From contig NZ_ABIZ01000001.1 in NCBI RefSeq assembly GCF_000172155.1, positions 1,116,001 to 1,180,000 on the forward strand: a stretch of DNA of 64,000 bases, read 5' to 3'. Shown one piece after another: positions 1 to 64,000 of this stretch. The notes under the pieces were generated by a model that saw nothing but the letters and a program-made list of their open reading frames with translations, had not been told where the DNA came from and did not search any database. Position 1 is the stretch's first letter, and each line of letters opens with the position of its first letter. The translations under genes and the position numbers were made by a program. This DNA is from Verrucomicrobium spinosum DSM 4136 = JCM 18804. GTDB lineage: Bacteria > Verrucomicrobiota > Verrucomicrobiia > Verrucomicrobiales > Verrucomicrobiaceae.

Positions 1-1
1 A

Positions 2-712
2 TACTTCCCGCTCAAGCTCAAGACACCCCGCACGGAGGCTCCGGAAAAGTCTGCGGCCCCAGCGACTGCGGAGGAGGAAAAGGTGCCGACGAGCGAACCG
101 CGTGTGATCAGCCGGCTGGTGAACAACGAGCCATCGGTGGTGGAGTGGGGCTTTGGTGAGGGGAACGTGGTGCTGTTCAACAGCACGGCCACGCCAGACT
201 GGAACAACCTGCCGTTGCACCCCGCGTTTGTGCCCTACCTGCAGCGGCTCATGGGCCACTTCAACCGGAAGAACGAGTCGCGTCTGGTGCTGGCGCCCGG
301 GGACACTTTCCGCAAGCCCGTCGCCATAGAGTGGGACGGCAGGGAGTTTGCCGTGCAGGGGCCTGGTTTCCGCGAACCGCGGTCCGCCGGGCGGGTGGTA
401 TCGGACGACAGCGGGGCCTTTCTCCGCTTCGCTGGCACGGACCGCGCGGGAGCTTATCGGGTGACGGTGGCTGGCGAACCAGCGGCGATGTTCGCCGTGC
501 AGATGGCCGCGCAGGAGTCGGATTTGCGGCTGGTGGACCAGGAGAAGATCAAGACGGCGCTGACGGTCACGCGGGCCCCCGGTACGCCGGTGCCCGCCAC
601 ACAGCTGGTGGTGAAGCAGGAGTTCTGGACCCCGCTGATGTGGCTGGTGGGGGCCTTTTTCCTGATTGAAGCCTTTTTTGCCCATCGCCTCAGCCGGGCC
701 CGATCAGCATGA
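2..712 (+). CDS. C-terminal part of a BatA/vWA-type membrane protein (5' truncated by window edge)
   Basis: The reading frame is open from the first bases, so the GTG at 83 is probably internal and the true start lies outside the window. About 237 codons are visible. They contain a beta-rich extracytoplasmic part and end in one hydrophobic helix (LMWLVGAFFLIEAFFAH) followed by a short basic tail, the usual end of BatA-domain proteins in Verrucomicrobiota and Planctomycetes. The gene overlaps the next one by four bases (ATGA at 709-712), so the two are translationally coupled. Its role is probably in an envelope complex of the MoxR/vWA (aerotolerance-like) type. This rests on context and topology, not on a catalytic motif. 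Confidence 0.7.
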   Translation, partial: YFPLKLKTPRTEAPEKSAAPATAEEEKVPTSEPRVISRLVNNEPSVVEWGFGEGNVVLFNSTATPDWNNLPLHPAFVPYLQRLMGHFNRKNESRLVLAPGDTFRKPVAIEWDGREFAVQGPGFREPRSAGRVVSDDSGAFLRFAGTDRAGAYRVTVAGEPAAMFAVQMAAQESDLRLVDQEKIKTALTVTRAPGTPVPATQLVVKQEFWTPLMWLVGAFFLIEAFFAHRLSRARSA

Positions 713-3123
713 GTTTCCCTTCCCCCAGTTTTGACTTTGCCCTGGCCGCAACTGCCCCGCAGTGGACGTTGGGGTTCGAGGGTATCTCACCCGGGCTGGC
801 TGCCGGATTGTTCCTGGTGCTGGCGGTGGGTTGCGTCTGGGCCTATGCCCGCTGGTCATCGGGTGTGGGCATGGGGCGGCGTGTGGCCATGGTGATGCTG
901 CGCGTGCTGGCGGCGCTGGTGCTCTGTCTGCTGCTGGCGCGTCCAGTGCTGCGGCTCTCGCTGAAGGAGCGCGTGCGGCAGCCCCTGCTGGTGCTGGTGG
1001 ATTCCTCGGAGAGCATGCAATTCCCCGATCAACGCCAGCAGCGTGAAGACCTGCAGCGGGCGGCCATTGCCACTGGCATGGCTTCACCTGAAGGCGGTCT
1101 GGGGCAGAGTCTGCCACCGAGTGCGGCTGCTGAACTGGGTGAGGTGAGCCGGTGGGACCTGCTGCAGAAGCTGGCGGCCAATGATCGCCTGGCGCTCTGG
1201 CAGCGGCTTTCCGAGCAGGCGGATCTTCAGTTCTACCAGTTCGGACGCTCGGCCTTCGCCCCGGCGCAAGCTCCAGTGATGGATGATGGGCGACTGGGCA
1301 CCCGGGAAGCGTCAGCTTTCTTCAGCCGGATGAAGCCGCAGGAGCAGGCCACCGCCATCGGTGAGTCCCTGAGACAGGTGCTGCAAGAGCCGCGGGCCCA
1401 GGCCCCGGTGGGCGTGCTCCTGCTCACGGATGGTGGAAACAACACCGGCACCTCGGCCATCGAGGCCTCGCAGATCGCCCTGGAGCAGAAGGTGCCTTTG
1501 TTCATCTACGGGCTGGGGGTGACCTCGCCGCTGGATCTCCTGGTGAAGGAGGTGCATGCACAGAAGCTCGCCTTTGCCGGGGAGCGCACGGAGGTGAAGG
1601 CGCATGTGCTTTCCCAGAGCCTGCCTGAGCAGCGGGTGGTGGCCGTGCTGAAGGCCAATGGCGAAACGGTGGATGAACAGGAACTCACGCTGGGAGGTGA
1701 CCGCGATCTGGAGGTCGTGTTTCACTTCATCCCCCGCACGGCGGGCGAGCTGAAGCTGGAGGTCTCGGTGCCGCTGCTGCCCGGTGAGGCGGGGAAGGGA
1801 AACAACGTGGCGGCCAACACGATGCGGGTGACGGACACGAAGTTTCAGGTGCTGCTCATCGAGCAGGAGCCCCGGTGGGACTTCCGTTATCTCCTCGACT
1901 ACCTGCAACGCGATCCGCGTCTGGAGGTGAAGTGCGTCATGATCGATGGCGAACCCGGCCTGGAACAGGCCCCGGGCTCGCCCTTCCTCCCCAAGCTGCC
2001 GGAGGACCGGGAGACGTTCTTCAAATCGCACGTGATCATCCTGGGCGATGTGAACCCGGAATCGCTGGGCCAGCAGCGCATGGAGATCATGGCCGAGTGG
2101 GTGGAGGCGGGCGGAGGCATCATTTTCCTCACGGGCTCGAATCACAACCCAAGGTCTTATGTGGGCACGCCGCTTGAGCCGCTCTTGCCGGTGGTGCCGG
2201 ACACGGTGTCGCCGCGTGAGTGGGTGCGGCAGCGTGCGCCGGAGCCTTTCAAGCTGGAACTGACCCGCCCAGGCCGGGAGTCTGCCTACCTGCAGATGGA
2301 CCCCAATCCTGAAGTGAGCCAGGAAATCTGGAGCCGCTTCCCCGGGGTGCGGTGGACGGCACCGGTGTCCCGGGTGAAGACCGGAGCGGAAGTGTTATTG
2401 GTGGATACCCGGCCGGATCGTGAGGGCCGCTACGGGCAGCTGCCGGTGTTTGCCATGCAGGGCTATGGCGCGGGACGGAGCGTTTACTTTGGGACCGATG
2501 AAACTTACCGCTGGCGGAGTCGCACGGGGGAAAGGTACTACTCCGTCCTCTGGGGGCAGATCATGCAGACGCTTTCCCTGCAACTGCTGGAAGGGGCCTC
2601 GCCTCTCACGCAGTTGAAGAGCGATCGCAAGCAGTATGTCGTGGGGGACCGGGTGGTGATCAGCGGCAATGCCTATACCGAAGGATTCAGCCCGTTGATC
2701 CAGCCCTCTCTGGATGGGATGCTGAAGGTGGAGGGGGCGGAGGGGCAGCAGCCCTTCAGCCTGCATGCGACGGAGCGGAATGCCTTTCGCGGTGATTTCG
2801 TTGCGGAGAAGCCCGGACTCTACACCTATGTGACGCAGCGGGATCCAGACGGCATTGTGAGTTTCGAGGTATTGGACGCCCGCCTTGAGCAGTCGCAAAC
2901 GGCGCTGAATGACAAGCTGCTGAAGGCGATGGCGGATGCGGGTGGCGGGAAGTTTTTCCGTGAGGAGGATCTGCACACGCTGCCGGACCTGGTGGCATCC
3001 CGTGCGGCCACCGTGACGTCCTTCAAGAAGCTGGACCTCTATCACTCCGGCTGGTTCCTCACAGCGCTGCTGGCCTTCCTGTTTGGGGAATGGCTGCTGC
3101 GACGCCTGAGCCGCCTCAAGTAA
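709..3123 (+). CDS. vWA / glutamine-amidotransferase-fold membrane protein
   Basis: This 804-residue protein has two N-terminal membrane helices (about 25-45 and 60-85), followed by a von Willebrand A-like domain that starts with the MIDAS-type segment VLVDSSESM near residue 100 and includes LLTDGGNNTG near 240. A second domain (about 390-640) resembles the class I glutamine-amidotransferase-like fold common in these proteins, with the core VIILGDVNPES and GGGIIFLTGSN, but I see no catalytic Cys-His pair. A single C-terminal helix anchors it. The start ATG overlaps the upstream stop, and the next gene follows closely. It is probably the vWA partner of an ATPase complex acting on the cell envelope; its substrate cannot be told from the sequence. 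Confidence 0.8.
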   Translation: MSFPSPSFDFALAATAPQWTLGFEGISPGLAAGLFLVLAVGCVWAYARWSSGVGMGRRVAMVMLRVLAALVLCLLLARPVLRLSLKERVRQPLLVLVDSSESMQFPDQRQQREDLQRAAIATGMASPEGGLGQSLPPSAAAELGEVSRWDLLQKLAANDRLALWQRLSEQADLQFYQFGRSAFAPAQAPVMDDGRLGTREASAFFSRMKPQEQATAIGESLRQVLQEPRAQAPVGVLLLTDGGNNTGTSAIEASQIALEQKVPLFIYGLGVTSPLDLLVKEVHAQKLAFAGERTEVKAHVLSQSLPEQRVVAVLKANGETVDEQELTLGGDRDLEVVFHFIPRTAGELKLEVSVPLLPGEAGKGNNVAANTMRVTDTKFQVLLIEQEPRWDFRYLLDYLQRDPRLEVKCVMIDGEPGLEQAPGSPFLPKLPEDRETFFKSHVIILGDVNPESLGQQRMEIMAEWVEAGGGIIFLTGSNHNPRSYVGTPLEPLLPVVPDTVSPREWVRQRAPEPFKLELTRPGRESAYLQMDPNPEVSQEIWSRFPGVRWTAPVSRVKTGAEVLLVDTRPDREGRYGQLPVFAMQGYGAGRSVYFGTDETYRWRSRTGERYYSVLWGQIMQTLSLQLLEGASPLTQLKSDRKQYVVGDRVVISGNAYTEGFSPLIQPSLDGMLKVEGAEGQQPFSLHATERNAFRGDFVAEKPGLYTYVTQRDPDGIVSFEVLDARLEQSQTALNDKLLKAMADAGGGKFFREEDLHTLPDLVASRAATVTSFKKLDLYHSGWFLTALLAFLFGEWLLRRLSRLK

Positions 3124-3146
3124 TATTTGAATACTGTCCTTTCCGA

Positions 3147-4853
3147 ATGAGCACTGAAACCGCACCGCAACGACCCACTGCTGCCAGCAGGCCTGAGCTG
3201 CCCGTGGCCATCGGTCGCATGCTGGACCGCGTGCGCTGGCGGGAGGCCGGGCTGCAGGCGGCGGTGGGGCCGTTGTTGGTGCTGGCGGTGCTCGTGCTGG
3301 GGTGGGTGATTCAGGTGTGGGTGGACCGGCATCTCGATCTGTCCCTGCCGGTGCGGCGCTCTCTGTTGGGGCTGGAGGTGGTGACGGCGGTCATTGCTCT
3401 CTATTTCCTCGCTCTGCGGCCGCTGATGCGTCTGCGCTCCCGGCGGCAGGCAGCACACCTGGTGGAGGGGTTGCGCCCGCAGTTCCGCTCGTCGTTGATT
3501 TCTGCGGTGGAGCTGACCTCACCGCACGGCGCGGTGGAAACGGCTCCCCAGTCCCGGGCGCTCGTGGCGCAGATGTTGGAGGACGTCTCTGTAGAAGTGG
3601 GGCGGTCCGATCTGGCGGGGGAGCTGTTTCGAACCGACCGGGTGAAGCGGTGGGGGTGGGTCTTGATGGCCGCGTTGGTGTTGGCTGGTGGGCTCTGGCT
3701 GACGCAACGGCCGCTATCTACGCTGCTGGTGCAGCGGCTGTTCCTCTCCAGCGTGGTGTTGCCTGGCGATACCACGGTGGTGTCGCTTACTGGGGACCTG
3801 CGCCTGGATCCGGGTATGGATGCTCGACTGAGTGCCCGGGCGGAAGGCCGCGTGCCAACGGCGGGACGGCTGGTGGTGATTTATCCCGGTGGCCAGCAGG
3901 ATCTGGTGGAGGTGCCTGCCTCTGCGGAAGATGGAGCCGTCTTCACCCACACGGTCAAAAATGTGCGGGGCTCGTTTCACTACCGGTTTGAGCTGAATGA
4001 CGGCGTCGGTCCGGAGCATCGGGTGACGGTGGTCATCCCGCCCGCGCTGAAGGAGATCCGCTTCACCCAGATCTATCCTGCCTACACGGGGCTGCCAGAG
4101 ACGCGCATGGCCCCCTCTGCCTTGCGACTGCTGCACGGTTCCAAGCTGCGCTTGGACGCGGTCGCAACCCTGCCTTTGGAATCGGCGGTTCTTGAAATAA
4201 CGGGCGCAGAGTCGCGACCGCTGGCTGTCACGGGAGAAGATCGCACGGCCCTGACGGTTGAGCTCCCGGTGCCGGCCCGTGGCTGGACCGGGCTGAGCCT
4301 GCACCTCGAGAGCGCGGATGGCACCCCGTCCGTGAACGATCCGGTGTGCCGGGTGGAGATCGTGACGGACCAGCCTCCGATGGTGGCGCTGCTGCAGCCG
4401 AAGAAGGACCGTTTGAGTTTGTTGCCCCGGGACAAGGTGCCGCTCGCGTTTCGTGTGACGGACGACTACGGCTTGAAGCGGCTGGTCCTGCAGTACCGCA
4501 TTTTCCGCCCGGGCCTGAGTGAACTGAGCGTGGCCACGGAGAAGGGCAGCGTGGAGGTGGAGTTCCCTGAGGGCGAAAAAGCCTTCATGCACAAGCTGGA
4601 GTGGGACCTCGGCCGCATGGTGCCGCCACTCACTCCGGGATGCCGGGTGACCTGCTGGATGGAGGCGGAGGACAACAACACGGTGACCGGACCTTCCGTT
4701 GCGAAGAGCCTCGAGAAGCTCATCGACATTGTGACCGAGGAGCAGAAGCGCCTGGAGCTGCTGGAACTCCTGGGTGAACGCGCCCGCGCCATTGAGAAGC
4801 TCTATGACATGCAGCGGGCCACCAATGAGAAGACGGACCAGTCCATTCGCTAG
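3147..4853 (+). CDS. DUF4175-like membrane protein
   Basis: The ATG at 3147 gives 568 residues. The frame is open back to 3090, but that would overlap the upstream gene and adds no conserved-looking sequence. Two hydrophobic helices near residues 35-55 and 70-90 are followed by a long extracytoplasmic region containing a third helix near 175 and several Ig-like beta segments, ending in a charged helix (LELLELLGERARAIEKLYDMQ). This matches the layout of DUF4175 proteins, which sit beside vWA genes in Verrucomicrobiota. The reading frame ends where the usual family would continue into a coiled coil. The next gene, 56 bp downstream, supplies such a coiled coil and may be a split-off second half. 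Confidence 0.65.
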   Translation: MSTETAPQRPTAASRPELPVAIGRMLDRVRWREAGLQAAVGPLLVLAVLVLGWVIQVWVDRHLDLSLPVRRSLLGLEVVTAVIALYFLALRPLMRLRSRRQAAHLVEGLRPQFRSSLISAVELTSPHGAVETAPQSRALVAQMLEDVSVEVGRSDLAGELFRTDRVKRWGWVLMAALVLAGGLWLTQRPLSTLLVQRLFLSSVVLPGDTTVVSLTGDLRLDPGMDARLSARAEGRVPTAGRLVVIYPGGQQDLVEVPASAEDGAVFTHTVKNVRGSFHYRFELNDGVGPEHRVTVVIPPALKEIRFTQIYPAYTGLPETRMAPSALRLLHGSKLRLDAVATLPLESAVLEITGAESRPLAVTGEDRTALTVELPVPARGWTGLSLHLESADGTPSVNDPVCRVEIVTDQPPMVALLQPKKDRLSLLPRDKVPLAFRVTDDYGLKRLVLQYRIFRPGLSELSVATEKGSVEVEFPEGEKAFMHKLEWDLGRMVPPLTPGCRVTCWMEAEDNNTVTGPSVAKSLEKLIDIVTEEQKRLELLELLGERARAIEKLYDMQRATNEKTDQSIR

Positions 4854-4909
4854 AGAGCGCCCGAAGAAAAGTCGCCTGCAGCCCCGTATTTATCCCCACT
4901 CTGAACGCC

Positions 4910-7522
4910 ATGAAACCGCATCCCGCCCTGGCCACTGCGTTCGTCCTGCCCTGCTGCCTCACGGGCACTCTGCTGGCGCAGACCACCCTGCCGCCTCGCA
5001 CGGCTGCTTACCAGCGCAGCGTGTCCCAGGAGCAATTGCGGCTGGAAACGCGCCGACAGGAGGTGGAGATGCTGGAGGTGCTGGGGGAACTGGGGCAGTA
5101 CCAGTTCACCAAAAGCGAGCATGGCGAGCTGAAGGACGTGCTGGGCCAGCTGGACGGTGTGGCGGAGAAGAACATGCCTGAGGTGGTGCGGCTGCTGCGT
5201 GAAGCCAGCCGTCAAGATCAGGTGGATCAGACCAAGTCCCGACTGGTCTCTGCCAGCACCGGGCAGAAGACCATCCAGGCGCAACTGCGCGCCATGGCAG
5301 ACCGCCTGCTGCTTCAGCGTGATGAAGCCACCCTGCGGGAGCGGCTGCGGGCGCTGGCCCTGCGGCAGAAGACCAATCAACGCGAGACCGAGCGGCTGGC
5401 GAAGCAGCATCACCGCCCTGAAGAACTGCCGGCGGAGCAAGCGGGGGCCCTGGCGCTCACGAAGTCAGAACAGACTGGTCTACAGGAGGAGTTGCGCCTC
5501 ATGAAGGAGTCGCTGGACCGTCTGGCCAATCATGCGAGCCCCTCGCGAGATGCCTTCCGGGAGGCGCTCAATACGGCCAAGGGACGGGGTCTGGAGAATC
5601 TGCCCCGTGAGGCGGTGGAGAAGCTTCAGCGCAATCTCAACGAGGCCGCCCACGTCGAGGACCGCATTCATGAAGGGCTCATGGCGGTGATGGAAAACCT
5701 GGATGCGCGGAAGCCCAAGGAGCAGCAGTTGCAGGAGCTGGCGAAGGACTTGCGTCAGATGGCGGCCCAGCAGGAGCGTCTTGCCCAATCCACGCCGAAG
5801 GCCCAGACGGCCGACCAGCAGAGTTTGAAGAAGGAGCAGGAGAAGCTCTCCGATCAGATGGAGCTGGCCAGAAAGGCGCTGGAGAAGCTCGATCAACAGG
5901 CCGTGAGTGAGGCGAAAAAGATCGAGGAAACTTCCAACCAGCTTTCTGAGAAGCTGGACACCCAGGATCTGCTGTCCAAGGCCGACAAGGTGGCGGAAGT
6001 GGCGGACACCCAGCAGGCGCTCGCGGACAAGATGGAGGCCCTGGCAGAGAACCTCACCGCGCAGGCAAAACAGATTGCTGAGAATGATGCCTCACAGCCA
6101 GAGCGCCAGGCCCGGGCGCTGGCGGAGAAACTCCAGGATCTGGCCAAACAACAGGACGACCTCGCCAAAGCAACGGCGGAGGCCACCGGGGCCAAACAGG
6201 AGGACCTGAAGAAGCAGCAGGACCAGCTCGCGGCCCAGGTGGAGTCCGCGCAGCAGGCGATTGAAAACCTGAGCCCCGAAGCTGGCCAGAAGACGCAAGA
6301 AGCCGCCAAGGAATCCAACCGGGCGGAAGAGATGCTCGGGCAGCAGAATTTCCTCGATGCCCCGGAGAACAAGCCGCAGGTGGCGGATGCCCAAAAGAAG
6401 GTGTCGGAGCAGTTGCAGTCAGCCAGCAAGGCGCTGCAGGACAAGGCGCAAGCGCTGGCAGAAGCCCGTGCCCAGCAGCCGGATGCAGCTCAAATGGCGG
6501 AGCAGGCGGCCGCCGCGGCAGAGAAACTGAAATCGCTGGCCCAGCAGCAGGAGCAACTGGCAGAGGCGGCGGAAGAAGCTGCTGGTGCAGAGGCCCAGGC
6601 GGAGCTGCAACAGAAGCAGGCTGCTTTGTCGGAACAGATCCAGCAGGCGCAGACGGAAGCCACCAAACTCAATCAGGCTGCGGGGGCCAAGACGGCTGAG
6701 GCGGCCAAGGGTTCGCAGTCAGCTTCCGAGCAACTCAAGCAGCAGAACATGCTGGCTCAGGCAGACCAGAAGGCGAAGCTCGGCGAAACGCAGCAGCAGG
6801 TGGCGGATCAACTCAACGCTGCCGGTGAGCAGTTGCAGGCGCAGGCTGAAGCGATGCTGCAGTCCCAGCAGGATGTTGCCCAGCAAGCCCTGGCATCTGC
6901 GGTGAACGAGGTGATGAATGCCCGCAGTCAGGTGCAGCTCGCCCAGCGACAGACGGAGCAGGGGACGCCTGCGGAGCAGGTGCAGGAGCGCCTCGGCAAA
7001 GCGGCAGAGGCCTTCGACAAGGCGAACCAGATGGCAGCGGCTCTGGCCAGCCCTGTGCCCAAGAGCGTGGGCGAGGCTCTGCAAGAGGGCAAGGAGAACG
7101 CCGGTGAAGCCAAAGCGGGATTGGACAAGAACACTCCGCAGGCTCTGCCATCGGAAAAGGTGGCGGAGAAGACAGCAGAGGCGCTGCAGAATGCAGACCA
7201 AGCCCTGGCTGGCCTGCAAGAGGCTGCCGCCCAACTGGCCGCCCAGCAGGCGGCGGAGGATCAAAAGATGGCCCAGAACGCGGCCAAACCGGGCCAACAG
7301 CAGGGGAAGAGCCAGCCTTCATCTTCCAAGAATGCGAACTCGCGGGGCGAGTTCATGGAAAGCAGGTCAGAGGTGTCGGACTTCTCCGCGATCTCGAAGC
7401 TGCGTGGCGGCCAGCGGGATGCCCTGGATCTGCTCAAGCAGGAAAAGGTCTCCCCCGAGTACGAGGCGCTGGTCCAGCAGTACATTCGCAATCTGGCAGA
7501 TGGCCAGGTGCCCACGCCCTGA
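4910..7522 (+). CDS. Large secreted coiled-coil protein (Ala/Gln/Lys/Glu-rich)
   Basis: An N-terminal signal peptide (basic start, hydrophobic core, cleavage likely after LLAQT near residue 25) precedes about 840 residues that are almost entirely predicted helix with heptad-like Ala/Leu/Gln spacing. Three internal repeats of roughly 150 residues are recognisable between about residues 280 and 730, each with phrases such as LAKQQDDLAKATAEA, LAQQQEQLAEAAEEA and a following AEEMLGQQN / ASEQLKQQN segment. The C-terminus (SAISKLRGGQRDALDLLKQEK) is a compact tail typical of DUF4175-linked proteins. It is the last gene of the vWA operon and probably a periplasmic structural or tethering partner of the upstream membrane protein. 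No enzyme motif is visible. Confidence 0.75.
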   Translation: MKPHPALATAFVLPCCLTGTLLAQTTLPPRTAAYQRSVSQEQLRLETRRQEVEMLEVLGELGQYQFTKSEHGELKDVLGQLDGVAEKNMPEVVRLLREASRQDQVDQTKSRLVSASTGQKTIQAQLRAMADRLLLQRDEATLRERLRALALRQKTNQRETERLAKQHHRPEELPAEQAGALALTKSEQTGLQEELRLMKESLDRLANHASPSRDAFREALNTAKGRGLENLPREAVEKLQRNLNEAAHVEDRIHEGLMAVMENLDARKPKEQQLQELAKDLRQMAAQQERLAQSTPKAQTADQQSLKKEQEKLSDQMELARKALEKLDQQAVSEAKKIEETSNQLSEKLDTQDLLSKADKVAEVADTQQALADKMEALAENLTAQAKQIAENDASQPERQARALAEKLQDLAKQQDDLAKATAEATGAKQEDLKKQQDQLAAQVESAQQAIENLSPEAGQKTQEAAKESNRAEEMLGQQNFLDAPENKPQVADAQKKVSEQLQSASKALQDKAQALAEARAQQPDAAQMAEQAAAAAEKLKSLAQQQEQLAEAAEEAAGAEAQAELQQKQAALSEQIQQAQTEATKLNQAAGAKTAEAAKGSQSASEQLKQQNMLAQADQKAKLGETQQQVADQLNAAGEQLQAQAEAMLQSQQDVAQQALASAVNEVMNARSQVQLAQRQTEQGTPAEQVQERLGKAAEAFDKANQMAAALASPVPKSVGEALQEGKENAGEAKAGLDKNTPQALPSEKVAEKTAEALQNADQALAGLQEAAAQLAAQQAAEDQKMAQNAAKPGQQQGKSQPSSSKNANSRGEFMESRSEVSDFSAISKLRGGQRDALDLLKQEKVSPEYEALVQQYIRNLADGQVPTP

Positions 7523-7535
7523 CAGCAGCGCATCA

Positions 7536-8342
7536 ATGAAACAACTTTTGAGCCACCTTTTGATCGTGCTCGTCCTGGGCTGCTGCGTTGTCTCCAGGGC
7601 GGCAGAGGAGGATGAGATCCTCTTTGGCAGCAAGGAGAAGGATGCTGCCGGGCTGATCGCGATCATCTACGACCTCAAACAGACACAAGCACGCAAGCCG
7701 TCCAATGTCTCTGCGGGCGAGTATCCTGATGTCATCAAAGAGTTCCTTCAGAAGGGCTGGGATGAGCTGGTGCTGAACCGTTTCTTCCGCATCACCCGGC
7801 CGCTCTACTCCACCCAGATCTTCATTCCGCAGATCTCGGCCAACGTGGCCCCCAAGGCCTATGGCGTGGACAATGTGATGCGTCCCTCTGCCTGGGTCAT
7901 CCACTACAAGGGACAGGTCTCGCCTCCGGAGGACGGCACCTACCGGTTCGTTGGTTATGCCGATGATGTGCTGGCGGTGGCCGTGAACAACAAGACGGTG
8001 TGCATTGGTGCCCGCCCCGACATGGAGATGAAAAGCGTCTGGAAATCCTCCGATCCACAAGAGGGGGCGAATGCCTTCAACGGCAATCTCGTGTATGGCG
8101 ACTGGGTCCCGATGAAGAAGGACGAGCCTGTCGATCTGGATGTGCTGGTGGGCGAGCGCCCGGGCGGGGAGTTCGGTGCCTTCCTGCTCTTCCAGAAGCA
8201 GGGTGTAACCTATGGCAAGGACCGCCACGGCAAGCTCGTGCTTCCAGTGTTCCAACTCGCCCGGCAGAATATTCCCGGCAAGGACGATGGCCGGTCACCA
8301 CCGTATTTGAAATCAGATCTGCTGTGGAAGCAGCATCGGTAG
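7536..8342 (+). CDS. Secreted PA14-like domain protein, paralogue 1
   Basis: The ATG at 7536 gives 268 residues beginning with a good signal peptide (MKQLLSHLLIVLVLGCCVV). The frame is open far upstream, but that stretch overlaps the coiled-coil gene and is only its shadow. The middle contains the PA14-type signature SPPEDGTYRFVGYADDVLAV, where a carbohydrate- or surface-binding beta-sandwich is expected, followed by VDLDVLVGERPGGEFGAFL. It begins 13 bp after the coiled-coil gene and may belong to the same transcript. A close paralogue lies at 8567-9364. The role is probably extracellular or periplasmic binding; the ligand is unknown. Confidence 0.75.
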   Translation: MKQLLSHLLIVLVLGCCVVSRAAEEDEILFGSKEKDAAGLIAIIYDLKQTQARKPSNVSAGEYPDVIKEFLQKGWDELVLNRFFRITRPLYSTQIFIPQISANVAPKAYGVDNVMRPSAWVIHYKGQVSPPEDGTYRFVGYADDVLAVAVNNKTVCIGARPDMEMKSVWKSSDPQEGANAFNGNLVYGDWVPMKKDEPVDLDVLVGERPGGEFGAFLLFQKQGVTYGKDRHGKLVLPVFQLARQNIPGKDDGRSPPYLKSDLLWKQHR

Positions 8343-8356
8343 GGAGAAGACTTGAA

Positions 8357-8550
8357 TTAACCACAGAGGCACAGAGACTGATTTTCAGACAGAATTAACA
8401 AAATTAACAGAATTCTGGTTTTAACTGCGAACAGGGGTGCGCAGACACGGTGATCCAGAAGTTGAACCCTAATTCCGTAAATTCTGTTAATTCTGTCTAA
8501 ACCTCATCTGCATTATCTCCCTCTGTGTTCTCTGTGCCTCTGTGGTTTAA
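8357..8550. repeat. Nested long inverted repeat between the two PA14 genes
   Basis: The outer arms are 8357-8377 and 8530-8550, each reading TTAA(A)CCACAGAGGCACAGAG in opposite orientation, with one inserted A. A second pair nests inside: 8387-8414 and 8470-8498, both containing AGACAGAATTAACA-type sequence in opposite orientation. The whole element is about 194 bp, lies wholly between two genes, and could fold into one long cruciform or hairpin. The CACAGAGGCACAGAG word is, from general knowledge, a dispersed intergenic repeat in several bacterial phyla. No reading frame is needed to explain it. Confidence 0.8.
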
Positions 8551-8566
8551 CCGAAATTGCCGCCAC

Positions 8567-9364
8567 ATGAATCGAGTCCTTCTCCTCATCTTTATTTCCT
8601 TGATGCCCCTGGCCGTCCCAGCGGTTGTCGCGCAGGAATTGGGGCCGGCGGCGTTTGGTTCATCCGAGAAGACCGACGGTGCCATGATTGGCATCTTCTA
8701 TGACTTGAAGCAGAATCAGAAGCGGGAGTCTGTGCCCAATGACTATCTGAAAACCTTGGGCGAATTTTTGGACAGCGGCTGGGATGAAAATGTCTTGAGC
8801 CGGTTCTTCCGGGGCACCAAGCCGGTCTATGCCACCGAGGTGTTGATCCCCACGATGAAGGCTGCGGCAGCTCCCCAGGCGTTCCATCTGGAGAACGTGG
8901 TGCGGCCTTCCAGCTGGTTCGTGATTTACAAAGGGCAGGTGTCACCGCCTGAGGACGGTACCTATCGCTTCGTGGGCGTGGCTGATGATGTGCTGGCGGT
9001 GGGGGTGAATGGCCGCACGGTGCTGGTCTCGCATTTCAGCGGCATGACGGATCACAGTCACTGGGTGGAACCGTCGCCCAAGGAGCGTATCCCCTGCTGG
9101 GCTGGCGTCATGAAGCGGGGCGACTGGTTCGAATGCAAAAAGGACCAGATCATCGATCTCGACATCCTCGTCGGTGAATTCCCTGGCAATCTCTTCGGTG
9201 CCTGGCTTCTTATCGAAAAGAAAGGGGAGACCTATCCAGTTGTGAAAGAATCAGGAGGGAATCCCATCCTCCCCCTCTTCCAGGTAAAAGCCCGTCCGGA
9301 CAACGACAAGAAAAAGGACGTTCCCTTCAGCATCAATGGGAAGCCCTGGACGTGTCACCGGTAG
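8567..9364 (+). CDS. Secreted PA14-like domain protein, paralogue 2
   Basis: The ATG at 8567 gives 265 residues with a signal peptide (MNRVLLLIFISLMPLAVPA, cleavage likely near VVAQE). An upstream in-frame ATG at 8525 lies within the inverted repeat and is rejected. The protein parallels its upstream neighbour throughout: both share FGS.EK.GA.IGI.YDLKQ, GWDE.VL.RFFR.T.P.Y.TE, VSPPEDGTYRFVG.ADDVLAV and a DLD.LVGE.PG motif. This points to tandem duplication followed by insertion of the palindromic repeat between the copies. The C-terminus SINGKPWTCHR recurs in a stop-terminated scrap at 11059-11103. Probably a PA14-type binding protein outside the cytoplasm. Confidence 0.75.
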   Translation: MNRVLLLIFISLMPLAVPAVVAQELGPAAFGSSEKTDGAMIGIFYDLKQNQKRESVPNDYLKTLGEFLDSGWDENVLSRFFRGTKPVYATEVLIPTMKAAAAPQAFHLENVVRPSSWFVIYKGQVSPPEDGTYRFVGVADDVLAVGVNGRTVLVSHFSGMTDHSHWVEPSPKERIPCWAGVMKRGDWFECKKDQIIDLDILVGEFPGNLFGAWLLIEKKGETYPVVKESGGNPILPLFQVKARPDNDKKKDVPFSINGKPWTCHR

Positions 9365-9496
9365 GGATGGGTGAACAAGACGCTGGAGTGGCACTCGATC
9401 ATTGCGAGATGACGGGTTGCCACAAACTGCGAAAAGCAGTTGAATTCACGACAGAGAATCATCATGTGCCAAAAGACCCCATAAGTTGATTGAACC

Positions 9497-10030
9497 ATGA
9501 GAAGCTATATCAAAAATCTGATCATGCTGGTCGTGGCTCTGGCGATCCGTGGTCCTTCGCTCGCTCAGGAGTCAGAAGCATCCCACCGATGGGCTCCAGT
9601 GAGAGATCATTGGGTGCAGTTCTCCGAAGTCTTGGTTGAGGGAAAGGTAGTGCGCAATCTTACGGTCACATTTTACAAGCAAACCGCAAAACTGGAGGAT
9701 CTGGATGTTGCCCTGTGGAAGCAAATAGTTGCTGACCGCGCGGTGCCGACGCCGCCTGAGCATAGAGTTATGGACTTGCACCGGGGAATGGTGCTGGTCG
9801 TTGCTGATCGTGTCGGCTACCTCCTGGTTCTGGGAGAGCATGATCAGATCAGTATGTTTGAAGCAGATTTTAGAGGTAAAAAGGATCCGGTGTACATGCC
9901 TAGTCTGGATGAGAAAAAGGGTTGGCACTTTCGCTCAGTGGAAGGAAGCAAACTACTTCTGGCCATGCCAGGGGTGGCGTTTTCAGCCGCCGAGATGGAA
10001 CCTTGGAAGGTTGAAGCTGGTAGGAAATAG
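9497..10030 (+). CDS. Small secreted protein of unknown function
   Basis: This 177-residue protein has a signal peptide (MRSYIKNLIMLVVALAIRG, cleavage probably at SLAQES near residue 24). The rest is mixed alpha/beta without cysteines or a recognisable motif. It is preceded by 132 bp of spacer and followed within 50 bp by another unknown gene on the same strand. I do not recognise a family. Confidence 0.55.
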   Translation: MRSYIKNLIMLVVALAIRGPSLAQESEASHRWAPVRDHWVQFSEVLVEGKVVRNLTVTFYKQTAKLEDLDVALWKQIVADRAVPTPPEHRVMDLHRGMVLVVADRVGYLLVLGEHDQISMFEADFRGKKDPVYMPSLDEKKGWHFRSVEGSKLLLAMPGVAFSAAEMEPWKVEAGRK

Positions 10031-10075
10031 AAGTTGGCACTCCCCCCAAGAAAGGATGCCGCAAGCTGTAGCGTC

Positions 10076-10600
10076 ATGAATGGACTTCAAAACCTATTTG
10101 GCGATGTGCGTGAGAAAAATGAAGCAATTTGCCGCTATCTAATTGATCAATTGGCCACCGCGGAAGATGAGGTGCCGCATCAAATTGTCCATCCGCCGCA
10201 GGAATGCATTCCGTCGCATATTCCTGCATTGGCCAAGGGAGTCTACAAGCCTGTCTCTCCGATGTTGCGCTGTTTGTACAGCTACACCAGTTGTTGGGAG
10301 CATGCGATTGTCGGCCAGATGATTCTTTCACCCTCGCAAATGGAAGGGCTGTGGTGCGGTAGCCCATGGATTACTGCGATTGAGATAAGAATGGACAACT
10401 GGCTGACCTCGCCGCCAGCAGAGCGTGAATGGAATCAGCTAAGCTTGTTTGCCATTGACGTTGAGGCGCAGGAAGAAACTTATCTGATCTGGCATGATGA
10501 GTCCGAAGAGCCTGGCGTCGTGAGCTATCAGGCTGGACTGGCAGAGGCGTATCCCAGCATCAAGGAGCTGTTTGAAGCGTACGTAGAGGCTCCGCTGTAG
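10076..10600 (+). CDS. Cytoplasmic protein of unknown function
   Basis: The ATG at 10076 gives 174 residues (MNGLQNLFGDVREKNEAICR...). A TTG at 10034 would add 14 residues with poor composition and is less likely. There is no signal peptide or membrane helix. The protein is acidic with several Trp residues, and its layout (a central SCWEHAIVGQMI segment, then an acidic C-terminal half) recalls small SMI1/KNR4- or immunity-type proteins, but I cannot assign it. It lies 45 bp downstream of a secreted unknown. Confidence 0.5.
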   Translation: MNGLQNLFGDVREKNEAICRYLIDQLATAEDEVPHQIVHPPQECIPSHIPALAKGVYKPVSPMLRCLYSYTSCWEHAIVGQMILSPSQMEGLWCGSPWITAIEIRMDNWLTSPPAEREWNQLSLFAIDVEAQEETYLIWHDESEEPGVVSYQAGLAEAYPSIKELFEAYVEAPL

Positions 10601-10684
10601 AAGCTCTCGTCACTGCCACTTGCTCAATGGCCAGTCCTCTGGCACATTTGTCCTGCGACATGCAATTACTATAGGAAAGTAGCT

Positions 10685-10987
10685 ATGAAAGATCGTTTGT
10701 TGCTGGTTTGGCTTTGGCTGTTCGCGATTCCGGCACTGCTGATTGGCAACGTGGCATTGGAAAACTTGACTGCGTGGACTTCTCAAGTGCAACAGGCGCT
10801 AAAACTGCATGCAGGAAAGGATGCTCCAGATGTTGCGTTCTTGAGGGATGGAGTGGGTTGGTCATGGATCGCGGTGCGTTGGCTCTTGATGGGCACTCTC
10901 GTGTTTGGCTTGGTAGAGGCGATTCGAGCAATTTCTAACAGGGGGGCGTTTGGTGAACATGCCTCCCAGCAGAATGCCGGGGAATAG
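10685..10987 (+). CDS. Small two-helix membrane protein
   Basis: The 100-residue product has two strong membrane helices, at about residues 5-24 (LLLVWLWLFAIPALLIGNVA) and 57-80 (WSWIAVRWLLMGTLVFGLVEAI), with a helical linker between them and a short polar tail. AGGAAAG at 10674-10680 sits a few bases before the ATG and is one of the few convincing ribosome binding sites in this region. No family is recognised. Confidence 0.55.
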   Translation: MKDRLLLVWLWLFAIPALLIGNVALENLTAWTSQVQQALKLHAGKDAPDVAFLRDGVGWSWIAVRWLLMGTLVFGLVEAIRAISNRGAFGEHASQQNAGE

Positions 10988-11058
10988 CTGGTTGTTCCCT
11001 CAAAACTCTCCTGAACCTACGAGGTGGCTGATCTCGAAATAGCCTGTCCTGTGGCATT

Positions 11059-11103
11059 GTCCCCTTCAGCATCAACGATAAGCCCTGGACGTGTCTTCGG
11101 TAG
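11059..11103 (+). pseudogene. 3' end scrap of a PA14-like gene
   Basis: The 45 bp ending in TAG reads VPFSINDKPWTCLR-stop, against VPFSINGKPWTCHR-stop at the end of the intact gene at 9364. The DNA is also near-identical across about 42 bp and diverges sharply on both sides. No start or upstream coding sequence remains. This is the relic of a third copy or of a partial duplication. Confidence 0.8.
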
Positions 11104-11197
11104 ATGATCCAGTTTTGGACTCAAAAGCTGTAAGACCAGCTTTTGCATGCCTGACCCCACGGTCACGCGCATAGCGAGTTCAAGGAAATTGAAATAT

Positions 11198-11225
11198 AAA
11201 AAACCCGCAGCTCGTGCTGCGGGTT
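11198..11225 (-). terminator. Rho-independent terminator of the glycine-zipper gene
   Basis: A perfect 10-bp stem (AACCCGCAGC / GCTGCGGGTT) with a TCGT loop lies at 11202-11225. On the minus strand it is followed by TTTTTT. It starts 20 bp after the stop codon of the minus-strand gene at 11246. Confidence 0.9.
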
Positions 11226-11245
11226 GGGCCACCGGAAGGGGGGAC

Positions 11246-11767
11246 TTACTTGCCGTCCCGGTCGGCATCACCTGGCAGGGCTCGTTCCGCCCTGTCCCAC
11301 GCAGCTCGTGAGGCGTGTCTGGCTTTTTCCCACGCGAGCCGGGACTTGCCTTTTACGGACTCCCAGTTTCGCTCGAGATCTGTTTCCGCCTCGTCATATG
11401 ACGCATACTGGCCCGAGCGATAGCTTTCGTATCCAGTCCGGTAGGCCGGTCCCAGATCATCATAGGTGGTGTCGGCATCCACGTATTCCTCGTTCCGGTA
11501 ATTTTCGTTCCAGTAGGTGTCCTCAACGGTGGGATCCACCGCTTCTGCGACGCTTTTGCCCGCGAGGCCCCCTGCAACGGCACCAATTGCCCCGCCTACG
11601 ATCACGCCTACCGGACCTCCGACCGCGCCAACCGCCGCTCCCACGGCGGCACCGCCGGCTGCACCTACTCCGGTGCCCACGGGATGGGAGCCCGGTTCAC
11701 CCGTAATAGGGTCCTCGTTCCGGTCGCCCTCGGAAGGGTTCTGTCTCTGTGTTTGGGATGTGCTCAT
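11246..11767 (-). CDS. Glycine-zipper protein, probable envelope stress protein
   Basis: This 173-residue protein has a polar N-terminus and then about 50 residues (roughly 30-78) built only of small residues in GxxxG/AxxxG spacing (GVGAAGGAAVGAAVGAVGG, AIGAVAGGLAGKSVAEAV). This is the mark of a glycine-zipper membrane segment. The C-terminal 90 residues are acidic and aromatic with an amphipathic helix (WESVKGKSRLAWEKARHA). It lacks a clear signal peptide. It lies 43 bp downstream of a GlsB/YeaQ-type gene on the same strand and ends at a strong terminator, so the two probably form a short stress-response unit. The role is inferred from the family pattern only. Confidence 0.7.
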   Translation of the reverse strand: MSTSQTQRQNPSEGDRNEDPITGEPGSHPVGTGVGAAGGAAVGAAVGAVGGPVGVIVGGAIGAVAGGLAGKSVAEAVDPTVEDTYWNENYRNEEYVDADTTYDDLGPAYRTGYESYRSGQYASYDEAETDLERNWESVKGKSRLAWEKARHASRAAWDRAERALPGDADRDGK

Positions 11768-11810
11768 GGGAATTTTTTTGGTTTGATGTTCGTGTGCAGT
11801 TTTGATTGGG

Positions 11811-12068
11811 CTAAGCCATCCGGCGTCTGCCTGTCACCATCCGGTAGAGGACCAGCAGTAAAACAGCCCCGATCACGGAGGCGATGAACCCCACCGGTTC
11901 ACCTTCATTGTACCACCCCAGCGTCCGGCCCAGAAAGCCAGCGAGAAAGGAGCCCACGACGCCGATCACCATGGTGATAAAGATTCCGCCGGGGTCTTTG
12001 CCGGGCATGAGAAGCTTGGCGACTGCTCCTACGATAAGGCCGATGATCAACATCCAGATGAATGACAT
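11811..12068 (-). CDS. GlsB/YeaQ/YmgE family stress-response membrane protein
   Basis: The 85-residue protein has three short membrane helices. It starts with the family hallmark IGLIVGAVAKLLMPGKDPGG and continues with MVIGVVGSFLAGFLG and a C-terminal helix SVIGAVLLLVLYRMVTGRR. Length and motif match the transglycosylase-associated (GlsB/YeaQ) family, inner-membrane proteins induced by general stress. It is the first gene of a two-gene minus-strand unit and is divergent from the hydrolase gene. Confidence 0.9.
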   Translation of the reverse strand: MSFIWMLIIGLIVGAVAKLLMPGKDPGGIFITMVIGVVGSFLAGFLGRTLGWYNEGEPVGFIASVIGAVLLLVLYRMVTGRRRMA

Positions 12069-12355
12069 ATTTTTAGGTGGTTGAGTTTATGCGGGCGTGG
12101 GCCCGGTGCCATGAGATCGGCATGTTATGGCGGACCGCGCCTACATTATTTCCGCCAAATGAAGAAAAGGAGGGTAGGTTCATGGAACCCGGTGGAGACG
12201 GATGTCCCGCCTGTCAGCTGTTGATGGGATGCGGTGCGCCATGCGTGGCGTATGGATGGGTCAGCCCTCTGGGAGACTTTGGGGAGAGAATGATGTTGGA
12301 GCAGCCATCGTGGGAACGGGCACCGATCAGCTGGTGCATACGGCCTTGCTTCAAC

Positions 12356-13570
12356 ATGATTCCCACTCTGATTCTCCAAACCTGGCTCCTAAGTTTGATG
12401 TCCCTGGGCATCGTGGGGGCCGCCGCCTATTTCGGGTACAAGTGGCAGCAGGCTTGCTGGGGCTGGGATCCGGTTCTGTCCGTTTCCGTGTTCACGCCCA
12501 ACTGGGGCTTCAATGGGCAGACGGCTTTGCTGCTGGCGGCAGTCTTGATGCTCTTACTGACTCTATGGGGTGGTGGAATCATCGGGGCAGTGCTTCGCGT
12601 GATCCGTCCCGCAAAAGGGAATACCGCGAAGGACCCGAGAAATGCGCCCATACCCCTAGCGCAACATCATCTGAAAAGGCCGGACGGTTCGGGCCTGTAT
12701 GTGGAAGTGCACGGTACAGCAGACGGGATCCCGCTCGTGCTCACGCATGGGTGGGGACTGCACGGTGCGGAATGGAATGATCTCAAGCGTGATCTGGGAG
12801 ATAGATTTCGTTTGATCGTGTGGGACGAGCCAGGATTGGGACGGTCGAGCCGACCTTCGAACCGCGACTACTCGATCGAAAAGCTGTCCCATGATCTGCA
12901 CGCGGTGGTAGAGTTCGCTGGAGGCGGCAAGACACCCGTGGTTCTCGTGGGTCACAGCATTGGGGGAATGATCAATCTGACCTTTTGCCGCCTGTATCCT
13001 GCCTTTCTGGGAACGAAAGTGATGGGGATCGTGCTCACCCATACGACCCCTACAAATCCGACACGCACCACTTCCAGAGCGGCTTTGTACACTGCCCTGG
13101 AGACCCCCGTTTTGAGGCCGCTGATGTATCTTACAATTGCCCTCTCGCCTCTTCTTTGGATCCTCAACTGGTTGGCATACCGAAACGGACTGGCCCATCT
13201 CTCCGTGATGCGTGGATCTTTCGCCGGGACAGAAACGTGGGAACAGGTGGACTTTGCAGCTGGTTTCCAGACACAAGCATCACCGGCCGTCGTTGCACGT
13301 GGGATGCTTGGAATGATGAGTTACGACGCGCTCCCGACTCTGCCGGCCATTGGCATTCCTGCCTTGATCGTGGCGGCCGACAAGGACTCAACCACCCTGC
13401 CTGAGGCAAGCAAGGTCATGGAGGCGAACATCCCCAACGCTCGAATGATGACCCTCTCACCTGCCAAACACCTGGGGCTGATCGAGCACCATCAAACCTT
13501 CGCTCTCGCGGTAAGCGAATTCGCTTACATGTGCCGGGCGAAGTGGTCCGGGGGAATTGAAAAACAATGA
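12356..13570 (+). CDS. Membrane-anchored alpha/beta hydrolase
   Basis: From the ATG at 12356 the product has 404 residues. Other in-frame ATGs exist upstream (12290, 12293 after GGGGAGAG, and 12077), so the start is uncertain, but the 90 extra residues are Cys/Trp/Pro-rich and look non-coding. Two N-terminal helices (about 1-25 and 58-82) precede an alpha/beta hydrolase domain: oxyanion segment LTHGWGLHGAEW, strand-turn VWDEPGLGRSS, nucleophile elbow VGHSIGG (Ser near 200), acid region IVAADKDSTT and catalytic His in AKHLGLIEHH. Substrate unknown; hydrolases of this kind act on esters, epoxides or haloalkanes. Confidence 0.8.
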   Translation: MIPTLILQTWLLSLMSLGIVGAAAYFGYKWQQACWGWDPVLSVSVFTPNWGFNGQTALLLAAVLMLLLTLWGGGIIGAVLRVIRPAKGNTAKDPRNAPIPLAQHHLKRPDGSGLYVEVHGTADGIPLVLTHGWGLHGAEWNDLKRDLGDRFRLIVWDEPGLGRSSRPSNRDYSIEKLSHDLHAVVEFAGGGKTPVVLVGHSIGGMINLTFCRLYPAFLGTKVMGIVLTHTTPTNPTRTTSRAALYTALETPVLRPLMYLTIALSPLLWILNWLAYRNGLAHLSVMRGSFAGTETWEQVDFAAGFQTQASPAVVARGMLGMMSYDALPTLPAIGIPALIVAADKDSTTLPEASKVMEANIPNARMMTLSPAKHLGLIEHHQTFALAVSEFAYMCRAKWSGGIEKQ

Positions 13571-13778
13571 CCCATCCGCGGCCCTGTTGGGCCAGAGCGC
13601 CTTCCATAGCCGACGATACGGGCGACCTTGAGTTCGGGAGGGGAGGGCAGGAGGCAGACCTCCCATCCTTGAATATCACGAGTTTGGAGCCTTTGGATTG
13701 TCAGACCGACGGATGAGATGCCCATCGGGTGGGCAACGAATTGGGGCCAGGCAAAATCGCTTCTGCGATCACAAGGGT

Positions 13779-14951
13779 ATGAAGGCACTTTGTTGGCATG
13801 GAAAGTCGGACGTACGGGTGGACACGGTTCCCGACCCGAAAATTTTGGAGCCCACCGACGCGATCATTAAAATAACAGCCACGGCCATTTGCGGCTCAGA
13901 CCTGCATTTGTTCGATGGTTTTATGCCCACCATGGAGGCTGGAGACATCCTTGGGCACGAGCCCATGGGCGTGGTTGTGGAAGTGGGGGCTGGGGTGAAA
14001 AAACTCCGCCCCGGTGATCGGGTGGTGGTGCCCTTCACCATCTCCTGTGGAAGCTGCTTCTTCTGCAATAGAGGTCTGTACTCCTGTTGCGACACCTCCA
14101 ATCCCAATGCAGAGATGGCCCGCAAAGTGATGGGGCAGTCGCCTGCGGGCCTTTTTGGCTACTCTCATATGTTGGGGGGCTTTGCCGGTGGTCAGGCGGA
14201 GTATTTGCGCGTCCCCTATGCGGATGTGGGGCCGGTGAAGATCGAATCCGACCTCCCGGACGACAAGGTGCTTTTTCTTTCAGACATCTTCCCCACGGGC
14301 TACATGGCTGCGGAAAATGCGGAGATTGAGCCGGGCGATACTGTGGCGGTCTGGGGCTGTGGTCCTGTGGGCCAGTTCGTTATCCAGAGCTGCTGGATCA
14401 TGGGGGCGGGCCGTGTGATTGCCATCGATCGCGTACCTGAACGACTGGCGATGGCAGCGGGTCACGGCAAAGCGGAGACGCTCAACTTCGACCATGATGA
14501 CATCTACGAGTCCCTCATGAGCATGACCAACGGCCGAGGGCCGGACCGGTGTATTGATGCCGTAGGAACGGAGGCCCATGGAACGGGTAGCTGGGATGCG
14601 ATCATCGACAAAGCCAAGGCGGCTGTCATGCTGGGGACGGACCGGCCTCACGCATTGCGGCAGGCCATCCAGTGTTGCCGGAAGGCAGGCACCATCTCCA
14701 TCCCCGGCGTCTATGTGGGATTGCTGGACAACATGCCCTTCGGTGCTGCAGTGAACAAGGGGCTGACGTTCAAGATGGGGCAGACCCACGTTCAGAGGTA
14801 TCTCCGCCCCCTGCTTTCTCGCATTGAGAGTGGAGAAATCGATCCCTCCTTTGTGATCACTCACCGGCTGCCTCTGGAGCAAGCTCCGGATGCCTACAAG
14901 ATGTTCCGCGACAAGCAGGATGGCTGCGTGAAAGTGGTGCTGAGCCCATGA
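13779..14951 (+). CDS. Zinc-dependent alcohol dehydrogenase (formaldehyde dehydrogenase-like)
   Basis: The ATG at 13779 follows GGG and gives 390 residues. The frame is open upstream to 13698 without support. Catalytic zinc ligands are seen in [11 protein letters not shown] (Cys near 38) and [12 protein letters not shown] (His/Glu near 63-64). A structural-zinc-like cysteine lobe [15 protein letters not shown] spans about residues 92-106, and the nucleotide fold is [10 protein letters not shown] near 190. The inserted loop and the FDGFMPTME phrase match the glutathione-independent formaldehyde/threonine-type dehydrogenase branch often found beside stress genes. It probably oxidises an alcohol or aldehyde with NAD(P). 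It lies on the same strand as the hydrolase, 208 bp downstream. Confidence 0.85.
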
Positions 14952-15124
14952 CGGGGAGACTTTTGCAAAAGGCCCGTTCCGGTCACCTGGTCAATGCCTT
15001 GGCAGGTTTGTTTCATGAAATCTGGGCACGTTTCTTCACCCAGGCGCAACCGGCCTTGACCGATGACCCTGCCGCCATTCTTGCCTTCCCCGCGTGACTC
15101 CGGCCGTGGTCGTGGGGGAAGGGC

Positions 15125-15946
15125 TCAAATTTGCCGCGCCAATGCTGCAGCACGAGTGATGAGATCGGACCCGGGACGAATGCCGGTGTAGAGCACGAAC
15201 TGCTCGACCGCTTGCAGGACGATGACGTCCGCCCCTGAAATGCACGGTTTGCCAAACTTGCCTGCAAGCTGGATCAGCGGTGTTTCAGCGGGAATCGCGA
15301 CCACATCAAAAACGGCTTGTGCCGTCCGCACTTGTGCTTCTGAGAAAGCCAGTCGCGCAGCCTCTGGGCCGCCGGTCATGCCGATAGGCGTGACGTTGAT
15401 GAGGAGGCCTGGAGTTTCATCCCCGAGTTCCTGCTTCCAGGCATAGCCGTATTGGGAGGCAAGCGCGGGCCCCGCAGTTTCATTGCGAGCCACGATGATG
15501 CCCTTGGCAAAACCAGCATCGCGCAGAGCACAGGCCACGGCCTTGGCCATGCCTCCGCTTCCGCGCAGGGCAAAATCAAGATCGGTAGAGATGCCGCGTG
15601 ACTTCAAAAGAGAGAAGACAGCGGTGTAGTCCGTGTTGTAGCCTTTGAGCACCCCTACAGTATTGACGATCGTGTTCACTGACATGATGCCTGCGGCGGA
15701 TGGTTCCAGCCCGTCGAGGTATTCGATGCAGTCTTCCTTGAAGGGCATGGAGACGGCACAGCCCCGAATGCCCAAGGCTCTGATTCCCGTGATCGCCCCC
15801 GCGAGGTTCCCCGTGGTGAACGCCTTGTAAACAAAGTTCAGCCCCAGCTCCCGATAGAGGAAATTGTGAAACCGCGTGCCGAAGTTTCCCGGCCGGCCCG
15901 AGAGGGACATGCAAAGCTGGGTGTCTCTGTTGATGTAGGATTCCAT
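15125..15946 (-). CDS. Shikimate dehydrogenase-like protein (AroE family)
   Basis: The 273-residue protein has the AroE layout. Its N-terminal substrate lobe carries SLSGRPGNFG in place of the usual SxSP segment and SMPFKEDC with the catalytic-type Lys. It continues with VNTIVN and GYNTDYTA (the shikimate-binding Asn-Thr-Asp), then the NADP fold RGSGGMAKAVACAL and NVTPIGMTG. The altered N-terminal motif and the MPFKE sequence resemble the AroE-like paralogues (HI0607/SdhL type) more than housekeeping AroE, so quinate or another polyol acid may be the true substrate. The gene is convergent with the alcohol dehydrogenase and unrelated to the glycosyltransferases that follow. Confidence 0.8.
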   Translation of the reverse strand: MESYINRDTQLCMSLSGRPGNFGTRFHNFLYRELGLNFVYKAFTTGNLAGAITGIRALGIRGCAVSMPFKEDCIEYLDGLEPSAAGIMSVNTIVNTVGVLKGYNTDYTAVFSLLKSRGISTDLDFALRGSGGMAKAVACALRDAGFAKGIIVARNETAGPALASQYGYAWKQELGDETPGLLINVTPIGMTGGPEAARLAFSEAQVRTAQAVFDVVAIPAETPLIQLAGKFGKPCISGADVIVLQAVEQFVLYTGIRPGSDLITRAAALARQI

Positions 15947-15995
15947 AAGAATCGGTTGCTGGGTTTGTTGCTCCGTCGAGTCTTCGGGCTCAACG

Positions 15996-17573
15996 TTAGG
16001 CCTTGGTGAGTTGATTTGAAACCTCCCTTCCGGAGGTTAAGGCCGGCAAGTCCGTGTTGTTTGCTTGTTTGGGGCCTAGTCCGTCTTCGATAAACTTGGC
16101 GCTTGCCAGTTTGACTGACCTTCGGGTGGTGATCGTGCACTCACCTACGAAGTCGCTGCCATTTGCTTTCAGGAGGCAACGGGTGCCACGAATTCTCAGG
16201 TGCAAGTTGCCTGCCTGCACTCCCCAATCGCCGGTCTGATTGCCTGAGGGATCTGCGACCAGGCCGGTGGATTGCAGCGTTACAGTTGTGCTCAAAGCGT
16301 TGGCTCTTTTGCTGATGCCGGAAATGGAGAGGGCGTAAAGGGCGTCCTTACTGACTGCACGGTGGATCTGGTCGTCTCCATCTGAACGCTCCGATAGAAG
16401 TGAGCCATGAAACTCGCCTTGTGTGACCCCTTGCCAATCTCCTTGAGCGTCGTCAATGCAAGCAAACTCCCAAAAGGCATGATCGTGAGTCTGAAGTACA
16501 AGCCGTGACCCGTGGGGGTGCCACCAACGAAAAGTTCCTGAGGGGTCATCGACCTCGCCATCTTGCCGAAAGCTGAGAAAGTGGCACCCACCATTTTTCG
16601 ATTTGAGCGTGCAATGCTTTCCCTCTTCGAATTGACGAAGGATCTTTTTTTCTCCGTCATGCTGTCGGCGATGAAGGCGTTCGACCCCAGTGGGCCAAAG
16701 CTGACGCAATTCCGACAGGTGGGTCAGGCATTCTTCTTCAGCATTGAAGCTGTGAATTCTTGGGTTGTGGCTTATTCGCCACTTCGCCCCGTGTCGGTGC
16801 TGGAAGAGAAGCTCGCCGGTGGTGGGGTGGAACTGGATCATCGTCCATTGCTGTAGCCTTTGCATGGGGTGTGGGGCCATGGCGAAGGGTTCATTGAGCA
16901 ACTTCCACGCAAAGTAGAAGGACTCCTTGTCCCCATAGAACAGGCGGTAGTAGTAGTCCGAGTGTTCATTGAGGTGCATGGCGAGGTTGAGCGCTCGCCA
17001 ATGCCTTCCTTTGTTGACCAGCACCTGGCCACTCTCGACTTCCCAGTCGTCCTCCGGTGGAATGCCGAAAGCTCGCCAAGCGTTGCGTCCCCGCGCATGA
17101 CGGTTCTGATCGGGCCAGAAAAGCGCTCCTCGGTCCAAATAGGCAGGGTTCTGGAACACTGAGGTCGGATCGACCATGGGTACGTTGTCGGCATCCAACA
17201 GCAATACCTCCTTGAAAGAACAGTGTAGCATCGCGAACACCTTGAGTTCCCATCCCTTTAGGATCTTCACAGGGTGCTTTTCACGAACAGCAAACGCGTC
17301 AATGAGCGTGGTGAAAGGAAATTTTTCACTCAGCAGCTTTCGTATGTCCCCCGGCATCTCGTCCTCTCCCAGGTGCCATACTTCCACAGGCAACGAGCAA
17401 CCCGTGGCTCGGAGTCTGTGCAGGAGCACCCACAGGCACGGGAGCAAGGTGTCCCCACCGGCGGCAATCACGATTCCTTGGCCGGAAAAGTGGGAAGGGC
17501 AGGGGGGGGATAACCTCAATGAATTGCCGGCGGATGTCCGCCATCGCCTGTATTTCTGATTCCTCGGCCGCAC
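15996..17573 (-). CDS. GT71-like glycosyltransferase with C-terminal beta-rich module
   Basis: The 525-residue product starts at a GTG; no in-frame ATG exists before residue 113. Residues about 33-300 form a GT-A fold of the fungal alpha-mannosyltransferase (GT71/MNN-like) type: GIVIAAGGDTLLPCLWVLLH, SLPVEVWHLGEDE, the metal-binding DADN at 127-130 in EVLLLDADNVPMVDP, and ESGQVLVNK at 180-188. The C-terminal 200 residues are beta-rich with repeated Trp/Gly segments (GTFRWWHPHGSRLVLQ), a module also seen after the GT71 domains at 18814-22365 and 32535-34679. It is the last of three minus-strand genes, 50 bp after its neighbour. Probably a cytoplasmic nucleotide-sugar-dependent transferase; donor and acceptor unknown. 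Confidence 0.75.
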   Translation of the reverse strand: MRPRNQKYRRWRTSAGNSLRLSPPCPSHFSGQGIVIAAGGDTLLPCLWVLLHRLRATGCSLPVEVWHLGEDEMPGDIRKLLSEKFPFTTLIDAFAVREKHPVKILKGWELKVFAMLHCSFKEVLLLDADNVPMVDPTSVFQNPAYLDRGALFWPDQNRHARGRNAWRAFGIPPEDDWEVESGQVLVNKGRHWRALNLAMHLNEHSDYYYRLFYGDKESFYFAWKLLNEPFAMAPHPMQRLQQWTMIQFHPTTGELLFQHRHGAKWRISHNPRIHSFNAEEECLTHLSELRQLWPTGVERLHRRQHDGEKKILRQFEEGKHCTLKSKNGGCHFLSFRQDGEVDDPSGTFRWWHPHGSRLVLQTHDHAFWEFACIDDAQGDWQGVTQGEFHGSLLSERSDGDDQIHRAVSKDALYALSISGISKRANALSTTVTLQSTGLVADPSGNQTGDWGVQAGNLHLRIRGTRCLLKANGSDFVGECTITTRRSVKLASAKFIEDGLGPKQANNTDLPALTSGREVSNQLTKA

Positions 17574-17623
17574 TCACGTTGAAGATTTTAGGATGGATTT
17601 GGCGGAGTTTTTTTGTGAGCCGC

Positions 17624-18865
17624 CTAGTTGGTGCCAAGTCGCGAAAGCGACTGCCTTCGACTGCGTTGCCCCAAGGTTCGCGTGATCGCCTCAGGAGAGG
17701 TCTGATGTGGTTTGCCATTCACCACGGGTACCAGGAGATTGCCGTGTTTTCTCTGGTGAGCAATATCGAAGCCCTGCGTGACGTCATCAGGTCTTACCCC
17801 CTGCATCAGAGTAATCATCCTTCCGTTGCTGAAGTGGTAGTACACCACCTCCTTCAACCATTGCTCGTCGAACGGATAGTAGGGATAGCATTTGTGTCCG
17901 ACGCGTTCGTGCGGGAGGGGGCCAAAATGCCCGCGTTGGCTGCGTTTGGACAGCGGTTCGACCTTGGCGTCATCTCTTCCAGCAACAGGTTCGTGACAGA
18001 AGTTTGTGAGACGATCCTCGTGCAGAATATTCAATGTGATGTACCCGAGAATGCTTCGTGAGCAGTCGAAGTCGACAGCGGCGGGGCGCACAGCAAAGTC
18101 ATTTCCCAAGATCAATGCCATTTCGCCATTTTTAGAGGTGAATTGCAGGGGTCTTGAGATGGCTGCGTTCGGTCTTAGCTCAAAAAGTTTGATCAAACGC
18201 TCGGCACGTTGAGCTTGGAAAGGGCGGTCCGTGTCCTGGAGATAAGTGTATTCGCACGGCAAGTTGAAGCTCAAGTAGCGCCACAGTGCACCAGGACATT
18301 CTGCAATGCTTTCATGCTTCATGCGTATCACAACGAACCCCGCTTCGCGCAATTTCGGCTCCAGATGGCGAAGGTTGCTGGAGAGATAGAGGACTGGGAC
18401 CCAATCGCGGAAGTCACTCTCAAGCACGGGGTTGAGATAGTTCTGGAAGAACGTGCGTTCATGACGGTGTGAATTCTCCCAGATGGGGTGCTGCACGCGG
18501 TTGAGCTCCGACTCAAGGATCTGCCCTTCGTGGTCGGTCTGAGGCTGCACTTTACGCCTCGCAAAGTTGGACGGTTTGAAGAAAAGGGACATGGCCACGA
18601 TCTTCCTCCCGCGGATGCGATCCAGATCCTCGGGGGACAGCGGCTCATGTTCGAATGAGCTGAGAAGGTGGTAATCCAATCGTCCAGTTCTTTCCAGATA
18701 CTTTGAAGCCTCCATCAGATAGTCTTCATACATGACTTCCAGCAACTTTTTGGAGTAGCGGGGATACACATGTTGGATTTGCTCAGGACAGAGTGTGGGG
18801 TGATGGGTTGAGATCACAAGTTGGCTCCTTGGTGCAGGGTGATGGAGGGATGGATGTGACTCCAA
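17624..18865 (-). CDS. Uncharacterised protein with DTD motif, possible glycosyltransferase (copy 1)
   Basis: The ATG at 18865 overlaps the end of the preceding gene by 52 bases and gives 413 residues. A GTG around residue 17 or at VYPRYSKK (about residue 33) would remove the overlap, and the family's conserved part begins there. A second member is at 35171-36355; the two share YPRYSK.LLEVM, MSLFFKP, DWVPV, a PGA.WRYL.FN segment, QDTDR (DTD near 222), LGNDFAV, LHEDRL.NFC.EPV, HFGPL.HERVG.KCYPYY.FDEQWLKE. A DTD preceded by an aromatic strand and followed by an R-E/D helix resembles GT-A enzymes of capsular clusters, so a transferase role is plausible but unproven. It lies between two GT71-like genes. 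Confidence 0.6.
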   Translation of the reverse strand: MESHPSLHHPAPRSQLVISTHHPTLCPEQIQHVYPRYSKKLLEVMYEDYLMEASKYLERTGRLDYHLLSSFEHEPLSPEDLDRIRGRKIVAMSLFFKPSNFARRKVQPQTDHEGQILESELNRVQHPIWENSHRHERTFFQNYLNPVLESDFRDWVPVLYLSSNLRHLEPKLREAGFVVIRMKHESIAECPGALWRYLSFNLPCEYTYLQDTDRPFQAQRAERLIKLFELRPNAAISRPLQFTSKNGEMALILGNDFAVRPAAVDFDCSRSILGYITLNILHEDRLTNFCHEPVAGRDDAKVEPLSKRSQRGHFGPLPHERVGHKCYPYYPFDEQWLKEVVYYHFSNGRMITLMQGVRPDDVTQGFDIAHQRKHGNLLVPVVNGKPHQTSPEAITRTLGQRSRRQSLSRLGTN

Positions 18866-21800
18866 GAGTTGACAGGCGAAATTGCTTGAGAAGACGTGCT
18901 GATGGCAGATGCAGCCAGATCAGGCCGAGGCTTCAGGTGAGGGAAGCAGACGCAGACTGATGTGATGACCCCGTGGGGTGTGCGTAGTCGCAGGTGATGG
19001 GCGCTCTGGTAGGGCGGGCAATCCACATAGTTGTCAACTGGGCTGTCGCCGGGGAATGCTCCTGTTGAAGGGTTGCTCAATTGGGATGCAGAAGCATGCT
19101 CACCATCTGGATCCAGCCATTCTCTGACTTCCAGCAAGGTGCGCGGGGGAGGGCCGTTGCGAGAGTTCGCTGCGATTTCGGCAGGCTCAATCGATACGTC
19201 AAACACGAGAACCGCCAGCAGACAATGCGGTACGGTGGCGGCAAGTTGATCAAGGCATTGGGTGTCACCGCTGCTGCTGTGGCGCTTCTTAAAGGGGTTG
19301 TGCCAGATGATGACCGTGTGTTCCGGATCATCATTTTCTTCCTCCGGGATGGCACCACCCGAATCCCATACTCGCACTCTTTTTTCGAACACCTGCCAAG
19401 GGGTGATGCCCCTCCGGTTGAATTCCCGCTTTGCGCTCAGAAGCTTGTTCCTCCGATGGCTTGGAGGAAGATCGCTCCAATCCTGATCCAAGGCACACAC
19501 CACCTCCAGCTCCAGATTCGCCAGCCCGTCCACCAACGAGTCGTCTGTGGGGCTTAGGACGATGATGCGATTTAGGTTCTGGCTTACCTTCAGATGCTCC
19601 ACGAGGAGGAGCGTGGTGATCACCTCCCATTGGCGGCGATGATATCGGCTCTTTTCGCGGATAGCCTTGCACCAGCGTTGAAAATCGTCAGACTCCCAGT
19701 CTCGGTGCGACGGGAAAAGCATCCCTGACATCGCACGAGAAACAAGCGATGCTGGTGATTGCTCCGTCGAGTGAGTCCGCAGGGGACGCAAGGTAATGAC
19801 GGGTTCTTTTTCATTGATCCAGGCACCTTCCCAGAAGCCGGCTGGATTCCAGGTCATGCGGGTGGTGAGTTGATCCCAATTCCGAAGATGCAGAACGGTT
19901 TGTCCCTGCTCGTCAGTGAGCAGTTGCCAGTACATTTCCATGTGCCCGGCACCTTCCCCGATCACACCGTCCGCCCGTAGCGTCAGGCTTCGTTGCAGGC
20001 GGCCCTCGATACGCAATGCCCATGGTTGGGAGATCAAGGAGCGATACGCGGGAAGCGTGACCTCGCTGTGGGGGGCCTTCCGTATTTGGGAAACACCGAT
20101 GCGCTTGCGATCTCCGCCAACGGTGCAGATTCCGATCCAGTTGCCTTGAGGGTCCTTTTCCAGTTCTGCGACGGGACCTTTCTCGGACGAAAGCACGAGC
20201 CGAGGGCGGTTGATGGCCTTCTTCATATCCCAGTAGAGAAAGCGGGCGGACGAGGGGTGGGAGACGACGCGTCCCTCAGCGTTCAGCTTAACCATGCAGC
20301 TTTCCCCGCCTTCATGGTACAGGTGCCAGGCTTTCGACTGGAGAGCTGCGGCAAACGCATTCATCATGCGTGTGCGGTCTGGATGCTCATGCCAGCGGGG
20401 AACGGTCGCAACCCTTCCTGGCCACAGCGTCTTCAACTGTTGAAGGCTCTGTAGCGCTTCGGTTTCCAGCTCAAATCCCGGGATGGGAGTGTTCCTGCCA
20501 TGAAGAGACCACTTGGCGAGATTGCGGTGCTGGAAAATGCGTCGACCTGAGAAGTCATGCTGGCACATGGTTTTGTTGGCCAGATTCTCGATGGCAAATG
20601 GAGGCATCGAGTACGGCACCTCCAGGTACCTGAAGGCAAAGTGGAAGGTTTCCTTGTCCCCGAGGAAATAATGACGGAAGAAGGCGGCGTGCCGGTTGAA
20701 CCAAAGAGCAAGCTGCAGGGGTCGCCAATGGCGGAGCTTGTTCACCAGGATCTGTCCGCTTTCAAACTCAGGTTCGTCGCGGTAGTCTACACCGCAGATC
20801 TTCCAGATGGGGTCATCTTCTACGAGGCTGGTGTAGTCGGGCCAGTAAACGGCGCCAGTGTCCCGGTAGTGTGGATCATCAAAGAGATATTCCGGATCGC
20901 GCACCGCCATGTTGTCGGCATCGAGAAAGAGCACTTCCTCAAATGTGGAGTAGAGAATCGCCAGCGGCTTCAGTTCCCAGCCGCTACCCACTCGAGGCAG
21001 GCCCAGGATGTCCATGTGTTGATGAGCATCGATGCAGGTGACGCCAGCGTCGCCTAGTAGTTGCTTCATCGTCGGATCTACTTCACCAGGAAAGTGCCAG
21101 AGTTCCACCGGCAGCTGGCAGCTATGGCGGCGCAGCATCTGGACATTGACCCAAACTGACGGAAGGTAAGAAAGCCCTCCACCACAGATGACCACTCCTC
21201 GCTGTTCCAGGTGTTTGCCTGCCACGGGTTGAGGTAGCTGTTTGATAGCCTGCGTTAGCCTTGCGGGAACATTCGCAGGGGTCAGAGGGGCTTCACCGTG
21301 GGCCGTGCCAGTCCATCGAGTGTCATGCGCATGGGTGCGGGATCGGCGAAAGCGCAACTCTCTGCGGTCCCATCCCATCGGGCCAGCCAGTTTGTCGGCC
21401 TCGTCCGGAGTAAGGTATCTCCATGGGCCACCCGCATGGAAGTAACTTTCGATCTGGGCCACCACCTGCTCGGGAGTAATGATGTCCATGCAGCGTGGAA
21501 GGTTGCCAACCACGTCCAGGCAAAGGTTCTGGGGTAGGTCTTTCTCGTCCCCGTCGTTCAAAGGTATAGTGCGGGAGCGCCAACAGCCGCCGTTGCTGCA
21601 ACATGACAGAGCTCCCATGGTATGGATGAAGCGATGTCCGGGATAGGCCTCCCAATGGGGAGGCTCCCTCCCTCCCGCCACCACCACACAAGGTCGGGTG
21701 AGTTCTGCGGGCCGAGTTTCAACGGCGGCAGCCAGATGCATCAACGATGTCACGGGGCAGAGCACTCCCTGCGCATGGTGGACCAAGCGAACCAACTGGC

Positions 21801-22365
21801 GCAGGCAGGTCTTGCCTCTGAGATCCAGCACGCCACGAAGCGGCGGGTGATGGTGCCCTTCTTCACCTACCTGCACAAAATGAATGCGTCCCTGAAATCG
21901 GTCCACCACCTCCTGCCAGCGGGGAGTGTCCCACCATTTGATGGTGAAGTCCTGCTTGCCGCCTGCCGCGATAATCCAGAACGGGTGGCTGCTGCCGGTT
22001 ATCTCAGCGACCTGTGATGCCCATTCCCGCTCGAGGTTGCCGAGGTGGATGTCGCCTTTGAAGAGAGTGGGTTCAATGGGCAACCCTAGCGCTTCACCGA
22101 GATGTTGGGTAAATCCATGGATGAAGTGGTAGGGCGCGGAGTTGCTCCGGTGGATGAGAGGGTAGCGGCATTCAATCCGGCGGACCCCTCTTTCATTATC
22201 CCGGATGGGGGTGATGTACGGATTGCTCGCCCACAGGGCCGGGCATGGCGTACGCACATCGGTGAGAAAGCGTTTGGGGTACGCACGGTGAAGATCCCGC
22301 ACCGCGGCCGTCATCATGACGATGTCACCCGGAGCGAGTGGATTAGACAGGATAAGCTTTTCCAT
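18814..22365 (-). CDS. GT9-GT71 two-domain glycosyltransferase
   Basis: This 1183-residue protein has at least three parts. Residues 1-310 are a GT9 (heptosyltransferase-type) domain: LAPGDIVMMTAAVRDLHRAY at 10-29, IIAAGGKQDFTIKWW near 131, a VLCPVTSLMHLAAAV site near 201, and a cysteine cluster (CCSNGGCW at 255-262, then C282 and C292) before ITPEQV. Residues 388-640 are a GT71-like domain with DADN at 482-485 and ESGQILVNK at 535-543. Residues about 680-880 form the beta-rich module, and the last 300 residues are an unassigned alpha/beta region. It is the first gene of the minus-strand unit and is divergent from the RHS gene. Two catalytic domains imply transfer of two different sugars in sequence. 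Confidence 0.75.
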   Translation of the reverse strand: MEKLILSNPLAPGDIVMMTAAVRDLHRAYPKRFLTDVRTPCPALWASNPYITPIRDNERGVRRIECRYPLIHRSNSAPYHFIHGFTQHLGEALGLPIEPTLFKGDIHLGNLEREWASQVAEITGSSHPFWIIAAGGKQDFTIKWWDTPRWQEVVDRFQGRIHFVQVGEEGHHHPPLRGVLDLRGKTCLRQLVRLVHHAQGVLCPVTSLMHLAAAVETRPAELTRPCVVVAGGREPPHWEAYPGHRFIHTMGALSCCSNGGCWRSRTIPLNDGDEKDLPQNLCLDVVGNLPRCMDIITPEQVVAQIESYFHAGGPWRYLTPDEADKLAGPMGWDRRELRFRRSRTHAHDTRWTGTAHGEAPLTPANVPARLTQAIKQLPQPVAGKHLEQRGVVICGGGLSYLPSVWVNVQMLRRHSCQLPVELWHFPGEVDPTMKQLLGDAGVTCIDAHQHMDILGLPRVGSGWELKPLAILYSTFEEVLFLDADNMAVRDPEYLFDDPHYRDTGAVYWPDYTSLVEDDPIWKICGVDYRDEPEFESGQILVNKLRHWRPLQLALWFNRHAAFFRHYFLGDKETFHFAFRYLEVPYSMPPFAIENLANKTMCQHDFSGRRIFQHRNLAKWSLHGRNTPIPGFELETEALQSLQQLKTLWPGRVATVPRWHEHPDRTRMMNAFAAALQSKAWHLYHEGGESCMVKLNAEGRVVSHPSSARFLYWDMKKAINRPRLVLSSEKGPVAELEKDPQGNWIGICTVGGDRKRIGVSQIRKAPHSEVTLPAYRSLISQPWALRIEGRLQRSLTLRADGVIGEGAGHMEMYWQLLTDEQGQTVLHLRNWDQLTTRMTWNPAGFWEGAWINEKEPVITLRPLRTHSTEQSPASLVSRAMSGMLFPSHRDWESDDFQRWCKAIREKSRYHRRQWEVITTLLLVEHLKVSQNLNRIIVLSPTDDSLVDGLANLELEVVCALDQDWSDLPPSHRRNKLLSAKREFNRRGITPWQVFEKRVRVWDSGGAIPEEENDDPEHTVIIWHNPFKKRHSSSGDTQCLDQLAATVPHCLLAVLVFDVSIEPAEIAANSRNGPPPRTLLEVREWLDPDGEHASASQLSNPSTGAFPGDSPVDNYVDCPPYQSAHHLRLRTPHGVITSVCVCFPHLKPRPDLAASAISTSSQAISPVNSWSHIHPSITLHQGANL

Positions 22366-22437
22366 TATGGTCTGATGCCCATGATGAGCCGTATGCTCCT
22401 TTATTTCAGATAGAAACTAGAGAAAAGTTTAATTTTC

Positions 22438-22473
22438 ACAAAACATGTTGCGTGAGGCAAGATTATGTTTTGT
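22438..22473. promoter_or_regulatory. Inverted repeat in the divergent GT9-GT71 / RHS intergenic region
   Basis: ACAAAACAT (22438-22446) and ATGTTTTGT (22465-22473) form a perfect 9-bp inverted repeat with an 18-base spacer, in the AT-rich 158-bp gap between divergent genes. It could be an operator for both directions or an RNA hairpin in the RHS leader. No clear -35/-10 pair could be fixed. Confidence 0.4.
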
Positions 22474-22523
22474 AGTTTAAATTCCCAATTTTAGATAGGC
22501 GTAAAACGCTAAGCAAAAACCCT

Positions 22524-25500
22524 ATGTCATCTGAAAATTCCTCCAGTTCATCGAGTTCGTCATCGCGCAGTTCCAAAGGGCCGACTGATCCGACTGATGA
22601 AAAGACCAAGCCATGTGGATGCGATTCTCCTCCGTACGAAGTGTGCGTGAATGGCCTGACGGACAAGCCCGTACAATATGCGACGGGTGCGCTCCGTTTG
22701 ACCTCGGTAGATCTTGCGTCTGATGCCTTTGGGCTGCCGTGGGGGCATACCCGCAGCTATACGAACCTGCTTTCTGTTCCCAGTGGCGGTGTCAATGGGG
22801 CTGGTTGGCTGGTGCGGGAGCAGAAATACTTGGTATTTGTCGACTGGACCCCTGGTCCGACGCAGCCTGAGGAGATCGCAGTGGTAGTTGGTGGAGGCCA
22901 GAGCCTCTGGTTCGTGAAAACACTGTCTGGCGGCTACGAGCCCCAGTTTGGCGGTCTGGAGCAATTGGCATGGGATGAAGCGCTGCACGAATACGTACTG
23001 ACCGACAGGCGCGGGTGGCGAACCACTTTCTTCGATCACACTACAAGCGCCGCGGCGGGGCTCGAGGGGAGACTCAAGCAAGTGATCGATCCGGCGGGAC
23101 GGGTCACCAACGCAAGCTACGACAGCAACGCGTTGATGACCTCTTTCGAGCAAGACCAGGAAGGGCAGAAAAGCGGTTACTACTATACCTACACTACCGC
23201 ATTTGGTAGTCCTGTCATCTCAGAGGTACGGCTGGCTATAAATGGTCAGAATGTACGTCGTGCGGTGTTCAGCTACTACGGCAGCAGTGTCCCCTTCGGC
23301 TCCACTGGTGACCTGCAACTTGCAACAGTTGAGGAGTATGATGTGGGCGGGGCAGTTTGGCGGGCGGTTCGTCGTCAGCACTACCGATACTACAAGAGCG
23401 GCCAGCCCAACGGGTTTGAGCATGGGCTGAAGTATGTGGTGGGCTCAGGTGCCTATGAGTTGATGGTGGCTGCTGGCCTCAATCCTCTGACGGCTTCAGA
23501 GGCGGAGGTCGCCAACTTCGCCGACAACTATTTCGAATATGACAGTCAACGGCGAGTGACGGTGGAACGGGTGTATGGTGGGAGGGAGACAACTTCGTTG
23601 GCCTATGTCGCCAATCCAACGGATCCTGGAACTGAGGAGGTCAACGTCTGGGCCACGAAAACCACTGAAGTCCGCCCTGATGGCAATGAGGTGCGAGTCT
23701 ATACAAACAAGGCTGGACAGGTTCTTGTTAAGATTTTGGAAGAAACTGCCACAGGAAATACGTGGAGTGAATACTGGGAATATGATGAGGGCTTCCGGCT
23801 CCTCTTGCAGGCTTCGCCCTCGGCAGTCGAGAGCGTGACAGAACCGTCTGGTGGGAGCACTGATCTCATTGTGGTGCTCCGGGAGAACGAGGGGTTGCTT
23901 GAAGTCTGGGAATACTATGCGGATAGCGATCCCGAAACCGGTGCAGTCGAGGGCCGTCTGTACAGGCGGGGTGTGCAAAAAGGAAGTGAGGGAGCCGTGG
24001 AAACCAATCTCAAGCTTCAATACACGACGCAGACTGTAGGGGGCACTTCTATCAATCCAGTTGCTGCTAAGCTTGTCTATCCCGTTTTAGGTGCTCCAGA
24101 CGAGGAGGCATCAAAGACTGCGTATGGTTACACATGGTATTTGGACGGACTGGGGATGCCAACGTTTCAAATCTTGCAGCAAACCACCACTTTGCCGGAG
24201 GTTTCTGAAGCTCAGAACGGCACAGGCGAGTCGTACGTTGAAAAGACAGTGTATGATGTCTTTGGTCAGCCGGTGTGGTTAATGAATGGTCGCGGGGTGA
24301 TCACCTATAAGGCGTATGAGGAAGCTACTGGTGCCTTGCGGCAGGTGATCCAGGACGTAGACACCACCCGGATGACAGGGGTGCCATTGGGATGGGAAAC
24401 ACTGCCCGGGTTCGGGTTGCACCTCGTGACGGACTACATCTCGGACAGTCTCGGCCGTGTGGTGCAGGAGCGTGGGCCGTGGCACGAAGTGCAGATCGAT
24501 TTGAGGGACACGTCGGCCACACCGGTGCGGCGTGTGCAGTACACGGTGTACAATGACGTAGCTCACGAGGTTCGTCGTGCGCAAGGGTACATGACGGGGC
24601 AGGGGGTGACACCGGATCTGCAGGTGGTGGGTGGCGTGTCGTTGACAAGGCTGGGTGCCAATGGCCAGGTGACGGACGAGATTGTCTCCTCGCGCACCTG
24701 TGGTTGCGGACCATTGAGCAACTCCGAGGCGCTTCCCCAGGAGAAGTGGTCAAGGTGGGCGCACTTCATGTATGATGCGTGGGGGCGCAGTGTCGGTATA
24801 CGTGTATATCACTCGATCCCTGCAAGCGGGGAGGGGGAGATGGGGACCAACTATCTGGAGACTTCTGTCAGTTATGACATAATGGGTCGTATCAACCGGA
24901 CGGTGGACGCTACTCAAACGATCGACCGCCGAGTATTTGATGTCCGTGGTCTGGTGGTGGAGGATTGGGTGGGCACCAATGATGCAGGGGCGACGGAGAG
25001 TGATCCCGCGGGAGGTGGTGCTGGGGGCAACAACATGCGTCAGACCACTGCCAATCAATACGACAACGGGTTGGACGGGGGCGATGGCAACCTGACCGAA
25101 CTGACAGTAAAGGTGGATGCTGACGCGAGCCATGACCGGATCTCTACGTTTGGGTATGACTATCGCAACCGTCAGACAGCGGCTACGGCCGGCGATGGGG
25201 CTGTAGTATTTATCAGCGCATTGACCTATGACAACTTGGACAAGCCGCTGCAAACGACGCGTTATCACACGAGCGTGGCATCGGGCAACCGGACGGCCCA
25301 GTCTCGGGTGGTCTATGATGCTATGGGTCGGATCTACCGAGATGAAAAAGACGGCGTTGATCTGGCCACGGGCGATGTGACCCAGACGTTGGCGGCGCAA
25401 AGCTGGTATGATGGGGCCAACAACGTCATCAAGGCCTCTCAACAGGGTCAAAACTCCTTCACCAAGACTGCGTATGACGGTCTGAACCGGATAACGGCAA

Positions 25501-28181
25501 CATACATTGCCTGCGTGCCGGGGACGATAGGGGTGCCGTCCGGCGACACTAACGATGTATCGGCTGACACGGTGCTTGAGCAAAAAGAGACTGTCTATGA
25601 TGCCGGAGGCAATGCCATCGTGCAGACGGAGCGCAGGCGTCTGCATGATGCTACGGGAACAGGGGCGCTTCAGGGGCCCACAGGCGCGCAGCCGCAAGCG
25701 AGAGTCAACTGGGTGGCGAACTGGCCGGACGTGATCGGGCGGGAGCGGGTGGTGGCCAACTACGGAACCAACGGAGGGGCGGTGTTGAACCGTCCAGAAG
25801 TAGCACCTGAGCGATCTGAAACCTTGCTGGTGACAACCACGCTGTACAAGGACACTGGGGAATCCAACCGGGTCATTGATCCGATGGGGCATGAAACCCG
25901 GTGGGACAATGACAACGCCGGGCGCCGCGTGCGTGTCATCAAAAACTATGTGCCCGGATGTCCCGAGCAGTCGCAGACCAGCGAGTATGCCTGGCATGCC
26001 AGCGGGCAACTTGAGCGTCTTACGCTCCTCAACGAGGTCACTGGCAACCAGGTGACGCGATGGATCTATGGAACAACTCTGGCGGACTCGGACCTGGCGA
26101 GCAACAATCTGCTGCGGGCGAAGATCTATCCTGAGTCTGATGACCGGCCTGCCCCGTTGAATGCCGGGCCGGACGGCATCTACGCCCGACTGCAGTATGG
26201 TTACAATCGACAGGCACAGTCAACAACGTTTACCGATGCCGATGGCACGGTGCATGAGTACGTTTATGACAAATTGGGCCGACTTCTCGACGACCAGATA
26301 ACCACCTTGGCGGCACATCTGGATGGAGCCGTTCGTTGTATTGGAAATGGGTATGATCTACGGGGTCTTCCAGCCAAGGTGACCAGCTATGATGCGGCGA
26401 GCGGTGGCAGCGTAGTCAACGAGGTGGAGTTTGTCTACGATGCGTTTGGAAACCTCAAGGAAGACTGGCAGAGTCACTCAGGGGCGGTGAACGGCAGCAC
26501 GCCCAAAGTGGGTTACACCCGGACCAACGGTGCCAACAATACTCTAAGACTTACCCGGCTGACCTATCCCAATGGAGAGACCGTGGATCCGCATTATGGG
26601 CCGATGCATCAGGCGTCTTCGCACTTCAACCGGGTGGAAGCGCTCAAGGCACCCGGAGACTTCGGAGACATGGTGGAGTACACCTATGCTGGGGTGGGCT
26701 GGCAGGTGGAGGCGATCTACAATGGTCAGTTTGGCGATGAGATCTGCCGATTGACCTACAAGAAACTGGCGGGAGAGCCCACTGGAGATGCCGGAGACAT
26801 CTATAATGGCTACGACCGGTTTAATCGGACCGTCGACATTCGCTGGCGCAAAGATGATGAGGATGTTGAACGTATCCAATACGGGTTCAATGCCAACTCG
26901 TGGCGCACCTGGCGTCGCCGCAATCTGTCCCAGTCCTGGGATCAGTACTTTGGTTATGACGGGTTGGGACAGGTAACCCAGTCACAGCGCGGTGACCTCA
27001 ACTTGAATCTCACTGCGGTGGGGGCGATCCCGCAGCAGGCGGAACAGTGGCAGTACGATCCGACGGGCAACTGGCAGCGGTACCAGACCTTTGCTGACGG
27101 CATTGGAGTGCTGGACCAGCCACGGGTGTATGACCGGGGCAACCGGTTGATGCAGGTGGGTGATGGGGCTGGCGAGATCCGTGTGGACCGTGCCGGACGG
27201 ATGCTGGAGTTGCCTCCAGACGGTGCCGGTGACTGGGCGCAGTCATTGCAGGTGAAGTGGGATGCCTGGAGCCGGATCGTTGAAGTCAAGCAAGCGGGGA
27301 CGACCCTGGCGAAGTATGGGTACGACGGGCTGACCCGGCGGATCACGCGGGAAGTGGATGGAGTGGTGTGGCATTGCTATTACTCTGACCAGTGGCGACC
27401 GCTTGAGGAGAGTGAGGATGAGGTGGGGAGCCCGACCATCCAGTACTATTGGGGCGCTAGACATCGAGACGATCTGGTGAGGCGCGATCGGGCCACAGTG
27501 AGCCCCGGAGACCTTGACGAGAGGCGCTATGTAATGATGGACTATTACAGCCCGGCCAGTATCGCGGACGAGAGTGGAGCAGTGACGGAAAGGTACGCGT
27601 TTAGCTCATTTGGCATCCGGCAGATTCTTACTCCGACGTTCGGCGAGAGGAATGATAGCGAGTGTGCCTTTGAGTTTGCATTCCAGGGGCAATTCCTGGA
27701 TGCGGAGAGCGGGTTGCTGGACTACGGACACAGGTACTATTCTCCGCAATTGGGAAGGTGGCTGAGTAAAGATCCGATTGGGGTGAAGGGTGGATTGAAT
27801 CTATATGCATATGTCCGTAACAATGCCGTTAACCTTGTTGATTTTCTGGGATTTGTGGATAACGGTATTGATCCAGGCTCAGGCTTGCCGCTAAATGCCA
27901 TGGGATGGCCTATTTTGCCTCCACCTGGTCAAAGTGCCGAAGAATGCCTTTGCCTTCAAAGGGGGGGGAAGTTTTTAAGTCTTGCACAACGTAGTTTTAA
28001 TGGAAGCGTCCTGGATTGCATGAATAGTCAGAAATCCACCCAAGTGCTACCATCTGTGTTTCTTGCTGGCTATGGCTACGGTGTTGGCTTGGTGCACGCT
28101 GAAGCGGGCGCTGGCGTGGGATTACTGGGTATTATGGCCGCTTTCACCGAATGTTCTGCTGGACGTTGCTGGTATGAATGA
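22524..28181 (+). CDS. Giant RHS/YD-repeat protein with variable C-terminal tip
   Basis: The 1885-residue protein starts with a serine-rich segment (residues 5-17), followed by a CGCDSP element and DUF6531-like opening (DLASDAFGLPWGHTRSYTN). Dozens of YD repeats follow (FGYDYRNRQTAA, YGYDGLTRRITREV, YDKLGRLLDDQ) up to the RHS core end GLLDYGHRYYSPQLGRWLSKDPIG...LYAYVRNNAVNLVDFLG near residue 1780. About 105 residues of unrelated tip follow (Cys-rich, with a Gly/Ala hydrophobic stretch GYGYGVGLVHAEAGAGVGLLG), the position of a polymorphic toxin domain. No signal peptide is present, so export by a type VI-like or other route would be needed. The RHS shell normally encloses the tip. The stop overlaps the next gene's start. 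Confidence 0.9.
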   Translation: MSSENSSSSSSSSSRSSKGPTDPTDEKTKPCGCDSPPYEVCVNGLTDKPVQYATGALRLTSVDLASDAFGLPWGHTRSYTNLLSVPSGGVNGAGWLVREQKYLVFVDWTPGPTQPEEIAVVVGGGQSLWFVKTLSGGYEPQFGGLEQLAWDEALHEYVLTDRRGWRTTFFDHTTSAAAGLEGRLKQVIDPAGRVTNASYDSNALMTSFEQDQEGQKSGYYYTYTTAFGSPVISEVRLAINGQNVRRAVFSYYGSSVPFGSTGDLQLATVEEYDVGGAVWRAVRRQHYRYYKSGQPNGFEHGLKYVVGSGAYELMVAAGLNPLTASEAEVANFADNYFEYDSQRRVTVERVYGGRETTSLAYVANPTDPGTEEVNVWATKTTEVRPDGNEVRVYTNKAGQVLVKILEETATGNTWSEYWEYDEGFRLLLQASPSAVESVTEPSGGSTDLIVVLRENEGLLEVWEYYADSDPETGAVEGRLYRRGVQKGSEGAVETNLKLQYTTQTVGGTSINPVAAKLVYPVLGAPDEEASKTAYGYTWYLDGLGMPTFQILQQTTTLPEVSEAQNGTGESYVEKTVYDVFGQPVWLMNGRGVITYKAYEEATGALRQVIQDVDTTRMTGVPLGWETLPGFGLHLVTDYISDSLGRVVQERGPWHEVQIDLRDTSATPVRRVQYTVYNDVAHEVRRAQGYMTGQGVTPDLQVVGGVSLTRLGANGQVTDEIVSSRTCGCGPLSNSEALPQEKWSRWAHFMYDAWGRSVGIRVYHSIPASGEGEMGTNYLETSVSYDIMGRINRTVDATQTIDRRVFDVRGLVVEDWVGTNDAGATESDPAGGGAGGNNMRQTTANQYDNGLDGGDGNLTELTVKVDADASHDRISTFGYDYRNRQTAATAGDGAVVFISALTYDNLDKPLQTTRYHTSVASGNRTAQSRVVYDAMGRIYRDEKDGVDLATGDVTQTLAAQSWYDGANNVIKASQQGQNSFTKTAYDGLNRITATYIACVPGTIGVPSGDTNDVSADTVLEQKETVYDAGGNAIVQTERRRLHDATGTGALQGPTGAQPQARVNWVANWPDVIGRERVVANYGTNGGAVLNRPEVAPERSETLLVTTTLYKDTGESNRVIDPMGHETRWDNDNAGRRVRVIKNYVPGCPEQSQTSEYAWHASGQLERLTLLNEVTGNQVTRWIYGTTLADSDLASNNLLRAKIYPESDDRPAPLNAGPDGIYARLQYGYNRQAQSTTFTDADGTVHEYVYDKLGRLLDDQITTLAAHLDGAVRCIGNGYDLRGLPAKVTSYDAASGGSVVNEVEFVYDAFGNLKEDWQSHSGAVNGSTPKVGYTRTNGANNTLRLTRLTYPNGETVDPHYGPMHQASSHFNRVEALKAPGDFGDMVEYTYAGVGWQVEAIYNGQFGDEICRLTYKKLAGEPTGDAGDIYNGYDRFNRTVDIRWRKDDEDVERIQYGFNANSWRTWRRRNLSQSWDQYFGYDGLGQVTQSQRGDLNLNLTAVGAIPQQAEQWQYDPTGNWQRYQTFADGIGVLDQPRVYDRGNRLMQVGDGAGEIRVDRAGRMLELPPDGAGDWAQSLQVKWDAWSRIVEVKQAGTTLAKYGYDGLTRRITREVDGVVWHCYYSDQWRPLEESEDEVGSPTIQYYWGARHRDDLVRRDRATVSPGDLDERRYVMMDYYSPASIADESGAVTERYAFSSFGIRQILTPTFGERNDSECAFEFAFQGQFLDAESGLLDYGHRYYSPQLGRWLSKDPIGVKGGLNLYAYVRNNAVNLVDFLGFVDNGIDPGSGLPLNAMGWPILPPPGQSAEECLCLQRGGKFLSLAQRSFNGSVLDCMNSQKSTQVLPSVFLAGYGYGVGLVHAEAGAGVGLLGIMAAFTECSAGRCWYE

Positions 28182-28338
28182 ACGTAATAAAGTTGCATTA
28201 ATTGCCGCGCTTGCCGGACTGACGGCAAGTCTCTCAATTAAGTTCTTCTTGCTACAGAAGCATTACTTTCTTGGTGCTATATTTCTGTTTTGCGTGGGTA
28301 TAGCTGCGTGGGTTTGGACGAAAAACAGGAAGAAATAA
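28174..28338 (+). CDS. 54-residue two-helix membrane protein, candidate immunity protein
   Basis: The ATG at 28174 lies eight bases inside the RHS gene (ATGAATGA), a tight coupling. The 54-residue product is MNERNKVALIAAL..., with hydrophobic helices at about 7-26 and 30-48 and a basic tail (WTKNRKK). Small membrane proteins directly after an RHS tip are often immunity factors against membrane-active or membrane-crossing toxins. Here that role is inferred from position, overlap and topology only. Base composition falls sharply towards AT at this point, as expected for a swapped tip/immunity cassette. Confidence 0.6.
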   Translation: MNERNKVALIAALAGLTASLSIKFFLLQKHYFLGAIFLFCVGIAAWVWTKNRKK

Positions 28339-28797
28339 GCATTCCATATACTGCATCGCTTTTGGAATAAGGTTCTGAAGGCGATGTTTGTAGGCATTTC
28401 AGGATTGAAATTTCTGCATGATACAATTTAAAGTCAGACCAATGGCGGTTGTCTGGGTTTGCTATGCCGGTGTTTGGCTGACAGTCTCCATATTTAATTT
28501 TTAGTTAAAATGCTGGATCAATGATATTTAAAATCGTGTCAAGCCTTTCGGTATAATAGTAGTTTGATCTAGTTTGTTGGTTTCTTAAGGTAATATTAAT
28601 GATGCGCGACAATGCGAACACTTCAGCTTAATGAAAAATAAGTGGTGTTATTGCTTGATCGGCTTCAGATTTAGGGATGAGAGGGTGCGCATGTAGTGTT
28701 TAACATTGCCTGTGGCTAATTTTAAGGCTGTCATACTACAGTTCAAAGTATGCAAACATATCGGTCAACTAATAGCGTTTTTATTCACAATTCAATC
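28339..28797. other. AT-rich intergenic region after the RHS cassette
   Basis: About 460 bp of clearly lower GC than the surroundings, without a convincing gene on either strand. Only short frames without plausible starts are present. It probably represents the trailing end of an exchanged RHS tip cassette. Confidence 0.5.
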
Positions 28798-28838
28798 CTT
28801 GTTCATCGTCACTGATGCCTCATTCTTTTCGGGGGCTT
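28798..28838 (+). pseudogene. Degenerate 5' fragment of the GT8-like gene
   Basis: The sequence reads LFIVTDASFFSGA, against LFIVVTDAHFFPGA at the start of the intact GT8-like gene (30268-30309). At DNA level about 40 bp align with one codon missing. Nothing downstream matches. It looks like a truncated duplicate of the gene start, placed just before the methyltransferase gene. Confidence 0.55.
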
Positions 28839-28894
28839 CTAGTGACGGTGGAAGTTGTTCGACAGATGTGACGCCAACTGAGGTGACAATTTGA

Positions 28895-30244
28895 ATGAGC
28901 GGGAGCTTATCCCTAGAGACGATTGCAATGCACGTTGAGCTCCGCAATACAAAGGATGGTGAAATCGCAGATGAATCTGCTGCGAGCAAAGATGGTGGCG
29001 CGTTTGTGATGACAATGTCTTCTGAAGCTCCAAATGAACTTATTTCCCGCATGGAAAGGTATACCCAAGGCCACGGGCACCATTTCGTTACATGCGAACC
29101 TGTGTCAGGTGTAACGGGCGATTGGATAGCCTGTTGCGCGATAGAGCGACTACTTCAATCGTATACGTGCGTTTTTTGGATGCCTAGACAATGTGTGATC
29201 ACTAACGCGGGAGTTATGCTGCAGGAGATAGCGGATTTGAAGTCAAATGAGCCAATGCACTTGGTGCGATCAGCGGCTTTTGGCAGCGTGGAAGCCTTGC
29301 CAGACAAAGGGCTGCTTTCTGATTGTTTGGCAGTACGAAGATGTCCGGAAACAATGCGCTTTTTCAGTGAATTGCTCGCGCTCAAACATTGGAGTGGCGT
29401 GACTGGCGGGGTTGACCGTGCGGTGGACGAACTCATGACGAAGGATCCCAGTTTGCGGAGTTTGGTAAGGTGGGCATGGACTCCCAAGCCCAAGTCATTC
29501 CGATCTGCGGTAAGCTCTCCGGAAAAAAACAAGGAAGCGAGTGTCAGGCAATCGTGGAAGTATGGCGACTTCATTGCCCGTCTGCCGAAAGGCGTGGATG
29601 ATGCTTGTGCGCCCGAGGTGGAAAGACTCCTTTCGGCGGTTTCGGATCACGGCATTGCCTGGCAGTCCAGAAAGCTGGCAAGTCGCATTGGCCCCATGGC
29701 CACCGACAAAAGGCACATCGGCTGGATGCGTACTTTTCTGCTGTCGAAAAAGTGGAGGACTAGCCTGGAAATCGGCTGTCTCGGTGGAGCATCCTCGGTA
29801 GCCTTTGTAGACGCCGTCAATGAGCAAACCTTGCTCCACGCGCATTTTTGCGACAGGAGATTCACCCCAGAGTTTCGGGAGGTGATCAACTCGTGTCGAG
29901 GTGCCTACACTTTACACGAAGAGGACAGCTGTGCATCTTTCTCCCGTTTCGGCAGGCATGAACTGGAGTTTGTGTATGTGGATGGGGATCATTCACTTGA
30001 AACATTGCAACGGGAGTGCCATCAACTGGCAAGACTGAAGCCTGCCGTGGTGGCAGCGCATGACGTGGTCGGGGATGAAGGGCCTGGATACTTGATGGTC
30101 CAACTTCAGCGAGATGGATACTACTGTTTAATCGACTTCAAGCGGAGGAAGGGAGAGGGCACGCATCGAGGGTTCCTTATCGCCTGTCGCGAATTCGAAG
30201 ATTATCAACTCGCCCTCGAAGCCTATAAACGACACATCTGGTAA
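28895..30244 (+). CDS. Two-domain protein: unknown N-terminus and class I methyltransferase
   Basis: The 449-residue protein has an N-terminal half (about 40-190) with weak resemblance to a GT-A fold (DWIACCAIERLL...YTCVFWM) but no DxD: the expected acidic motif reads MPRQ. The C-terminal half (about 245-449) is a Methyltransf_24-type SAM-dependent enzyme, with motif I SLEIGCLGGASSVAFVDAV, an acidic strand FVYVDGDHSLETLQRE and VAAHDVVGDEGPG. These enzymes typically methylate sugars or peptides in surface-polysaccharide clusters. The next gene, GT8-like, begins 14 bp downstream, so the two are probably cotranscribed. The start ATG at 28895 is the first one; upstream sequence is degenerate. Confidence 0.65.
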   Translation: MSGSLSLETIAMHVELRNTKDGEIADESAASKDGGAFVMTMSSEAPNELISRMERYTQGHGHHFVTCEPVSGVTGDWIACCAIERLLQSYTCVFWMPRQCVITNAGVMLQEIADLKSNEPMHLVRSAAFGSVEALPDKGLLSDCLAVRRCPETMRFFSELLALKHWSGVTGGVDRAVDELMTKDPSLRSLVRWAWTPKPKSFRSAVSSPEKNKEASVRQSWKYGDFIARLPKGVDDACAPEVERLLSAVSDHGIAWQSRKLASRIGPMATDKRHIGWMRTFLLSKKWRTSLEIGCLGGASSVAFVDAVNEQTLLHAHFCDRRFTPEFREVINSCRGAYTLHEEDSCASFSRFGRHELEFVYVDGDHSLETLQRECHQLARLKPAVVAAHDVVGDEGPGYLMVQLQRDGYYCLIDFKRRKGEGTHRGFLIACREFEDYQLALEAYKRHIW

Positions 30245-30258
30245 TAGTGCTCCCATTC

Positions 30259-31326
30259 ATGACTCCTCCCTTGTTCATTGTTGTCACAGATGCTCACTTC
30301 TTCCCGGGGGCATTGGTCGCTGTGGCGTCGATTCTTGCCTATCATAGCACTGCTCGCATCGTGGTGGTGGAGAGTGGGATTTTGGGCAAGAAGCTCAGTG
30401 GCTGCCAAAAGAGCATGCTGAAGGCGCTGGGGGCTGAGGTAGACGAGACTGGTGTCTATGGTCAAGGTGACCGCAAACAAGGGGCGTGGGAGCTCAAGGC
30501 CTATGCGGCCGAACGCTACGCGGACCAAGCACCTGTCATCGTTGGAATTGACGCGGATTGCACCCTCTGCGGGCCGGTGGACGACATCCTGCTGCAGTGT
30601 GAGCGCACGGGTGAGTTCCTAGGAGGCAAGGATGGCGATGGGGTGGTGTACGACAAGTCTTACGAACCCTATGGGTTCCCGGTGCCTGCCCGAAATGACG
30701 CCTACATGTCAACTTCACTGTATTTCTGCAAGACCACGCAGATCGCGAAGGAGGTCCTCGCTGAATGGGCAGATTGTTGTGCGAAGTCCGTCTTTGGCTC
30801 CAATGGCATCTTTCATGGACATGGAGACCAGGGGGTGCTCAATGCGATCCTTTACAAGCGGCGCGCCGACGTCTCAGTCAGGCTGTTGGAAAACGATCTG
30901 TGGAGTCAGCACTGGGTCTATTGGCAGCGGCCGCTGGAGATTCGTGATGGACGGCTCTTCAATCTGACTCTTCAAAAACATCAACGATCACTGCATGGAT
31001 CAGGGGGCGAAAAGCCGTGGGATCTGTCATATAGGGCGAGACTTGAAAAGTACCCGCATGTTCAAGTCAGCTATGCCTGGTTTTTGGCGTTTCTGGAGCG
31101 GGCATGGAAGATGGCGGGGACTGACCCGGCAAAAACCTTGGAAGTGCAGAGCCAGCACCTGATTCGTGACTTGGACCTCTACAGAGGGACAATTGAGCAG
31201 TTGGTGCTTGATGGACCTTTGCCTGTGCTGCCGGGGCAACCGCTGGTGAAGCGGGCTTTTCGTCAGGGGCTGTCAAAGAAGAAGCGGGTAGATGAGCAAG
31301 TTCAGCCGGCCGCCCATGAAAGTTGA
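30259..31326 (+). CDS. GT8-like glycosyltransferase
   Basis: The ATG at 30259 gives 355 residues; a GTG four codons earlier is the alternative. It opens with the GT-A strand LFIVVTDAHFFPGALVAVAS, carries the metal site IVGIDADCTLCGPVDDI (DAD near 95) and the acceptor-side segment GIFHGHGDQGVLNAIL with a conserved His-Gly-Asp-Gln. This order matches family 8-type retaining transferases that use a UDP-sugar. It is the second gene in a run of three plus-strand genes (methyltransferase, GT8, GT25) with tight spacing; its 3' end overlaps the next gene by 11-35 bases. Acting in the cytoplasm is expected. Confidence 0.75.
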   Translation: MTPPLFIVVTDAHFFPGALVAVASILAYHSTARIVVVESGILGKKLSGCQKSMLKALGAEVDETGVYGQGDRKQGAWELKAYAAERYADQAPVIVGIDADCTLCGPVDDILLQCERTGEFLGGKDGDGVVYDKSYEPYGFPVPARNDAYMSTSLYFCKTTQIAKEVLAEWADCCAKSVFGSNGIFHGHGDQGVLNAILYKRRADVSVRLLENDLWSQHWVYWQRPLEIRDGRLFNLTLQKHQRSLHGSGGEKPWDLSYRARLEKYPHVQVSYAWFLAFLERAWKMAGTDPAKTLEVQSQHLIRDLDLYRGTIEQLVLDGPLPVLPGQPLVKRAFRQGLSKKKRVDEQVQPAAHES

Positions 31327-32482
31327 CTATGTGTGCTTGAACCTCTTGAGGCGGCCAGATCGTCGATTTTTGGTGGAGTCGACGCTCCCCCAGGAAATGG
31401 CTGGACTGCTGCGATTTGTTCCAGCGGTTGATGGGGGGATGATTCCGTCCTCACGTGTGCGGCGTTGGAAAATTGGAAACACCGGGTATGCCGTCAACTT
31501 GAGCAAACGCCTTGTACTGCGAGAGTTCTTGCGGGGCGATAGTGATGTCCTGTTCTTCTTTGAAGATGACGTGAAGTTCGAACGAGACTTCTGGGAAAAG
31601 TATCAATGGATGCTTGCGAATGCGCCGTCTGATTGGGCCATGTTGTTCTTGGGGGGAGATCATTCTCAAGCGCCGCAGTCCACAAGTGTATCCGGGATAG
31701 TGAAGTGCGTCAGGACGCATCTGAACCATGCGTTGCTCATCAAACGTGATGCGGCCCGGGAAATTCTCCGCGAGATCAACCGCAAGCCGTTCCGCCATTG
31801 CTTAAGTGACCAGACGATTGCCTGGCTCCAGGATAAACTGCCGACCTATGCGCCGGCCAAGTTCGCTGCGGGTCAACGAAGGAGTCGGAGCGACAACAAT
31901 GGGGGCGTGAAAGGCGATCAACTTTGGCGTCCGTTTTCAGACTGTGCCACCAGGATGGACGACGATGAATTGGCCGTTCTGTATGGATCAACTCGTCCGG
32001 GTTCGCGGATTACACAATGGGGGGCGAGCGGTGCCACCTTGCTCCTTGCCAGATGGGTGGGGGATGCTGGACTGGTGCACTGTTTCGAGAATGATCACCG
32101 CGCGAGCACTTCAGTACAACAGGCGTTGGCGAAGGAAGGACTGACGTCCCGGGTGAAGTTCCATCAGACCTCGTTGACCTTGGGAGTCCGCCCGCGGCGT
32201 CCGATGAGAGAAGGGGCGTTCACTTCTTACCCACTTCGTTGTCTGGAAGCGGCAGGTGGTAGGGTGTTTGACATGGGCATTGCAGACGGGCCGTACCGGG
32301 TGGAATGCGCGAAGATTGCTGCAGCCTTTCTTGGTAGTGGGTCGCTGTTCTTTTTGCCGGGGTGGAGGGCTGACGAGGCGGGCCGACATGCGAGACGGCA
32401 AAGAGAGTTGGAAGTGGATTATCACTTGAAGTTTGAAGTCCTTCATACACCTGGCACTATGGCCGTCTTTGAACGTCGCTGA
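31292..32482 (+). CDS. GT25-like glycosyltransferase fused to a methyltransferase-like domain
   Basis: The product has 396 residues from 31292, or 388 from the ATG at 31316, which reduces the overlap to 11 bases and begins right at the conserved strand. The N-terminal 220 residues follow the LPS glycosyltransferase family 25 pattern: VDYVCLNLLRRPDRR, FVPAVDG, FFFEDDVKF (acidic motif) and HLNHALLIKRDAAREIL. The C-terminal 170 residues (ITQWGASGATLLLARWVGDAG, VHCFENDHRASTSVQQ, RVFDMGIADG) resemble a class I methyltransferase core with motif I as WGASGATLL, but the later motifs are weak. Together with the two upstream genes it probably builds and caps a glycan. Confidence 0.65.
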   Translation: MSKFSRPPMKVDYVCLNLLRRPDRRFLVESTLPQEMAGLLRFVPAVDGGMIPSSRVRRWKIGNTGYAVNLSKRLVLREFLRGDSDVLFFFEDDVKFERDFWEKYQWMLANAPSDWAMLFLGGDHSQAPQSTSVSGIVKCVRTHLNHALLIKRDAAREILREINRKPFRHCLSDQTIAWLQDKLPTYAPAKFAAGQRRSRSDNNGGVKGDQLWRPFSDCATRMDDDELAVLYGSTRPGSRITQWGASGATLLLARWVGDAGLVHCFENDHRASTSVQQALAKEGLTSRVKFHQTSLTLGVRPRRPMREGAFTSYPLRCLEAAGGRVFDMGIADGPYRVECAKIAAAFLGSGSLFFLPGWRADEAGRHARRQRELEVDYHLKFEVLHTPGTMAVFERR

Positions 32483-32534
32483 AGTAGCGGAAGCGCGAGA
32501 AAATTTGGGAGGAAGGTTTGGGTGCACTTGATCC

Positions 32535-34679
32535 CTAGTTGGGTTTATGCACTTGTTCGAGATCTTTCCACGTGTACCCAAGCTGCTGCATGAGCCGTTC
32601 ATCGAGAATTTCCTTCACATTCTGAAGCATCTTCGGAGTGTATTGTTCCAGGTATCGGCGCTCCCAGTACTTGTGGGAATCCATGGGGGCGCTTGAGCTC
32701 GAGCAGTTGTTGGTCATGCGGTTGGCGACCAGCAGCTTGTCGACTTCCACCTCCATAAAGGGATCATAGTCCGACAGCAGGTTGTGAAACGTCTTTGACT
32801 GCAAGGCCAGGGATTGGAGCATTTCTGCTCGTACAATCGTGCCCGATCCAGTTTCGTGAACACGGTTCAACCAATGTTGGTTCATGACATTCCATCGCTC
32901 AGCTGGAGAGGGCCAGAAGTAGTGGGGGCGGCGGAGGAACTCCTCAAAGGTCCAGGTGGGGGAGAATTGTGAACAAATAGTAGTGTCCTTGCCATGCTCA
33001 CGTACGAAATACTCGTAGCAGGCCAACATCCAATCCAGAGGATGCCTGACGCAGATGATGATGAAAGTGTTCCCTAGCGCATTGGACGAGGGCAGCCATC
33101 CGTGTTTCCAGTAAACACTGCCAAAAAACTGAGTTGTACGGGGAGCATTTAGCTGTCGGCTGAATAAGAATTCTATCACATTCGTGCAGGTCCTTTGAAG
33201 ACCGTGAACGAGGTATCGACGACGTGTATCGTGCCGTTCGAGCTGCCATGGCGGGGTGCATGAGTCAACGAAAACGCTCCCTTCCGGTCGAAGAAGTGCA
33301 GTGAGACCGCGTTCGCCCAAAAAGGCCAGTTGGCCTTCCGTGATGGTCCACCCTCTGAAACGAGGACTCGATCCAGGACCGATGGAACCGTCCGAAGACA
33401 GGGACAATGGCAACGGGGTGTCGTCGCCACGACTCAGTCGATAGTGCGGCCTTAACGTAAGTTGCTTGGTGAGGAGATCATCGGAAGGGTGGCTCGGCAT
33501 CAATCTGATCATGCTGGCGCTGCCCCGCTCGACAGAGATCCAATGGCCGGGGTGGGCTTTGTCTTTGGCCAATTGTCGGGTATGTCCATTGGCCCAGCCC
33601 AGGTGGAGTTTACCGTTGAGGACGTGCCATCCTACTACGCCCGCATAATTGGTCTGGGTGGCATGTTCCTCCAGTAGGACTAGACGGTGGACCGACGCCC
33701 CGGTGCCCGCTAGCTTGTACACACTCTGGCCGATCAGTAGTTGGGCTAGTTGGGCATCTTCCTCAGAAATACTAGCAACGGGATCGTACAGCATGGGTTT
33801 CCAGGCTGCCGCGAGTTCGAGAAGATGCTGCAGGCAAGTTGCTCCGTTGGTGAGTGCGGCACGGGAGGAGGATTCGTCTAACAGCCAGGGGCGAGACGAG
33901 AGATCATTCCATGGGAAGGATGTTTTTTCATCGCTGCTTTCTCCTTCTGTCCCCCGAGGGGGATTGGTATCAATCTCATGAAACGGACTGTCCGTGGAAT
34001 ACCATGCCAGATTCAGAAGCTGTGCCTGAGCGGGGATGACTTTCTCAAGTTCTCTCGAGTGGTCGCAAAGATGTTTGCAGAAATACAACGCTTTCCAGTG
34101 CCGGAGCCGGTCAATCAATGCCGGAGCCGCCAGCGTGTCGACGCCATCGCGTGGTGCGAGGTCTAGTGTTCTCCAGATGAGGTGATTCTTGTTCCATTTG
34201 CGCGCCCCCCGCCAGAAAACGGCGCCAGAAGTGCGGAAACCTTCTGTCTCAAACAGTGTTTCCGGGCAGGCGAGGGGAGTGAGGAAAGGTGTGACGACCA
34301 AAACCTCATGGAATTTGGTATTGAGTAAAGCAAAAGTGTGCAAGTCCCTTGTGGTCGTCAGGACTGCAGGAAAGGTTTTTCGTATCGCTGCTGCGTCGAA
34401 TACTTGCACATTGGGGATTCGAGCCAACAATTCTCGCATGCGGGTGGTGAGAGGACTGATCGCGCTGCAATACCATACCTCCACTGGCAAGGTGCTCCCC
34501 AGTCTGCGGAGTTCGCGCAATTGTACCCAAAGTGAGGGAAAGCTCTCCAGGCCGCCTGCGATGACGACAAGGCCCCGCCCTTGTGCAACTGGACTTGTGG
34601 GAGGGACGTATTTTCGGAGGAAGCTATCCCGAATGCGAAGGGGTGAAGATGCCTGGCTGGTGGAATTTGGTGTGGCCAT
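32535..34679 (-). CDS. GT71-like domain without DxD, fused to a sulfotransferase-like domain
   Basis: The ATG at 34679 gives 714 residues. The frame is open to 34817, but the extra 46 residues are Pro/Arg-rich. The N-terminal domain aligns with the GT71-like proteins at 15996 and 18814 (GLVVIAGGLESFPSLWVQLREL, STLPVEVWYC), but where they have LLLDADNVPMVDP it has VVTPFLTPLACP, and ESGQVLVNK is replaced by AAPALIDRL. Both metal and donor residues are lost. The beta-rich module follows. The last 230 residues look like a PAPS sulfotransferase: LVHGLQRTCTNVIEFLF as phosphate loop and ICVRHPLDWMLACYEYF as the 3'-phosphate site. It could be an inactive glycan-binding domain guiding sulfation. Confidence 0.65.
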   Translation of the reverse strand: MATPNSTSQASSPLRIRDSFLRKYVPPTSPVAQGRGLVVIAGGLESFPSLWVQLRELRRLGSTLPVEVWYCSAISPLTTRMRELLARIPNVQVFDAAAIRKTFPAVLTTTRDLHTFALLNTKFHEVLVVTPFLTPLACPETLFETEGFRTSGAVFWRGARKWNKNHLIWRTLDLAPRDGVDTLAAPALIDRLRHWKALYFCKHLCDHSRELEKVIPAQAQLLNLAWYSTDSPFHEIDTNPPRGTEGESSDEKTSFPWNDLSSRPWLLDESSSRAALTNGATCLQHLLELAAAWKPMLYDPVASISEEDAQLAQLLIGQSVYKLAGTGASVHRLVLLEEHATQTNYAGVVGWHVLNGKLHLGWANGHTRQLAKDKAHPGHWISVERGSASMIRLMPSHPSDDLLTKQLTLRPHYRLSRGDDTPLPLSLSSDGSIGPGSSPRFRGWTITEGQLAFLGERGLTALLRPEGSVFVDSCTPPWQLERHDTRRRYLVHGLQRTCTNVIEFLFSRQLNAPRTTQFFGSVYWKHGWLPSSNALGNTFIIICVRHPLDWMLACYEYFVREHGKDTTICSQFSPTWTFEEFLRRPHYFWPSPAERWNVMNQHWLNRVHETGSGTIVRAEMLQSLALQSKTFHNLLSDYDPFMEVEVDKLLVANRMTNNCSSSSAPMDSHKYWERRYLEQYTPKMLQNVKEILDERLMQQLGYTWKDLEQVHKPN

Positions 34680-35170
34680 GCAGATCGGTACTAGGGATGG
34701 AGAAATCTCGCCGGCCACTCTTAGCGACCGAGGTATTGAAACTGTTTGCAAACAACGGGGCCGGCGCGGAGTGGGAGACTCATTGTGGATAGGGGTTGGG
34801 GATTGGTTGCGCCGCACTGCGGCAGTCGCGGATGTGAAAACTGACGGATGCGATCGCCGGGTGAAGATGCTTCTTGTGCATCAATGAATGCCCAAATAGT
34901 ATTTCTTGGCCACAAGAGCAACTGCAATCAGAATTCTTCCATGCGCGATCTGTTTTGCTTCATCTGGGGAACGTCAAGATCTGGCGATTTCGTTGCGAAG
35001 CGAGAATCGCAACCTTCGCCAGACAATGGACTCTGAGTACGTATGGAGGATCACGGTTCGAGACTTCGTTGCCGTCGGTCTGACCCATGGCAATGGCGTG
35101 ACCGAACGCATTTCCGTCGAGCGGAAAAGTTTGACCGACGATAGTGTAATGAATTGACGAGCGTTAGGTA
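34680..35170. other. Intergenic region between divergent genes
   Basis: About 490 bp between the minus-strand GT71-like/sulfotransferase gene and the plus-strand DTD-family gene. I see only short overlapping frames on both strands, no coding-like composition, no RNA gene and no clear hairpin. It should hold the two divergent promoters. Confidence 0.4.
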
Positions 35171-36355
35171 ATGAACGCGATTGGAACATCAAGCATGACA
35201 AACATCTATCCCCGATATTCCAAAAACTTGCTGGAGGTCATGGTTGATGACTATCTGGACGACGTCGAAGCCTACCTGGCCCGAACGGGAAGGGCTGAAT
35301 ATCGATTGCGCAAGTCGTTTCAGATGGAGAACCTTCAGGGGGACGAGCTTTCGCGTATGCGAAACCGGAAGGTGTGCTGCATGTCACTTTTTTTCAAGCC
35401 GGCGAAGCAGGAGCAGATCAAGAATTCGCCTCAACGATCTTCTTCTGGGGAGATCATTGAGGAAGAGCTCCACAAGGTGCGGCATCCGGCATTTCAGGGG
35501 TCCCCGCGTTACGAATCAAGTTTCTGGAGCAGCTACCTCGAGAAGATCCTGAATTCGGACTTTGCAGACTGGGTGCCAGTTGCGTTTCTGGCGCGGGATC
35601 TTGGTTTTCTCCGCGATTCCCTCAAGGAGAGAGGCTGGATCGTAGTGCAGATGCGGCATGACAGCGTGGCGCACAATCCCGGAGCAATGTGGAGATACCT
35701 GGGTTTCAATTTTGACGCCAGATGCTGTTATTTTCAGGACACAGACCGGTCCTTTTCAAGCGCTCGGGCCGACAGGATGGCGAACCTGCTGACTTTGAGC
35801 CCGCGAGTGGCATTGGCGCGGCCCCTGCAGTGGTCGAACCACGGGGAGATGTCGGTCATCCTGGGCAATGATTTTGCCGTGAATCCGAGTCAAGTTCCCT
35901 TCGACTCGGCAAAAATGATGTTGGGCTACATCCTCCTCAGCATTTTGCACGAAGACCGGCTCAACAATTTCTGCTTTGAACCTGTGAGGAAACGGAACCT
36001 TGAGAAGGTGGCGCCCCTGAGTGCCCGGCACTTGAGAGAACACTTTGGCCCATTGCATCATGAAAGGGTGGGGGGCAAATGCTACCCTTACTACACATTC
36101 GACGAGCAATGGCTTAAGGAGTTTGTGTACTACCAGATGACCGAAGGGAGAATGGCTACCCTTTTGCTGGACCGGGTAAAAGAAGGTGATGAAGTTCAGG
36201 CTGCGGATATCGCGTTTCAGCGGGAACATGGGAATCTGTTGGTTTCCACGGAACCCAAAGGAGGTTCTTCAGATGCCATTGGCGGCTTGGGGCTCCCGTC
36301 AAAGCCTGCGAGGAGCCGCGGCATGAGTTTGGTGGGGCGACGGACGCCCGCTTGA
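35171..36355 (+). CDS. Uncharacterised protein with DTD motif, possible glycosyltransferase (copy 2)
   Basis: It has 394 residues from the ATG at 35171, with an alternative ATG at 35195 placing the start directly at TNIYPRYSK, where similarity to copy 1 (17624-18865) begins. The two proteins align along nearly their full length; shared landmarks include MSLFFKPA, DWVPVAFLARDL, the FQDTDRSF motif near residue 195 and HFGPLHHERVGGKCYPYYTFD. The copies lie 17 kb apart on opposite strands at the two ends of the glycosyltransferase region. A GT-A-like role is inferred from the DTD motif and setting; no characterised homologue is recognised. Confidence 0.6.
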   Translation: MNAIGTSSMTNIYPRYSKNLLEVMVDDYLDDVEAYLARTGRAEYRLRKSFQMENLQGDELSRMRNRKVCCMSLFFKPAKQEQIKNSPQRSSSGEIIEEELHKVRHPAFQGSPRYESSFWSSYLEKILNSDFADWVPVAFLARDLGFLRDSLKERGWIVVQMRHDSVAHNPGAMWRYLGFNFDARCCYFQDTDRSFSSARADRMANLLTLSPRVALARPLQWSNHGEMSVILGNDFAVNPSQVPFDSAKMMLGYILLSILHEDRLNNFCFEPVRKRNLEKVAPLSARHLREHFGPLHHERVGGKCYPYYTFDEQWLKEFVYYQMTEGRMATLLLDRVKEGDEVQAADIAFQREHGNLLVSTEPKGGSSDAIGGLGLPSKPARSRGMSLVGRRTPA

Positions 36356-36424
36356 GCAAGAAATTCACCCGGCATTCAATAATTTACTCTAGACAACACT
36401 AAAAAAAGTTCCGTACTTGGTTGC

Positions 36425-37018
36425 ATGAAAAAAATCCTCGTTGCCTTGTTTGCTGCGTTGCTCCTGACTGCAGTGGTGCCGTGTGTGCAGGCTCAACAGC
36501 CTGCCAACAGACCAGATCGGACATTGATCGAGGTCTTGCCCTTTGCCCGGGAGTTCATGAACGAGAAGTTCAAACCCAACGATCGCGAGGTGCCGGACGA
36601 ACTGAGAGCTACGACGACTGACAAGCTGCGCATCTTTGGGAAACGCAAACTCAACAAGACTGCTCCTGTTCGTGGGAGGGGATCGGCGCACTTTGGAAAA
36701 ATTGTGCTCGTTCCTGTTGGAAACTGGAAGGGTGTTATCAACGTGAAGAGTCCTTCTGCGGACGATGTCACCTACTACTATGCCTCCATTGAGTTGGAGG
36801 GGGGGAAACTGGATACCAAAATCATCCAACTTTCGACTGGTGTGGACTACGCGTGGTCGGTCGTCAAGGGGCCCGCCCAAACCACTTTCAAAATCACGGA
36901 CGGTGCGAAGGAAGTAGTGAGCCTTTCGGGGCCTGCAGCTTCCGTGAAAAGCGTCGGGTTCGCGTCAACGGTGCGCTACTTGGGCAATGAGGCCGACATC
37001 AGCGTGACCTTCGAATAG
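36425..37018 (+). CDS. Secreted protein of unknown function
   Basis: The 197-residue protein has a clear signal peptide (MKKILVALFAALLLTAVVP, cleavage likely at VQAQ near residue 25). The mature part has a short helical section with a basic patch, then about 120 residues of beta-strand pattern, suggesting one beta-sandwich. There are no cysteines in the mature part and no recognised family. It follows the DTD-family gene by 69 bp on the same strand, and no ribosome binding site is evident. Confidence 0.55.
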   Translation: MKKILVALFAALLLTAVVPCVQAQQPANRPDRTLIEVLPFAREFMNEKFKPNDREVPDELRATTTDKLRIFGKRKLNKTAPVRGRGSAHFGKIVLVPVGNWKGVINVKSPSADDVTYYYASIELEGGKLDTKIIQLSTGVDYAWSVVKGPAQTTFKITDGAKEVVSLSGPAASVKSVGFASTVRYLGNEADISVTFE

Positions 37019-37217
37019 ATGTTCCAGGATCATGCGGGGGCTTCACTCAGGAATCTCCCTGGTGAATATCCCCTTGGTCTCGCCACAGAGAAGTAGTCGA
37101 CGAGAGTCAGTTGCCTAAGGTAGAGAGGACGTTGGATTCGTCCAGCGGCAGGCAGGAGATGACGGCGAGGAACGTTCTCACGAGGCAGTAGTATAGCCAG
37201 ACGAGAATGGCACTGAC

Positions 37218-37380
37218 TCAAGCTGCATCCTTTTTGCGAATCTGGCGCTGGGCGCGGTGCGGGATCTCCCTCATCTCGTGCCGGGGTTTGGTCATCAGCT
37301 GGTAGTTTTTGGGCCGTCGTGTCTTGCATCGCGGCTCCCGTCGATGTGGCCTTTGCTGGAACGGATTGTTGGGAATGCGC
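37218..37380 (-). pseudogene. C-terminal remnant of an IS4-family-type transposase
   Basis: The minus strand reads RIPNNPFQQRPHRREPRCK followed by TRRPKNYQLMTKPRHEMRE, which is the typical C-terminal tail of IS4-group transposases (RRPKxYxLMTxPRxExR). Upstream the frame gives nothing transposase-like, and no terminal repeats are found, so only the last ~55 codons survive. The whole gap 37019-37623 holds no other gene. Confidence 0.7.
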
Positions 37381-37623
37381 TCCAGTATTTCTGCCGAGTC
37401 GGTGTTGGGACTGGCAGGCGCTGGAGGCACTCCACAAGCGCCACTGCCACATAGCACAACGGCTCTAGAGTGTGTCGATGTGGATGAGTTCGAATGCAGC
37501 TTGAATGCGGTTGCAAATCCTCCATCTTGCACCACGGATCACCATTGCAGGGTGGGTATTGCGTGCGGCGGCTGGAGGTGCACGGTCTAATTTCCCTGGA
37601 AATCTGAAAGTAGATATCTCGCC

Positions 37624-38748
37624 ATGAAAAAAAACGTTTGGACTGCGTTCTTACTGGTGATTGGCTTTGCAGGCTTTGCGGCCGCGCAGGATGCTGGTGA
37701 TCTCCCGAAGGTGCTTAGGGCGACTGTCTCGGCATATGAGCAGCTTCTGAGTGAGAGTGAACTGGCGGCGACGGGGCAATATGAAGTCAAGGTGCTTGAC
37801 ACTCACAAGCCCATTCAGCGGTTCAGGGATATCTACTTCTCGCAGAAAAAAAAGCGGCCTATCATTGATGATCAGGCCTTCGACGCTGTCTATGCCAGGC
37901 TGGTGGGGAACTGGCCAGGTGACACTCCGTGGGAAGGGCTTTTTATCGGCGAAGGCCGCCATCTGAAGTCGGGAAACGAGGAGCAGTTCTTTGATGGTTC
38001 TATTTATGCCCAGCGCACCATAGGGGGTAATGTGATTGTTTTGAATGACGAGGCGATTCTCACACGCGTTCCTGACTACCTGGGTACCTTTTCCACGTTA
38101 AATAGCAATTTGGAGTTTGGAAAGTCGTTTGGAGACTCCTGGTCATCTTCAGGTGTTTCTCTTGTGGAACTTCTGGATCAAGCCATGAGCCCGAAGGCCG
38201 AAATCACTCTGGAGGGCGACTATCTGAAGTGCACGATACCTGCGTTTGGAGGTGTTTCCAACGTCGATCTAAGGATCCAGATCGAGCTTGAGCCCGGAAA
38301 GGTATTCCTCCCCAAGACCATATGGGTTGCGAGGTCCTTGGCGGGAAAAAACGTTCCCATTGAACTCCTCAATGGTTCCAAGATTGAGTACATGGACTAC
38401 CGCCTCGTCAATGGAAAGATCTATCTGCCCTACGCGATCAAGGGCACTAGCTATACAAGCCTCGAATCAAGCTTTGACGACCCTCAGTTGCGCGATGAAT
38501 TGTTTAAGCATACGAAATTGCGAGTTGATCCAGGAGTGGTGATTCCCCTCGTGGAACACACGCTTCGTATCAACTCATTGACGCTGCGCCCCAAGGCGGA
38601 CGGCAGTTCGATTCAACTTCCTGTTACCGTGGGTACTATCGTGAAAGATAGAATGCTCAACAAGGAGTATATTTTTGAAAACTCCATTTTAAAGAAAGCC
38701 AACGGACTCAAGAATGACTCGAAGAATAAGTATACTTCTCTGCATTAA
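37624..38748 (+). CDS. Secreted protein of unknown function, C-terminus rewritten by IS630 insertion
   Basis: The product has 374 residues with a signal peptide (MKKNVWTAFLLVIGFAGFAAA). The mature protein is mixed alpha/beta without a recognised motif. Codon 370 starts at 38731, exactly at the TA target of the IS630 element. Removing the element joins AATAAG to TAG, so the original gene ended after residue 369 (KNDSKNK-stop). The element now supplies five extra residues (YTSLH) and its own TAA. The protein is therefore almost intact and may still function. Confidence 0.65.
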   Translation: MKKNVWTAFLLVIGFAGFAAAQDAGDLPKVLRATVSAYEQLLSESELAATGQYEVKVLDTHKPIQRFRDIYFSQKKKRPIIDDQAFDAVYARLVGNWPGDTPWEGLFIGEGRHLKSGNEEQFFDGSIYAQRTIGGNVIVLNDEAILTRVPDYLGTFSTLNSNLEFGKSFGDSWSSSGVSLVELLDQAMSPKAEITLEGDYLKCTIPAFGGVSNVDLRIQIELEPGKVFLPKTIWVARSLAGKNVPIELLNGSKIEYMDYRLVNGKIYLPYAIKGTSYTSLESSFDDPQLRDELFKHTKLRVDPGVVIPLVEHTLRINSLTLRPKADGSSIQLPVTVGTIVKDRMLNKEYIFENSILKKANGLKNDSKNKYTSLH

Positions 38749-39857
38749 GAATTCGGGATTTCAAAGAGCTGGAAGTTTTCAGTTACCAAGGATTGCAGAT
38801 ATCTGCGATTGGCTTCGCTCAGTGAGTCAAGATACTCATCGATTGCCGCCCTGAAGAGCGCAAAGCTCTCAAAGTACTTGTTTCTCAAGCATCGAGTCTT
38901 CACCAGTCGCCACACCCGCTCGATAAGATTCAAATTCGGTGAGTAGGGTGGCAGGTAGAGTAGCTCTATGCCAAGCCCTTCAGCCACCTCCCCCACCAGC
39001 CGGCTTCTTTGATACCGAGCGTTGTCCATCACCAGGGTTATGGGCTCGTTTCCATAGGTTTCGTATATCTTGGTGATCAAGTCACACACCACCTGCTCAT
39101 TGATCGAGTCCGTGGTGCGAATGCTGACAAAATCATGATCGCGGGTCTCCACGGCTCCCAGCACGTTGTAACGTTGCCGCCCACTGGCGCTGGGTACGAA
39201 GATCCGGGTGAAAGACCAGATCATGCCCAAAAACGAACCCAGCACAAAATGGGCGGCATCAACGAAAAAAACCCGCCTTCGCCCCTGCTGAGCCTCGTCC
39301 AGGCGGGGCAGCAACTCTTCATGAAGGAACTCAAATTGCAGTTGCACATCTGCTCCCCCGGGCACCGCGGCGGTCTTGCGAAACTTCAAGCCCAAGCCGA
39401 TCATGATCCTCCTGGCCTGGGCGTCGGAGAGCCGGATGCCGCTGATTTGCTCGATTCTGGCAGCACCTTCACCTGAGGTGGCGACCGGATCTTGCTCAAA
39501 AGACTTGGCAATGTGCTCCAGCCATGGAGCAACACTGCTGGTGGGCCTGTAATAGCGGTCCTCCAAGAGCCCGGCCAACCCGCCATCACGGTAGAGCTTG
39601 AGATAGTTGGTGACGGTGTCCTCGCAGAGGCTGAGCGCCTGGGCAATGGCCTGATGTGGGACCTTGAGATGATGCAGCCGCACCGTCATCAACCGGTGGC
39701 GGGTCCGCAGGTCAATCTCTGGATCGTCGAGTTCTTCGGCAATAGCTTCAAGGTCTTCGCTGCACAAATCAATCTTGATCATGTGTCTATAGTACTTCCA
39801 TCGAACCTACTAGCAACCACATAACAACCGAATCCGAAATCTTCATGCAGAGAAGTA
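38733..39857 (-). mobile_element. IS630-family insertion sequence, complete
   Basis: The 1125-bp element is bounded by TA duplications at 38731-38732 and 39858-39859, the IS630/Tc1 signature. The terminal inverted repeats read TACTTCTCTGCATTAAG at the left end and TACTTCTCTGCATGAAG at the right end in reverse complement, and continue imperfectly. It carries one transposase frame on the minus strand, whose stop lies inside the left repeat. Confidence 0.93.
38745..39782 (-). CDS. IS630-family transposase
   Basis: This is a single uninterrupted 345-residue frame. The N-terminal helix-turn-helix (VRLHHLKVPHQAIAQALSL) recognises the ends. The DDE catalytic triad is visible: FFVDAAHF (first Asp near 175), LVMDNARYQ (second Asp near 260) and LPPYSPNLNLIERVWRLVK (final Glu near 295, the typical IS630 NxIE block). 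All key residues are intact, so the element could be mobile. Confidence 0.95.
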   Translation of the reverse strand: MIKIDLCSEDLEAIAEELDDPEIDLRTRHRLMTVRLHHLKVPHQAIAQALSLCEDTVTNYLKLYRDGGLAGLLEDRYYRPTSSVAPWLEHIAKSFEQDPVATSGEGAARIEQISGIRLSDAQARRIMIGLGLKFRKTAAVPGGADVQLQFEFLHEELLPRLDEAQQGRRRVFFVDAAHFVLGSFLGMIWSFTRIFVPSASGRQRYNVLGAVETRDHDFVSIRTTDSINEQVVCDLITKIYETYGNEPITLVMDNARYQRSRLVGEVAEGLGIELLYLPPYSPNLNLIERVWRLVKTRCLRNKYFESFALFRAAIDEYLDSLSEANRRYLQSLVTENFQLFEIPNS

Positions 39858-39859
39858 TA

Positions 39860-40273
39860 GTTTGGGGACTTCTGTCGCCGCCTTGGTGATCTTCGGCAGG
39901 GGCAGGCTGCGGCTGTCACCGGACCAGTCATGCGATGCATGCTATCCCTTAGGCGGGGGCTCCAGGGGGAATCTTAAGACCATCGAAACCGATGTGTCAT
40001 GGTGAAAATAGTCGGCTCTTTGTGATCCCGATGTTCCAGCGTAATCGACAACGAGTCATCCGTGTCAAATCTATGCACGCAACTCTCCGCAGACTCTTGT
40101 AGCCGGGCAATCCGAGGATGTGGCCGCGCACGTCTCGCGGGCAGTGCACTCTTGTGCGGCAATAATTGAGCAAAGTTGGGCAAGATCGGCTGTGAACAAG
40201 ACTGCCCAAGGTGCGACTTGTCCCTCTGAACCGGGATCAAGTTCACAAGAGTGGCTTGCCTGGTGTGGATCTT
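39860..40273. other. Intergenic region between IS630 and the export operon
   Basis: About 410 bp. The short frames on both strands lack coding character. It should contain the promoter of the export operon starting at 40274; I could not fix a -10/-35 pair. Confidence 0.35.
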
Positions 40274-41419
40274 ATGAATGCCCCCACCCCTACGTTGCGG
40301 CAGTCCGGAGGCTTGAATGCAAGCAGGTCTGGAATATACAGGTTGCTGTCGTTTGGTCAACGTTACAAGACAAGGCTTGCCTGGGGCGTTGGGCTGGTGG
40401 GGGGCTTGGTGGTGGCCGTGTGGTTTTACCTAAACCAAGGTGACAAGGATGGCCAAGTGGTGCACGGCAATGGGCGCATCGAAGCGACGGAGGTGGACAT
40501 TGCGACAAAGACTGCCGGCCGGCTCGATGAGGTGCTGGTAAACGAGGGGGATTTTGTTGTCGAGGGGCAGGTTCTTGCCCGCATCCAATCGGACTCCATT
40601 CAAGCCCAGCTAGCCGAAGCGGAGGCGCAGCACCGCCAGGCCAGAAATGCCGTGATCAGTGCCTCAGCCCAAGTGCGAGCGAGGGAGAGTGACAAGCTGG
40701 CCGCCGAAGCAGTCGTGGTGCAGAGAGAAAGTGAGCTTTACGCCGAGAGGCTCCGCCTGGATCGTTCCGAGGCTTTGGCCAAGCGTGGAGCGCTGGCCGT
40801 GCAGACTCTGGACGATGATCGGGCCAGGGTAAAGAGTTCGGAGGCCGCCATCAGTGCCGCCAAGGCGCAGGTTGCAGCGGCAGAGGCCGCTGTGGAGGCC
40901 TCGAAAGCACAAATGGAAGGGGCCAATTCCACTGTGGAGGCCGCTGGTGCGACCATCGCCCGAATCAAGTCGGATATAGCCGACTGCACTCTGTTGGCAC
41001 CTCGGGCTGGGCGGGTGCAATATCGCATCACACAGCCGGGAGAGGTGCTCGGGGCAGGAGGAAAGGTGCTCAATATCGTGGACCTGAGCGATGTTTACAT
41101 GACCTTCTTCCTGCCTGAAACAGTGGTTGGGCGTGTGCCATTGGGAGCTGAGGCTCGCATAATCCTCGACGCCGTTCCCCAGTATGTCATTCCAGCGCGG
41201 ATCACCTACGTGGCGAGTGTCGCCCAGTTCACCCCCAAAACGGTAGAGACGGCCAGTGAACGGCAGAAGCTGATGTTCCGCGTGAAGGCGCGGATCGATC
41301 CGGAGCTTTTGTTGAAGCATCTCCAGCAAGTCAAGACGGGGGTGCCGGGTACTGCCTGGCTGAATCTGGAGGCTGGCGCTTCCTGGCCCTCCCACCTGAG
41401 TATCAAGGTGCCCGAATGA
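40274..41419 (+). CDS. HlyD-family membrane fusion protein of an ABC exporter
   Basis: The ATG at 40274 gives 381 residues (the frame is open to 40211). One N-terminal helix ([17 protein letters not shown]) anchors it. A biotinyl/lipoyl-like half motif follows ([19 protein letters not shown]...[13 protein letters not shown]), then a long coiled-coil hairpin rich in Ala/Glu (about 115-250), the second half motif ([22 protein letters not shown]) and a beta-barrel. This is the YhiI/YbhG architecture. It overlaps the ABC gene by four bases. It should bridge the inner membrane permease to an outer-membrane channel encoded elsewhere. Confidence 0.9.
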
Positions 41420-44181
41420 AGGAGGCGGCCCACATGACCGTGGCTCCCATCGCCCGATTGCGGGAGGTTTCACTCCGGCATGGCAAGACCATCGCGCTGG
41501 ACCGGGTTAGCATCGACGTTCCAGCGGGCTGTATGGCGGGCCTGATAGGTCCCGACGGTGTGGGGAAGTCCAGCCTGCTTTCGCTTGTCACCGGAGTGCG
41601 CGCCTTGCAAGAGGGGGAACTGGAAGTGCTGGGCGGAAACATGCGCCACAAGCCGCACCGCGATCAAGCGCGCCCGCGCATCGCCTACATGCCGCAGGGT
41701 TTGGGGAAAAACCTCTACGGGACTCTCTCGGTCGAGGAGAACCTCCAGTTCTTCGGGAGGTTGTTTGGCCATGGCCGGCTCGCACGGCGGCAGCGAATTG
41801 ACCAGCTTACCGAGAGCACTGGCCTGCATCATTTCCTTGATAGGCCGGCCGGCAAGCTGTCGGGTGGCATGAAGCAAAAGCTGGGGCTCTGCTGCGCATT
41901 GATCCACGACCCGGATCTCATGGTGCTGGATGAACCCACCACGGGAGTGGATCCCTTGTCTCGTCGTCAGTTTTGGGACCTCATTCACAGCATCCGCTCC
42001 GAGAGACCTGCCATGAGCGTGATCGTGGCCACGGCTTACATGGAGGAGGCAGACGGTTTTGACTGGCTGGTGGCTTTGGATGGAGGACGAGTGCTGGCCG
42101 CCGGGGCACCGGAAGATTTTCGCCAGCGCACTGGCACCACCACGCTGGAAGAGGCGTTTGTCGCCCTGTTACCCCAGGAAAAAAGACGGGGACACCATCC
42201 CGTGGTCCCGTCACCCCCCTGCATTTCAGACAATTCTGTCGTGGCCATTGAGGCCCAGAACCTGACCATGCGATTTGGCAGTTTTGTAGCCGTCGATCAT
42301 GTGGCGTTTCGCATTCATCAGGGGGAGATCTTTGGATTCCTGGGGTCGAATGGATGTGGGAAGACCACAACGATGAAAATGCTCACTGGCCTTTTGCCGG
42401 CAAGCGAAGGTTCGGCGTGGCTTTTCGGTAAAACGATGAACCCAGAGGACATCAGCATCCGTCACCGGGTTGGATACATGTCGCAGGGATTTTCGCTGTA
42501 CGCGGAATTGACCGTCGGTCAGAATCTTGTGCTTCATGCCAGGTTGTTTCATGTACCCGGCGCGCATCTCCCGGACCGGGTCCGGGAGATGCTGGCGCGC
42601 TTCGGCCTGGAAGACGTACAGGATGCTCTGCCTGACCACCTGCCGCTGGGCATCCGTCAGCGTCTTTCTCTCGCGGTAGCCATGGTGCACCACCCAGACC
42701 TGTTGATCTTGGACGAGCCGACTTCTGGAGTGGATCCAATCGCCCGTGACCACTTCTGGCACCTGATCACCGACCTGTCGCGAAGAGATCGGGTGACGAT
42801 CTTCATCTCCACGCATTTCATGAACGAGGCATCCCGCTGTGACCGCATTTCACTCATGCATGCGGGGAAGGTTCTAGAGTGCGATGCCCCCGGCGAGATC
42901 GTGCAAAAGCGAAAAGCCCGCAATCTTGAAGAGGCCTTCATCGAATGCCTCGAAGAAGCCCAGGGCGGGAGTGCGAATGCTGTCCCTACGAGGGATTCGC
43001 CCGCGGGGAAGCTCCCGTCGTCCTTGGCGGCGGGCTCATCCGCCATGCGTCAGAAGTGCTTTAGTCCCGGGCGCTCGGTCAGTTACATGTGGCGTGAGGC
43101 ACTGGAACTCCGCCGCGATCCCGTGCGTGCCACCCTGGCCCTTTTGGGCACGGTGATCCTGATGTTTATCATGGGCTATGGCATTAGCATGGATGTGGAG
43201 GACATGACATTCGCCGTGCTTGACCACGACCAGACCGGCCTTAGTCAGGGTTATACACTGAACCTCGCCGGTTCACACTATTTCATCGAACAGGATGCTC
43301 TGGGGAGCTACGAAGATCTGGACCGGCGCATGCGGGCAGGAAAACTGTCACTCGCGCTGGAGATCCCTTCCGGATTTGCCCGGGACATTCAGCGCGGCTC
43401 TTCGGTCCAGATTGGAGTGTGGGTGGACGGAGCCATGCCGCAACGCGCTGAGACCGTGGTGGGCTACATACGTGGCATGCATCAACTCTGGCTGCAGGAC
43501 GTAGCGAAGCGGCAGCTGGGACAGTCCCTGCCATCCGTCGCGACCATTGAGGTCCGCTATCGATACAATCCGGACGTGAGAAGCCTGCCTGCTATTGTGC
43601 CGGCGGTGATCCCCATCCTGTTGATGATGATCCCAGCGATGCTCACCGCACTTTCCGTCGTCCGTGAGAAGGAGATGGGATCGATCATCAATCTTTATGT
43701 TACGCCCGTGACACGCGTGGAGTTTCTTCTGGGGAAACAGTTGCCCTATATCGGGCTTGGGCTTTTGAATTTCCTCCTGATGACATTTCTTGCACAGACC
43801 TTCTTTGGCGTGCCGGTCAAAGGGGATTTCGCTACCCTGTTCGCGGCCGCTGCCGTTTACGTTGCCTGCGCCACGGGGTTCGGGTTGTTGGCGTCCATCT
43901 TTACCCGAAGCCAGATCGCGGCACTCTTTACCACGGTGATCGGCACCATGTTGCCCTCCATTCAGTTTGCGGGCATGATCAACCCGGTTTCCTCGTTGGA
44001 AGGAATGGGGGCAGTCATTGGCCACCTGTTTCCAACCACGCACTTTCTAACGATCAGCCGCGGCGTCTTCGGCAAAGCGTTGGGGTTCTCAGACCTGCAT
44101 GCAAGCTTCTGGCCATTGATCTTGGCTGCTCCGGTTATTTTTGGGTCTGCCGTCCTGCTGCTTCGTAAACAGGAATCCTGA
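41416..44181 (+). CDS. rbbA: ABC transporter with two ATPase domains fused to an ABC-2 permease (RbbA type)
   Basis: The 921-residue protein follows the RbbA layout. ATPase 1 has GPDGVGKSS near residue 43, [11 protein letters not shown] and [13 protein letters not shown]. ATPase 2 has GSNGCGKTT near 313, [15 protein letters not shown] as a divergent signature, and [13 protein letters not shown]. From about 545 an ABC-2 permease domain follows, with one helix, an extracytoplasmic domain and five more helices ([38 protein letters not shown]). Position between an HlyD-like protein and a YhhJ-like permease makes drug or toxin export the likely job. E. coli RbbA is also reported to bind ribosomes, which cannot be judged here. 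Confidence 0.9.
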
Positions 44182-44187
44182 ATTGTC

Positions 44188-45312
44188 ATGCGGCACATGG
44201 GGAACATTTTCAGATTGGGGGTGAAGGAGTTCTGGAGCCTTGCCCGGGACCCGATCATGCTCATGCTGATTGCGTATGCTTTCACGGTGATGATCTATGT
44301 GGCCGCCACCGCGCTGCCCGACACACTGCACCATGCCCCGATTGCCATTGTGGATGAAGACGGTTCTCCGCTCTCCGCGAGGATTGTGGCGAGCTTCTAT
44401 CCACCACGATTCAAATCGCCTGCACTGATCACTCTGGACCAGATGGACGCTGGGCTTGATTCCGGAGTCTATACATTTGTGGTGGACATCCCGCCCAACT
44501 TCCAGCGTGACGTGCTGGGGGGGCATACGCCGAAGATTCAGGTCAACGTGGATGCCACGCGAATGAGCCAGGCTTTCACCGGTACTGCCTATGTACAGGA
44601 GATCATCATGGACGAGGTCAACGAGTTTGCGCAGCGCTATCGCAGCAGCACCCGACCGCAGGTGGATCTGGCCATTCGTACCCGTTTCAATCCCAACCTG
44701 GAGCAGTCCTGGTTTGGCGCTCTGATGGAGATCATCAACAATGTGACCATGCTCTCCATTATCCTCACCGGTGCCGCTCTGATCCGCGAGCGGGAGCATG
44801 GGACCGTTGAACACCTGCTGGTGATGCCGGTCACCCCGGGGGAGATCATGCTCTCCAAGGTATGGTCCATGGGGCTCGTCGTGTTGGTGGCCGCGGGAGG
44901 CTCCCTGATGTTTGTCGTCCAAGGCTTGTTGAAAGTGCCTGTGGAAGGCTCTGTGGTCCTGTTTCTTGCAGGAGCCTCTTTGCACTTGTTCGCCACCACC
45001 TCCATAGGCATCTATTTGGCGACATTGGCGCGGAACATGCCTCAATTTGGCATGCTAATGATCCTGGTGCTTTTGCCTTTGGAGATGCTCTCGGGTGGTC
45101 TCACTCCTCGGGAGAGCATGCCTCAGTTGGTACAGAACATCATGCTGGCGGCGCCCACCACTCATTTTGTGGAGATCGGACAGGCCATCCTCTACCGAGG
45201 GGCCGGCATTGAGGTGGTGTGGCGTCCGTTTCTGACTTTGCTACTCATTGGCAGCGCATTCTTCGCCCTGTCTCTTGCCCGCTTTCGCAAAGCCATCGCT
45301 CAAATGGCGTGA
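44188..45312 (+). CDS. yhhJ: ABC-2 type permease (YhhJ-like)
   Basis: The 374-residue protein starts 7 bp after the RbbA-like gene. One N-terminal helix (PIMLMLIAYAFTVMIYVAA) is followed by an extracytoplasmic domain of about 150 residues and five helices, including the ABC-2 hallmark REREHGTVEHLLVMPVTPGEIMLSK near residue 195. It pairs with the permease half of RbbA to form the membrane channel. It is the last gene of the operon. About 50 bp downstream a perfect 8-bp hairpin (45362-45379) could slow transcription, but it lacks a T-run. Confidence 0.9.
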   Translation: MRHMGNIFRLGVKEFWSLARDPIMLMLIAYAFTVMIYVAATALPDTLHHAPIAIVDEDGSPLSARIVASFYPPRFKSPALITLDQMDAGLDSGVYTFVVDIPPNFQRDVLGGHTPKIQVNVDATRMSQAFTGTAYVQEIIMDEVNEFAQRYRSSTRPQVDLAIRTRFNPNLEQSWFGALMEIINNVTMLSIILTGAALIREREHGTVEHLLVMPVTPGEIMLSKVWSMGLVVLVAAGGSLMFVVQGLLKVPVEGSVVLFLAGASLHLFATTSIGIYLATLARNMPQFGMLMILVLLPLEMLSGGLTPRESMPQLVQNIMLAAPTTHFVEIGQAILYRGAGIEVVWRPFLTLLLIGSAFFALSLARFRKAIAQMA

Positions 45313-45662
45313 AACTTACGCGATGATGCGCCTTTGGAAGGCAGCCGACTTTCGCAATACGCATCCTCTCAAGAGGATGGGCCGAAGAGTGAATCGAAAC
45401 ACTACAGAGCGATGGATAGAGAGAACGCGAACTCACGAGCGTTCCATCCCTTGTGAGTAAAGCAGATTCGCAGAGCGTATGGAAACAGCGTATGGAAACT
45501 GATCTCGGTGCCTGGGGAAGGGGGGGACTGAAGGCAAAGTTGACGGGATTAAGAAGAATGATAAATGGCTGACTCAGAAAGTTGAGGTAAAAGATTATTG
45601 AGCAGGCTGGGCATCTTATTCAGAGATACCCATTGCCTCCCGAACCTAAATGAGTGAATCGG
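45313..45662. other. Intergenic region between convergent export operon and lysR
   Basis: 350 bp without a supportable gene. A perfect stem CATCCTCT-CA-AGAGGATG at 45362-45379 is the only visible structure. The duplicated word GTATGGAAAC (near 45478 and 45490) is a short direct repeat. Confidence 0.4.
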
Positions 45663-46556
45663 TTAAAGCTCTTTGCTTGAGTTTTCTTTCCTGAGAATTT
45701 CGGCCAGTGCCGGGTTGGGGAAACGGCGGCTTGGCGTAATCGCATAGAAGCTCTCTCTAATGCCTGCCACACGATGACGCTCTACGAGAAGACCGGTGTC
45801 CAGTTCACCCCGCACGACGACAGGCGGAACGAGCGCCAGACCGGCACCTTCTCGGGCTAGAAGACGCAGCATTGCCATGTCGTCCACCTCGGCGGCGATA
45901 ATGGGCCTGATGCCTAGTTGCTCAAGCACGAGGTCGAAAGCGACGCGGATGTTGCTGTCGAGGCTCGGAAGAACGAGTGGAGTCGTGCGTAGATCTTCGG
46001 GGAAGCTGAACTTTTTCTGCGTTCGTGTGCGCAGTCCGATGAGGCTGACTGGTTGTTCGTCAAGGAGGTGGCTGTGCCAGTTGGTTTCGGCATCGCGATG
46101 CACAGGAAGGTTGGAGAGAACGGCGTCGAGGGTATGGGCGCGAAGCTGGGCGAGCAAATTGCGGAGGTTGCCGGAGCGGATGATCAATTCTACGTCGCTG
46201 CGGCCAATGAGTGGGCGCAGGAGCGTGAGCTGGAAGTTGCGCGACAATGTGGCGACGGCACCGACGCGCAGGACTTGGCGGCGACCGGAGTCCCTGTTCC
46301 GGAGCACGTCCAGCAGCTCCTCTCCCGATCGGAAGATGGACTGGGCGTAGTCCAGTGCGATGCGCCCGGCTTCCGTAAGGACGAGGGTTTTATTCTGCCG
46401 ATGAAACAACGGCTGGCCGAGACTGTCTTCCAGGCTGCGGAGTTGGGTGCTCAGGGCGGACTGGGAGAGCTTAAGGCGTTCCGCTGCGCGCGTGAGGCTT
46501 CCTTCGTTGGCAATGGCTCGGAAATAGCGGAGGTGGTGATAGTTCAGAGAGGACAT
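45663..46556 (-). CDS. LysR-type regulator of the DAB operon
   Basis: The 297-residue protein begins with the winged helix-turn-helix of LysR regulators (NYHHLRYFRAIANEGSLTRAAERLKLSQSALSTQ in two adjoining pieces) and continues with an effector-binding domain (RVGAVATLSRNF, DAVLSNLP, GAGLALVPPVVV). It is of NhaR/CbbR-like length. It is divergent from dabB with only 84 bp between the starts, the standard arrangement for a regulator of the neighbouring operon. Known DAB operons often carry a LysR-type gene, where CO2 limitation is the likely signal. Control of dabBA-purKE is inferred. Confidence 0.85.
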   Translation of the reverse strand: MSSLNYHHLRYFRAIANEGSLTRAAERLKLSQSALSTQLRSLEDSLGQPLFHRQNKTLVLTEAGRIALDYAQSIFRSGEELLDVLRNRDSGRRQVLRVGAVATLSRNFQLTLLRPLIGRSDVELIIRSGNLRNLLAQLRAHTLDAVLSNLPVHRDAETNWHSHLLDEQPVSLIGLRTRTQKKFSFPEDLRTTPLVLPSLDSNIRVAFDLVLEQLGIRPIIAAEVDDMAMLRLLAREGAGLALVPPVVVRGELDTGLLVERHRVAGIRESFYAITPSRRFPNPALAEILRKENSSKEL

Positions 46557-46640
46557 TCGTCACTTCTATTTAAGCGAACGAAACTGCGCAAAAGATATAT
46601 TGGAACGAACGAAGATTTTCAAGATACGTTGGGACGCCTT
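46557..46640. promoter_or_regulatory. Divergent lysR/dabB control region
   Basis: 84 bp separate the two starts. GAACGAA occurs twice (AAGCGAACGAAA and GGAACGAACGAAG), giving a spaced direct repeat, and AT-rich TATTTAAG and AAGATATATT could be -10-like boxes. A LysR-type box (T-N11-A) is expected here but cannot be fixed. Confidence 0.45.
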
Positions 46641-48254
46641 ATGAATCTGCCGTCCACCGATCCCACTCATCCGATCTTCTTCGTTTCCGCAGTCGCGGCG
46701 GGCCCATTGGTGATGCTCGCGGCAGCGCTCGTTCCCTCAAGGTTGGCCAATCGCCACGGGCGAAGGTTTGCAGCGCTCGCCTCGTGGTTGTCGCTGGGAG
46801 TTTTTGTTGTGGCGTTGTCCGCAGGCATCGGGTTCTTGTTCGCGGGCCCGTTGGTGGCTGGAGGGCTGGGCGTCGGCTCGGTGCGGATTGGGGTTTACTT
46901 CGACATGCTCTCTGCGGTGATGCTGCTGCTCGTCTCCTTCCTCGGCGCGGTGGTGGTGCGCTTTGCAGGAAATTACCTCGCCGGCGACCCGCAACAAGGC
47001 AAGTTCACCAAATGGCTGTGCGTAACGATCGGCTCCGTGCTTGTGCTTTGCATCTCGGGCGACCTGCTTATGTTCACTCTCTCGTGGACAGCGACGAGCC
47101 TGAGCCTGCACAAGTTGCTTACTTTCCATCCGGACCGGCCGGCTGCGATGCTGGCAGCGCGGAAGAAGTTCCTCATCAGCAGGCTCGGCGATGCTTGCCT
47201 TGTCGGGGCGCTGGTGATGACCTGGCAGTGCTTCGGCACCTGGAATTTCACGGAGATGTTCGCCGCGGCGGCCGTCCTGCGTGAGCAGGGTGGAGCGTAC
47301 CCATCCTGCCTTGGTTGGACGAGCGTGCTGCTCGTCGCCGGAGCGCTCCTGAAGTCGGCGCAGTTTCCCTTTCACAGCTGGCTGCCGGACACGATGGAGA
47401 CGCCGACGCCTGTTTCGGCGCTTATGCACGCGGGCATCATCAACGCGGGCGGCTTTCTGGTCGTGCGGCTCAGCCCCATCATCGCAGGGGCGCCCGCCGC
47501 GCTCAATGCCCTGGCGGTGGTGGGTGCCTTTACCGCGCTCTTCGCCTCGCTGGTCATGCTGACGCAGACCAGCGTAAAGCGCTCGCTCGCCTACTCGACC
47601 ATCGCGCAGATGGGCTTCATGATGCTACAGTGTGGCCTTGGGGCTTTCGCGCTTGCGGTGCTACACATCGTCGCGCACTCACTCTACAAGGCGCACGCAT
47701 TTCTCTCCTCTGGCAGCATCGTCAGCATGACGAGGTCGGCTTGGGTGCCGTCGGAACGACCCGGGGCGCATCCCCTCATTCTTGTTATCACGCTCAGTTC
47801 GGCAATCGCGCTCACATGGGGTGTCGGGGCGATCTTCAAACTCAGCCCCGCGAGTGACGCTGGGGTGATGCTGCTTGGTGCGGTGTTCATGATGGGCCTG
47901 GCGCATTTGCTCTGGAATCTCTGGGCGTCCTCACATCGTTCCTCGTTGGTGGATTGGGGCCTGCTGGTTGGCGGGGGCGTGGCCATCGCGTATTTCGCGC
48001 TGCACGCGGCCTTTGAGAAGCTGCTGGCGTCCTCGGTCGCGTCCTATACACCGCTGCGGTCGCCGCTCGAATTCGGCGTCATGGCCATGGTCGTCCTGCT
48101 CTTCATGGCCGTGCTGGTTCTGCAATCGCAACTGCCGTGCTGGTCGGCGACCCGCCTCGGCCGCGTGTTCTATGTGCATGCCTCACAGGCCTTTTACCTG
48201 GGCCAGTTCGCCAACCGTCTGACGCTCGCCATTTACGGCAAGAAGGCCGTCTGA
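46641..48254 (+). CDS. dabB: DabB, proton-conducting subunit of DAB inorganic-carbon transporter
   Basis: The ATG at 46641 gives 537 residues; the frame upstream only shadows lysR. About 13-14 membrane helices match the NuoL/MrpA proton-translocating family, with the hallmark LLKSAQFPFHSWLPDTMETPTPVSALMH (split: conserved Lys near 236 and the PTPVSAL segment), HAGIINAGGFLVVRL, and SVKRSLAYSTIAQMGFMMLQ with the conserved Lys and His downstream (VLHIVAHSLYKAHAFL). Length is shorter than NuoL and typical for DabB. It starts the operon and is followed by dabA after 23 bp. In characterised systems it couples ion flow to DabA. Confidence 0.9.
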   Translation: MNLPSTDPTHPIFFVSAVAAGPLVMLAAALVPSRLANRHGRRFAALASWLSLGVFVVALSAGIGFLFAGPLVAGGLGVGSVRIGVYFDMLSAVMLLLVSFLGAVVVRFAGNYLAGDPQQGKFTKWLCVTIGSVLVLCISGDLLMFTLSWTATSLSLHKLLTFHPDRPAAMLAARKKFLISRLGDACLVGALVMTWQCFGTWNFTEMFAAAAVLREQGGAYPSCLGWTSVLLVAGALLKSAQFPFHSWLPDTMETPTPVSALMHAGIINAGGFLVVRLSPIIAGAPAALNALAVVGAFTALFASLVMLTQTSVKRSLAYSTIAQMGFMMLQCGLGAFALAVLHIVAHSLYKAHAFLSSGSIVSMTRSAWVPSERPGAHPLILVITLSSAIALTWGVGAIFKLSPASDAGVMLLGAVFMMGLAHLLWNLWASSHRSSLVDWGLLVGGGVAIAYFALHAAFEKLLASSVASYTPLRSPLEFGVMAMVVLLFMAVLVLQSQLPCWSATRLGRVFYVHASQAFYLGQFANRLTLAIYGKKAV

Positions 48255-48277
48255 ACAACTCCCGCCCAACCACGCTC

Positions 48278-50752
48278 ATGACCATTACCCACGCTCCAAA
48301 CTCCGACGCCTGCGCGACCGTAAATCCCTCCGCCGTTCTCGACGCCGCCCGAGCCGCGTGCAAACGCATCGCGCCACTCTGGCCGCTGCAAAACTTCGTC
48401 GCGGTGAATCCATTCGTCGGCCTGACCGAGAGGCCTTTCCTTGAAGCGTGCGAACTTGTCCGGCGAGTCGCGCCAGGTGGCATGCAGATGCCGCTGGAAT
48501 TCTACCGCGAAAAATACTCAGCGGGTGAAATCACCAATGCCGATCTGGACATGGCGCTCGCCCAAGCAAGGAAAACCCTGCTGGGACAGAATGCAGACGC
48601 GCTCGCGAGACTTGACGCGGAGAGCCTCAGGCAAGCGGTGACAGCGGAACCTTCGCCATCGTCGTGGAATGCAATCGTTACTGTCGCGGAGGCGGTGGAT
48701 TGTGTGCATGGTACCGAGTGGGAAGTGGCCGTCACCGAAACCATCGCACAGTTTTGCTCGGAATATTTTGATGCTGGACAATCAGCCTGGCGGCTGCCAT
48801 GGCGGACGCTTCCGCTCTACGCAGCGTGGCGCGAGAAGGCCTCAATCAACCTGAACGCCGAAGTCCTCGGTCTGCGCAACTTCCGCCGGTGGGTGAAAGC
48901 GCTGCCAGATGACGCGGAGCAGGCACTTGCCTTGTTCATGCAAAAGTTCGGCGTGGCTGAGGAGGAAGCCGCTGACTTCTGCCACCGGCAGCTTATGAGC
49001 ATCCGTGGCTGGGCCGGACATGTTCAGTATCGCGTGCGCGAAAACAGCATGCATGGTCGGGGCGACGACACGCTGCTGCAACTGCTCTCCATCCGTCTCG
49101 CTTACGATGCGGCGCTCCTCGCACAGTTTGACAGCCCGTCGTTGCGCGAGTTCTGGCCCGCGGCATCCCATGCAATGCCCGCTGATCACCAAGAAGTGCT
49201 CCAGGCCATGCTCTGGCAGCTCGCGCATGAACACGCCTGGCAGCGCCAGTTTCTCGGAAAACTGTGTGTCGCCAAGGCCGCCCTCAGCCTGGAGCGGCCC
49301 GCCGTGCAGGCTGTGTTTTGCATTGATGTACGATCGGAAATTCTCAGGCGGGCGCTCGAAGCCGCGACACCGAAAATCGAGACCATTGGTTTCGCTGGCT
49401 TCTTTGGCCTGCCGATCGAATACATTCCCTTCGGCCAGAAAGATGGCACCTCCCAGTGCCCGGTGCTGCTCACCCCGAAATTCCGGGTGCGCGAGACGCT
49501 GCGGAAGGCGACGGCAGAAGCCGTCAACACGGAATGGAGGCGGCAGCAGCTCGGCAAGCGGCTTACTTATTCGTGGAACTCGTTCAAGACATCTGCCATC
49601 TCATGCTTCTCGTTCGTGGACACGGTGGGTCTCGCCTTCGGCGCAAGGCTCTTCCGCGACGCCTTCGCCCCTGGGGCGGCAAATCATGCGCACAAAAGTG
49701 CGTGCGTACCGCACCTTGGAAAATGCGAAGCGGACAAGACTGGCATCGCCATCGAAGACCGTGTGCAACTTGCCCTCGGGGCGCTGCGCAACATGGGTTT
49801 GACGAAAAACTTTGCCCGAGTTGTCCTGCTCTGCGGTCACGGAAGTGAGACTGCAAACAATCCTTACGGCTCCGGCCTCGACTGCGGGGCCTGCGGAGGG
49901 CATGCTGGCGATGCCAATGCACGCGTCGGTGTGGCAATTCTCAACGACACCGCGGTCAGAGAGGCGCTCAAGGGACACGGCATCCACATTCCGGCGGACA
50001 CCTGTTTCCTCGCGGGACAGCACAATACCACGACCGACCACGTCACGCTCTTCGACCTCGACGACGTGCCTGCCTCGCATCGCGGAGACCTCGCGGAACT
50101 CCAAAATTGGCTCGCCACAGCTGCGAGAACCACCCGGCGCGAGCGGGCCGCATTTCTTGGTCTCGACAGCACCTCTCCGAATCTCGATGCGCAGGTGATC
50201 GCCCGGAGCCGCGACTGGGCACAAGTCCGGCCGGAGTGGGGCCTCGCGGGTAACGCTGCGCTCGTCGCCGCGCCGCGCTTGCGGACCAAGACCGCGAACC
50301 TCGGCGGCCGCGTCTTCCTGCACAATTACGACCACCGCGCTGACACCGCCGACAGCACGCTAGAACTCATCATGGTCGCTCCTGTGGTCGTCGCGAACTG
50401 GATCAACCTCCAATATTATGCCTCGACTGTGAACAATGCCGTCTTCGGCAGCGGGAACAAGGTTACACATAACGTCGTCGGGACCATTGGTGTCTGTCAA
50501 GGCAACGGGGGCGACCTTCAGCTCGGCCTCCCGCTCCAATCTGTCCACGACGGTGCAAAATGGATTCACGACCCCATTCGGCTCCATGTCCTCATCGAGG
50601 CCCCGCGCGAACGCATCGCCGCCGTCCTTGCTAAGCATGAGAACCTGCGGCAGCTCGTGGACAACGGCTGGCTCCTGCTCTTCGCCATCGAGGATGAAGG
50701 GCAAACCTTGTTTCGTTATTATTCTGGCATGAAATGGGAATCCCTAGACTGA
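48278..50752 (+). CDS. dabA: DabA, zinc-binding carbonic-anhydrase-like subunit (DUF2309)
   Basis: The ATG at 48278 gives 824 residues. The opening (PLQNFVAVNPFVG) is the DUF2309 hallmark. The zinc site of a beta-carbonic-anhydrase-like centre is complete: CIDVRSE with Cys348 and Asp350, HGSETANNPYGSGLDCGACGG with His521 and Cys536. These sit a constant three residues before the C351/D353/H524/C539 set known from Halothiobacillus DabA. With DabB it should hydrate CO2 to bicarbonate on the cytoplasmic side, driven by ion flow, and so accumulate inorganic carbon. No carboxysome or RuBisCO gene is in the window. purK follows within 6 bp. Confidence 0.93.
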   Translation: MTITHAPNSDACATVNPSAVLDAARAACKRIAPLWPLQNFVAVNPFVGLTERPFLEACELVRRVAPGGMQMPLEFYREKYSAGEITNADLDMALAQARKTLLGQNADALARLDAESLRQAVTAEPSPSSWNAIVTVAEAVDCVHGTEWEVAVTETIAQFCSEYFDAGQSAWRLPWRTLPLYAAWREKASINLNAEVLGLRNFRRWVKALPDDAEQALALFMQKFGVAEEEAADFCHRQLMSIRGWAGHVQYRVRENSMHGRGDDTLLQLLSIRLAYDAALLAQFDSPSLREFWPAASHAMPADHQEVLQAMLWQLAHEHAWQRQFLGKLCVAKAALSLERPAVQAVFCIDVRSEILRRALEAATPKIETIGFAGFFGLPIEYIPFGQKDGTSQCPVLLTPKFRVRETLRKATAEAVNTEWRRQQLGKRLTYSWNSFKTSAISCFSFVDTVGLAFGARLFRDAFAPGAANHAHKSACVPHLGKCEADKTGIAIEDRVQLALGALRNMGLTKNFARVVLLCGHGSETANNPYGSGLDCGACGGHAGDANARVGVAILNDTAVREALKGHGIHIPADTCFLAGQHNTTTDHVTLFDLDDVPASHRGDLAELQNWLATAARTTRRERAAFLGLDSTSPNLDAQVIARSRDWAQVRPEWGLAGNAALVAAPRLRTKTANLGGRVFLHNYDHRADTADSTLELIMVAPVVVANWINLQYYASTVNNAVFGSGNKVTHNVVGTIGVCQGNGGDLQLGLPLQSVHDGAKWIHDPIRLHVLIEAPRERIAAVLAKHENLRQLVDNGWLLLFAIEDEGQTLFRYYSGMKWESLD

Positions 50753-50757
50753 GGCTG

Positions 50758-51939
50758 ATGAAACGCATTTTGAATACCGACCCTATACCCAATCTGCCCA
50801 CTGTGGGAATCATTGGCGGAGGACAGCTCGCCCTCATGCTCGTGCGTGCTGCCTCGCAGCTCGGATTGCACGCACGAGTGATTGATGCATCACCAATATG
50901 TCCCGCGCGGCGCGATGCTGCAGACTTCTGTGAAGGGAATCCAGAATCGCCCGCCACGCTTGACCGCTTTGCGATGAATCTCGAAGTCGTCACGTTGGAG
51001 AACGAATTTCTCGACGCTGCTCTCATTGCCGGACTCGAAGCCGAAGGTCAAGAGGTCTTGCCGTCATCGCGCACGATGTCGCTGGTGCAGGACAAACTCG
51101 CTCAAAAGCAGACGTTGCGAAATGCCGCTGTGTCCGTCGTGGATTTTGAGCCTGTGAATGACGGCACCCCTATACAGGAGCTTGAGAGCCTGTTCGGTCT
51201 CCCGTTCGTGCTCAAAAAGAGATGCCACGGCTACGACGGAACCGGCAATTTTACGGTGCATCGTGCGGAGGAATGGGACGCAGCGCTGAACAAGCTCGGC
51301 GGTCGCGAGTCCGGACTCTACGCAGAGCGATGGTGCCCCTTCGAGCGCGAACTTGCGGTCATCGTCACTCGCAGCAAAAAGGGTGAGCACGTCCTCTATC
51401 CGGTTGTGGAGACGCGGCAGCGAAACCATGTTTGCGAACAAGTCATTGCTCCTGCGGCGGTTAGTGGTTCCATTGCTGAGCAGGCCGCGCATCTAGCCTT
51501 AAAGGCGATTGAAGCCGTCGATGGTGTTGGCAGCTTTGGCGTTGAGTTCTTCCTGCTCGCTGACGGAACGCTGCTTGTGAACGAGATCGCGCCACGGGTG
51601 CACAACTCTGGCCACTACACCATCGAAGCATGTGAGTGCTCACAGTTTGAAAATCACATCCGCGCCATCTGCGGACTGCCGCTTGGCAGCACCAAGCTGC
51701 GCCAGCCTGCTGCGATGGTGAATCTTCTTGGAAAGACTACCGCCGCCGGCGCGCCGCGAGGCCTTGCAGAGGCACTGGCGGTTTCCGGTGCGCATGTGCA
51801 TTTGTATGGCAAACATCACGCCAAGCGCGGAAGGAAGATGGGGCACGTCACCGCGCTCGGAAGCACCTCTGATGAAGCCCTTGCGACTGCGCAGTGCGCG
51901 GCTGATTTCATACACTTCGATCAACCCAATCTAATATGA
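50758..51939 (+). CDS. purK: PurK, 5-(carboxyamino)imidazole ribonucleotide synthase
   Basis: The ATG at 50758 gives 393 residues and follows GAGG at 50751. An ATG at 50734 would overlap dabA by 19 bases. It has the ATP-grasp fold with PurK landmarks: [85 protein letters not shown]. It converts AIR, ATP and bicarbonate to N5-CAIR. It is directly downstream of the DAB genes and overlaps purE by four bases (ATGA), so bicarbonate supply and the bicarbonate-consuming step of purine synthesis are on one probable transcript. Confidence 0.95.
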
Positions 51940-52436
51940 ACGAATTCACCACACCTCTCGTCGGAATAATCATGGGCAGCGACTCCGACTGGGCCACCAT
52001 GCGTGCAGCTGCGGAGACCTGCCTCGAGTTCGATGTAGGGTTTGAAGCCCGCGTCGTCTCTGCGCATCGCACTCCTGATGACATGGCGGAATACGCCCGC
52101 AGTGCCATGGGGCGAGGGCTGCGTGTTATCATTGCCGGAGCGGGAGGGGCCGCGCATCTTCCAGGAATGGTCGCGAGTCACACCGTGCTTCCGGTTATCG
52201 GCGTGCCTGTGGAGTCGAAAGCACTCAAAGGGATGGACTCTCTTCTATCCATCGTGCAAATGCCCGCTGGCATCCCCGTCGCCACCGTTGCCATTGGTAA
52301 TGCACGTAACGCGGGGCTGCTCGCATTGCAGATCCTCGCGATTGGTGATGAGTCGTTGCGAGCGAAGTTGCTCGCTTATCGAGAAGAAATGGCTGCCAAC
52401 TCCCGCCAAAAGACGGCAAAACTCACCCTTGATTAA
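51936..52436 (+). CDS. purE: PurE, N5-CAIR mutase
   Basis: The 166-residue protein has all class I PurE motifs: [13 protein letters not shown] at the start, [12 protein letters not shown] with the catalytic His, [16 protein letters not shown], and [21 protein letters not shown]. It rearranges N5-CAIR to CAIR right after PurK. It is translationally coupled to purK. It ends the operon, and the genomic island begins about 450 bp later. Confidence 0.96.
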
Positions 52437-52886
52437 AGAGACAGCTAATAGCCTCGTTTCTCCAAAGCTGAGATGCATCGACGATGATGTTGCGCGGCAG
52501 GCAGAGGGCAAATGACAGGGCCACTTTTTTCGAGAGCCCGGTCCTGCCCTCCGTGTGCCGCATTCTCTGGATACGGACACCTTGGGGCATTTTCCCTCAA
52601 GATCCCGCTCCGCAGAACTTTGGAGGCACTGGCACCGCCTGCTTTGCTTTCAGCATGTGGTTGCCCGCGGTTTGGCAATGGTGGGATTGAGCCCGAACTC
52701 CCGTGCGAAATGTGTAGCTGGCCAACGGAACAACCCGTTTTGAGATCGGTTTTTCAGCTGGGCGCGCCATCATTCATTCTGACACAACTTTCACCTTGGC
52801 AGGGCGAAACCGGATATCCCCTCGAGCTGTTTTCACCGCAGATTCAGGGGTTTTCTGGAACCTCCAGGGAGAGGGGTATCTTCAAA
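52437..52886. other. Region between purE and the tRNA-Leu fragment
   Basis: About 450 bp without a supportable gene. Frames that read through it join tRNA sequence and are artefacts. No obvious purE terminator with a T-run is seen. Confidence 0.4.
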
Positions 52887-52944
52887 TGCCGACAGCGGGA
52901 CTCGAACCCGCACGGTGGTCACCCACCAACAGATTTTAAGTCTG
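52887..52944 (-). pseudogene. 3' part of tRNA-Leu(TAA), probable att site of the island
   Basis: On the minus strand the sequence runs from the anticodon stem CAGA-CTTAAAA-TCTG (anticodon TAA) through a long class II variable arm (TTGGTGGGTGACCACC), the T-arm (GCGGGTTCGAGTCCCGC) and the acceptor 3' strand TGTCGGCA. No D-arm or 5' acceptor strand lies upstream (after 52944), so this is not a complete tRNA. Such a 3' fragment beside a tyrosine recombinase is the usual att end left by integration into a tRNA gene. Confidence 0.85.
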
Positions 52945-52986
52945 GTATGAAATTGTTCATATTCAAGTGACTAGGAGTCAAATAGC

Positions 52987-54174
52987 TTGCTGAGTGTCAA
53001 AAAAGTGTCAAGCTGGGCAATGGCTTGGCCTCTCATCAGGAAACGCTCCAACCGTCGTTCAGTTTCGTGGATGGTGGACTGTGGAATGGTCGATGGCAAG
53101 AGAGTGCGATACTTCTTCGGGTCGCGTTCGGAAGCTGAGACCAAAGCTGAACAGCTGAGAATTGAGAAAAAGAACGTCGGCTTGGCGGCCTTTGCACTGA
53201 CCGACTCAGAGCGCGCACAGGCTGCAGAGTGCATCGAGCTTCTACGGCCATTTGGGAAGTCTCTGAGGGACGCGGTAGACTACTACCTGCCGCATTTGAA
53301 GTCGATCAATCGTTCGATAACGTTCGAACGATTGGGCCAGGAAGTTGTAGAAGCAAAGCGCACAGATGGGTTGAGTGTCCGGTATCTGGGTGACCTCGAT
53401 CAGAAGTTCAAGGCATTCAATCAGTCATTCGGCTCTCGACTGGTTGCATCGATTGAAGCTCTAGAAATTGATGATTGGCTTCGAGGTCTTCGGACTCATA
53501 GCGGAGCGAGGGTGTCGGCGGTGAGTCGGAACAACCTGCGTAGAGTGCTCGGGGTGGCGTTCTCGTACGCAGTGGTTCGTCAGTACTGCGATCGAAATCC
53601 TGTCACGAGTACTCAGAAAGCAAAAGAGGCGGAGAAGCCAGTGGGGATATTGTCGCCTGACCAGTTGAAGTCTTTGCTGTCGGTTGCCCCACCCCAGCTG
53701 GTTCCATTCATCGCAATCGGCGCGTTTGCAGGGCTGCGTCGGGCAGAACTGGAGCGACTTGATTGGGCAGAAGTGAACCTGAACTCTGGATTTGTAGAAG
53801 TGAAGGCTAGCAAGGCAAAAAGTGCTCGTAGACGTCTCGTCGCAATCAGGGACAATCTCCGGAGCTGGCTATACCCTTTGGTCGAATCGGTGGGCTTGGT
53901 GACTCCCATGAACTATCGGTCGCTTTTGGACACAGCTAGGAAGAAGGCATCGATTCCTGAATGGCCTCACAATGCTCTGAGGCACTCATTTGCGAGCTAT
54001 TGCTTGGCGGCAGAAAAAAACGCGGCGGCACTTGCACTCGATATGGGGCACACAACGCCACAATTGATTTTTGCTCACTATAGAGAAGTAGTGCAGGAGT
54101 CAGCTGCCACTCGTTACTGGAACATTACTCCCGATGACAAATCAGACCCTGCTGGGGATGTCAATTCAGATTGA
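52987..54174 (+). CDS. Tyrosine recombinase (island integrase)
   Basis: The start at TTG 52987 follows AGGAG (52976-52980) and gives 395 residues; the ATG at 53020 is an alternative. The C-terminal catalytic domain has FAGLRRAELERLDW (first Arg near 246), a Lys-rich beta hairpin (VKASKAKSARRRL), NALRHSFASY (the HxxR position reads Asn-Ala-Leu-Arg followed by His), DMGHTTPQLIFAHYRE with the second His and the nucleophile Tyr in HYR. The N-terminal half is an arm/core-binding region. It lies 42 bp from the tRNA fragment and points into the island, as expected for a tRNA-targeting integrase. Confidence 0.92.
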   Translation: MLSVKKVSSWAMAWPLIRKRSNRRSVSWMVDCGMVDGKRVRYFFGSRSEAETKAEQLRIEKKNVGLAAFALTDSERAQAAECIELLRPFGKSLRDAVDYYLPHLKSINRSITFERLGQEVVEAKRTDGLSVRYLGDLDQKFKAFNQSFGSRLVASIEALEIDDWLRGLRTHSGARVSAVSRNNLRRVLGVAFSYAVVRQYCDRNPVTSTQKAKEAEKPVGILSPDQLKSLLSVAPPQLVPFIAIGAFAGLRRAELERLDWAEVNLNSGFVEVKASKAKSARRRLVAIRDNLRSWLYPLVESVGLVTPMNYRSLLDTARKKASIPEWPHNALRHSFASYCLAAEKNAAALALDMGHTTPQLIFAHYREVVQESAATRYWNITPDDKSDPAGDVNSD

Positions 54175-54379
54175 GGGGTCTGGGCTTGGTTCACTTGACC
54201 TCTTGGCGGAAGATTGATCGAGAGTCGGGCCTTCACTTCAGGGCAAAGAACCCGCAGTTGCCGCAGCTTCGGGCCTGGGGTAATCCCACGAAAGCCACCT
54301 GCGGTTTTCGTGATGGTTTGACCCATTGGCGGCCCCAAAAGGGGGGCATGGATCTCGCGATTTCCAGACGTGGGGAACC

Positions 54380-54577
54380 CTACTCCTCGTTAGCATCAAG
54401 CCGGAGGTTTGATGCTAGGGCGAAAGCATGTGTGCGAACCCGAAATACCTTGTCCATGAATCGGGCTTTTCCATTGAAGGACGGGATCTTTTCGAGGTCA
54501 TTGATGATTGACTGAAGCTTCTTTTCGATCCCTTCAGCGGCTTCGGCTCGTCGTATCGCGCGAGATTTCTCTTTCAT
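54380..54577 (-). CDS. Small basic helical protein
   Basis: The 65-residue frame MKEKSRAIRRAEAAEGIEKKL... is rich in Lys/Arg/Ala/Glu and predicted helical. It overlaps the start of the next plus-strand frame by two bases, so at least one start may be wrong. No family is recognised. The surrounding gap 54175-54575 otherwise holds nothing. Confidence 0.3.
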   Translation of the reverse strand: MKEKSRAIRRAEAAEGIEKKLQSIINDLEKIPSFNGKARFMDKVFRVRTHAFALASNLRLDANEE

Positions 54578-54935
54578 GAAGGAGTTTTTGACGGCTCCGC
54601 GAGTTTGTCGAGCTGGAATGAACTATCGTTCAAATGGTGAGGTTGGGGGATCATTTCATTGGGCAGGAGAAAACTCCTTGGTGAGAGCCCTGGATGGGGA
54701 GGATGAAATCGAACTTGATCCTACCTGTTTGGATGGAGGCTGGATCTTTGCTTTGTCAGGCGGAGCGGAAGTTCATGAGTCCAACCCGGCGGCTCTCGCG
54801 GCTCTAAAGCGCGGCGTAGAGCGGCAACTACAACTCGATATCCCCGACGTGACTCGATCTGCTGCAATTTGGTTGCGGGTTCTGAAGAGGAACGGGGTCA
54901 ATGTGGAGATGCAATCAGAGGTGTGTTCCCATTAG
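54576..54935 (+). CDS. Small protein of unknown function
   Basis: The 119-residue frame starts at ATG 54576 or, more likely, at the ATG of MNYRSNGEVGG (54618). The sequence is acidic with a plausible alpha/beta alternation (WIFALSGGAEVHES, then the helix PAALAALKRGVERQL). No family is recognised; it may be an island accessory gene. Confidence 0.4.
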   Translation: MKEFLTAPRVCRAGMNYRSNGEVGGSFHWAGENSLVRALDGEDEIELDPTCLDGGWIFALSGGAEVHESNPAALAALKRGVERQLQLDIPDVTRSAAIWLRVLKRNGVNVEMQSEVCSH

Positions 54936-55144
54936 GCCAGGGAGAAGAGAGACTCATCACACAGGGACCGCCAATGATCCTCAATCGAACGCCCCTTCAG
55001 TCATCTGAGGAAACTGTCGTTCCAAGGGATGGCGTTCACCGAGCTCTCTATCACTGCCGGAGGAGTGAAAAATGGTCGTATTCGGAGATGCTCCAAAGCA
55101 AAATCTAGCTGGACAAGGAGCGTCAGCCCGCAATTCTTCCATCC

Positions 55145-56089
55145 ATGGGTGAAAAATCAAAGAATGTGGGGGATCAAGGAGAGGAGCTCGTCAAGGGATT
55201 CTTGCAAAAGATCGGATGGAGTCCCGTGGCAGATGGCTTTGACATAGAATGTGAGTTTTCCCAACAACACAAAGGCAAGGGAAGCTCATCTCCGAGGAGC
55301 ACACACGGAATCGACCTTGCCTTTACCTATCCTTGCCCTCTGGTGCCCGAACTCAGGCGCAATATTCTCATATCCGTTAAGAACTCTTCCGAGGACGACA
55401 CCAAGAATAGGAGTTCGACGGTTAAATCCGACATTATCGACCTTGGGACAGCTCTGAAGTGTTTCAAGAGATCCCCTGAAAGAAGGGAAATGAATAGTGC
55501 CGGAGAAGGTGCAATAAGGTCAGAAGATTATGGAATACTGTTCAAGTTGAATAAGGATCCAGACAATACAAAAAGTTTTTTGGGGGAATCGGGAGGGAGG
55601 GAAAGAGTAGATCTTGAAGGGTGGGATCCTATTTACCTGATAGAAAATGCTCGCTACGATTTCGTCGACAGAGTAATGGCCTATGCCGCAGCGATGGCTG
55701 GCAGCGTTAAGCCTTCATTCGTCCTGACCAAGACATCTCTGAACGTAGCTGCGGACCAGCGAAAGTCGAGCTCACCTCTCCTCCCTATTCAGAATCTCAT
55801 CGGTGGTCCGATCGCCATGAGACTGGACCCCGCAGGCACTTCAATCCAAGGCGAACCTTCGCTGGCGCTCTTCTCAAATGAAACTTTTGATTTGGAGTGT
55901 TTTAGGAGGCTTGCTAGCTTGGCATATGAGTTGTCCTCAAACTGGGTCCAAGTATTGATAGTGTTTCCAGATTTTCAAGAGGTAAAGCATGGTCCCCTTG
56001 TGAAACAAGCCCTAGTCGGGTTGGCACAGAAGGACTTTGCGAAGCGAGTCCAATGCGCTTCGCTGAACGCGGTCACAAGACTAAATTGA
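55145..56089 (+). CDS. gapS4a: GapS4a-like PD-(D/E)XK nuclease-family defence protein
   Basis: The 314-residue protein opens with GEKSKNVGDQGEELVKGFLQ, a Glu-bearing helix typical of Mrr/PD-(D/E)XK nucleases. It is followed by THGIDLAFTYP (catalytic-type Asp near 59) and ILISVKNSS (V-K near 79), giving E...D...xVK order. From memory, the MGEKSK opening, the THGID segment and the two-gene arrangement match GapS4a of the GapS4 anti-phage system (described from Gamma-Mobile-Trio islands); I could not align it. The next gene begins 9-15 bp downstream and looks like the GapS4b partner. Expected action is nucleic-acid cleavage after phage infection. Confidence 0.6.
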   Translation: MGEKSKNVGDQGEELVKGFLQKIGWSPVADGFDIECEFSQQHKGKGSSSPRSTHGIDLAFTYPCPLVPELRRNILISVKNSSEDDTKNRSSTVKSDIIDLGTALKCFKRSPERREMNSAGEGAIRSEDYGILFKLNKDPDNTKSFLGESGGRERVDLEGWDPIYLIENARYDFVDRVMAYAAAMAGSVKPSFVLTKTSLNVAADQRKSSSPLLPIQNLIGGPIAMRLDPAGTSIQGEPSLALFSNETFDLECFRRLASLAYELSSNWVQVLIVFPDFQEVKHGPLVKQALVGLAQKDFAKRVQCASLNAVTRLN

Positions 56090-56097
56090 AATTCCCG

Positions 56098-57279
56098 ATG
56101 ACTATGGACGAAGAGATAACACAATCTCAGTATCTGCTCCCTTTTGGAGACGATCTGAGGGCCTTTTTGACGCAAGATAAGGTGACACCGTCGATGTTGC
56201 GGAAGGTCTTGCGATCTAGAGGTGTTTTCATATCCTCGATCGAGAAGAAGGATATGCTTGAGCACCTTCTTCTTTCCTTCTTGGCCCCAAGCGAATTTGT
56301 TCATTTGCTGGATGAGGTGCGTGAGAAGGAGGATAGTCCGAAGTTGAGAAGCCGTAGTTATACTATATCATCAGAAGCTCCTCCGCTGGCAGAAATGCTG
56401 CCAATAGATTTTGAGTTCAACAAGATCGCGCAAGATGAATATGGAAACGTCAAGATTATCGGTGAACCCTCTTTCGCCAGGGATAAGATAGAGGGGAAGG
56501 ACTCATATTTGCTGTCATATCGACTCGAAAAGCAATCTATCGGCGCTGATTGGACGCGTTGTCGGAGAATCTATGAAGCTTCGATCCGCTACACACTGAA
56601 CCCCGTCGAGAACCGACTGGAGGTGGCAACAACTCACTCGTCCCCGGAGACTGAAAAAGCCAACAGGCAAGTAGTTGGCCATGTGAACAGTGAACTTCGA
56701 GCAAAACACTACATCGAGACATCCGGTGAATCAAAAGTGCTTTTCGGCTCATTCACTAACGAACAGAGAATTTTCTTCCTGATGAAGTTCCCTGGAATAA
56801 ACAGTCAAGGAGGGTTGTCGTTTGTCAAGTTGGCAGACCTGGCGTTGGCCCTTGATTCTAATACTCCCACTCCAGACGAGGAGCGGTTGAACTGGATGAA
56901 GGACTCGGTCAACAAGCTGACACTTTCCGGAGATGCTCTCCAAAACGTCTTTTTTGTCAATGATCCTACATGCTGGAAGCATCTTTTGGTGTGGAGAACG
57001 GAAGCGAGGTTCAAGTTTGAAACTGTGGACTTTAGTGGATCTATTGAGGTGATTTTTGAATTCGCGGATTGCGCAAATGGCGCGAATCCAGACGCAGAGT
57101 TTCAAATTGCCATCCCGCGAATTTCTTTGGAAGGGAGGGCGCAGGGGAGTCCTGATAGCATTAGACTTAAGCGACAGTTTACAATGTATCTGGATGCGGC
57201 AAAGACGGTTTTTGTCCAAGAAGCGTTAAATTATAGTGGCTTGGTCCATGCGGGCATCGGGACGCCTGTTTCATCCTGA
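56098..57279 (+). CDS. gapS4b: GapS4b-like partner protein
   Basis: The start at ATG 56098 (393 residues) avoids overlap with the upstream gene; the ATG at 56104 is equally possible, and the frame is open to 56053. The N-terminus (QYLLPFGDDLRAFLTQDKVTP) is followed by a small helical SAP/HeH-like segment (SMLRKVLRSRGVFISSIEKKDMLEHLL) that may bind nucleic acid, then a long beta-rich region without known motif. The position directly after a PD-(D/E)XK gene and the overall pattern match GapS4b. I could not confirm it by comparison. It probably acts as sensor or regulator of the nuclease. Confidence 0.55.
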   Translation: MTMDEEITQSQYLLPFGDDLRAFLTQDKVTPSMLRKVLRSRGVFISSIEKKDMLEHLLLSFLAPSEFVHLLDEVREKEDSPKLRSRSYTISSEAPPLAEMLPIDFEFNKIAQDEYGNVKIIGEPSFARDKIEGKDSYLLSYRLEKQSIGADWTRCRRIYEASIRYTLNPVENRLEVATTHSSPETEKANRQVVGHVNSELRAKHYIETSGESKVLFGSFTNEQRIFFLMKFPGINSQGGLSFVKLADLALALDSNTPTPDEERLNWMKDSVNKLTLSGDALQNVFFVNDPTCWKHLLVWRTEARFKFETVDFSGSIEVIFEFADCANGANPDAEFQIAIPRISLEGRAQGSPDSIRLKRQFTMYLDAAKTVFVQEALNYSGLVHAGIGTPVSS

Positions 57280-57406
57280 AATCATCCCATAATGATGATC
57301 GACGTTTGCCTGATAAGTGACATGTGACTGGGGGGTGGGTAATGAGTGATTAGTCAAGATTCAGCGGGTTTCTCCACCAGAGATTAGACGAGCAAAATAT
57401 AGTGCT

Positions 57407-57537
57407 ATGAACCACAGGGATGACGACATTGCCAAGGCAATTAAAGTGCGTGATGTAAATGGACTTAGTGCCATTTTTATGGAGCGTGATCGACCGGCCA
57501 TACGGCAAGGGTTCAAGACAGAGACCGAGTTGTGGGA
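57407..57537 (+). pseudogene. 5' part of an AlbA-STAND gene cut by ISAs1
   Basis: A frame from ATG 57407 (MNHRDDDIAKAIKVRDVNGL...) runs in phase to TETELWD and then enters the insertion element, ending at a stop inside it. Joined at the 9-bp target duplication, it continues exactly in frame with LWDYKPDVPRLGVS of the gene after the element. The joined E-x-E-x-W-D-Y-K segment supplies the missing first strand of an AlbA_2/Schlafen domain. Confidence 0.85.
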
Positions 57538-58778
57538 CAGGGCTTACGCATCTAGTTTTTACAAAGCACGTGGAAATTAGTTAAGATGTGTGAATGAAGT
57601 GGGGCATGTCTTCCGCCTCTGCATCTCCTGACAGCAATCTTCGTGAAGTTTTTCAGAGCATTGATGACTGGAGGGTGCAGCGTACCCAGCGACATGATCT
57701 GGCCGACATCCTGGTGATTGCCACCTGCGCCATGCTGTGCGGTCAGGGGCATTACACCCATATGGAAGCCTTCGGCAATCTGAAGCGCACTTGGTTGGAG
57801 AGCTTTCTTGCCCTGCCCAACGGCATTCCCAGTCACGACACGTTCCGTAAAGTCTTCAGCCTGCTTGATCCCAAGCGCTTCATGGAAGCCTTCAGTCTCT
57901 GGACCCAAGGTGTATTGCGCCAACTCTCCAGCGAGGGGCTTGAGAGCGGTCTCAAAGGGGTGATCGCCATTGATGGAAAGGCACTGCGCGGGGCCGTCGA
58001 CAAAGGGCAGGCACCTGCGGTCATCGTGGGGGCTTGGGCCAGTGAATTGAGCCTGTGCCTTGGACAGGTCAAGGTTGCTGACAAGAGCAATGAGATTGGC
58101 GCGATGCCGGAGTTGTTGGAAATGCTGGCGTTGAAAGGCTGCATCGTGACCATCGACGCCATGGGCTGCCAGAGGGAGGTGGCCAGGAAAATCATCCAGC
58201 AAAAGGGGGACTACATCCTGGCCCTCAAAAGCAACCAGGAAAGCCTCCATCAACAGGTCAGCCACTATTTGGACACGGGGGAGGACCTGGCCAGGGCAGA
58301 AGGCAACTTTCATCAAGAGGAAAGCGATGGGCACGGCCGGCATGAAGTGCGTCGCTGTTGGGTGAGTGAGGAAGTGGAATGCTGGCTGCAGGGGGCAGAA
58401 AAGTGGGCGGGACTGCGCAGCGTGGCTGCGGTGGAATGCGAGCGCACCGTGGCGGGTCAGACCACGGTGCAAAGGCGTTACTTCATCAGCAGTTTGAAAG
58501 CCGATGCCGCGCTCATTGCAGCCTCAGTACGCGCTCACTGGGGGATTGAAAACTCGCTGCACTGGGTTCTAGATGTGACCTTTGGCGAAGATGAGAGCCG
58601 GTCTAGAAGCGGTTACAGCGCGGAGAATCTGGCCACCCTTCGACGCCTGACTCATGCAATGATCAAGCGAGAGAACCCAAACTCCAAAAAATCGGTCAAC
58701 CAACGCAGATTCGAAGCCGGACTCAGTACAGACTATCTCCAAACCTTGCTTGGAGTAAATTTAGATGCGTAAGCCCTG
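57538..58778 (+). mobile_element. ISAs1-family insertion sequence, complete
   Basis: The 1241-bp element has perfect 17-bp terminal inverted repeats (CAGGGCTTACGCATCTA). It is flanked by a 9-bp direct duplication GTTGTGGGA at 57529-57537 and 58779-58787. One transposase frame fills it on the plus strand. The clean duplication and intact frame suggest a recent insertion. Confidence 0.95.
57594..58772 (+). CDS. ISAs1-family transposase
   Basis: This is an intact 392-residue frame (alternative start at the ATG of MSSASASPD). Family landmarks are REVFQSIDDWR, a FSLLDPKRFMEAF segment, IAIDGKALRGAVDKG (first catalytic Asp near 127), VTIDAMGCQREVA (second Asp near 185), KGDYILALKSNQ and HWGIENSLHWVLDVTFGED (final Glu near 320). 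The stop codon lies inside the right terminal repeat. Confidence 0.95.
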   Translation: MKWGMSSASASPDSNLREVFQSIDDWRVQRTQRHDLADILVIATCAMLCGQGHYTHMEAFGNLKRTWLESFLALPNGIPSHDTFRKVFSLLDPKRFMEAFSLWTQGVLRQLSSEGLESGLKGVIAIDGKALRGAVDKGQAPAVIVGAWASELSLCLGQVKVADKSNEIGAMPELLEMLALKGCIVTIDAMGCQREVARKIIQQKGDYILALKSNQESLHQQVSHYLDTGEDLARAEGNFHQEESDGHGRHEVRRCWVSEEVECWLQGAEKWAGLRSVAAVECERTVAGQTTVQRRYFISSLKADAALIAASVRAHWGIENSLHWVLDVTFGEDESRSRSGYSAENLATLRRLTHAMIKRENPNSKKSVNQRRFEAGLSTDYLQTLLGVNLDA

Positions 58779-60906
58779 GTTGTGGGACTACAAGCCAGAC
58801 GTTCCGAGATTAGGCGTCTCTGGCCTCAACGCTTGGGCGAATGTTGCCAAAGATGTGCTTAGCTTCCACAATAAAAGGGGTGGGGTCATCATTTTTGGTT
58901 TCAGTGATAGTTTTGAATTCGTGGGCGCGAAGGTCCGATTAGATAGTAAATTAATTAATGATCAATTGCGTCGATATTTGCCGGATACCGTGTGGGTGGA
59001 ATTTCATAGGGAATTCATCCAATCTGATCAAAGATATGTTGGCATTGCGGTGATTCCACCTAATCTAGGGAAGTTGGCATGTTTCACGTGTGATGCTCCG
59101 ACAAGCGAAAAGAAGCAGCTATTCAAGAAGGGGGGGTCTGCGATACGTATAGAGGATTCCAGTTATGTGCTAAGCGTAGACAAAGTTGATGAATGGAATA
59201 GAAAAGATACAAAGTTGCAAGTGGGGCAGAAATATTACGTTGATGAGCCCTTCTATCGTGTGCCTTCGCCAGAATATGTGGAGTTTGTCTATAGACAAGA
59301 GCCCTGCGCTGAGATTGAGGCTGCGTTGCGCGATCCTCGAACATCGGTCGCGCATGTCATTGGAATTGGAGGGTTGGGGAAAACGGCGCTTGCCACATGG
59401 GCAGCTATACGCGCTTATGAGAGCAATCAGTTCGATTTTATTGTTTCGTGTACAGCAAAGGATCGGGAGTTAACTGCATCTGGGATTGCGGGGCTAAAAC
59501 CGGAGGTTACATCGTTCGAGTCTCTGTTGAATGCTGTATGTGATACTCTGCAATTTCCAGAGTATAAGCAAGGTAAGCTGGATGAGAGGGAGGATGCGGT
59601 GCGTAATATGCTGCGGGATAGCAATGGTCTGTTGTTTGTGGATAACTTGGAGACCGTGGATGATCTCAGGATAATCAGATTCTTAGATACACTTCCAGTG
59701 GGAGTACGGGCGCTCGTTACCTCTCGTCGATTGACCGTTAAATTTGCGGTGTATCCTGTGACGCTCGGACCGATGAATGCTGCTGAAACTTGCAGCTTTG
59801 TGAGGTCATTGCAATCGCTGTCTTCTTGCAGCTATGTATCTCAGTTTAGAGATGATCAGATTCTGAGGATTGGGGAGGCGTGCAATCATATTCCGCTCGC
59901 AATGAGATGGATGATTAGCAAATCAAAGAGTGCATCGGCTGCTTTAAAAGAGGTTGATGCGACGATAAGCTTGGGTATGCACGGGGAAGAGTTGTTGGAG
60001 TTTTCATTCAGACGTGTTTTTGAACAGATGGTCCAGAATGAAAGGACAGTACTTGAAGTCCTTTCGCTTTTTGCGCAGCCGCAACCTAGCGAAGTTCTGC
60101 TAGTCGGGTCTGCGTTAAAGCTTCCTGAGTTGCAAGATGCTCTCTCGACGTTGATCGAGGATGCAATTGTTGTTAAGCACTTCAATCAAGGTTTGAATGA
60201 CGAGTGCTATACTGTTTTGGCGATTACTAGATCGTTTATCTATTCTGAGCTGGTGAAAAATGGAGGGAGAGAGCAGACTATAAGAGTGCGACTTAGAGAC
60301 TATTTTGAGGCGCGAGACATCAAGAATGAGGACGATCGCATTGTCGTGCGGTCGATTAGGCAAAGTGCTGGGAAGAACGATTCTGCTTTGCTTGACCTTG
60401 CAGAGTCTGCTAGAAGAAGAGGGGACTTAGCCAGTGCTGAGGATTTGCTCAAGCAGGCGATTTCACGTAATCCTCGAAATTGGCGTGCATATAGATCACT
60501 GGCAGAACTTCAGCGCCATGAATTCAAGAGGCCGGGTGAGGCGTTGAGGTTGTACGAGCAAGCGGCCGCAAATTCTCCAAAAGATCGAATTGAGCGGGCA
60601 AAACTGTATAGAGAATGGGGGATCTTGTTGCGAGATTCTGGGCAGACGGATGCGGTCGATCAGGCGGCTAGTAAGTTGGAAGAAGCGCATGAGTTGAATT
60701 CTCGGGATTGGGTGACTGTTACGGCTCTTGCGCAAATCTATGACCGTCGCGGTGCGTCTGCCAAAGTGATTGAACTCTGTGAGCCGTTGAAGCGGGAGGT
60801 CTACGGAAAGACTAAAGAGAAGATGCTCCCTCTGCTTCTAAAAGCATATCAGCGCAGCGGTGAAGTTGTCGCTGTTGCTGAAATTAGGGCGCTGTTGGGT
60901 CAGTAG
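58765..60906 (+). CDS. AlbA/Schlafen-NB-ARC-TPR STAND protein, 5' end lost to ISAs1
   Basis: The present frame has 713 residues; its first five come from the insertion element. Without the element the gene would run from 57407 and encode 749 residues. An AlbA_2/Schlafen-like domain (DVLSFHNKRGGVIIFGFSD near 30) is followed by an NB-ARC ATPase: IGIGGLGKTALAT (Walker A near 200), LLFVDNLETVDD (Walker B near 290), ALVTSRRL (sensor), HIPLAMRW (GLPL-like). A winged-helix region and TPR-like repeats (WRAYRSLAELQRHEF) close it. STAND proteins with such effectors act as phage sensors. The insertion makes normal expression doubtful, though translation from 58765 is possible. Confidence 0.85.
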   Translation: MRKPWLWDYKPDVPRLGVSGLNAWANVAKDVLSFHNKRGGVIIFGFSDSFEFVGAKVRLDSKLINDQLRRYLPDTVWVEFHREFIQSDQRYVGIAVIPPNLGKLACFTCDAPTSEKKQLFKKGGSAIRIEDSSYVLSVDKVDEWNRKDTKLQVGQKYYVDEPFYRVPSPEYVEFVYRQEPCAEIEAALRDPRTSVAHVIGIGGLGKTALATWAAIRAYESNQFDFIVSCTAKDRELTASGIAGLKPEVTSFESLLNAVCDTLQFPEYKQGKLDEREDAVRNMLRDSNGLLFVDNLETVDDLRIIRFLDTLPVGVRALVTSRRLTVKFAVYPVTLGPMNAAETCSFVRSLQSLSSCSYVSQFRDDQILRIGEACNHIPLAMRWMISKSKSASAALKEVDATISLGMHGEELLEFSFRRVFEQMVQNERTVLEVLSLFAQPQPSEVLLVGSALKLPELQDALSTLIEDAIVVKHFNQGLNDECYTVLAITRSFIYSELVKNGGREQTIRVRLRDYFEARDIKNEDDRIVVRSIRQSAGKNDSALLDLAESARRRGDLASAEDLLKQAISRNPRNWRAYRSLAELQRHEFKRPGEALRLYEQAAANSPKDRIERAKLYREWGILLRDSGQTDAVDQAASKLEEAHELNSRDWVTVTALAQIYDRRGASAKVIELCEPLKREVYGKTKEKMLPLLLKAYQRSGEVVAVAEIRALLGQ

Positions 60907-60944
60907 GCGTCGCGCCTAACAAATGAATGCCCCGTTCATAGCTA

Positions 60945-60984
60945 AAGAAAAGGAACCCCTAAAGCCGTAGGCTGGCAGGGATCC
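60945..60984 (-). terminator. Hairpin terminator after the DUF932 gene
   Basis: On the minus strand GGATCCCT...AGGGGTTCC encloses an inner AGCC-TAC-GGCT stem, followed by TTTTCTTT. It lies 12 bp after the DUF932 stop and between convergent genes. Confidence 0.7.
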
Positions 60985-60995
60985 CTTTCCTTGAG

Positions 60996-61766
60996 CTAGT
61001 TCAGCCCGAGACCCACATGGACATCCAGCAATCCATGGAGGGCTTCCGTCTTCTTCGGGAGCTCTGAGAGACTGCCGTCTTTGAGAGCTTCCGTGAAGGC
61101 GTTGAAGAGGCTCCAGACACTGCGATCTTCAAAGACCTGGTATCGTGGTTCCCTCCATTCCTTCAGCACGGAGGGGATGAGTCGGTTGCTGCAGACTCCA
61201 ACGTCGGTGGCCCGAATGATCAGGTCGTGGGCGATGGAGTCTTCAATATCGGCTTCCTTGTAGGCACCGATGCGTTTGTCCTGGTGATGCCATTTGCTCA
61301 TGAGTTGACCGATGGCTCTCTCAGTGATCCCGGGAAGGTCTCTGACGATGAAGCGGGTGTGTTTTCGGGCGAATTTGACCTCCCCGGAAAAGGAGAGGTT
61401 GTCGCACACAAAAACGCTAGCGCCGGCGACAATACCTGCTGGAAAGGTCTTGTCATGGCTGTTTCTGAGACCGAGCACCCAACAGTAGTCATCATCGTTC
61501 TTCGGGCCAAGAATTTCCATCAGACCGAAGTATCGATGGCCTTTATGACTGAGACTGTGGGCCTGGGTGCCGATGCGCAGATTGGTGCTCTTGAGGGTCT
61601 TCTGCACGGTCTCGATCAGCCGGTTATGAGGGATGGGACACCAGCTGGAGGTTGACCGGGGTGTTCTGACGTCCTGAACTTCATCCAGTGTGGCTTTGTA
61701 AGCGCCGCAGTGAAGGATCAGGTTCGGGGTGGGGCGTTTTGGTTTGGGTTGTTCGAGTAGTTGCAT
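60996..61766 (-). CDS. DUF932 (phage/plasmid-related) protein
   Basis: The ATG at 61766 gives 256 residues; the frame runs on to 61910 but crosses a terminator and is not coding there. The pattern NRLIETVQKTL, HRYFGLMEI, WVLGLRNSHDKTFPAGIVAG, SVFVCDNLSFSGE.KFARKHT matches DUF932 proteins found on plasmids, phages and ICEs. Their function is unknown. It is the last of four minus-strand island genes, each separated by a hairpin. Confidence 0.8.
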   Translation of the reverse strand: MQLLEQPKPKRPTPNLILHCGAYKATLDEVQDVRTPRSTSSWCPIPHNRLIETVQKTLKSTNLRIGTQAHSLSHKGHRYFGLMEILGPKNDDDYCWVLGLRNSHDKTFPAGIVAGASVFVCDNLSFSGEVKFARKHTRFIVRDLPGITERAIGQLMSKWHHQDKRIGAYKEADIEDSIAHDLIIRATDVGVCSNRLIPSVLKEWREPRYQVFEDRSVWSLFNAFTEALKDGSLSELPKKTEALHGLLDVHVGLGLN

Positions 61767-61793
61767 GTGTATGGTTGGTTTGGGGTGAAAATG

Positions 61794-61824
61794 AAAAACC
61801 CATGCTCCTTTGAAGGGGCATGGG
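61794..61824 (-). terminator. Hairpin terminator after the AlbA_2 gene
   Basis: CCCATGC...GCATGGG (61799-61805 and 61818-61824) forms a 7-bp stem, extended by partial pairing. On the minus strand it is followed by TTTTT. It separates the AlbA_2 gene from DUF932. Confidence 0.8.
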
Positions 61825-61848
61825 AGATTGGCCAGTGAGACGCTATCG

Positions 61849-62748
61849 CTACGTCCAGCCTTTGAGCGCATCTGAGAGCGGTATGTCTCGAAAAAGGGCG
61901 GGCATTTCATCCGCGAAAACCGTCACTCGTATCGAGTCCTGAGATTTGAATGGCTGTCTCGAAGTTTTATCAAGCCATTCTTTCATCAACTCCACCTCCC
62001 TCTTCAGTGTGACTGAGCTTTCAGGATAGAGGGGGCCGCCCTGATCGTTTGGAAGGCTGAAACGCAGGGAATACGCCTCGGTTTCATCTTTATCCAAGAT
62101 GACTGGATCCAAGGGGCGAATGGCGTTGCCTGCTGCTCGTAGAGGAATTGTGATGTAGGCAGAATAGTGCATCGCAATTCTTCTCCCTACGTTGTGGATG
62201 CGGATTAGGATGTGACTTTTGTCTTTCCACGGTTCATGGATGTTTAGGAACACTTCGAATGTAAGACTAGGGTGTTTGGCCCGATTCATTGCTTCCCTCA
62301 CTTCGTAGTCCTGCATGAACCTGTTCTCGAAGTTGTAGCGCCGGTAGTATTTCCCGTCAGGGGCCTGGTGTACGGTCTCCGACTGGGGAACCTCGACCAC
62401 GTAGCAGCAGTCGTTGGTCGATGAGTCCAATTGTACTGGATGGATCACAACTCCTTGAATTCTGGGCTGAATGCCAGAGATGATCTGCTCAAGCCATTCC
62501 TTGGAAAACTGGTCTCTGGCTATGGGGTCGACTCGTTCTGGGAGGTGTTTTCTGTCTTGGGATGAGTGCTCTTTGATTCCGTAGATGATGGTACCACCGG
62601 CCGAGTTGGCGAATGCAGATACATCTTTCTGGATCTCTTCTCTCTTTTGTGTCTGCTTGGCGAAGGCTCCTGCCGCTTTGTAGTCGAGGTTTAGGCTCTC
62701 TTCCACACCGTCGGCGATCATCTGTTCAAGACGTTGTTGATTCCACAT
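61849..62748 (-). CDS. AlbA_2/Schlafen-domain protein
   Basis: The 299-residue protein starts with the AlbA_2 signature in order: EESLNLDYKAAGAF (E..DYK), IQKDVSAFANSAGGTIIYGIKE, RVDPI, and YYRRYNFENRFMQDYEVREAMNR. The C-terminal 130 residues form a beta-rich domain (ILIRIHNVGRRIAMHYSAYI) unlike a helicase or ATPase. Schlafen/AlbA_2 domains bind or cut nucleic acids and are common in defence and in transcription factors of mobile elements. This one has no partner ATPase. It shares the domain type with the split STAND gene in the same island. Confidence 0.8.
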   Translation of the reverse strand: MWNQQRLEQMIADGVEESLNLDYKAAGAFAKQTQKREEIQKDVSAFANSAGGTIIYGIKEHSSQDRKHLPERVDPIARDQFSKEWLEQIISGIQPRIQGVVIHPVQLDSSTNDCCYVVEVPQSETVHQAPDGKYYRRYNFENRFMQDYEVREAMNRAKHPSLTFEVFLNIHEPWKDKSHILIRIHNVGRRIAMHYSAYITIPLRAAGNAIRPLDPVILDKDETEAYSLRFSLPNDQGGPLYPESSVTLKREVELMKEWLDKTSRQPFKSQDSIRVTVFADEMPALFRDIPLSDALKGWT

Positions 62749-62898
62749 TGGGAAAGGTAATCCTGCTTCTGAAATTGCAAGGGGTGGGTTCGGACCTCTC
62801 GGACACCTGTTCTCAAGTCGATCTGGGGTTGTAGTTCCTTTGTGTTAGGTTTTTTCCCTTTGAACTTGAAAAGAGACGTCCGAGAGGTCCGAGATTCA

Positions 62899-63174
62899 TC
62901 AATACTCCTCTGGTAATATCACCGTGGTCATCGACCGGTCTGCTTCGGTGATGATCCAGAACTTTTGATCCCGTCTGTCGTGGTAGACGGAGAACACTCT
63001 GGTTCCTTCTACCAATGCAAGATCGTTTGCTTTGGCGTCTTCCTCATCGCAGTCGCCCCAGTCTCCGCATCGGTGCCGATTCAGTGAATTCGGCACGTCT
63101 TCGGGATCAAGTAGGTTGAGAGCGCCTGGTGTCAGGAAGAGACCGCCCAGTTCGAATTTGGGTTCTGTATTCAT
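62899..63174 (-). CDS. Small conserved plasmid-type protein
   Basis: The 91-residue protein has the pattern FELGGLFLTPGAL, LNRHRCGDWGDCDEEDAKAND, VFSVYHD and WIITEADRSMTTVILPEEY. I know this as a widespread small protein of plasmids and ICEs often placed near DUF932 genes; its function is unknown. It lies 150 bp upstream of the AlbA_2 gene, in the same direction. Confidence 0.75.
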   Translation of the reverse strand: MNTEPKFELGGLFLTPGALNLLDPEDVPNSLNRHRCGDWGDCDEEDAKANDLALVEGTRVFSVYHDRRDQKFWIITEADRSMTTVILPEEY

Positions 63175-63191
63175 GTGATGTTGTGGTGCCC

Positions 63192-63250
63192 CCTGAAAAC
63201 AGCAAGGGCCGGATATGCGAGATGCACATCCAGCCCTTTCCCGTTTCAGG
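63192..63250 (-). terminator. Long hairpin after the clamp-like gene
   Basis: AAGGGCCGGATATGC (63204-63218) pairs with GCACATCCAGCCCTTT (63224-63239), and an outer CCTGAAAAC / GTTTCAGG pair extends it. It lies 14 bp after the clamp-like gene and 18 bp before the next start on the minus strand. It could be a terminator or attenuator; no long T-run follows. Confidence 0.55.
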
Positions 63251-63263
63251 TATGGCCGTTCCG

Positions 63264-64000
63264 CTAGATCCTCAGACGGGTGAGGGATTGAATGGTGGCA
63301 CGTACCGATTGCAGATCGCGTTCAGCATTGCGACGACCCTTCTGGAGCTGCCGGAGTTGTTTGGACGCATCCTGGAGCCGGTTAAGGCCATTCACGATGG
63401 TGTCACGGGCTTCTCCGATGACCTGAACGATCTGATCAATGCCTGGCGCTTGTTCTTGCTCTGTCGATGTGTTGTGGGTGGCTGGCATGGGTTTCCTTTC
63501 TGGTTTGGTTGGTTGAGGCTTGGTGGTGGGTGGGGGCTGTAAGGCTTTTGGTACAGGTGGTGAGAGCTGAGTAGCTTCTTCTCCCGCTTCGAGTCTGACC
63601 GGCATGATGACCAGTTGTCTGCCACTCCGAAAGAATCGAAGGGGTGACATCGGATCAACAATACCCATCGTATCGAGCCCGTACTCCAGAGCCTTCACGA
63701 AGTAGCGACGGTCACAGAAGTAGGTGACCTCTGAGCCCGTCCCTTTGGATTCTGGAATCACTATCCGACTCCAGGGTTCGTTTGACTCTTGCTTGGCCAG
63801 CAACGCCATCTGACCGTCTTTCCATTGAATACCCATGGTCTGATACTTAGGATCGTGGCAGGGCATTCTCTGGATGGTCTGGACCACGTTCTGGATATTG
63901 TCGGCATTGACCTGTAGGTGGGTCTTTGCCTCTACCGGGTCAGGCACGCAGACCTGCCAGTTGGGGTAGTTGTCTTTGATGAGTCGACTGATGAAGCGCC
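63264..64000 (-). CDS. DNA polymerase sliding-clamp (DnaN)-like protein with coiled-coil tail (5' truncated by window edge)
   Basis: The frame is open to the window edge, so the GTG at 63947 is internal. The visible part starts with RFISRLIKDNYPNWQVCVPD, which corresponds to the G-x-F/Y-P-D/N-W/Y...V-I/V-P motif between clamp domains. It continues with a beta-clamp-like domain ending CDRRYFVKALEYGLD, SPLRFF, GRQLVIMPVRLE, where DnaN ends in a similar MPVR segment. A proline-rich linker (about 125-160) and a 60-residue coiled coil (GEARDTIVNGLNRLQDASKQLRQL) are added. Clamp function is inferred from this pattern only. It heads the minus-strand group of island genes. Confidence 0.65.
   Translation of the reverse strand, partial: RFISRLIKDNYPNWQVCVPDPVEAKTHLQVNADNIQNVVQTIQRMPCHDPKYQTMGIQWKDGQMALLAKQESNEPWSRIVIPESKGTGSEVTYFCDRRYFVKALEYGLDTMGIVDPMSPLRFFRSGRQLVIMPVRLEAGEEATQLSPPVPKALQPPPTTKPQPTKPERKPMPATHNTSTEQEQAPGIDQIVQVIGEARDTIVNGLNRLQDASKQLRQLQKGRRNAERDLQSVRATIQSLTRLRI

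Follow-up and report, generated by a model that had tools for sequence, protein, structure and literature searches.

A Tail-Bearing Sliding Clamp Encoded with a Nuclease Module on Integrative Islands of Verrucomicrobiota

The element clamp gene of Verrucomicrobium spinosum

The window analyzed here is a stretch of 64,000 nucleotides from Verrucomicrobium spinosum DSM 4136, corresponding to genome positions 1116001-1180000. The features below are given in window positions, continued on the same scale beyond its end.

52887..52946, no strand: left attachment repeat of 60 bp, identical to 109984-110043 inside tRNA-Leu(TAA)
52987..54174, plus strand: tyrosine integrase of the island
57594..58772, plus strand: DDE transposase belonging to an insertion sequence within the island
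58765..60906, plus strand: AlbA_2 + TPR protein; NB-ARC match below threshold, no PADLOC match; probable defence-type cargo
60996..61766, minus strand: DUF932 protein, the last gene of the module; the ORF is open to 61910, and the internal Met start was placed from homolog lengths
61849..62748, minus strand: SLFN/AlbA_2 protein, encoded between the clamp gene and the DUF932 gene; probably cargo
62899..63174, minus strand: 91-aa ORF directly downstream of the clamp gene, 90% identical in the second island
63264..64000, minus strand: element clamp gene P0001, C-terminal residues 240-483, running on to 64715

The SLFN/AlbA_2 gene is absent from the genes common to at least three of the ten elements delimited below. 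The 91-aa ORF has no match in Pfam, PADLOC or PHROGs.

The clamp ORF is open at the window end. The original prediction, made from the window alone, had proposed a sliding-clamp-like protein and its extension past this end. When extended from the host genome, the ORF was completed without an internal stop as a gene of 483 aa on the minus strand (genome 1179264-1180715, ATG at 1180715). The DnaN model search suggested at the same time gave a match to P0001 above the cut-off for PF02767 (35.9 bits; cut-off 27) and one under the cut-off for PF00712 (18.3 bits; cut-off 24.4), for which the paralog P0002 reaches 25.4 bits; no match to PF02768 was found in P0001 in the Pfam search. The DnaN equivalog model TIGR00663 matched at 2.6e-17, and the scores of 62.8 bits (P0001) and 68.7 bits do not reach its curated cut-off of 137.65, the former being less than half of it. 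The best profile match to P0001 among the libraries tried was PHROG 947, a phage processivity factor, which covers residues 4-376 at 1.3e-26. Solved bacterial beta clamps align over positions 13-371 to the profile of 21 family members (alignment A1, 21 of 27 trimmed clamps; the start motif is absent from 2 of 29 ORFs).

The two motifs from which the clamp had been recognized are real. YPNW..CVPD aligns onto NYPNYRQVIP of the host DnaN, and the C-terminal IMPVR onto VLMPMR. The paralog P0002 (genome 4637305-4638762) is 74% identical to P0001, and the canonical host dnaN (genome 5084061-5085101) is 26% identical. P0001 is a second DNA sliding clamp, distinct from the cell's own DnaN.

Fold, tail and clade of the element clamps

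The structure was predicted for a homolog, L065 (475 aa, 46% identical to P0001), as a monomer, rather than for P0001 itself or a ring. The mean pLDDT of the model is 84.8. The best Foldseek match is the E. coli beta clamp 7azc (E 3.9e-27, TM 0.81 by target), and the comparison with 6jir gives VIA Z 33.0 with 349 residues aligned over 1-364. Residues 1-364 of the model form a complete three-domain beta clamp, so the refuting outcome named for the locus, a full-length protein lacking a clamp fold, did not arise with this homolog. The identity of the P0001 family is secure as a beta clamp by fold, and not as a DnaN equivalog.

An added proline linker and coiled coil had also been predicted, and the L065 model shows such a linker and a long helix. 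Residues 365-388 and 396-412 have pLDDT <50 and a single helix spans 417-472, that is, the clamp domains are followed by a predicted disordered, Pro-rich linker and a 56-residue helix. The aligned family is likewise Pro-rich and then helical. In the 53 of 57 named-collection clamp loci where MPxR was found, 97-139 residues (median 117) follow this segment, and the tail often closes with a conserved segment, for example TLRSLQG[LI]K[IL]. The idea that the usual hydrophobic end is replaced by a tail is correct as to the presence of a conserved tail, but in 41 of the 57 clamps, a set that includes chains truncated at contig ends, the last two residues of the tail are [KR][ILF]. Among ten more distant clamps, four end like the family tail and the others do not; one of these ten, L170, is without a coiled-coil tail. 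The tail may tether partners.

In an alignment of six element clamps with five host DnaNs, the RYVLNG, TDG, YPxW and MPxR segments are kept. At L160, T178, G180, L183, P251, P372 and R374, P0001 agrees with all five host DnaNs. Residue 182 is His in five and Gln in one of the element clamps, and Arg in the five hosts, and one loop is one residue shorter in the element clamps. From E. coli structures, we take these columns to be the partner-binding cleft between domains 2 and 3. Judged by the aligned residues, the alignment shows that most of this putative cleft is retained. A cleft that is largely kept with one position consistently different would suit a decoy or competitor of the host DnaN, in which the tail and the altered cleft bind host partners and slow host replication or repair. 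Such a role is very improbable, because a simple decoy leaves unexplained both the conserved tail and the conserved operon with DNA enzymes described below.

All 38 element clamps in the tree fall in one clade with the support of 0.99, to which none of the five host or five phage clamps belongs (midpoint root; eight near-duplicate element clamps omitted; host and phage clamps limited to these ten). An element clamp was found at E ≤ 1e-40 in 14 of 288 sampled genomes of the phylum. The named-genome scan with the alignment confirmed clamps in 57 of 141 candidates, and the scan with P0001 alone confirmed 0 of 31. Two of the 57 confirmed records, L098 and L103, carry off-phylum MAG labels (Desulfomonile and Proteobacteria). 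Eleven distant clamps were found and ten fetched (G210 was left out), one from the same class and nine from other classes; the family is present in several classes of the phylum. Sequence-level relation to DnaN could be read as an ordinary dnaN duplicate without a special role, but this is almost certainly wrong and already contradicted, since the tailed clamps form a single deep clade, keep steady neighbours and lie on integrase islands in several classes.

Bacterial DnaN (TIGR00663; E. coli beta 2pol/7azc) and the element clamps share the three-domain fold, as seen in the homolog model, most cleft residues and the MPxR end. Unlike DnaN, the element clamps are at ~20-26% identity to it, fall below the equivalog cut-off, lack a PF02768 match and bear the tail of ~117 residues, and they are element-borne, co-encoded with a nuclease and present beside the host's own dnaN. 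Phages already provide annotated examples of beta clamps on mobile elements, such as the PHROG 947 clamps of Aurantimonas phage AmM-1, Microcystis phage Mae-JY04, Rhizobium phage RR1-A and Paracoccus phage Psul1. The clamps of RR1-A and Psul1, two of the five read, are near an integrase. The phage clamps are ~20-25% identical to the element clamps and outside their clade, and all five examined end ≤11 residues from the MPMR/QPIR position. The phage flanks read (2.8-6 kb) gave no homolog of any other module protein at E<0.5. A phage or plasmid origin of the clamp was considered and rejected: P0001 had no match at 1e-5 among plasmids and phages, the pattern-based scan of IMG/VR confirmed 0 of 3 candidate stretches, and P0002 at E ≤ 1 matched 17 phage records, with only ~20-25% identity among the matches listed.

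The nuclease module and its islands

ORF clustering at 27 loci from relatives and the two own copies revealed a colinear set of genes: an RHH-like protein, a 171-aa protein, a PDDEXK_1 nuclease, two small membrane-type proteins, a WGR + ATP-dependent ligase, the clamp and a DUF932 protein. In the named collection, 35 loci have ≥4.5 kb of upstream sequence. All of them carry the 171-aa gene; the nuclease and the RHH-like gene were found in 32 each, mem199 in 24 and the ligase in 22, with a single gene order in 31. The three loci with no recognizable nuclease upstream of the clamp are L084, L089 and L112. The DUF932 gene follows the clamp in 28 of the 44 named-collection loci that have ≥1.5 kb of downstream sequence and is missing in 16. 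The ten distant loci have homologs of the 171-aa protein (10/10), the nuclease (9/10), DUF932 (6/10) and the ligase (0/10); their gene orders are rearranged and several homologs are weak (32-50 bits). The clamp, the 171-aa protein and the nuclease are likely to be the ancient core. In G298, homologs of the ligase, nuclease and 171-aa protein lie within 16 kb (L167, G298:C1:1538000-1554000), with no clamp or DUF932 homolog in that stretch and no clamp genome-wide at E ≤ 1e-40, so these enzymes can occur together without the clamp.

The window's own module is without the ligase; here mem199 and the clamp are separated by a pair of transposase genes and one further ORF. The gene for the 171-aa protein overlaps that for the nuclease by 4 bp in this copy and by 1 bp in L062, which suggests translational coupling.

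The nuclease matches PF12705 with 106.7 bits, and TIGR00372 (Cas4) at 6.3e-06, below the cut-off. H62, D156 and K167 as well as C35, C257, C260 and C266 (L072 numbering) are invariant in the 33 sequences >250 aa of the 38 available. We take this Cys set to be typical of Fe-S nucleases of the Cas4/AddB kind. By the PF12705 match and the invariant H, D and K, the protein has the features of the PD-(D/E)XK exonuclease part of a lambda Red-type system, and its exonuclease activity is putative. The module shares with Cas4/AddB systems the PF12705 match and the invariant Cys set, and differs from them in that no CRISPR or AddA-type helicase partner was found among the module genes.

The 171-aa protein has no family match in Pfam, NCBI models or PHROGs. 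Its C-terminal half is predicted to be a helical domain, for which the best solved match is the C-terminal domain (CTD) of lambda Red-beta (Foldseek probability up to 0.92, E 0.57; VIA Z 7.1, 6.7 and 6.5, the next entry being 4.0). Z of about 7 for a small helical domain may merely reflect a common arrangement. The relation was unsupported by sequence profiles (hhalign probability ~0.1%), and the Red-beta annealing core was not found in the 171-aa protein; the resemblance of the modelled half to the Red-beta CTD appears to be by fold only. The search of the model against BFVD gave none at E ≤ 0.001 (best 0.003), and the PDB profile search gave nothing convincing; the same search with DUF932 gave at best E 0.033, for a DnaD-domain protein. 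The Red-beta CTD binds lambda exonuclease and an SSB peptide according to the titles of the entries 6m9k and 8tg7, so a nuclease-recruiting adaptor is the natural guess for the 171-aa protein. The likeness to lambda Red (Exo + Red-beta) is that the nuclease gene adjoins the gene for a Red-beta-CTD-like domain. The module differs from lambda Red in its Cas4/AddB-type nuclease, its own clamp, the frequent ligase, the annealase core not found and the profiles unmatched.

The ligase consists of WGR and the adenylation domain of ATP-dependent ligases, and the closest models are of the NHEJ/LigD type. All 15 aligned ligases end in QLK[YF]. As a clamp-binding motif, this end was kept as a lead only, because it is also present in the clamp-less G298 and G167 has the variants QVKYK and QLRYK. 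The RHH-like protein is ~70 aa and was labelled by eye, with no family matched.

In a PADLOC scan of eight module-region proteins, six had no match (the clamp, the 171-aa protein, DUF932, mem199, the RHH-like protein and the 91-aa protein) and the nuclease matched Cas4/DruK weakly. The ligase L006:7223-8281 (plus) matched WGR_XIII in its WGR part at 9.2e-26, and HEAT-ARM_XIII over nearly the whole protein at 9.2e-17. These models are presumably named after parts of type XIII retrons.

The island in the window spans 57 kb and is bounded by perfect 60-bp repeats from tRNA-Leu(TAA); the GC content is 0.514 within it and 0.575 outside. The tRNA-Leu site is unoccupied in the congener G001, which has a single repeat copy and a collinear right flank. 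The left flank of G001 resumes 381 bp away and matches window 36527-37147, so that ~73 kb are missing there, more than the 57-kb island. The extra ~16 kb (window 37148-52886; purE/purK-like by eye) are absent beside the tRNA-Leu site of G001, which points to a second insertion in the host genome or to loss in G001; a third copy of the 60-bp repeat was not found. Another congener, G003, matched the repeat and 168 bp only. The attachment repeats, the integrase, the GC shift and the congener site with a single repeat bear out the claim of a mobile island.

Beyond the genes listed above, the island encodes a Septu-like pair at L005:7021-8604 and 8608-9477 (plus; PADLOC PDC-M01A 1.8e-184 and PDC-M01B 2.1e-87), a protein at L005:10810-12024 (minus) with an LmuA-like N-terminal match of 9.5e-15 and a weaker one to Avs2, and a NACHT-type protein at L005:4230-6098 (plus). 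Inspection of L004 (genome 1187901-1207900) by eye showed, within the island, an array of long ORFs that resemble one another, look secreted and have a 'PVGF' segment in common.

P0002 lies on a second own island of 68.7 kb with a 31-bp repeat at tRNA-Lys(TTT). Among 13 regions, chosen mostly for a nearby integrase and so not a random sample, nine are bounded by tRNA-overlapping repeats of 31-66 bp, one boundary also having an integrase; another region has a 45-bp repeat of 91% without tRNA, and three have none or only a 20-bp repeat. The nine tRNA-repeat regions and G030C5 constitute ten delimited elements of 32.6-88.9 kb. An integrase lies within 40 kb of 15 of 23 clamps from 14 genomes, while 2.05 are expected under uniform placement; here contigs without an integrase count as misses, two integrase matches are partial and below the curated cut-off, and six other clamps (three of G029 and those of G006, G009 and G048) are left out. 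The RHH-like, 171-aa, nuclease, clamp and DUF932 genes are present in all ten delimited elements and the ligase in seven, and the remaining gene content largely differs between elements. The module-bearing islands are a family of integrative elements in Verrucomicrobiota. They resemble other tRNA-inserted islands with tyrosine integrases in that a tRNA 3' end is directly repeated and the integrase adjoins one of the two copies, and differ from them in the shared backbone, which is the clamp-nuclease module.

A partner polymerase or primase on the island had been proposed as well. Such genes were found on some sister elements, but no member of these clusters was found among the part of the ORFs scanned on the window's island. 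A 453-aa protein near the tRNA end of this island (L005:13055-14416) has no Pfam or PHROG match. A Prim-Pol/D5-type primase-helicase is encoded by four of the ten delimited elements, including the second island of the host; the cluster consists of five ORFs, and the two scanned are both Prim-Pol/D5 primase-helicases. The one on the tRNA-Lys island is a Prim-Pol + D5_N + DUF5906 protein (L120:7741-9753, plus), with cluster members on three other elements.

A fusion of Y-family and C-family polymerases is encoded by three of the ten elements, one copy being truncated. It is a protein of 1418 aa (L135:9770-14026, minus, in the element of G023; G025:C1:108675-112919) with IMS and IMS_C at residues 6-335, followed by the DnaE-type PHP, NTPase, finger, HHH and OB of the C family. 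At E ≤ 1e-50, it was found near full length at 16 places in 12 of 57 genomes, one with an internal stop. Seven of these 12 genomes show no element clamp, so the fusion is not tied to the clamp. An S24 peptidase gene (Pfam) and a gene that we label SRAP-like precede it in the element of G025. In a 2026 survey of bacterial polymerases, the passages that speak of fused enzymes mention no such Y/C fusion (PMC12926913).

Proposed role of the element clamp

The original prediction left replication, repair and clamp-dependent defence as options. The gene company favours DNA-end processing or recombination, and defence is unsupported beyond the nearby cargo. Because the steady partners are the nuclease and the 171-aa protein, we infer for the element clamp a role in end processing or repair rather than in a full replication fork. 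It is somewhat probable that the clamp is a dedicated one, loaded by the host loader, which keeps a Red-like machine for end processing and repair attached to the DNA of the integrative element.

In such a machine, the host clamp loader would open the element clamp, no clamp-loader gene being recognized in the module, and two clamp copies would close around the double-stranded DNA of the element as a ring. The cleft and the tail would hold the element's own enzymes on this DNA. The nuclease would resect broken or linear ends, and the 171-aa protein would couple it to single-stranded DNA or to the host SSB, as the Red-beta CTD does. Polymerases of the host, or the primase-polymerase or Y/C fusion of the element where present, would extend, and the ligase of the element or the host would seal. 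Overall, element DNA would be repaired, or completed by recombination, during excision, entry or replication; excision and transfer of the elements are putative. A dedicated clamp would avoid competing for the host DnaN. There is a precedent in a nuclease complex of the RecBCD type that is reported to be able to contact a beta clamp (PMC13254535). A more specific version is tentative: a "clamped Red", in which a tail-tethered nuclease, a Red-beta-CTD-like adaptor and the ligase act processively on element DNA, would make recombination independent of the network of host DnaN partners.

The primase cluster on four of the ten elements, with two scanned ORFs being Prim-Pol/D5 primase-helicases, and the precedent of DnaN clamps of temperate phages (two of five near an integrase) would agree with a replication clamp, with which the element replicates as a circle after excision by its own fork, driven by a primase-polymerase or Rep. 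This alternative is rather unlikely, as six of the ten elements, including the window's, are without a primase cluster member and the steady partners are not replication proteins. An anti-phage defence or anti-defence module, for instance a clamp-guided nuclease acting on replicating foreign DNA, is improbable. The island cargo (the Septu-like pair, the LmuA/Avs-like, NACHT-type and AlbA proteins), the weak Cas4/DruK likeness of the nuclease and the WGR_XIII and HEAT-ARM_XIII matches of the ligase speak for it. However, the module is common to otherwise different islands, as expected of a backbone rather than of cargo, and six module-region proteins are without a PADLOC match. The end-processing role remains the preferred reading.

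Sliding clamps are usually seen as host machinery borrowed by mobile elements, with the exception of some phages. The literature searched consisted of titles and the starts of abstracts, with few subscription papers and no bioRxiv preprints, and in it the clamp family, the module and the element were undescribed. As far as searched, the tail-bearing clamp clade, its nuclease module and the tRNA islands carrying both appear to be new, and the module is a marker for a family of Verrucomicrobiota islands without description there. The islands described here seem to carry a DNA-tethering ring of their own. If this is true, integrative elements other than phages can supply a clamp themselves, and whether the clamp identity separates the DNA metabolism of the element from that of the host becomes testable.
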